From a virus: a DNA stretch of 24,226 bases. The stretch lies in the IMG/VR virus record IMGVR_UViG_3300009509_000103, positions 1-24,226 of that record; one strand, written 5' to 3'. This document shows, one piece after another, positions 1 through 24,226 of the stretch (the stretch's first letter is position 1; the number at the start of each line of letters is the position of its first letter). The notes beneath the pieces are model-generated. The model made no database searches. It saw only the letters and a list, made by a program, of their open reading frames with translations, and was not told the DNA's origin. The translations under genes and the position numbers were made by a program.

Positions 1-387
1 ATCCGTCAGGACATTGGTGCGCTGCACCTCCCATGCCATATTTTTGAGGTATGGGTTATTTCCGATGTAAAAATTTTTCAGCAGCAAGCTGAAGACGCCC
101 CGGTAGGCAGGTATGAGCGGGCCAATGTGTTCCTGCAGGTAAGGGTTCTTCTGCTGGGTAGGTCCTCCGTCTAGGATCTCGATCGTACCACTCACTCCCC
201 CTTCCCGGGGCTCCCCACCAAACAGTTCCTTGGCATCCACGGTAATAGACCCGGTAGACGCGCTGCCTGACCAAGCAGTCCTGCCATCCACGATGAACTT
301 CTTGAGCGTGAGCCCCCGGTACCCCAGTACCTTGTGCAGCCCGAGGTAATATTTGAAGCCTACGACAACGCTGGAACTACCGCCCAC
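1..387 (-). CDS. Tail-tip hub/host-contact protein, N-terminal part (runs off window)
   Basis: The reading frame is open from a GTG at 387 to the window edge, giving 129 codons. An in-frame TAA lies two codons upstream, so GTG 387 is the only plausible start. It is preceded by an AGGTGG-type ribosome site six bases away and overlaps the end of the preceding gene by 11 bases. The visible protein begins Gly-Gly-Ser-Ser and then has a Tyr-rich segment (GFKYYLGLH). Further on are 'ELFGGEPREGGVSG' near residues 60-73, 'GPLIPAYRGVFSL' near 95-107 and 'NPYLKNMAWEVQR' near 115-127. I recognise this pattern as the start of the large tail-tip (lambda J-like or hub-like) proteins of many siphoviruses. 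Its position as the last large gene after the distal tail genes agrees. Such proteins usually exceed 700 residues and carry the receptor-binding region at the C-terminus, which lies outside this window. Confidence 0.82.
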   Translation of the reverse strand, partial: MGGSSSVVVGFKYYLGLHKVLGYRGLTLKKFIVDGRTAWSGSASTGSITVDAKELFGGEPREGGVSGTIEILDGGPTQQKNPYLQEHIGPLIPAYRGVFSLLLKNFYIGNNPYLKNMAWEVQRTNVLTD

Positions 388-571
388 TTCTTACCACCTT
401 GCAGATCTTGAGCGCCATGGCGTCTCCGGTCTGCTCCAGCAGAGAGGCACGCAGCCCCTCCTTCCTGAACTTGTTCCAGTCCAACCCCTGCCTGGAAAAC
501 CACTCGCGTGCGCCGCGGTTGCAGTAACCAGCACCGCGCATATCCGAATGGGTAACCAGAGGGTCGCTCAT
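377..571 (-). CDS. Small tail-tip associated protein, 64 aa
   Basis: This short gene starts with ATG at 571 in an ATGA overlap with the stop of the preceding gene. Its 3' end overlaps the GTG of the following hub gene. The protein contains 'AGYCNRGAREWFSRQGLDW' (residues about 14-32), then a basic stretch and 'LEQTGDAMALKI' near the C-terminus. I recognise this type of 60-75 residue protein as commonly sitting between the BR0599-type tip gene and the large hub gene in siphovirus genomes. No enzymatic motif is visible and the single Cys is not paired. Translation is probably coupled to its neighbours, since no strong ribosome site is seen. The exact role, whether hub assembly or a hub subdomain, is not established here. 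Confidence 0.75.
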   Translation of the reverse strand: MSDPLVTHSDMRGAGYCNRGAREWFSRQGLDWNKFRKEGLRASLLEQTGDAMALKICKVVRSGR

Positions 572-798
572 TTCTTGCCGCTCTTGGTCTTGATCGGCCG
601 AGTACCCAAGTCGCCGTACCAGACGACGTTGGGGCCGTGGATGGTCGGCCGGCCGAAAATTACCGGAATGCTTCTGCCCTCATCTGCGGTAGCAACACTG
701 AAATCCTCCAGGGAGGCAGGCTTAGGTTGCTCTGCCTTCGGCTTAAGAAGGTAGCTCAGCAGGGCAGAAACGATCGTGACAACGAGCTGGAACCACAT
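568..798 (-). CDS. Small membrane-anchored-looking tail-tip protein, 76 aa
   Basis: ATG at 798 follows a strong AGGAGG site five bases upstream. The first 18 residues are hydrophobic (MWFQLVVTIVSALLSYLL) and resemble a membrane or signal-anchor segment without an obvious cleavage site. They are followed by a Lys/Pro-rich linker and the motifs 'SLEDF', 'GRSIPVIFG' and 'GPNVVWYGDL' at about residues 43-65, with a basic Lys-rich end. The second half resembles the segment that, in many tip/hub proteins, stands directly before the Gly-Gly-Ser-Ser and Tyr-rich start seen in the next large gene. It may therefore be a detached N-terminal piece of the hub. It is co-transcribed with the tip genes and ends in an ATGA overlap. 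No catalytic residues are seen. Confidence 0.75.
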   Translation of the reverse strand: MWFQLVVTIVSALLSYLLKPKAEQPKPASLEDFSVATADEGRSIPVIFGRPTIHGPNVVWYGDLGTRPIKTKSGKK

Positions 799-806
799 GC
801 CGCCTC

Positions 807-1625
807 CTAGTACAGAGTCTTGCCGTTGAAGGGGGTATCCTCAGGGGTAAACATATACCCGCCATTATTATCCGAGTTTGCGAACCTGGTGTCACACTGG
901 GTTAAGGTATGGTCGCAGCCTGGGTACAGTTCTACGCTATCTCCTATCGAGATCTCGTACATGGTAGTGGCCAGGGTGATCGCGTCACCGGTGTGGTCCA
1001 CAATCATTCTGGCTTCTTTCCTGCCATCCGGCAACTGCCACCACAGGAACCCGCCATTGAAGTAATCATTGGGCTGCCCTGCGGCCTCGAGCACGTTGAC
1101 CACATTACCAGAGATGCCGGTAATGGGCCCTATCACCCTGAAATCTGCAGCTACTACCTTACAGTCCGGGCCGTACAGGACATGCTCACATTGTCGGCCG
1201 AACTTCTTCCGCAGCCCGGTACGCTTCAGGCTGGTAGAGATAGGCTCACAGTTCAGGTGGGACTTACCTCCTGCCCATTGCGCAGAAAGAATTCGCCCGA
1301 TCCAGACGGCTACAGTCTCATTGGCTACGTCTGTCCGGTGCCGGCTGAATATCTTGAGGGTTACTACCTCACCTGGGGGGTAGGCAATGAACTGGGTAGC
1401 CACAGGAAAATCACGCGGTACGGTCAGCTTCAGTGGGGCCTTGTTCAGCTCAGCCAGATCCTCTATCTTGCCTCTTACGATAGGGGCCGGGGCGTAGTCC
1501 TTAGCAAGGTATGTCTCTACAGTATCTCCGCTAGTATAGGTCCAGCTAAACAGCCCTCGCTCAAACAGATACAGCTCTACCGGTGAGCCTCCGTACTGGG
1601 AAATCTCTTGGGCGTTATACGTCAT
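807..1625 (-). CDS. BR0599/gpL-like tail-tip protein with four paired cysteines
   Basis: This 272-residue protein matches the phage BR0599-type tip proteins, related to gene-transfer-agent hub proteins and lambda gpL. The diagnostic end is 'PGCDHTLTQC' followed by an 'R-F-x-N' motif and an Asn/Gly-rich tail (residues about 235-256). Four cysteines fall in two pairs, C146/C155 and C237/C244, with a fifth at C126. In lambda gpL and gene-transfer-agent hub proteins, paired cysteines bind an iron-sulfur cluster, so these four are candidate ligands; that is inference. The N-terminal half is beta-rich, with no signal peptide. ATG 1625 has an AGAGG site eight bases upstream, and the gene overlaps the previous one by 11 bases. 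Within the tail it should join the distal tail ring to the central hub. Confidence 0.85.
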   Translation of the reverse strand: MTYNAQEISQYGGSPVELYLFERGLFSWTYTSGDTVETYLAKDYAPAPIVRGKIEDLAELNKAPLKLTVPRDFPVATQFIAYPPGEVVTLKIFSRHRTDVANETVAVWIGRILSAQWAGGKSHLNCEPISTSLKRTGLRKKFGRQCEHVLYGPDCKVVAADFRVIGPITGISGNVVNVLEAAGQPNDYFNGGFLWWQLPDGRKEARMIVDHTGDAITLATTMYEISIGDSVELYPGCDHTLTQCDTRFANSDNNGGYMFTPEDTPFNGKTLY

Positions 1626-3315
1626 CCGGCAGACCTCTCACCATGTGATTGCATTCCACCAGCCCTGTGTTCTGCCAGGACAACTCAATCGCATCAGACT
1701 CCAGGCGACTGAACCGCAGGAAGCTGATCCTTACCACCTGTTCAGGAGAGACATCCTGCCCCATCGTGGAGGAGAGAACCAGCTCCTCCGTCTCTGCATC
1801 CTGTACCGTGGAGCTGGTAATCCTCTTGTACAGGATGTTGCCGTCATTCAGGAAGATGGCGATATCTCTTCTTCCCTTCTCTCCGATCAGGTACCGGTAA
1901 TATTCCCGGCGCTTAATCGTCATGATGGATTGCACAGAGAGCACAGGAGCGTGTAGGGTGATGTCGTCTGTGAAGGTAGGTATCCAAAGGGGATTCAGCC
2001 TGCCCTTCCTTGCATGCAGCCAGGCCCTCAGAGAGGCAATCGCCGCCCTGCCGATCCGGGTCCAGTGATAAGACTGCAAAGTAACCGGGCTCTCTCGAGT
2101 ATCGTTCACGCTGGGCCGGGACAGCTGATTGTCCAACCTCTGTACGATTCTCCTGTACTCGAAATTTACATCATCCCTCCAGTTAGGAGGTGTCTCTAAA
2201 ACTGGGTAGCTTCGATAGATAGTGGTACTGTCAACTGCAGTGACATTGGCAGTATCTTCCAATTCGAACTGCATAGACAGTTCAGCCATGGCAGTAGCGA
2301 ATGAGGAAACAGCCTGGGTATCCTTGATCCTAGCCAAGTCTGCAGGGAAGGCTAAAGCTCCCTTGGGCCATGCATAAACTAGGCTCGCCTCCAGGGTAAC
2401 TCCCCAAGTATCTACTGCTGAGATCTTTGCCGCTTCAGTCCTAGTCGGCCCGGTATAGAGGACGATATACCCTCCTACATGGTATGCCATGTACTCGGTA
2501 TCGACATAAACCGCGGTGGCTCCAATAGACGCTGCCTGGTTGAGAACTCCGACATCCATGGGTATAGGCAAAAGGAATAATTTAGACTGCCACCCCCATA
2601 GGAGAGAATCCAGGTGCTGTCGATTCTCTTTGAACACGAGGGCGTTGTAATGTATTTCTTTCCTCGGAACAGACCTGAGCTCCCTCCCTTGCTCTGTTCC
2701 GTCATAAGCTTCCAGAATGTCAGTCAGCCAAGAGAGTCTCTCTATCACAGGCTTATCCCATCTTGGTCCGAAAGGCCAAACAGCTACACGGATTCCAACT
2801 ACCGTCAGCACGGGATCTTCGCTTGGGAAATCGAAGGTATAGGAGGCATCCACAACAGGAGGGCCAGCTACAAAAGCCTCCAAAGTATGCATCCTTGATT
2901 CAAGTGGCTGATAGTCTGTAGGAGCAGCCACAGGGGCAGTCAGCAAAAGACCATCACCACCAGTAATATTTATTGTGTTCAAATTCTGAACAGTGAAGTA
3001 AGCATTCCATACTTCAACGTCATAGAGCTGGTCAGAGACCAGATTACCTAGGTCGATCTCGGTGGGGATCAGGTGAATACGGTAGTAATAGTCGTCCTCG
3101 AAGCTATGGATAGGGCCCTCCCCTGACTGCACCCGCCCCAGTTGAGCGATCGGCAGGTTATCGGTCATGCCCGAGCCGGAAGCCCCTACACTTACCTTGT
3201 CGTAGTCAACGTCCGGCCATGCCTGGAAAGCGTGCCCATCCAGGTCAGAACTGATAACCGGAGCCAGGTCAGGCTGGGTAGGTTGGGAGACAAAGAATGC
3301 GGGATGGGCAACCAT
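1615..3315 (-). CDS. Distal tail / minor tail protein, 566 aa
   Basis: This large beta-rich protein lies between the paralogous tail pair and the BR0599-type tip protein. That is the slot of the DUF2460-like or distal tail components in gene-transfer-agent-like tails. A recognisable stretch near residues 440-470 combines 'ASLRAWLHARKGRLNPLWIP' with an Asp-Asp-containing strand. This is the 'Arg/Gly-Arg … Pro-x-Trp-x-Pro-Thr' pattern common in minor tail proteins. The N-terminal third looks like an Ig-like or jelly-roll domain, and the region around 260-330 has repeated short strands. No signal peptide, coiled coil or enzymatic motif is seen. ATG at 3315 follows the previous stop by six bases with only a weak ribosome site. 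The tail role is well supported by context, but the precise subunit identity is not. Confidence 0.75.
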   Translation of the reverse strand: MVAHPAFFVSQPTQPDLAPVISSDLDGHAFQAWPDVDYDKVSVGASGSGMTDNLPIAQLGRVQSGEGPIHSFEDDYYYRIHLIPTEIDLGNLVSDQLYDVEVWNAYFTVQNLNTINITGGDGLLLTAPVAAPTDYQPLESRMHTLEAFVAGPPVVDASYTFDFPSEDPVLTVVGIRVAVWPFGPRWDKPVIERLSWLTDILEAYDGTEQGRELRSVPRKEIHYNALVFKENRQHLDSLLWGWQSKLFLLPIPMDVGVLNQAASIGATAVYVDTEYMAYHVGGYIVLYTGPTRTEAAKISAVDTWGVTLEASLVYAWPKGALAFPADLARIKDTQAVSSFATAMAELSMQFELEDTANVTAVDSTTIYRSYPVLETPPNWRDDVNFEYRRIVQRLDNQLSRPSVNDTRESPVTLQSYHWTRIGRAAIASLRAWLHARKGRLNPLWIPTFTDDITLHAPVLSVQSIMTIKRREYYRYLIGEKGRRDIAIFLNDGNILYKRITSSTVQDAETEELVLSSTMGQDVSPEQVVRISFLRFSRLESDAIELSWQNTGLVECNHMVRGLPDDV

Positions 3316-3321
3316 CAGATA

Positions 3322-4278
3322 TTACGGCCCATCGTACCGTACTGCGAAGCCCAGGTAGCCGGTCTGACATTTCGATGTGTCGGTCGAGGAGGTAGTGGAA
3401 CCCGGGTCAGTCAAACTATGGGCACTCTTCTCTGCATGCGGAAATACCATCCATTTCTCGGCTCCGAGCGTTATGATATCCCCTATGTTGTAATGCTTGA
3501 TATTAACGTATCTAGTGTGGCCAGGCTCTCCAACGATACTATTAAATGCGGAAGCCCTCCCTACATAGATGTTAATCGGTATTAAGGTAGCCTGGGTATT
3601 GAACGTATTGGGGGAGTAAGGCACCAGGTCCCTAGCATAATAGGAACCGTTGAATGCTGGGTTCCCAGCAGATAGAGTACCGTAGTTGTCTATCCAATCC
3701 CCTAGAGCTCCCTCGATATCACAGACCATCTGCATATTGCCATAGCCCCCGTTCGAGGCATATTTCGCTGCCCAAAACAGACCTATACCTACGTTAGTAG
3801 TCTGTCCTGCCTGGGTATTATAGAAGCGCGACTCCCAATTATAGAACAGAAATCTGTTCTGCAAGTTACCGGTATTATAACTGGACCCGTAGTACTGCCC
3901 TCCATTCCATGTCCCATACTTATTCAGTTCACCGAAGGTCATCCATTGCACATACAGGGTGTTGTGATTCAGCACGCACATGAACATGTCAGGAGATGAG
4001 TGGGCAAAGAAATGATACGTGCAGGGGAAGACAATATCTGGGCCCCAACAGACGGTACTTATCCTGGACACAGCCGCGCAAGGGGTTGTCAGGGTACCAC
4101 CTGATTGGCCCTGTCCTCCCTTTACCTGCAGATAAGAGGTATCGTCTGTAACCTCTGCGAAGACGTTCCCTTTGTAAAGTACGTTACCGTCCTGAGTCCA
4201 GCCATTCGCAGTCAAGAAAGTATTAATGCGACTATGCAGATCTGCATGGCTGGTTGTTGTTCCTGTATCGTATGGCAT
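3322..4278 (-). CDS. Tail structural protein, paralogue B (318 aa)
   Basis: The protein starts MPYDTGT and then has a His-x-Asp-Leu and an Ile/Phe pattern, closely matching the start of the preceding gene (MPYETGT, His-x-Asp-Leu). The C-termini also correspond: a Gly-Asp strand, then 'EKWMVFP' here against 'DTYVVMRN' there, and an end of the form 'GYxAxRxD/GFxAxKxD'. The middle is long, Tyr-, Trp- and Asn-rich and beta-type, with no similarity I can follow by eye. This family is seen next to tape measure genes in siphoviruses and is usually called a virion or minor tail protein. The last residues before the end contain a Thr/Ser-rich insert (about residues 295-303). The start codon lies three bases after the previous stop, so translation is probably coupled. 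The molecular function is unknown. Confidence 0.75.
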   Translation of the reverse strand: MPYDTGTTTSHADLHSRINTFLTANGWTQDGNVLYKGNVFAEVTDDTSYLQVKGGQGQSGGTLTTPCAAVSRISTVCWGPDIVFPCTYHFFAHSSPDMFMCVLNHNTLYVQWMTFGELNKYGTWNGGQYYGSSYNTGNLQNRFLFYNWESRFYNTQAGQTTNVGIGLFWAAKYASNGGYGNMQMVCDIEGALGDWIDNYGTLSAGNPAFNGSYYARDLVPYSPNTFNTQATLIPINIYVGRASAFNSIVGEPGHTRYVNIKHYNIGDIITLGAEKWMVFPHAEKSAHSLTDPGSTTSSTDTSKCQTGYLGFAVRYDGP

Positions 4279-4281
4279 AGC

Positions 4282-5130
4282 TTAATCCAGTTTGATTGCA
4301 ACGTAGTCTTGGAATCCGGTACGCCATGCGTTACGCATGACGACATAGGTATCCCCGCTGATAGTCATTGTATCCTCTACTGCCATACTGAATCCGCTGA
4401 TGTAGTAGATGCCGTCGAACTCGCCGTAGTGATTGGGAGTAGTTTCCCAAACTACGATAGGGAGGATAGGGTAAACGCCACCTGTGTCCCTGAGACTCTC
4501 TAGATCCCCTCCTATGAAATCGTTCTGCCAAGGCCAAGTCTTAGCCGGTACCCAAGTGCCGGCGTTGTCCCTGATCACAAACGCATTGGTATCTCCGTTC
4601 TTGAATCCAAAACCGTAAGCAGTATCGGAGTAGCGAGTAGCAGCATCCGAGGTTAACATTGACACGACCGCAAGGGGGTATGGGTACTGATTGGGGCTGG
4701 CATACGGGTTGATCTTGCCAATATAAAAAGTCTGGTAGACCGCTTCAATGTTGGCAGCGACAATGATTCTCTGCCCGTTGGCAACTAGCCAGTAAGGGAT
4801 AGAAGCATCCCACAGAGGCACTCCCTTCATCCCAGACGACCCTGGTTGAGCTTCAAAACTGTCCCCGGAACTGTACCCAGTAAACCCGCCTATCTTGAAG
4901 TTGTAATAGTCGTTCGCGACATCCTGATAGGTCTTGATCCCGACAAAGATCTCCTCAGTCTGAGTGAGCCCAGGCCCGTTCAGGATGAGTTCGTGATTGT
5001 CCCCTGTGGTGTCGTCCCGTTCGACAGTCCACTCGTTACCCGCTCCCATGATGATGGTACTGGTGACAAAGGCTTTGATTTTGGCCAGCAGGTCGTAATG
5101 ACCAGAAGCTGTTCCTGTTTCGTATGGCAT
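4282..5130 (-). CDS. Tail structural protein, paralogue A (282 aa)
   Basis: This is the first gene after the tape measure, separated by 52 bases, with a GAGG ribosome site about eight bases before ATG 5130. It begins 'MPYETGTASGHYDLLAKIKA', a conserved opening of a phage tail protein family I recognise from other siphoviruses without a firm functional name. The body is beta-rich with many aromatic residues, and the C-terminus has 'TISGDTYVVMRNAWRTGF' followed by a short strand ending in Asp. The next gene downstream shares both ends, so the two arose by duplication. By position it could form part of the distal tail tube or tip ring. No enzymatic motif or signal peptide is visible. Confidence 0.78.
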   Translation of the reverse strand: MPYETGTASGHYDLLAKIKAFVTSTIIMGAGNEWTVERDDTTGDNHELILNGPGLTQTEEIFVGIKTYQDVANDYYNFKIGGFTGYSSGDSFEAQPGSSGMKGVPLWDASIPYWLVANGQRIIVAANIEAVYQTFYIGKINPYASPNQYPYPLAVVSMLTSDAATRYSDTAYGFGFKNGDTNAFVIRDNAGTWVPAKTWPWQNDFIGGDLESLRDTGGVYPILPIVVWETTPNHYGEFDGIYYISGFSMAVEDTMTISGDTYVVMRNAWRTGFQDYVAIKLD

Positions 5131-5182
5131 TGTTTTACCTCAACTCGATTGTCGCCGACTTCATATCAGATCACAAGGAATC

Positions 5183-8100
5183 CTATCCCAGGTACTGTTT
5201 CACAGCTCCTGGGTTTTTCTGGATGACATTCAATACCACCCTCTCTCCAGAAGAGGAAGACATGTAGTCATGTACCAGATCCTTGTCTACCACGTTCACG
5301 ATCTTGGTGCTGGCATCCACTTTAGGAGGAGCCTGTACCGGTATCTGCAGCTTTGCTGCTTTAGCTGATCCGGCAGAGGCAGGGACCATACCCTCAGCAA
5401 AGCCGCGGATAATCCCTTTATTCCACCGAGCAATCTGGTCAGCACCTATCATCTGCGTAGCCTTTGCAGTCAGAATAGATTCTCCTGCACTGACCGCTAT
5501 CGGTTCTACTCCTCCACGATGAAACAAGGCGGCCGCAATAGAGTCAGAAAGGCCGGTACCCGGGCCTGCAATCACCCCAGAGGACGTAACCGCACCCTGA
5601 CGGGTACCTATGGCCTCTGCCCCTCCTGCAGCCCCGAACAGCCCTGTCAGAAGGCTCAGGCCGGTCTGCAGTAATCCGCCTCCTGCTCCGCCACTGCTGC
5701 CGCCTCCAAACAGGCCAGAGAGAAACCCTCCCAATCCCTTCAGCCCGTCAGTCAGCAGAGTGCCAAGCTGGCTAAACCAACCTTCTGACTTTTGAAGTGT
5801 CTCTTCCCCTATATCTACCTGGGTTTCACTCGCCTCACTTATCCTGCTGAGAACCCCGCTGGTAGCTTCAGCGCCGGCAATACCACCGTTTACATTGACT
5901 ACCTGCCCGGTGACGTTGGCGACCGCAGCACTGGTAGTAGTACCTGACTCGGTTAATAGCCCACCAAAGGCTCCAGCGCCCTCCGGCTGGCGCTCAATAG
6001 CGGCTCCACGAGCGGCCTCTATGTTCTCCCCTGCCAACCCAAATATGGATCCGAACAAGTCCCTGGTATCCTGACTTTCAAACTGAGCCAGCAATTGCTG
6101 AGACAGAGAATTTACCAGACTGCCGGCAGCCTCACGCCCAATGTTCCTGAACATTTCATAAGCAATGTTCTGCAGGACAGACAAGGCATCCTCTCCGTCC
6201 ACAATAGCATCGAACAGAGAGGGTCCTATCTCATCGATCGCACCAACAATCTCACTGCGAATAGTGTCTCCAAGGTTCTGGAAAGCTGATTGCAAGTTCT
6301 GAAGATCGACAGCAATAAGCTTTGGATCAAAAGCTCTGAACATCTGCTCGAAGCCGTCAGTATCCAGGCGGTCGAACTGGCCTTCGAGGGTGGCCAGTTG
6401 GATATTAAGAGCTTCTAATTCCTCTAGTAGAGGGGCTTGCTCTACCATCGGATCTCCAAGCTTCTGCTGCAGTCTTCCGATTTCAGCAGTAATCTTTGCA
6501 GCAGAAGCCGCATAGGAGTCTAACTTCTCAGCGTCAGTTAGATTCAACCCTCGAGCAGCTCTGGCAGCATCCTCCACTACATTACCTGTAGTAGCTGTGG
6601 TACCTACATTACGCAGATTCTTTTTTGTTGCCGCGATTAATTCATCAGCTCTAGCCCTTTGTTCCGCTGCCAATTGAGCTTTGCGTTCGTTGTCGATTCG
6701 CAGGCGAACCAGCTCCTCGCTCTTACCTGCATGACGTAACAGCCTCTCTTCTGCTTTAAGCAGTTGTTCATTGATCCGGACACGTTCGTCCTGGAGAGCT
6801 TCCATCTCTGAGAAGTTCCCGGCCTGGACAGCATTCTGAAGCTGCTGGGCTACCCTGCTCTTTTGGGCTTCAGCTAACTCCTTCTGGGCTTCAAGAGTTT
6901 GTTTCTCATAAGCAAATCGAGCGTCGTTGACTGCTTTATTGGCGGCCTCCAAAGTCTTGTTTCTTTTAGCTAACAGCTGATTAAGATCTGTATTTAGCTT
7001 TTGACGTTTTTTGAAAGCATCGAGACTCTGGTCCCCAGAAATCTTACTCAGATCCTCACCTATCTGAGAAATTTGTTTAACAATCTCCTGCGCTTCTAGG
7101 TTGGCCTTCTGATAAATAGGGCTATCCGGTGAAAATAGCTCCGGGCTTTTTATCTTAGTAAGCTCAGCAATCCTGGTATCTAACTGAGCAGTCCTCAACG
7201 CAATAGCAGGATCCGGAGCGAACCTTTGCAACTCCGTAACCTGTCGCTTCTCATCATCAATTTTTATCTGACGGCTTCTAGACTGCTCTACCTGTTTAAG
7301 TACCTTCTCAGCACTAGCTGTTAAAGTACGTACATCAATATTGGTTTGCTCGGAAAGATCCCTATTCCTGGCCCTGACCAGTTCATCGAACTCTTCCCTA
7401 TCTGCAGATAGGGCGGCGTTGTAAAGTCTAAAAGCTTCGGTACCTCCAGCCCCTAAAGCAGTAATAATGATCTGATCATTTCTTAACATTTCAGCGTTCT
7501 GCTGAATGTTTTCATACAGAGCGTTAGCCCTTTCCTCAGCTAATCTATTAGCCTCCTCACCAACCTGCTGCTGACGATCGCTTCCGGCCTTAATCTCTTT
7601 CTTGGTTTCCTCTAACAGGCGCTTCCCTTCTTCAGAAGCAGTAACAGTTGCTCCTGCTTCAGGGACAGTCTGAGCAGGTGCGTAAGAAGCCGGTGAATCA
7701 AATCCTCCCTCTAGCGGGGACAACTCCCTAGGAGCTTGTCCTGGGCTGGCCGCAGCCCTTAAAGTAGCGTATGCTTCAGAGGCTAACCCTTGCAGCTCAG
7801 CCATCTTTCTCTCAACTACAGCGTACGCTTCTTGTAAAGCCTTAAATGACGTACGCCCAGTAGACATCAACTTATCAATTTCAGCTCTGAGCTTAGCCTG
7901 GGCATCAGTAAAGGTAAGCTGACCGGTCTTTACTCCCTGAACAATTCCGTCTACTTCTGTACTGAATTCATTAGCGAGGTTATCTACGCCCTTCTCTAAT
8001 CCGGCATCAATTACTTTTTGACCTCTGATGTAGATGGCTGAATACATCTTCTTCAGAGAATCAAATAGACCGGTAATACCTCCAATCTCAGCCAAGGCGG

Positions 8101-11100
8101 CGGTATCTCCACGCAACGCCGCATACAGTCTAGGATTCTCAGACTGGATTCGTTCAAACTCCTGTACGAACACCTCCTCCTCTGACCCTTCGACAAGATC
8201 CCTAGTCTTGAGTCTAGAGTATCGTTCTGTCAGATCCTTACCTACACTGCGAATCTTTCGGAATGCCTCGAGATAATCTGAGATCATGGAGGCAAGGAGC
8301 TGATCCTGCTCTGCAGTAATATTTTCTAGCTGAGCACCAGTATCTTGTTGCAGCTTTTGAAGTGCAGCTCTCCTGGCTCCAGAACCGGACTCAGACGCCG
8401 GCCCTTTAGCCAGCTCCTCGAAAGCGTTAATCAAATCATCCAGGTTGCCTATGTCCTGAAAGAAACTCTTCCTAAGAGAGGCTCTAGCTCTATCCAAACG
8501 ATTCCCTTCTTCCTGCAATAATGCAGCAGTCGTACCAGTCTGCGCCTCTACTCCAGCTTCCTTATCTGTAAACTGATATTGTTCAAACGCCTGAGTAGTT
8601 TTCTCCAGGGCCTGCCGATCTCTAGTAGTCTTCTGCTTCTGAGCTTTTAATTTTTTCTGGATGTCTTCAAACTCTTGTCTCTGGTCAGTAGCGTCTTCAG
8701 AGAAAGCCTGCCAAGCTTCGTACCCGGCATAGAGAGCGGTTAAAGCAATCCCTATCGGGTTGGTCCTACCAAACAGTTTTACTGCAGACCACAGTTTGGA
8801 AAACCCAGCCTTGATAACTCCAAAGAATCCGCCTACTGAACTGAGAGCGGCCCCTGCAACAAAGAGGGTTTCGGTCAAGAGACCGCTAAATCCTCCTGAT
8901 ATTCCCCTTAGTTCTCCTAGTTTGTCCTTGACCCCAGCTACTTTTCCAGCACCAATACCTTTGGTTAGAGATAGAAAACCTGCGGCTGTCAGAAGGGTAT
9001 TGATAATGTCTAGAGAGGCTTCTGCATCCTCCGTGGTAACAGCACCCTCCTGCGCCTCCTGCAAGGTATTGAATCCACCATAAGCGCCAGCGGCTGCTCC
9101 GGCCGTCGCCCCGATTACCCTTCGTAAAGGCTGGCCTCCTATTAAAGCACCTCCGGCAAACCCCCCAGCAAGAGCAGTCCCAAAGATACCTCCGATACCT
9201 TCTCCACCGCGAGCTTTAAGATCCAGGTCCATCTGGTCCAGAGCGTTGACTACATTAGTGGCTTCTTTAGCCAGCTCCTGCAAGGCTTGGATAGGCCCTT
9301 CCGTGATGTCGGCAGCCAATACAGTCATGGCCGCTCCCAGGTTGTCCAGGGTATTAGACAGAGACTCCATCTGAGTAGCAGAAGCCTCAGCAGCTGCACC
9401 TCCCAAGGAAATCCTGGCTTCTGCCTCTTCCAGCTTATCCAGATTATTGATCAGAGCACTGATGGCATTCTCTGCCCGGATATCGAAAGCACGGGCAAAA
9501 GTCTGCTTACCTTCCCCGGTGAACCCAAGCCTATTCAGCTCTTTCAGAGCCGTTAACAGAGGGTTAGCGGTGGCTTGAAACCCGGCAAACTTCTGCCGTA
9601 TCTCTGTCTGATTCAGATTTTCCCCGATCTCCTCATACCGCTGAACAAATGCCTTAATTGATTTTGAATCTGGACTGAAAATCTCGAGCAGCCCCTGCCG
9701 CAGACCAGTAGCTACAGTAGAAGCCTTAAGGCCTGCATTGCGCAGAGTAGTAACTGCAGCTAGATATTGATCACCTGATAGTTCAAATGATTGGGCTATC
9801 TGAGCAGAGATAGAGAGAACAACTCGCAGGTCTTCACCTGTGAGTTTGGATATGTTGATGGCCTTCGTCAGCTTATCTGCTATCTGGATGTCTTCAAGCT
9901 CAGTGAAGACATTACGCATTGTGGAAGCTACATCAGCCGCAGTCTCTAACGAGGTTTCGGTACCAGCAGCAAACTGAGCTACGCTGGACAGGACTGTATT
10001 GATTTGCTCTGGCTCAACACCAGCCTGTGCCAGCACCCTGGCAGCTTTGGCAATCTCTGATACAGAGAACTTGGTTGTAGTAGCTACTGTCTTGATTGCC
10101 CCCTCAATGGAGAGCATCTGCTCCTCAGTAGAGGCAGAGATTGCCTGGATAGACTTCAACTCCTTATCCAGTTCAACTACCCCCTTAGTAAGGGCAGAGA
10201 TAGCCCCTAAAGCCTTGTACAGGGCTCCGTAGCCAAGGGCATAGCGAAAGAACTGACGGAGCAGGAGGCCAGTCTCACCTAGGCGATCGCGTAGGTTGCC
10301 TGATTTTTTGGCAAGCTCCTCGAATTCCCGGCTGGTTCCGGTAATAGAACTACCACCACCTCCGCCGAACCCCCCAAGTCCAGCTCTAGCTTGATCCTGG
10401 GTAGCGGCTATCTTCTGAATAATCTTCAGCTGCCTAGTCAGCCCGGCATTGATAGTGTCTATTTGTTGAAGCCGCTGCCGCCTGGAAGCACTACTATTCA
10501 GCTTCTCCATTGCACGGAGTCGGTCTTCTTCTAACTTCAATAGCTCACGAGCACTCTTAATCTCGCTAGTAGAAGTAAATCCGCCCTTGCCTGGTTGCAA
10601 GGTAACTCTCCTACCAAGTTCAGCGATTTCAGCTTTGCGGGCAGTAGCCGCACGGAGAGCATCCAATTCTTCCTTGGATTGTTTGATAGCAGCGTCAGCT
10701 TGTCTCTTTTTATCCGCAGCTGCTTTTCTACTAGCCTGTTCAGCCTCGCGTTGTATTTTCTGGCGGAGCTTTATCTCCTCCAGAAGTATCGGCTCTGCTT
10801 GGCGAATAGCAGCTAGACGCCTTTCCTCAAAACCGTAAACAGTCTCCCCGTTACGCTTTAGGAGGTCGATCCGCTTAGCTTCTGTGCTAAGTAAACTTTG
10901 TGCTCTGGCAAGGTCCTTGTCTGAATACAAGGCAAAGCCTGACTTTAAGGCTTCATCCGCAATCTGCCCAGCAGCTACTCTAGGCCTAGCTCTGGCTTGA
11001 GCTGCTCTCAGAGCTCTGGCTTGAGCGTCAGCCCTTCTCTTATCTTCGATAAGAGCAGCATCCTCCATTTTCCCTTGATCTTGTATCTCCTTTTGCTTCG

Positions 11101-12043
11101 CTTTAGTCCTTTTCTCATCAGCGATAAGAGCAGCATCCTCCATTTTCCCTCGATCTTGTATCTCCTTTTGCTTCGCTTTAGTCCTTTTCTCATCAGCGAT
11201 AAGAGCAGCATCTTCTATCTGTCCGCGCTTTTGTAATAGTTTTTCAGCCTGGTCAATGGCTGCCTGATTCTCTTTATTGATAGCGTCTTGCACTACCTTC
11301 AGCTGCTGCCGGCCGCCGATAGGAACCGCAGCACCTTGAACATCCAGCGCCGGAGTAAGAGCTGCCCGGCTACCTGTCCGGTCTCTTAATATCTTGTCCC
11401 CAAGTACGTATTCAGGCCCGAATACAGGCTCTGTTACAGCTCTACCTCCAGCTGCAGCCTTACGGACACGCTCTCTAGCAGTCAACAATTGCTCTACAGC
11501 TTCTGCCGCTTGCTTTACACGCTCCAGATCTTTGTCAGGGATTATTCCGCCTTTCTGAAATCCGTTGTATAGCTCCTGAGTCTTCTTTCCCAGTTTGTTA
11601 TACTTGGATAATGCCTCGACCATCTGAGTCTGAGCTAGCCTGGCATCTTTAAGTCCTTCCAGATCTGCTATACCTAGAGGCTGAAGCCTATCCACCAAGG
11701 CTTGTCTAGCCTGGGCTGCTCCCTTCAGATCCCTACCCAATTTGTCCTTGAACAGGTCATCGAACATACTGGTGCGTAAAGTCTCACCAATTTTCTTTTG
11801 GTCGATAGCCTTAGTAATCGATTGAAGTTCTGTCTGAAGAAACTTCCGAGACCTATCCAGAGTACGCTTATCAAGCCTTACGTCAGCACTGATATTGATC
11901 TTCCCAGCATCCACAGTCACAGACCGTAGAGTACGTTCAATATCTTGCTGAATAGAGTTTATCGCTTGCTTCTGATTGACAACTCCGGCAGTGCCAAGAC
12001 GAATACCGGCAACGACATCAAGGATAAGATTGTTATCAGCCAT
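5183..12043 (-). CDS. Tape measure protein, 2286 aa
   Basis: This is the longest gene of the window, directly after the tail assembly chaperone with a two-base gap. The tape measure sets tail length and is thought to be ejected to help DNA cross the cell envelope. Residues 1-580 are charged and predicted coiled coil, with a 25-residue tandem repeat near 275-349. A TP901-type tail-tape core follows from about 590 to 900 ('SVSEIAKAARVLAQAGVEPE' region). About 945-1115 holds Gly/Ala-rich hydrophobic segments suited to membrane insertion. A long heptad-like region runs to about 1920. The end is Gly-rich with 'GPGTGLSDSI' and 'GESILTAKATQMIG', typical of tape measure C-termini. The length is far above the roughly 850 residues of lambda gpH. 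No lytic transglycosylase or peptidase motif was seen by eye. The start lacks a strong ribosome site, consistent with coupling. Confidence 0.95.
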   Translation of the reverse strand: MADNNLILDVVAGIRLGTAGVVNQKQAINSIQQDIERTLRSVTVDAGKINISADVRLDKRTLDRSRKFLQTELQSITKAIDQKKIGETLRTSMFDDLFKDKLGRDLKGAAQARQALVDRLQPLGIADLEGLKDARLAQTQMVEALSKYNKLGKKTQELYNGFQKGGIIPDKDLERVKQAAEAVEQLLTARERVRKAAAGGRAVTEPVFGPEYVLGDKILRDRTGSRAALTPALDVQGAAVPIGGRQQLKVVQDAINKENQAAIDQAEKLLQKRGQIEDAALIADEKRTKAKQKEIQDRGKMEDAALIADEKRTKAKQKEIQDQGKMEDAALIEDKRRADAQARALRAAQARARPRVAAGQIADEALKSGFALYSDKDLARAQSLLSTEAKRIDLLKRNGETVYGFEERRLAAIRQAEPILLEEIKLRQKIQREAEQASRKAAADKKRQADAAIKQSKEELDALRAATARKAEIAELGRRVTLQPGKGGFTSTSEIKSARELLKLEEDRLRAMEKLNSSASRRQRLQQIDTINAGLTRQLKIIQKIAATQDQARAGLGGFGGGGGSSITGTSREFEELAKKSGNLRDRLGETGLLLRQFFRYALGYGALYKALGAISALTKGVVELDKELKSIQAISASTEEQMLSIEGAIKTVATTTKFSVSEIAKAARVLAQAGVEPEQINTVLSSVAQFAAGTETSLETAADVASTMRNVFTELEDIQIADKLTKAINISKLTGEDLRVVLSISAQIAQSFELSGDQYLAAVTTLRNAGLKASTVATGLRQGLLEIFSPDSKSIKAFVQRYEEIGENLNQTEIRQKFAGFQATANPLLTALKELNRLGFTGEGKQTFARAFDIRAENAISALINNLDKLEEAEARISLGGAAAEASATQMESLSNTLDNLGAAMTVLAADITEGPIQALQELAKEATNVVNALDQMDLDLKARGGEGIGGIFGTALAGGFAGGALIGGQPLRRVIGATAGAAAGAYGGFNTLQEAQEGAVTTEDAEASLDIINTLLTAAGFLSLTKGIGAGKVAGVKDKLGELRGISGGFSGLLTETLFVAGAALSSVGGFFGVIKAGFSKLWSAVKLFGRTNPIGIALTALYAGYEAWQAFSEDATDQRQEFEDIQKKLKAQKQKTTRDRQALEKTTQAFEQYQFTDKEAGVEAQTGTTAALLQEEGNRLDRARASLRKSFFQDIGNLDDLINAFEELAKGPASESGSGARRAALQKLQQDTGAQLENITAEQDQLLASMISDYLEAFRKIRSVGKDLTERYSRLKTRDLVEGSEEEVFVQEFERIQSENPRLYAALRGDTAALAEIGGITGLFDSLKKMYSAIYIRGQKVIDAGLEKGVDNLANEFSTEVDGIVQGVKTGQLTFTDAQAKLRAEIDKLMSTGRTSFKALQEAYAVVERKMAELQGLASEAYATLRAAASPGQAPRELSPLEGGFDSPASYAPAQTVPEAGATVTASEEGKRLLEETKKEIKAGSDRQQQVGEEANRLAEERANALYENIQQNAEMLRNDQIIITALGAGGTEAFRLYNAALSADREEFDELVRARNRDLSEQTNIDVRTLTASAEKVLKQVEQSRSRQIKIDDEKRQVTELQRFAPDPAIALRTAQLDTRIAELTKIKSPELFSPDSPIYQKANLEAQEIVKQISQIGEDLSKISGDQSLDAFKKRQKLNTDLNQLLAKRNKTLEAANKAVNDARFAYEKQTLEAQKELAEAQKSRVAQQLQNAVQAGNFSEMEALQDERVRINEQLLKAEERLLRHAGKSEELVRLRIDNERKAQLAAEQRARADELIAATKKNLRNVGTTATTGNVVEDAARAARGLNLTDAEKLDSYAASAAKITAEIGRLQQKLGDPMVEQAPLLEELEALNIQLATLEGQFDRLDTDGFEQMFRAFDPKLIAVDLQNLQSAFQNLGDTIRSEIVGAIDEIGPSLFDAIVDGEDALSVLQNIAYEMFRNIGREAAGSLVNSLSQQLLAQFESQDTRDLFGSIFGLAGENIEAARGAAIERQPEGAGAFGGLLTESGTTTSAAVANVTGQVVNVNGGIAGAEATSGVLSRISEASETQVDIGEETLQKSEGWFSQLGTLLTDGLKGLGGFLSGLFGGGSSGGAGGGLLQTGLSLLTGLFGAAGGAEAIGTRQGAVTSSGVIAGPGTGLSDSIAAALFHRGGVEPIAVSAGESILTAKATQMIGADQIARWNKGIIRGFAEGMVPASAGSAKAAKLQIPVQAPPKVDASTKIVNVVDKDLVHDYMSSSSGERVVLNVIQKNPGAVKQYLG
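11030..11221 (-). repeat. 75-bp tandem repeat inside the tape measure gene
   Basis: Three consecutive units of 75 bp (25 codons) begin at about 11221, 11146 and 11071 on the minus strand. The first two are nearly identical and the third degrades after about 40 bases. The encoded unit carries 'EDAALIADEKRTKAKQKEIQ', strongly charged and helical. It keeps the reading frame, so copy number changes would lengthen the coiled coil of the tape measure by 25 residues per unit. Confidence 0.9.
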
Positions 12044-12045
12044 GG

Positions 12046-12624
12046 TCAGAACCCAAGTGCTTTAAGAGAACGGAGTGCTGCTTCATTCGCAGTACCATCG
12101 GTGAGATCGACCATGTTATCCCCGCCACCATGGCCTTTATCTTTTTCGTATTTACCGCCGAAGCCGTACAAGGAGGCCTCGTACCTGGCTCGATTTCCTT
12201 CCATCTCGTACTCAGATCGAAGAGTGAAAGCTTCAGACAAAACAGCGGCATCTGCCTCGTAGTATAGGCGTTCAGCTATTAAAGGGTCGAAGTTACTAAG
12301 TAAGTAGCAAATCTGGCGCAGCTGCAATTTACTCAGCCACTGCACCATAGAAGTACCCAGGCCAATGCCTGGAGGGGCAGGCTTCTGATCAGACTGTTTC
12401 TTTCTAGCCTCTTCCTGTTCCCGGATAATCCTAATACAAGCCCACTGTACGGTATTCTCCCCTGTCTTGAGATTCGCTACACGCATTGCAGCAGCCACTA
12501 CTTCCTGTAGTTGGGCATTAGAATCCACCTCAACTGCTGCTTCCAAGGCATCGTAAAAAGCCGGGGTCAGTCGAACATATTCAGGGGAGGCTATATTAAG
12601 TAATTCGTTTGCAGGCATAGACAT
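12046..12624 (-). CDS. Tail assembly chaperone candidate, 192 aa
   Basis: This gene fills the slot between major tail protein and tape measure, where siphoviruses encode the chaperones that coat the tape measure during tail assembly (lambda G/GT). The protein is largely helical and acidic in its first 60 residues. It has a Lys/Gln/Pro linker near 75-90 and 'QLRQICYLLSNFDPLIAERL' near 101-120. A Gly/Lys/Asp-rich tail of about 35 residues resembles the flexible ends of such proteins. The assignment rests on position and character, not a signature motif. A second in-frame ATG at 12618 has better spacing (eight bases) from an AGG than ATG 12624, so either may be used. I found no convincing slippery heptamer with a useful extension, so the frameshifted long form common in this family is not demonstrated. 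Confidence 0.7.
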   Translation of the reverse strand: MSMPANELLNIASPEYVRLTPAFYDALEAAVEVDSNAQLQEVVAAAMRVANLKTGENTVQWACIRIIREQEEARKKQSDQKPAPPGIGLGTSMVQWLSKLQLRQICYLLSNFDPLIAERLYYEADAAVLSEAFTLRSEYEMEGNRARYEASLYGFGGKYEKDKGHGGGDNMVDLTDGTANEAALRSLKALGF

Positions 12625-12672
12625 AACCTAGGTCTGATTACTGCAGGATACTACAAAATATTCAATGCACAT

Positions 12673-12702
12673 AAAAAAGCCCCAGCGAAGGAGGCTGGGG
12701 CT
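12673..12702 (-). terminator. Intrinsic terminator after the major tail protein gene
   Basis: On the minus strand a nine-base stem (AGCCCCAGC pairing with GCTGGGGCT) with a seven-base loop is followed directly by six T residues. It sits 51 bases after the major tail protein stop and before the chaperone gene. It should reduce transcription into the chaperone and tape measure genes, leaving a high ratio of tail tube subunit. Both arms and the T-run are read directly. Confidence 0.92.
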
Positions 12703-12752
12703 AAGGGTCACTTCTGGCAGCGTAACCCGAGGAGGATATCTATAGCTCGGTA

Positions 12753-13586
12753 TTAAGCGAAGTAATCGCCACCCGTTGCAATCAGACCTGTCGGGTTGTC
12801 AGGTATAATCAGTGCCAAGTGTTCCAGGTCGCCACCTGTTGCCCATTCAAGAGCAGACGGCTGCAACAGTTTGATATTCAATTCCGTACTTGCGAAGTCA
12901 TCTGCGTTGGTGGCGTAGTTCATGCCAGCGCCAATGGCTCCCTTCCAGAAGTTGAAGGTCAACGGCCGGCCGGTTGAGCGTTCAGTCTGTACCAATTGAA
13001 CTGAGAAGTACTTGGTTTGCTGGATAGCACCGATAGCCACTTGCTCGATCTTGTACATGTAGACCGTTTCAGTAGTGCCGTTAACCGCGAACAGCAACGG
13101 AGTATCCGTATCCAGCGTAATAGCGTCAGTGGCAATAGATTCAATTCTCGCCAAAGTGAGGTCGGCGTTATGGCCTTCTGTGTAAATCTGAACCAGGTCT
13201 CCGGCAGTAAATAGAGATCCTTCACCTGCGGAAACATTGAAGCTGGTGGCGGCTGCTGCCGCATCACTTACGATCAAGGTGTTAGTGTCGGCGATAGCTG
13301 CTGCAGCTCCTTCACCTACCAGCAGGTTAAAGTTGCGCCGGCTGTACTCACGAAGGGTCGCAGTGATAGTGGATTCCTGGGAAACAATGGCAGTATCCGC
13401 GATAACCTTTGGAAACCCACCAAGCAGATCGACAGAAGTCTGAGTAACCTCCAAGGTGGCCTGATCGATCAAGCCTACAGACTGGGCTTGAGTGAGTTTA
13501 TTGGCTTGTGTCATAGCACCAATGCGAAGTTCTGCGGTGCCGATAGCATATTTATTTGTTACCGGACTACCTAGTGGACTGCTCAT
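12753..13586 (-). CDS. Major tail (tube) protein, 277 aa
   Basis: Tail tube subunit, which polymerises into the tube around the tape measure. The assignment rests on the position before chaperone and tape measure, and on a beta-rich, Ala/Thr-rich composition of typical size. It also rests on expression signals: a strong AAGGAG site eight bases before ATG, and a terminator right after the gene. Residues about 15-100 and 185-277 look like the two halves of the tube fold, including 'AELRIGAMTQANKL' and, later, 'TGRPLTFNFWKGAIGAGMNY'. Residues about 105-165 form a compact beta insertion ('GDLVQIYTE'), which may be a surface domain. No Ig-like C-terminal extension is present. The gene is monocistronic-looking compared with its packed neighbours, with a 113-base leader upstream. 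Confidence 0.85.
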   Translation of the reverse strand: MSSPLGSPVTNKYAIGTAELRIGAMTQANKLTQAQSVGLIDQATLEVTQTSVDLLGGFPKVIADTAIVSQESTITATLREYSRRNFNLLVGEGAAAAIADTNTLIVSDAAAAATSFNVSAGEGSLFTAGDLVQIYTEGHNADLTLARIESIATDAITLDTDTPLLFAVNGTTETVYMYKIEQVAIGAIQQTKYFSVQLVQTERSTGRPLTFNFWKGAIGAGMNYATNADDFASTELNIKLLQPSALEWATGGDLEHLALIIPDNPTGLIATGGDYFA

Positions 13587-13699
13587 AATACGCGCTCCTT
13601 AAAGATATTGAGTAGAGTGGCCCGGTAGAGTCCAAGGCCCGCATAGGAAAGGATACCACTTTGCATTTAGGATGAAACTGTAGGGAGTTAGTTGACATC
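13587..13699 (-). promoter_or_regulatory. Leader and strong ribosome site of the major tail protein gene
   Basis: This 113-base gap is one of the largest in the window. It holds AAGGAG at 13595-13600, eight bases before the ATG. A TTGGAC hexamer and an AT-rich CAATAT lie further upstream on the minus strand, but with 19 bases between them, so a promoter here is only a weak possibility. No hairpin with a T-run was seen. Confidence 0.55.
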
Positions 13700-14725
13700 C
13701 TATTTGTCTCGTTTCCTTCTTCGACGTAAGTCTCGGATAACATAGTCCTTCATAATTTTGTGCATAGCTCCCATGAACTTCCTAATATAAGGCCGTTCAA
13801 ATTCGTTTTTAGTTACAATAGCTGCAGTCCTCGCAACCCCTGAAGCAGGAAAATTAATAGAGTTACTTAAGGATTTCACATCTCCGGTTACAAATGGAAA
13901 AATGAACAACGCCTCCCGCTGAGTAAAATCACTGACTGCTTTATCAAAACCGGTAATAGTCCCAGTAAATGTAGCAACAGGAGCTACCGCTTTAACCTCA
14001 GAACCAGGTACTTTTACCTGTCTAAATCTTGCCGGCAATCTGCCATTCTTCCCAAGTTTCTGAGATTTCAGATCACTAGCTTTAAGTGAAGTTGCTGCAT
14101 TCTCTCCAGGACTTCCCTTGCCAATCATTGTCTGTAATCTAGCAGAAGTTGTCTCTAGTGCTTCGAATGCAAACTTGGGTCTGGTCCTTTTACTTTGTTT
14201 AGAAATAAGGCCAAAGGCTCTTTCACTACGAACATAATCCCTTAATCCAGTAACCTCATAAAGATATTTGAAATATGACCTATATTTTCTTAGGGTATTA
14301 GAAGTGTACCCTTTAAAACTAAAACTGGAATCTGGAGCATCCACTACAGAGGAATCCCCATAAGAGGTACGCATAACTACAGGGGTAGATGGTGACCTTC
14401 CACGTGGCCCAGGCCATTTCATAGATGGAGATACACCTCGGTCTCGTCTAGCTGATTTGGTATGACTGGCTGCTACTCCGGTTAGTGCGCTTTTATAGGC
14501 CTTCCCAACAGCAGCAGCTGCCTCACCTCCTACACCTCTCGTAATTTCTCCAGTCTTCTTACTGAAAAAATCTTTATCTCTGAAAATAGAAACCGGAATG
14601 GAGTACCTAACCCGCTTCTTTTTACCGTCAACTATCCGCTTCACTCTCACCGATTCTTCGATAGCAAGCTGAGACAGATTAAAATTAACCTTACCCAAGC
14701 TCACACCTACTGTAGCCTTACCCAT
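13700..14725 (-). CDS. Basic protein of the neck/tail completion region, 341 aa
   Basis: I do not recognise this protein from sequence motifs. It is strongly basic, with Lys/Arg clusters at residues 28-39 and at the extreme C-terminus (RRRRKR). It has a Gly/Ser/Pro/Arg-rich central segment ('MKWPGPRGRSPS', about 102-113) and no cysteine. The DNA is visibly more AT-rich than its neighbours. The start overlaps the preceding stop as TAATG, so translation is coupled. Position between a tail-terminator candidate and the major tail protein suggests a tail completion function, comparable to the basic lambda gpZ. That is inference from synteny and charge. An inserted gene of unrelated function (a morphogenetic or DNA-contact protein) cannot be excluded. 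Confidence 0.6.
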   Translation of the reverse strand: MGKATVGVSLGKVNFNLSQLAIEESVRVKRIVDGKKKRVRYSIPVSIFRDKDFFSKKTGEITRGVGGEAAAAVGKAYKSALTGVAASHTKSARRDRGVSPSMKWPGPRGRSPSTPVVMRTSYGDSSVVDAPDSSFSFKGYTSNTLRKYRSYFKYLYEVTGLRDYVRSERAFGLISKQSKRTRPKFAFEALETTSARLQTMIGKGSPGENAATSLKASDLKSQKLGKNGRLPARFRQVKVPGSEVKAVAPVATFTGTITGFDKAVSDFTQREALFIFPFVTGDVKSLSNSINFPASGVARTAAIVTKNEFERPYIRKFMGAMHKIMKDYVIRDLRRRRKRDK

Positions 14726-15180
14726 TACATCTCCCTACTCACCCTGGCTACTACAGAAACAAACCGGTACCCTGACTCCTTGTCGTATTCCTGAGCCTCA
14801 ACTCCAGATTGCACAATGGTCATAATCCCGCCTAAGGCTACCCCCGGGGAAGCTCCGCTGTAGTTGAATATACGGATACTGCTGCCCTTCTTAAAAGTGT
14901 CCTGCACCTTAGAAATGAATCCAAGCATGTCGTAATTAGAAGCATCAGTAGTAGTCTTAGCTCCGACAGCGAATATCACCACGTAAAGGGGATCTATCGG
15001 AGACTCATCCAGAGTGTGCATCTGCCAGACAATCGCATCATCTTCACCGGCCAGCAAAGTCGAGGCATTGGCTGTGTCATCCAAATCAAGAAACTTGGTC
15101 ACTCCTAGTGCAGTAGCCAGATCAACACCGTACTTATCAATCGTGGATTTCAGGGCTAGCGTAAACTCATCCCGGTTCAT
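14725..15180 (-). CDS. Tail terminator-like protein, 151 aa
   Basis: Small alpha/beta protein in the neck gene cluster, starting in an ATGA overlap with the previous gene. An N-terminal helix (residues 1-30) is followed by strands 'DAIVWQMHTL' and 'PLYVVIFAVGAK' (about 48-75). A helix 'MLGFISKVQDTF' and C-terminal strands 'IRIFNYSG' and 'YRFVSVVARVS' follow. That helix-strand order and the length near 150 residues fit the gpU-like tail terminator fold, which caps the tail tube and joins it to the head. I rely on secondary-structure pattern and synteny, not on a diagnostic motif. A head-tail connector is the main alternative. Confidence 0.6.
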   Translation of the reverse strand: MNRDEFTLALKSTIDKYGVDLATALGVTKFLDLDDTANASTLLAGEDDAIVWQMHTLDESPIDPLYVVIFAVGAKTTTDASNYDMLGFISKVQDTFKKGSSIRIFNYSGASPGVALGGIMTIVQSGVEAQEYDKESGYRFVSVVARVSREM

Positions 15181-15779
15181 ACGTTCTCTCCAGACCGCTT
15201 GGTACAGTAACAGACGACAGAAAGAATCTGTCGTTCTACTTCCTTGATGTTGTACAAGACTCCGTTGATATTGAGTTCATTGTCTGTGGATACGTTGGCA
15301 ATGCCTGGAAGAACCACATAAGTCTGCGAGTAAACGATATCAGGAATATCTGCAGAAGCTGACCTGCTGCTAATGCGTTCAAGGTCGCAGTGGTGGGTAG
15401 CTACGACAGAGCGGGTTTCTCCCATTGGTGCTCCGGAGGCCGCGGTAAGGCTGTCAATTTGAATTACTTGAGCCTGGTAGTCGGCCCTCAAGAGCTGGTA
15501 GCTATTGGCGTAATTGGTTTGAAAACAATCAGTATCTGAGTTCTTTGACTCGAGGATATAGATGTTGCCGTTTGAAGTTCGGACAGTACTGTAAGCGTCC
15601 AGTGTTCCGGTATCCCTGCCGGTCAAGAAGATACGCTTTTTCAATCCAAAATTTCTGGCGGAAATGAAACGGTCGTAAGTGAGTAAACTGCCATGGGCTA
15701 TATTTTCTACCCATTTACTACCGTCCCACCCGTCAAGGCAATCCTTTGCAAAATGGTTGATTGCTTGCCCGAGTTCCAT
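15177..15779 (-). CDS. Head closure / head-tail joining protein candidate, 200 aa
   Basis: This gene begins immediately after the previous stop (TAA directly followed by ATG), with a GAGG ribosome site eight bases upstream. The protein is mixed alpha/beta. Its C-terminal third ('DIVYSQTYVVLPGIANVS', then a short Asn/Gly turn and 'LYNIKEVERQ') resembles head-closure proteins, in which a beta-barrel with a Gly-rich turn ends in an Ile-Lys-x-Val strand. Two Cys near the C-terminus (C191, C193 approximately) are unusual but have no assigned role. It lies between the helical connector and the tail-terminator candidate, which is the usual slot for the stopper protein. The function is inferred from order and fold impression. 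Confidence 0.6.
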   Translation of the reverse strand: MELGQAINHFAKDCLDGWDGSKWVENIAHGSLLTYDRFISARNFGLKKRIFLTGRDTGTLDAYSTVRTSNGNIYILESKNSDTDCFQTNYANSYQLLRADYQAQVIQIDSLTAASGAPMGETRSVVATHHCDLERISSRSASADIPDIVYSQTYVVLPGIANVSTDNELNINGVLYNIKEVERQILSVVCYCTKRSGENV

Positions 15780-16217
15780 TTAGGTTTCCTCATTGGTAAC
15801 CGGGTCATAAGAAGGTGCAGCGAGGCCGGCTATAGTGACCCCATAACTGTAGTCAGTTTCTTCAGGGAGAAGCGAGGCCAAATAAATGTCTCGGTTTGAT
15901 TCAGCATTCTCTGCCATCTTCTCCAGGTCTAGAGAGGCAAACCGATCCATCTTTGCCTTTCCATCAGACATCGATTCAGGGAAGGCAAGGAATGTGCGGG
16001 CCAGCCTTGCTGCGCAAAACCACATGGCATACATCTTCAGCCGTTTTGCCGCTATCCCGGTCAAGGTCGCATAGTCAGGTATGTTGTCTTCCAAGGAGAT
16101 CAGCAGAGCAGTATCCAGCTCCTGATCCAGCAAGTAAGAGTCAGGTACTTCGTTACTGGTTACACCCAGCGAGGCTCTAACTGCCTGGGTAGTAGTGTAC
16201 TTCGTGATGTCGGCCAT
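15780..16217 (-). CDS. Head-tail connector (adaptor) protein, 145 aa
   Basis: A mainly helical protein in the place of the gp6/gp15-type adaptor that binds under the portal. The visible helices include residues about 8-18, 'YLLDQELDTALLISLEDNI' (28-46), 'GIAAKRLKMYAMWFCAARLA' (54-73) and a final amphipathic helix around 88-113. The C-terminus is short, Pro/Thr-rich and probably flexible, as in adaptors whose tail docks to the portal. ATG 16217 has a GAGG site nine bases upstream, located in the end of the preceding gene's region. The assignment rests on synteny with the gene cluster after the capsid gene and helical content. No specific signature residue is known to me. Confidence 0.65.
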   Translation of the reverse strand: MADITKYTTTQAVRASLGVTSNEVPDSYLLDQELDTALLISLEDNIPDYATLTGIAAKRLKMYAMWFCAARLARTFLAFPESMSDGKAKMDRFASLDLEKMAENAESNRDIYLASLLPEETDYSYGVTIAGLAAPSYDPVTNEET

Positions 16218-16228
16218 GGCCGGTTACC

Positions 16229-16549
16229 TCACTTTTTAACGACCTCAAAAATCTTAGCTTTCACGTTGGACTCCATCCAGGGAGTAACAGGGGCCGGGGT
16301 AGGTTCTCCTGGAAGAAACCGAATACCGTTAGGGGCTACGATCGTGTAGGGGGTTAACAATCGATATACTGCCTGTTGAGACGATGCCAGCTTGGCGGCA
16401 GCCTGCACTTTAGCCGCATCCTTGGCTTTGGCTACCTTCTCTTCCTCAGTAGGTTCAGGAGTTTGCTCTTCAGTCAATGCGAGTATGTCTGAGGCAACAG
16501 GTGCTTCTTCTGTAGGGGTAAGCACTGACTTCTTACTTCTAATAGACAT
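16229..16549 (-). CDS. Small protein after the capsid gene, 106 aa
   Basis: ATG 16549 is preceded by a strong GGAGG site six bases away, supporting a real gene. Residues 1-50 are rich in Glu, Pro, Thr and Lys and probably disordered. Residues 40-57 are Ala/Lys-rich and helical. The C-terminal 45 residues form a more conserved-looking module: 'YTIVAPNGIRFLPGEP' followed by a Trp-containing helix ending in Lys-Lys. Small proteins with a similar C-terminal 'G-I-x-F-x-P-G' strand turn are common directly after capsid genes in siphoviruses and have no settled function. Capsid accessory or connector-loading roles are possible. The gene is the first after the capsid terminator. Confidence 0.7.
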   Translation of the reverse strand: MSIRSKKSVLTPTEEAPVASDILALTEEQTPEPTEEEKVAKAKDAAKVQAAAKLASSQQAVYRLLTPYTIVAPNGIRFLPGEPTPAPVTPWMESNVKAKIFEVVKK

Positions 16550-16589
16550 TTGAGTTCCTCCGAGTTTATTAGAGATTTGAGTATAACTG

Positions 16590-16622
16590 AAAAAGCCCCG
16601 CCGGAGGGGATCCGACGGGGCT
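16590..16622 (-). terminator. Intrinsic terminator after the major capsid protein gene
   Basis: On the minus strand AGCCCCG pairs with CGGGGCT. An inner CGGA/TCCG stem and a five-base loop extend the hairpin, which is followed by five T residues. It lies about 30 bases after the capsid stop. The stem resembles the one after the major tail protein gene (same AGCCCC/GGGGCT arms), so the two most abundant virion proteins have the same kind of 3' end. Confidence 0.92.
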
Positions 16623-16651
16623 CTTAGCTAGGTCACCCCAGCTCGCTCTGC

Positions 16652-17893
16652 TTAGTAAACGATTGTCGTGCAGCGGAATGCTGTATCGTACAACCGGTAA
16701 GCCATTCTTCCCCAGTCAACCCGGAAGAAGTTACTGCGCTGCATTACCATTTCCTCGGTAGCCGAGTAGCTGGCAGACGCATTAACTACCTGACGGATAG
16801 CGAAGCGACTGTCAAAGCCCATGATAATGTTGGCACCCAGGACAGAAGTATCAACGATCAGGACACGAGGCTCAGGAATGTTGATGTTGGCCTGCTGAGG
16901 AGTTACATCCAGCAGGGCAGTACCCACATTACCTACACTTGCACCGCCGGTATTCGGATCATAGATGACCGGCCGGCCAGTACGCTGTTGAATAGCCAGG
17001 AAGGTATCCAAATCAGTGATGATAGAGTCGATCTGGATTGCTCGAGTAGGATCCCACAAGAACTTCAGCCAGCCTTTCTGAGTAACTACACCAGTAGTGG
17101 CAGCAGAGTCATAACTATTGAAGTCTGCCACTGACAAGGCAGCGTCACCAGTGTCGAGATTACCTGCCTTGATCGCAGTGATGTCTCTCCAGAGATCCCG
17201 CTGAGACTCACCGGCAGCCTGCTGGGCAAAGATAATACCCAACAGATCCAGCGATGTACGCTGAAGCGCCTGCTGAGAAATCTGCAGGCCGATCGAGTTG
17301 GTAGTAATACTCTTGGCGGTCTCACTCGTGGTAATCGAAACCATAGTGCGCGGCAAAGCGTTCTGAGATATAGGCGCAGAATCAACAGCACGCGGCGCAG
17401 AGGTATTGATCTTCGGCTGCGTAAACATCTCAGTAGGAATCGTCTCTGTACCAGAGATCATGGAATTCCAAACCTGCTGTTCCAGGTCCTGGTTACCATA
17501 CAAGGTATCATTGATAATCTGGAGTACAGTCTCTGGGAAAAATACCCGGGTTGACGGGGTAGTACCCTGCTGAGACGGGGCAACAATACCTGTGCCTCCC
17601 CCAGAGAGGGAACCCCCAGCCATAGCTGGTTTGATCTTACCTGACAGCATGTCTCCGACAGTCGTAGCAAGGATGCCACGCTCCGGGATTGCCTTGGTAT
17701 AAATACCCAGGCTCTGCTGTCCTTGTTTGAAAACCGAGCCGTATTTCTCGACATCAGCGTCAGGATACTTCAGCGCCAGAAGCTGGGATACAGACATCCC
17801 ATTTTCAGAAGCGGTACGATAATCCTCAAGCGTCAACTGACCCTGTTTGGGCACGTCTCCGGAGGCGTAGTAGTTAAAAGTTGCAACAGTCAT
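16652..17893 (-). CDS. Major capsid protein, 413 aa
   Basis: This protein should form the icosahedral shell with the HK97 fold. It follows protease/scaffold and decoration genes, has a strong GGAG site (six bases before ATG) and is followed by an intrinsic terminator, all usual for the most expressed virion gene. Residues 1-110 are Gln/Gly/Ser-rich and could be the N-terminal arm or a part removed by the S49 protease. From about 115 ('TRVFFPETVLQIIND') the sequence takes on the mixed helix/strand character of the capsid core. This includes the loop near 'NALPRTMVSITTSE' and the C-terminal strands 'MVMQRSNFFRVDWGRMAYRL' and the final Cys-Thr-Thr-Ile. No self-crosslinking Lys/Asn pair can be identified by eye. 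Confidence 0.85.
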   Translation of the reverse strand: MTVATFNYYASGDVPKQGQLTLEDYRTASENGMSVSQLLALKYPDADVEKYGSVFKQGQQSLGIYTKAIPERGILATTVGDMLSGKIKPAMAGGSLSGGGTGIVAPSQQGTTPSTRVFFPETVLQIINDTLYGNQDLEQQVWNSMISGTETIPTEMFTQPKINTSAPRAVDSAPISQNALPRTMVSITTSETAKSITTNSIGLQISQQALQRTSLDLLGIIFAQQAAGESQRDLWRDITAIKAGNLDTGDAALSVADFNSYDSAATTGVVTQKGWLKFLWDPTRAIQIDSIITDLDTFLAIQQRTGRPVIYDPNTGGASVGNVGTALLDVTPQQANINIPEPRVLIVDTSVLGANIIMGFDSRFAIRQVVNASASYSATEEMVMQRSNFFRVDWGRMAYRLYDTAFRCTTIVY

Positions 17894-17919
17894 GTCTAGC
17901 TCCTAATCTCCAGAATGAA

Positions 17920-18333
17920 TTAGACGCGCTCGAGAACGCAGACGCCACCGGCAACTGCCGGTGCAGTGATTACCATCCACTTAAAAGTGGCAGGTGATCC
18001 AGAAACCACTTTCTGCAGAGCATACACTCCGAGGGTTCCTGCAGTACCTGCAACAACCAAGTCTCCAACGGCTAGAGTGCCGGCTTCGTCAATGGCCTCT
18101 ACACGTCCTTCCTTTCGCACAGAACCAATACTGTGTCCGTCTTTGGTGTAAGGTTCCACCGAGGTCACGAAACCAACAATCTCGTTGGTGCTAGCAGCAG
18201 GGTCCATAAAGTCCCCGTTATAAACCAGGCCTTTGCCGATATCCTGGTCGTTGAATTCTCCGGTACTGTCTCCGAGATTCTCGGTTACGTCCGGGCGGTA
18301 AGGCTGAATCAGAACAGCACGCTTGGTTGCCAT
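17920..18333 (-). CDS. Head decoration-type protein, 137 aa
   Basis: A small beta-rich protein between the protease/scaffold and capsid genes, the position of lambda gpD and other cement proteins. It is Gly-, Val- and Ala-rich, without cysteine in the first 100 residues, with strands 'EIVGFVTSVEPYT', 'GRVEAIDEAGTLAVGDLVV' and 'FKWMVITAP'. This could be a small beta-barrel that binds capsid three-fold sites. A GGAG site lies nine bases before ATG 18333. No nearby paralogue or Ig-like domain is seen. The decoration role is inferred from synteny and composition, and some phages have a structural protein of unknown role here. Confidence 0.68.
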   Translation of the reverse strand: MATKRAVLIQPYRPDVTENLGDSTGEFNDQDIGKGLVYNGDFMDPAASTNEIVGFVTSVEPYTKDGHSIGSVRKEGRVEAIDEAGTLAVGDLVVAGTAGTLGVYALQKVVSGSPATFKWMVITAPAVAGGVCVLERV

Positions 18334-18370
18334 ATCTCTAATCTCCAGTATTCAAAGTTTGATTTACCGT

Positions 18371-18904
18371 TTAACCCCTCGACTGTACAGGTACAATCCC
18401 GAGACGGGCAACCTGGGCGGTAGGTTCTTCCATTGCCTGTGAGGTCTGTCTCCCGACCTTGAACTGGGCATCGAAGTCTTTTCTGGTAGCCTCGTACTTG
18501 GCTACTACAGCAGCCGGAGACATACCCTGGAAATTGGTTTCGGCTCGACGTAGGCCAATTTCCATACGATTGATTTGCGCTCCTAGTCCGTCAGCAAGAG
18601 ACTCAACGACGGATTCAGAAGATGAGAGTTTGGCTTTAGCTTCATCCAACTCACGCTGAAGAATCGCATTCTGAGCAGACAGCTCAACCAGCCTGGCTAC
18701 AACTTTATCATCCCCTGCCTGCGGTGCTGAGGTAACGGTAGTAGTTGTAGTCTCTACGGGAGCTGCGGTAGCTTCTACTTCTACCTCCTGCTCCTCAGCT
18801 ACAACTTCCTCATGGTCAAAGTTCTCCAGCGGAGCTCCGGCTGCTACCGCGGCCCGGTCCTCCTCAGAATGGAGGATAACTTCTCGTCTGTTTTCAAGGC
18901 TCAT
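18371..18904 (-). CDS. Nested in-frame scaffold protein, 177 aa (internal start in protease gene)
   Basis: An ATG at 18904, codon 300 of the protease gene, is preceded by CCGGAG with eight bases between GGAG and ATG, as good as the site of the capsid gene. Translation from here gives a protein that starts MSLENRREVILHSEEDR and is acidic over residues 15-50. It has a Thr-rich stretch at about 51-57 and a coiled coil with 'ELSAQNAILQRELDEAKAKL' at about 74-93. It ends with the same C-terminus as the protease. That is the arrangement of lambda C and Nu3, where free scaffold is made in excess over the fused protease. The internal start is read directly; its use is inferred. Confidence 0.8.
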   Translation of the reverse strand: MSLENRREVILHSEEDRAAVAAGAPLENFDHEEVVAEEQEVEVEATAAPVETTTTTVTSAPQAGDDKVVARLVELSAQNAILQRELDEAKAKLSSSESVVESLADGLGAQINRMEIGLRRAETNFQGMSPAAVVAKYEATRKDFDAQFKVGRQTSQAMEEPTAQVARLGIVPVQSRG

Positions 18905-19801
18905 CTGGCTATCTCCGGTGTTATTACGGCTATTGTTGGCGGCTGAGAATTGATTGTCAACCGCGTCAGTATCTTCAAGGGAAACTATTAACTCTTCAGG
19001 GGACAATATCTTATCAGCGAGGCCTATCTCTACTGCCTCCTCACCAAAGAACATCTGGCCCTCTCCCCATTCAGACTTGGAGCTCAAGCTGAGCCCTCTC
19101 GATTTAGAAACATGATTCAGAAAGAACCCATGTAATGAGTCGAGTTCTTTTTGTAATATTCCTTGATCTCGTTCGCTAAGCTTTTCAAATTGAGAGCCAG
19201 GGGCCTTATATTTACCGGCGCGAATGACTGTTGCTTCTACTCCCATCTCTTCCAACATCCCTACCATGGACAAGTGGGTAGCAATAACACCGATAGAACC
19301 GAGTTGCGACATTTCAGTGGAGTATATTTTTCTTGCTGTAGCGCCAATCCAATACGCAGCAGATGCCATATTGCCGCCGGTAGTAGCATAAACAGGCTTG
19401 ATTGAATTTACGGCTTTCAAGCTGCGGGAGACAGACTCAATACCAGAAGCAGAACCGCCTCCTGAATCTATGTCCAGGACGATCGCAGTGATACCGTCAT
19501 CTGCCATCAGTTCAGAAGCGGCACGAATGATTTCAGGGTATGTAGTAAGACCAAAGAACCTGGCACGCCAATCATCCTTATTGGTCATACCGCCTTTAAT
19601 CTCGATTACCCCAACATTGTTGAATTCTTTAATCAGGTAAGACTCGAATCTCTTATCCTGTTCTTCCTCGTCATCATCTTCCCAGGCCCGGAACTGGGCC
19701 TTCTGTTCAAGCGTAGGGATTGGGTTGGCTGCAATGTATTCCAGGTACCTGACATACCCTTCTGCAGACGCCTCAGAACCTAACCATATTTCACCTTTCA
19801 C
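18371..19801 (-). CDS. S49-family prohead protease with C-terminal scaffold domain, 476 aa
   Basis: This is a signal-peptide-peptidase-like (S49, lambda gpC-type) serine protease that matures the prohead. Residues 107-127 contain 'DIDSGGGSASG'. The nucleophile is the Ser in 'GGNMASAAYW' (S147) and the general base Lys lies in 'AGKYKAPG' (K199). No signal peptide is present, so it acts in the cytoplasm. The region after about 280 is different in character: Asn/Ser linker, Glu/Thr/Val-rich segment, then a coiled coil (about 365-420). This is a scaffold-type domain. The start is GTG 19801 in a GTGA overlap with the portal stop, with GGAGGAG seven bases upstream. An internal start makes the scaffold alone (see nested feature). 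The protease should also remove the scaffold and part of the capsid N-terminus. Confidence 0.92.
   Translation of the reverse strand: MKGEIWLGSEASAEGYVRYLEYIAANPIPTLEQKAQFRAWEDDDEEEQDKRFESYLIKEFNNVGVIEIKGGMTNKDDWRARFFGLTTYPEIIRAASELMADDGITAIVLDIDSGGGSASGIESVSRSLKAVNSIKPVYATTGGNMASAAYWIGATARKIYSTEMSQLGSIGVIATHLSMVGMLEEMGVEATVIRAGKYKAPGSQFEKLSERDQGILQKELDSLHGFFLNHVSKSRGLSLSSKSEWGEGQMFFGEEAVEIGLADKILSPEELIVSLEDTDAVDNQFSAANNSRNNTGDSQMSLENRREVILHSEEDRAAVAAGAPLENFDHEEVVAEEQEVEVEATAAPVETTTTTVTSAPQAGDDKVVARLVELSAQNAILQRELDEAKAKLSSSESVVESLADGLGAQINRMEIGLRRAETNFQGMSPAAVVAKYEATRKDFDAQFKVGRQTSQAMEEPTAQVARLGIVPVQSRG
18913..18918 (-). promoter_or_regulatory. Internal ribosome binding site for the nested scaffold
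   Basis: CCGGAG on the minus strand, with GGAG eight bases before the in-frame ATG at 18904. The surrounding protease codons encode an Asn/Thr/Gly/Ser linker, a place where an added ribosome site costs little protein function. Confidence 0.78.
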
Positions 19802-21234
19802 TGAGATGCTCCTCCGGCTTTACTCGGGGTTTTAGGGACCAATGCGGATTGTTGTGCACCGTTCGTCATAGCGACCTGATCTGCAGGCATAATACCTTTC
19901 TGATGGAAGAAGGTTCCAGATAACACCGGAGCTCCTTCAGGCCGTTCTCCGGTCTGTAACAAGATAGCAGCCTCGTCATCTGTAATAAACCCTAAGGACA
20001 GCTGCTCGAGTATGCGGTCCTGCTTCATAGATTTGTAAGCTTCCAGTTCATCCTCTGGCCGCAAGTTGATTGGGTTGAATCCTACTCGTACGTAGGCGTT
20101 CACCCCATACAGTCTGACAGCTAAGGTGATTGCCCTGCTGAGCACGTCCTTTACCGGTCGTTGTATTGCCTTCGCACCTTTCAGAAAAATCAAAGACTCA
20201 GTATTCGACAGGCTCTGGGATCCTTGCATGCGTAGGCCAAGGATAGACGGATGAGACTTCAAGCTGGTAGCCAGCTGACCAGACATCGTTTCCCACAACT
20301 TTGTATAGTCTTCTTTTACACTACGATCACTCATCAAGTCGGGCTTCGCAGTGTCGTAAATAACCAAGGCATCCTCTGGTTCCATATCGGAAGCGACCTT
20401 CTTAACATCATCCATAATCTGGGTCATGAACGCAGTGAGCTTAGTATGGTCCTTCCTCACTTCAGCAGGGGCAGCGGCTATAACCTTCTCAGAATCCAGC
20501 GTGATCATTACCCTACTATGTCCAGACTTCCTGACCACTCTCCGCATATCTTCGATGAACTCCTCAAAGTAGTATACAGAGTCAAGGGCTGGCTCCATCA
20601 AAGACGTAGCGTATGCAGTAGTGAGATCCTGATGGAGAGTGGCTACCCAGAAAGTTGGGATGTTTAGAGATACGTCCTCTCCTGTAGCAGTGTATGACCC
20701 CTTCTGAACAGGGTACTTACCTCCATTCCCGTCGGATTCCCATTTCAATGATTCAAACGGTGCCAGGACAATCTGTGAAGGTAACCTTGCTTTGTCTAAA
20801 ACCAACTCACCAGCACATTGGCTGGTGAGAGTTACTTCCCGGAGAGCAGTCTCTACCAGATGATCGACTGTCATCTGATCTGAATACCCACTGTAATCGT
20901 CCAAGGTACTGATAGCGGATAGGAAGCTCTGTGCCAGCCGGGTAGCTTCTACAGAGAATTTGTCAGTGATGCTATCGTAGGCTTTCACTGTAAGGCCGCT
21001 GTTTGCAATCTCAACGAAATTGAATACAGCAGAGGATAGCGTCCCTTCCTTACGTGCCATGAGACGGAGAGCTTGAGATACTGCCCCGGTTCCTCTCAAC
21101 GAACGAATGGCAGCGTTATAAATCGGGATATTGTTGTCAGGTATGGTGGACCCGCTAGGGTACCTAGAAGCCGCAGTTGAAGCGGTAGCTCTGGTAGCCA
21201 GCTTGCGTGGTAATATGACTTGGCTATCTGGCAT
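19798..21234 (-). CDS. Portal protein, 478 aa
   Basis: The portal is the dodecameric gate at one capsid vertex through which DNA enters and leaves. The gene lies between terminase and prohead protease and has the usual length. The ATG at 21234, 11 bases inside the end of the terminase gene, is preferred over an upstream in-frame start at 21303 that would overlap more. The protein has an N-terminal segment rich in Ser/Ala. A helical wing region follows ('RLMARKEGTLSSAVFNFVEI'), then a beta-rich clip/stem part. Near 400-440 is 'NLRPEDELEAYKSMKQDRIL' followed by 'LGFITDDEAAILL', characteristic of portal C-terminal regions. The last 40 residues are Gln/Pro/Gly-rich and flexible. The ribosome site is weak, suggesting coupling. 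Confidence 0.9.
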   Translation of the reverse strand: MPDSQVILPRKLATRATASTAASRYPSGSTIPDNNIPIYNAAIRSLRGTGAVSQALRLMARKEGTLSSAVFNFVEIANSGLTVKAYDSITDKFSVEATRLAQSFLSAISTLDDYSGYSDQMTVDHLVETALREVTLTSQCAGELVLDKARLPSQIVLAPFESLKWESDGNGGKYPVQKGSYTATGEDVSLNIPTFWVATLHQDLTTAYATSLMEPALDSVYYFEEFIEDMRRVVRKSGHSRVMITLDSEKVIAAAPAEVRKDHTKLTAFMTQIMDDVKKVASDMEPEDALVIYDTAKPDLMSDRSVKEDYTKLWETMSGQLATSLKSHPSILGLRMQGSQSLSNTESLIFLKGAKAIQRPVKDVLSRAITLAVRLYGVNAYVRVGFNPINLRPEDELEAYKSMKQDRILEQLSLGFITDDEAAILLQTGERPEGAPVLSGTFFHQKGIMPADQVAMTNGAQQSALVPKTPSKAGGASQ

Positions 21235-22972
21235 AGTCGTAACCGTCTTTATCTCGATGAATTGTCTTAAGCTTAACAGACGATGCCATTGGTAGTACAC
21301 CAATCACATTGCCTGCTAACTCGTTAGCATTCAATGTATCTGCGATCATCAAATAATTAAGAGCATGAGCATAGTGGTCCGGGCCACTGTTAACCCAATG
21401 GGCTACATCATCTCCGGCTGCATTTTGCTTAGTCACTCTCTTAATCGCACGGAGATGTTCTTTTACTGCTTCTATCTGATCATTCTTGCAAAATTGTACT
21501 CGCCCAGTGTTCACTTGTTTTACCGTATGGTCGATCGTACCTGTTCGATACGACTTGGCGATCTGCTCAGCCTCGTCCAACTGAAAATTGGTAAGCTTGG
21601 AAGGAGCACTGCGGGTGTAATAGTTGGCGTATACCTGACCAAACAGCCCAGACGTTATCAGAGCCAAGGCTATAGAGAAATCAGGCCCGGCATCGACTAC
21701 AGCCCGGGAACACCCAAAATACTCAAGCAGTTCCTGGGCTCTGGTTATAGCTGCATTTTCTCCAAATGAGTTGACATTCTGACGGACAGATTCCGCATGG
21801 ATAATTTCCATGCGCATAGGGTTGATCCTACGCCCTACCATGATATGGCAAACTTTGCCAACGTCCATTCCCAATACGCATCCGGAAGCTGCCATAGGTT
21901 GAGGTACTACCGGGCGAATGGAAAAAGCTCTCTCCAACGCTGTGGATAAAATTGAAGTCTCAGCATCCTCGAACGGCAAGCCTACCTTAAAATTTACCCA
22001 GTCAGCTTTGCGTTCATATTTTTCTATTTGCCCTAAGGTGTCACCTACCGAGCTGATCATTGGTGCGTCGAAAGGAGATACCTGGTATCCGTGCCTGGGA
22101 TGGTCAGGTTTTGCGTGTACCCACTGTCTCTTATCCGGGTCAGCCAGATTCTTAGGCTTCAACTCATTGTGGCAAGTAGGGCATTTCAACCAAGCCTTAG
22201 ACACATCCAGATTCTTTTCGAGGATGTCAGCCTTCTCAAATTTTAAAAGGTGGTCATCGAACCTTGGAAGTACTACGTGCTCGAAAAACTCAGGCATTAC
22301 CCATTGATGGCAGCTGTCACATTTAACGGCATAATGAGCTTGTGACGAGTTCTCCATTCCAGCACTAATCCCGATTCCAGATACGGTAGGGGTAGAAAAC
22401 CGGCGCTTCAATCCACCATTCTCTGCATGACCTAAACGAGATTCATACGTAGTCAGGACCACTGGATTAGAAAAATCCACCTCATCATTAACCAGCATGT
22501 CGGCCGGCACAGAGATAGCAGCACTTTGGGTGAAAGTACCGGCTATATGTAAGAAGGACCGGCCTATCTGCTTCAAGCCTGCCGAGTCTGAATCAGAAGG
22601 GACCATGCCAGACAATGATTGGCTGGCAGAAATAATAGGATCCAACCTGGACTTAGAAAACTTAGCTGCAAAGGACGAAGTTGGTAGCGTGTAAATAGCT
22701 GTGTGATTTTGTTTCACCGCCAGATAGGCCAGTGTCAGCCTGGCAAATATCTCAGACACTCCTACCTGGGAGCATTTACGGACATCAACTTCTGCAGCGG
22801 AGTCATTAACAATGTCCCGTTGAAATTCGTGGCCTCTAAAGTTCCATGGCTTCTTATCATCCTTAGGGTGTTTGGTATTCCTGACAATCCAGTCTGACAG
22901 ATGCGAGAGATCAGTATGGGTCTGTGCCTCGGCCTTTAGGCGGTCCAGGAATGCTTGAGCTACCGGATTCAT
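21224..22972 (-). CDS. Terminase large subunit, GpA family (582 aa)
   Basis: ATP-driven DNA packaging motor with a C-terminal endonuclease, like lambda gpA. From ATG 22972, a deviant Walker A (R-K-C-S-Q-V-G-V-S) falls near residues 65-73. A Walker B with D163/E164 lies in 'MLVNDEVDFSN'. Two Cys-x-x-Cys pairs near 218/221 and 264/267 fit the metal-binding insert of the GpA family. The nuclease region has D370 in 'GMDVGK', D426/D430 in 'VVDAGPD' and D532 in 'PDHYAHALNYL', a typical three-metal-site pattern. ATG 22972 gives an ATGA overlap with the preceding gene; a TTG at 22981 in the same frame is less likely. No small terminase subunit is encoded in this window. Confidence 0.95.
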   Translation of the reverse strand: MNPVAQAFLDRLKAEAQTHTDLSHLSDWIVRNTKHPKDDKKPWNFRGHEFQRDIVNDSAAEVDVRKCSQVGVSEIFARLTLAYLAVKQNHTAIYTLPTSSFAAKFSKSRLDPIISASQSLSGMVPSDSDSAGLKQIGRSFLHIAGTFTQSAAISVPADMLVNDEVDFSNPVVLTTYESRLGHAENGGLKRRFSTPTVSGIGISAGMENSSQAHYAVKCDSCHQWVMPEFFEHVVLPRFDDHLLKFEKADILEKNLDVSKAWLKCPTCHNELKPKNLADPDKRQWVHAKPDHPRHGYQVSPFDAPMISSVGDTLGQIEKYERKADWVNFKVGLPFEDAETSILSTALERAFSIRPVVPQPMAASGCVLGMDVGKVCHIMVGRRINPMRMEIIHAESVRQNVNSFGENAAITRAQELLEYFGCSRAVVDAGPDFSIALALITSGLFGQVYANYYTRSAPSKLTNFQLDEAEQIAKSYRTGTIDHTVKQVNTGRVQFCKNDQIEAVKEHLRAIKRVTKQNAAGDDVAHWVNSGPDHYAHALNYLMIADTLNANELAGNVIGVLPMASSVKLKTIHRDKDGYDYAR

Positions 22973-23310
22973 GCAGCGCAAGCCGGAGAAGTATCACAAT
23001 CGTTGATGGCCGCTTTCAGGTTACATACTTTCTGTCCTACTGGGCCTTCGATAGTTAAGATATCAATGACGGCAATGTACTTGTCTGCTTGAACTAAATT
23101 GGTAGTGGCCTTCAAAGTACCGCGGTATACCCCGTCAGAAGATGGTACATAATCCATCGTAGTAGGCCAGGTCTGTCCAGTAAGGTTAGTACCGTCAGAA
23201 TCCTTTACCGTGAAACTGACTGTCGCATCGTTGATTGGTAGACCAGTCTTTGAATTAATGACCACGGCCTCTATGACGTTATCGTTGTTTACGTAAACCG
23301 TGCTGTACAT
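22969..23310 (-). CDS. Small Ig-like virion protein candidate, 113 aa
   Basis: ATG 23310 is preceded by a strong GGAGG five bases upstream. The start sits inside the 3' end of the repeat-protein gene, overlapping by 22 bases. The protein is a single beta-sandwich-like domain. It begins 'YSTVYVNNDNVIEAVVIN' and contains 'TGLPINDATVSFTV', 'DSDGTNLTGQTWPTTMDYV' and 'GVYRGTLKA', then a final strand with two Cys near the end. I recognise the 'T-G-x-x-I-N-D-A-T-V' and 'G-x-Y-R/x-G' layout from short phage Ig-like proteins of unknown role. Placement between the repeat protein and terminase suggests a virion surface or assembly role. An in-frame start further upstream (23382) is disfavoured because it ignores the ribosome site. 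Confidence 0.72.
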   Translation of the reverse strand: MYSTVYVNNDNVIEAVVINSKTGLPINDATVSFTVKDSDGTNLTGQTWPTTMDYVPSSDGVYRGTLKATTNLVQADKYIAVIDILTIEGPVGQKVCNLKAAINDCDTSPACAA

Positions 23311-24226
23311 GTTACCTCCGGGTAAATAGCGGCAGTAACGCCTACTTCTGGGTATGCAGTAATCGTAGCTGCAGGGTACCACTTCTCCAGCAGAGACTTA
23401 TAGGTAGAAGCTGCACCAGAGAAGGTGATCTGGCCAGCTCCGGTATGTGAGTATACCTTTTCTTGAGCAGAGCTTGCTGCACCAGAGAAGGTAATAACTC
23501 CACTGCCGGAATAAGAATGGGTTACCGTACCAGCCTGGTAGCTGGTAGTAGCAGCACCAGAGAATGTCAGAAAGCCGGAGGCGTTGTAACTGAAGGTGCT
23601 GAATATACCTGTAACAGCAGCCCCTGAGAAAACTATCTGGCCGGAACCGGAGTAACTCAGGTTATGTGAAACAGATGCTACCGCTGCCCCGGAAAAAGTT
23701 ATCTCTCCGCTGGCGTTATAGGCGAAGATATGTTGTACGGTTGTAGCTGCTGATCCTGAATAGGTAATACCACCTGAAGCAGCGTAACTGTAGTTCTTAA
23801 TAAGCGCAGTCGCGGCTGTATCAGAGAACGTAATTGCTCCAGAACCGGTATAGTCGTACGCCCGTTCTTTATTGGTGGTAGCCGCGCCGGAGAAGGTGAT
23901 AGAGCCGGAGGCTGCGTAACTGTAAGCATGCTCTACCGAGGTGGTAGCCGCGCCGGAGAATGTGATCGATCCGGAGGCTGCGTAACTGTAAGCATGCTCT
24001 ACCGAGGTGGTGGCCGCACCTGAGAATGTGATCGATCCGGAGGCTGCGTAACTGTAAGCATGTTCTACCGAGGTGGTGGCCGCACCTGAGAATGTGATCG
24101 ATCCGGAGGCCGCATAATCATAAGCCTCAGCTGTTCCGGTGGTGGCCGCTCCGGAGAACGTGATCGAGCCGGAGGCTGCGTAGCTGTAAGCATGTTCTAC
24201 CGAGGTGGTGGCCGCGCCGGAGAACG
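23289..24226 (-). CDS. Repeat-rich beta protein, C-terminal part (starts outside window)
   Basis: The frame is open from the right window edge to a TAA at 23289-23291, covering 311 codons plus the stop. It is composed of about twelve units of 22 residues (one of 25). Each unit carries a Gly-x-Ile-Thr-Phe-Ser-Gly-Ala-Ala core, a variable six- or seven-residue stretch and a Tyr-Ser-Tyr-Ala-Ala-Ser or similar end. Alternating hydrophobic and Ser/Thr residues plus Gly turns suggest two beta strands per unit and a stacked solenoid or fibre. Units near the left (C-terminal) end are diverged. The last 30 residues leave the pattern and contain two 'YPEV' motifs. No enzymatic motif is seen. I do not recognise the family; a virion fibre, head decoration or adhesin is possible. 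Confidence 0.85.
   Translation of the reverse strand, partial: FSGAATTSVEHAYSYAASGSITFSGAATTGTAEAYDYAASGSITFSGAATTSVEHAYSYAASGSITFSGAATTSVEHAYSYAASGSITFSGAATTSVEHAYSYAASGSITFSGAATTNKERAYDYTGSGAITFSDTAATALIKNYSYAASGGITYSGSAATTVQHIFAYNASGEITFSGAAVASVSHNLSYSGSGQIVFSGAAVTGIFSTFSYNASGFLTFSGAATTSYQAGTVTHSYSGSGVITFSGAASSAQEKVYSHTGAGQITFSGAASTYKSLLEKWYPAATITAYPEVGVTAAIYPEVTCTARFT
23869..24226 (-). repeat. 66-bp tandem repeat block in the repeat-protein gene
   Basis: Unit starts, counted on the plus strand, fall at about 23869, 23935, 24001, 24067, 24133 and 24199, exactly 66 bases apart. The units at 23935 and 24001 differ by only about four bases, and the first two thirds of the one at 24067 matches the one at 24001. 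Units below 23869 keep the period in protein but are diverged in DNA. The block continues past the right edge of the window, so the total copy number is unknown. Confidence 0.95.

Follow-up and report, generated by a model that had tools for sequence, protein, structure and literature searches.

A 22-residue repeat protein and its Ig-like neighbour before the terminase gene of an uncultured phage: a candidate modular fibre stalk

Repetitive fibres in described phages

Phage fibres determine the surfaces to which a virus can stick, and most of those from uncultured phages match no family. In lactococcal phages, the N-terminal domain of the baseplate protein BppU is a small Ig-like adaptor that adjoins a fibre. 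Head fibres of the T4 Hoc and Hoc-like type are modular and repetitive, with an Ig-like component, a C-terminal attachment part, and variable modules (PMC10385173). The BACON tandem repeats of crAss-like phages, some encoded in head and some in tail regions, arise by internal duplication of single units and by horizontal transfer (PMC6949934). Finally, three cultured cyanophages (Mae-JY02 and Mel-JY03 of Microcystis, and Pan4 of Pseudanabaena, gp26) encode a repeat array followed by a small protein that resembles the Ig type. The Mae-JY02 arrangement comprises a glycine-rich N-terminal domain, an array of 20-residue repeats, and then a small protein of 125 residues. For Pan4, structural proteins identified by mass spectrometry are reported (PMC9837993).

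The locus described here has something in common with each. It lies at one end of the window, the whole stretch of 24,226 nucleotides that was analysed (IMG/VR virus record IMGVR_UViG_3300009509_000103). The gene pair of the window would share the modular plan of Hoc; however, each Hoc repeat is a whole Ig domain in a chain that also contains the capsid-binding domain, whereas the window has 22-residue units and a separate Ig-like gene. Pfam and PHROG scans of its repeat protein found no Hoc-homologous C-terminal capsid-binding domain. Like the BACON proteins, it is a tandem beta-repeat protein, probably of virion type; unlike them, it is built from 22-residue units rather than whole Ig-like domains, and is encoded by the terminase rather than by tail genes. 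No BACON domain was matched by Pfam. The BppU domain offers a lead only: both it and the window's Ig-like protein, for which a Pfam scan returned no match, are small Ig-like neighbours of a repetitive or fibre protein. The cyanophage arrays share the repeat-then-Ig order but differ in their period of 20 and in their place after tail and lysis genes.

The repeat gene and its neighbours

The relevant features, all on the minus strand, are:

23289..24224 (-): tandem-repeat, candidate structural protein gene; 311 codons visible, 5' end beyond the contig edge
23895..24224 (-): units 0-4; units 0, 2, 3 and 4 encode the same protein, unit 1 is a variant (from the unit matrix and pS/pN)
23424..23894 (-): diverged units (5-11), including the 25-residue unit 10
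23289..23423 (-): C-terminal part, with beta-like 10-residue repeats (AATITAYPEV/GVTAAIYPEV/TCTARFT)
22969..23310 (-): Ig-like small protein, 113 residues; start 22 nt inside the repeat gene
21224..22981 (-): terminase large subunit (start 22981 or 22972); PF05876 1.6e-18, phrog_675 1.2e-104
19798..21303 (-): portal protein; phrog_3753 6.2e-85
18371..19801 (-): head maturation protease, S49 family; PF01343 2.9e-36
16652..17893 (-): major head protein; phrog_3922 1.4e-37

The operon thus runs from the repeat gene through the Ig-like gene (22-nt overlap) and the terminase to the portal, protease, and major head protein. The repeat frame, read from 24224 to 23289, runs unbroken through 311 codons and is still open where the contig stops. 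Twelve units, of which unit 10 has 25 residues and the others 22, precede a 45-residue C-terminal part. Residue autocorrelation peaks at a lag of 22 (mean BLOSUM score 2.42, versus -0.03 +/- 0.06 for shuffled sequence), and at the DNA level TRF reports a period of 66 with 5.3 copies and 86% match (23874-24224). The Ig-like gene (23310..22969) has a GGAGGT Shine-Dalgarno sequence within the codons of the last 10-residue unit of the repeat gene (reverse complement, CCCGGAGGTAACATG). These results bear out three claims of a sequence-only reading of this DNA: an unbroken frame; a gene for 22-residue beta repeats just upstream of the packaging genes; and an overlapping Ig-like gene that the large terminase gene adjoins (phrog_675, 1.2e-104).

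The repeat protein itself matched no family in the Pfam and PHROG scans, tail fibre families included. A sequence search against solved structures gave no match below 0.25, and a plasmid search gave none. Genome contigs scanned with the repeat and Ig alignments yielded pattern hits, of which 0 were confirmed.

Identity among the units

Units 0, 2, 3, and 4 encode identical protein from DNA that is 89-98% identical. Unit 1 is a diverged interloper (71-76% identical to these four), and units 5-11 show 41-68% identity to other units. This is a step, not the smooth gradient from diverged 3' units to near-identical upstream units that had been proposed. Pairwise, units 0, 2, 3, and 4 have pS values of 0.28-0.40 with a pN of 0; the exception is the pair 2 and 3, with a pS of 0.06 and 65 of 66 nucleotides identical. 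The interval 23935-24132 had been read as nearly identical DNA, but its three 66-mers agree at 62/66, 57/66, and 54/66 positions pairwise, and units 2 and 3 are the sole pair that looks fresh. High synonymous divergence with no amino-acid change suggests that these units are mostly old copies kept the same by selection. Nevertheless, lag-66 DNA identity in units 0-5 is 0.806, compared with 0.665 +/- 0.019 when synonymous codons are shuffled. DNA similarity therefore exceeds that forced by the protein repeat, and some shared ancestry or conversion is real.

Recent duplication on the upstream side thus fails as a general account, given the pS values between most of the identical-protein units. 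Ongoing expansion in the manner of a microsatellite, with copy number varying within the population and tuning fibre length, would predict fresh pairs such as units 2 and 3, and could also explain why the window and its close relative differ by one 10-residue unit (below). It is nonetheless unlikely: the remaining identical-protein units stand at pS 0.28-0.40, and length is constant or nearly so in two other families of such genes. In five contigs with 95-100% DNA identity (L033-L037) the repeat gene is 879 bp in each, and in Mae-JY02, Mel-JY03, and Pan4 (89-96% identity) its length agrees within one codon. This constancy argues against the variable copy number predicted among relatives; the arrays of the window and its close relative are cut by contig ends.

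Short-read assembly typically breaks off at near-identical repeats, and the contig indeed ends inside the array both in the window and in its relative (L002/L003), the only two contigs in which it is known. The near-identity at the contig end might then reflect a collapsed or mis-joined repeat. This is quite improbable, as units 0-4 are five distinct DNA sequences, each with its own synonymous pattern, and the remainder of the array is confirmed by the independent contig. On the sequence evidence, only the pair of units 2 and 3 and the true unit count appear doubtful as to assembly.

Divergence from the close relative

The sole close relative, contig 3300010413_001486 (L002/L003), encodes a repeat protein 93% identical to that of the window. 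The two contigs are near-identical across most of the terminase-to-head region and divergent in the repeat gene, where 25 synonymous and 4 non-synonymous changes were counted. Mismatches reach 9/66 and 12/100 in units 5-6, whereas the portal and protease genes mostly show 0-1 per 100. Unit 5 has a pS of 0.41 and unit 6 a pS of 0.48, with 3 non-synonymous changes, whereas pS is 0.014 for the portal, 0.028 for TerL, and 0.036 for the major head protein. Divergence peaks at units 5-6 and has disappeared by unit 11 and the C-terminal part. The sole length difference seen is one extra 10-residue unit in the C-terminal tail of L002.

The sharp contrast between divergent units 5-6 and near-identical portal and TerL genes suggests a recombination junction within the repeat gene, together with purifying selection on the protein. 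Divergence concentrated in this gene is as expected for a recombining surface gene.

Divergence from L003 rises once more, to a lesser extent, within the major head protein gene (17227-17526; at most 6 mismatches per 100, with neighbours at 0-2).

Predicted folds

The AlphaFold model of the repeat protein has three short strands per 22 residues, with a pTM of 0.72 and a mean pLDDT of 64; pLDDT is mostly 64-85 in units 0-4 and lower in later units. The input was the window protein with seven relatives (8 sequences) as a monomer, from which a trimeric beta fibre would escape recovery. A Foldseek search of the model against the PDB gave no match below 0.001, and the matches listed are largely beta-helical proteins. 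Among viral structures none passes 0.001, the best being an uncharacterised Caudovirales protein (1.3e-3). A solenoid-like stalk fold is thus predicted with moderate confidence.

The model of the Ig-like protein has six beta strands (pLDDT 62). Its top PDB matches are mostly Ig-domain proteins, with a TM score of about 0.45 and a best E value of 1.1e-3. From these models, a beta-solenoid for the repeat protein and an Ig fold for the small protein are plausible rather than established.

Association of repeat and Ig-like genes

A search of the phage collection with the window's Ig-like protein gave no match. An iterated profile joined it in the first round to L027/L110 (one and the same contig), L048 (E 3e-18), and L047 (E 4e-7), and a second scan reached 16 loci. 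Of 12 distinct loci, 7 have a repeat protein with a 20- or 22-residue period at most three genes upstream (the window, L110, L114, L115/L116, L117, L118-L120, and L122) and the other five do not (L109, L111, L112, L113, and L121). This count takes identical loci once and only loci with sequence upstream; it includes the profile seeds (the window and L122/L047), without which it is 5 of 10. By comparison, 2 of 100 other ORFs of at least 150 residues from the same loci, duplicate loci included, pass the threshold. The L117 cassette gene is one of the two, so the background is about 1 in 100.

Tails with a 10-residue period like that of the window were seen by eye in L110, L115, L118, and L122. 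Moreover, the 22-residue repeat protein of L039 carries at its C-terminus a fused domain that matches phrog_1084 (9e-6) and resembles small Ig-type proteins; this fusion hints that the repeat and Ig-type functions belong together. Two Ig-type families occur in the slot before the terminase; hhalign gave no support for homology between them (probability 0.7%).

Three loci also encode, several genes upstream of their Ig-family gene, long proteins that by eye look like glycosyltransferase/methyltransferase fusions (L109:510-3389; L110:2836-4989; L113:2114-4897).

The slot before the terminase gene

A profile search gathered 80 loci with related terminases. Many have a helical, TerS-like gene near the terminase (41 profile hits), a label inferred from composition and location. 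The window's closest lineages have long beta-rich genes that take its place or lie in between. Repeat proteins with an exact 22-residue period precede TerL in L039 (579 residues), L047 (777 residues), and L060/L013 (729 residues). These three lineages and the window share the period, with no unit similarity to the window by eye. The L060 repeat gene is the second gene before the terminase, and small genes intervene in L047 and L039. In L007 the slot holds a tail-fibre match (phrog_19567, 4.8e-10) and a small protein before TerL; fibre-like neighbours were seen in L043, L049, and L102. Slot-gene labels are scattered over the TerL tree. As judged from gene content, then, the slot in this clade holds exchangeable fibre-type genes, and the position just before the large terminase gene is a place of fibre gene swapping.

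The annotations of the cultured relatives Lana, PMBT3, UAntarctica, and SHOU24 show neither a fibre-like gene nor a repeat gene immediately before the terminase. The first three have short hypothetical genes there, and SHOU24 has the portal gene in opposite orientation. The view that the repeat gene is not a standard neighbour in this operon therefore applies to cultured relatives; in the uncultured clade it fails, fibre-type genes being common in the slot.

Adjacency to TerL is the one observation that would favour a non-structural accessory of packaging or regulation. Such a role is most improbable, since a conserved helical TerS-like gene lies near the slot in many relatives, whereas in the closest lineages the slot is filled by beta-rich, repetitive genes that are exchanged.

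Repeat relatives in other neighbourhoods

Relatives of the repeat protein are also encoded within head modules, ahead of the gene for the major head protein (MCP). The gene in L025 (290 residues) lies between MuF and scaffold/MCP; that in L024 (1771 residues) directly before protease and MCP; and those in L033-L037 (292 residues) between portal and scaffold/MCP. Scaffold and portal were assigned by position in these loci, and without profile confirmation in L033-L037. In Mae-JY02 and Pan4, the gene follows the tail and lysis genes. The window's repeat matches those of Mae-JY02 (E 9e-7, about 33% identity) and Skermania SPI1 (E 2e-7), matches that may reflect convergence or composition, the sequence being biased. 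The phage collection gave no match to the L025, L115, or L118 proteins. N-terminal globular modules on such repeat proteins include an RCC1 propeller (L024), Gly_rich_2 (Mae-JY02), and a weak Beta_helix match (L047).

The L024 protein (L024:2008-7323) is of note for its size: 1771 residues, in which the RCC1 propeller gives way to a very long run of repeats of this type.

Two Microcystis phages have the repeat protein annotated as a glycerophosphodiester phosphodiesterase (PP395635.1 18828-20720, L020:7008-8900; PP395636.1 18831-20720, L123:2011-3900). This name looks wrong, because Pfam finds only the glycine-rich domain in the Mae-JY02 copy.

A candidate fibre stalk and its attachment

Together, these observations are explained best, and with somewhat better than even probability, if the repeat gene encodes the stalk of a modular virion fibre and the Ig-like gene its partner, both lying in a slot beside the terminase where fibre genes are exchanged. 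The repeat product would be the stalk of a surface fibre, an adhesin-like structural protein. Its 22-residue units would fold into a repetitive beta structure, for which a solenoid of roughly one coil per unit is the likeliest form, and the 10-residue beta repeats of the tail would terminate the stalk. As a partner or adaptor, the Ig-like protein, whose overlapping gene has its ribosome site in the tail's codons, would link fibre and virion. Units would stay identical through purifying selection on the repeated geometry of the stalk, with occasional unit duplication, and recombination would refill the slot with modular fibre genes.

Where such a stalk attaches is a separate matter. By analogy with T4 Hoc, the protein might be a head fibre or a capsid or neck decoration, bound to the head through its C-terminal part and the Ig-like partner, with the repeats projecting outward. 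The repeat gene does stand at the head end of the operon, relatives lie in the head modules of L024, L025, and L033-L037, and the L110 pair adjoins probable head-tail joining genes; however, probable tail genes come before the L115 pair and lysis-type genes after it, and the Mae-JY02 and Pan4 genes follow tail and lysis genes. Attachment to the head is possible but less likely than not. A side tail fibre or baseplate fibre for host adsorption is likewise possible, though short of probable. It would suit the tail-fibre match in the same slot of L007, the fibre-like neighbours in L043, L049, and L102, and the crAssphage BACON repeats flanked by tail genes (PMC6949934), but the window's own tail-tip genes (1-3315; phrog_1082, 778, 1101) are at the opposite end, about 20 kb away. 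As repeat relatives sit by head genes in some loci and by tail or lysis genes in others, position is not diagnostic of attachment. The earlier suggestion of a head fibre or decoration thus stands in part: the repetitive beta protein is still taken as a probable virion fibre or decoration, and position gives no decision for head over tail.

More speculatively, the window may represent a widespread, undescribed class of fibre: a solenoid stalk with its period fixed at 20 or 22 residues and its sequence freely replaced, served by a dedicated Ig-like clamp. The cassette would occupy head, tail, and terminase positions, the terminase slot being the exchange site in this clade. Such an architecture (20- or 22-residue period, 10-residue tail, and Ig-like partner) would allow fibres to be found by pattern where sequence similarity fails.

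Two further features of the window lie in and after the tape measure gene. After the tape measure gene, two adjacent and paralogous-looking genes (3322-4278 and 4282-5130; 318 and 282 residues) both match phrog_687, a structural protein. The tape measure gene itself contains an in-frame 75-bp tandem repeat (11033-11212; 2.4 copies, 95% match) that encodes 25-residue units (GKMEDAALIADEKRTKAKQKEIQD), probably a length-changing coiled-coil segment.
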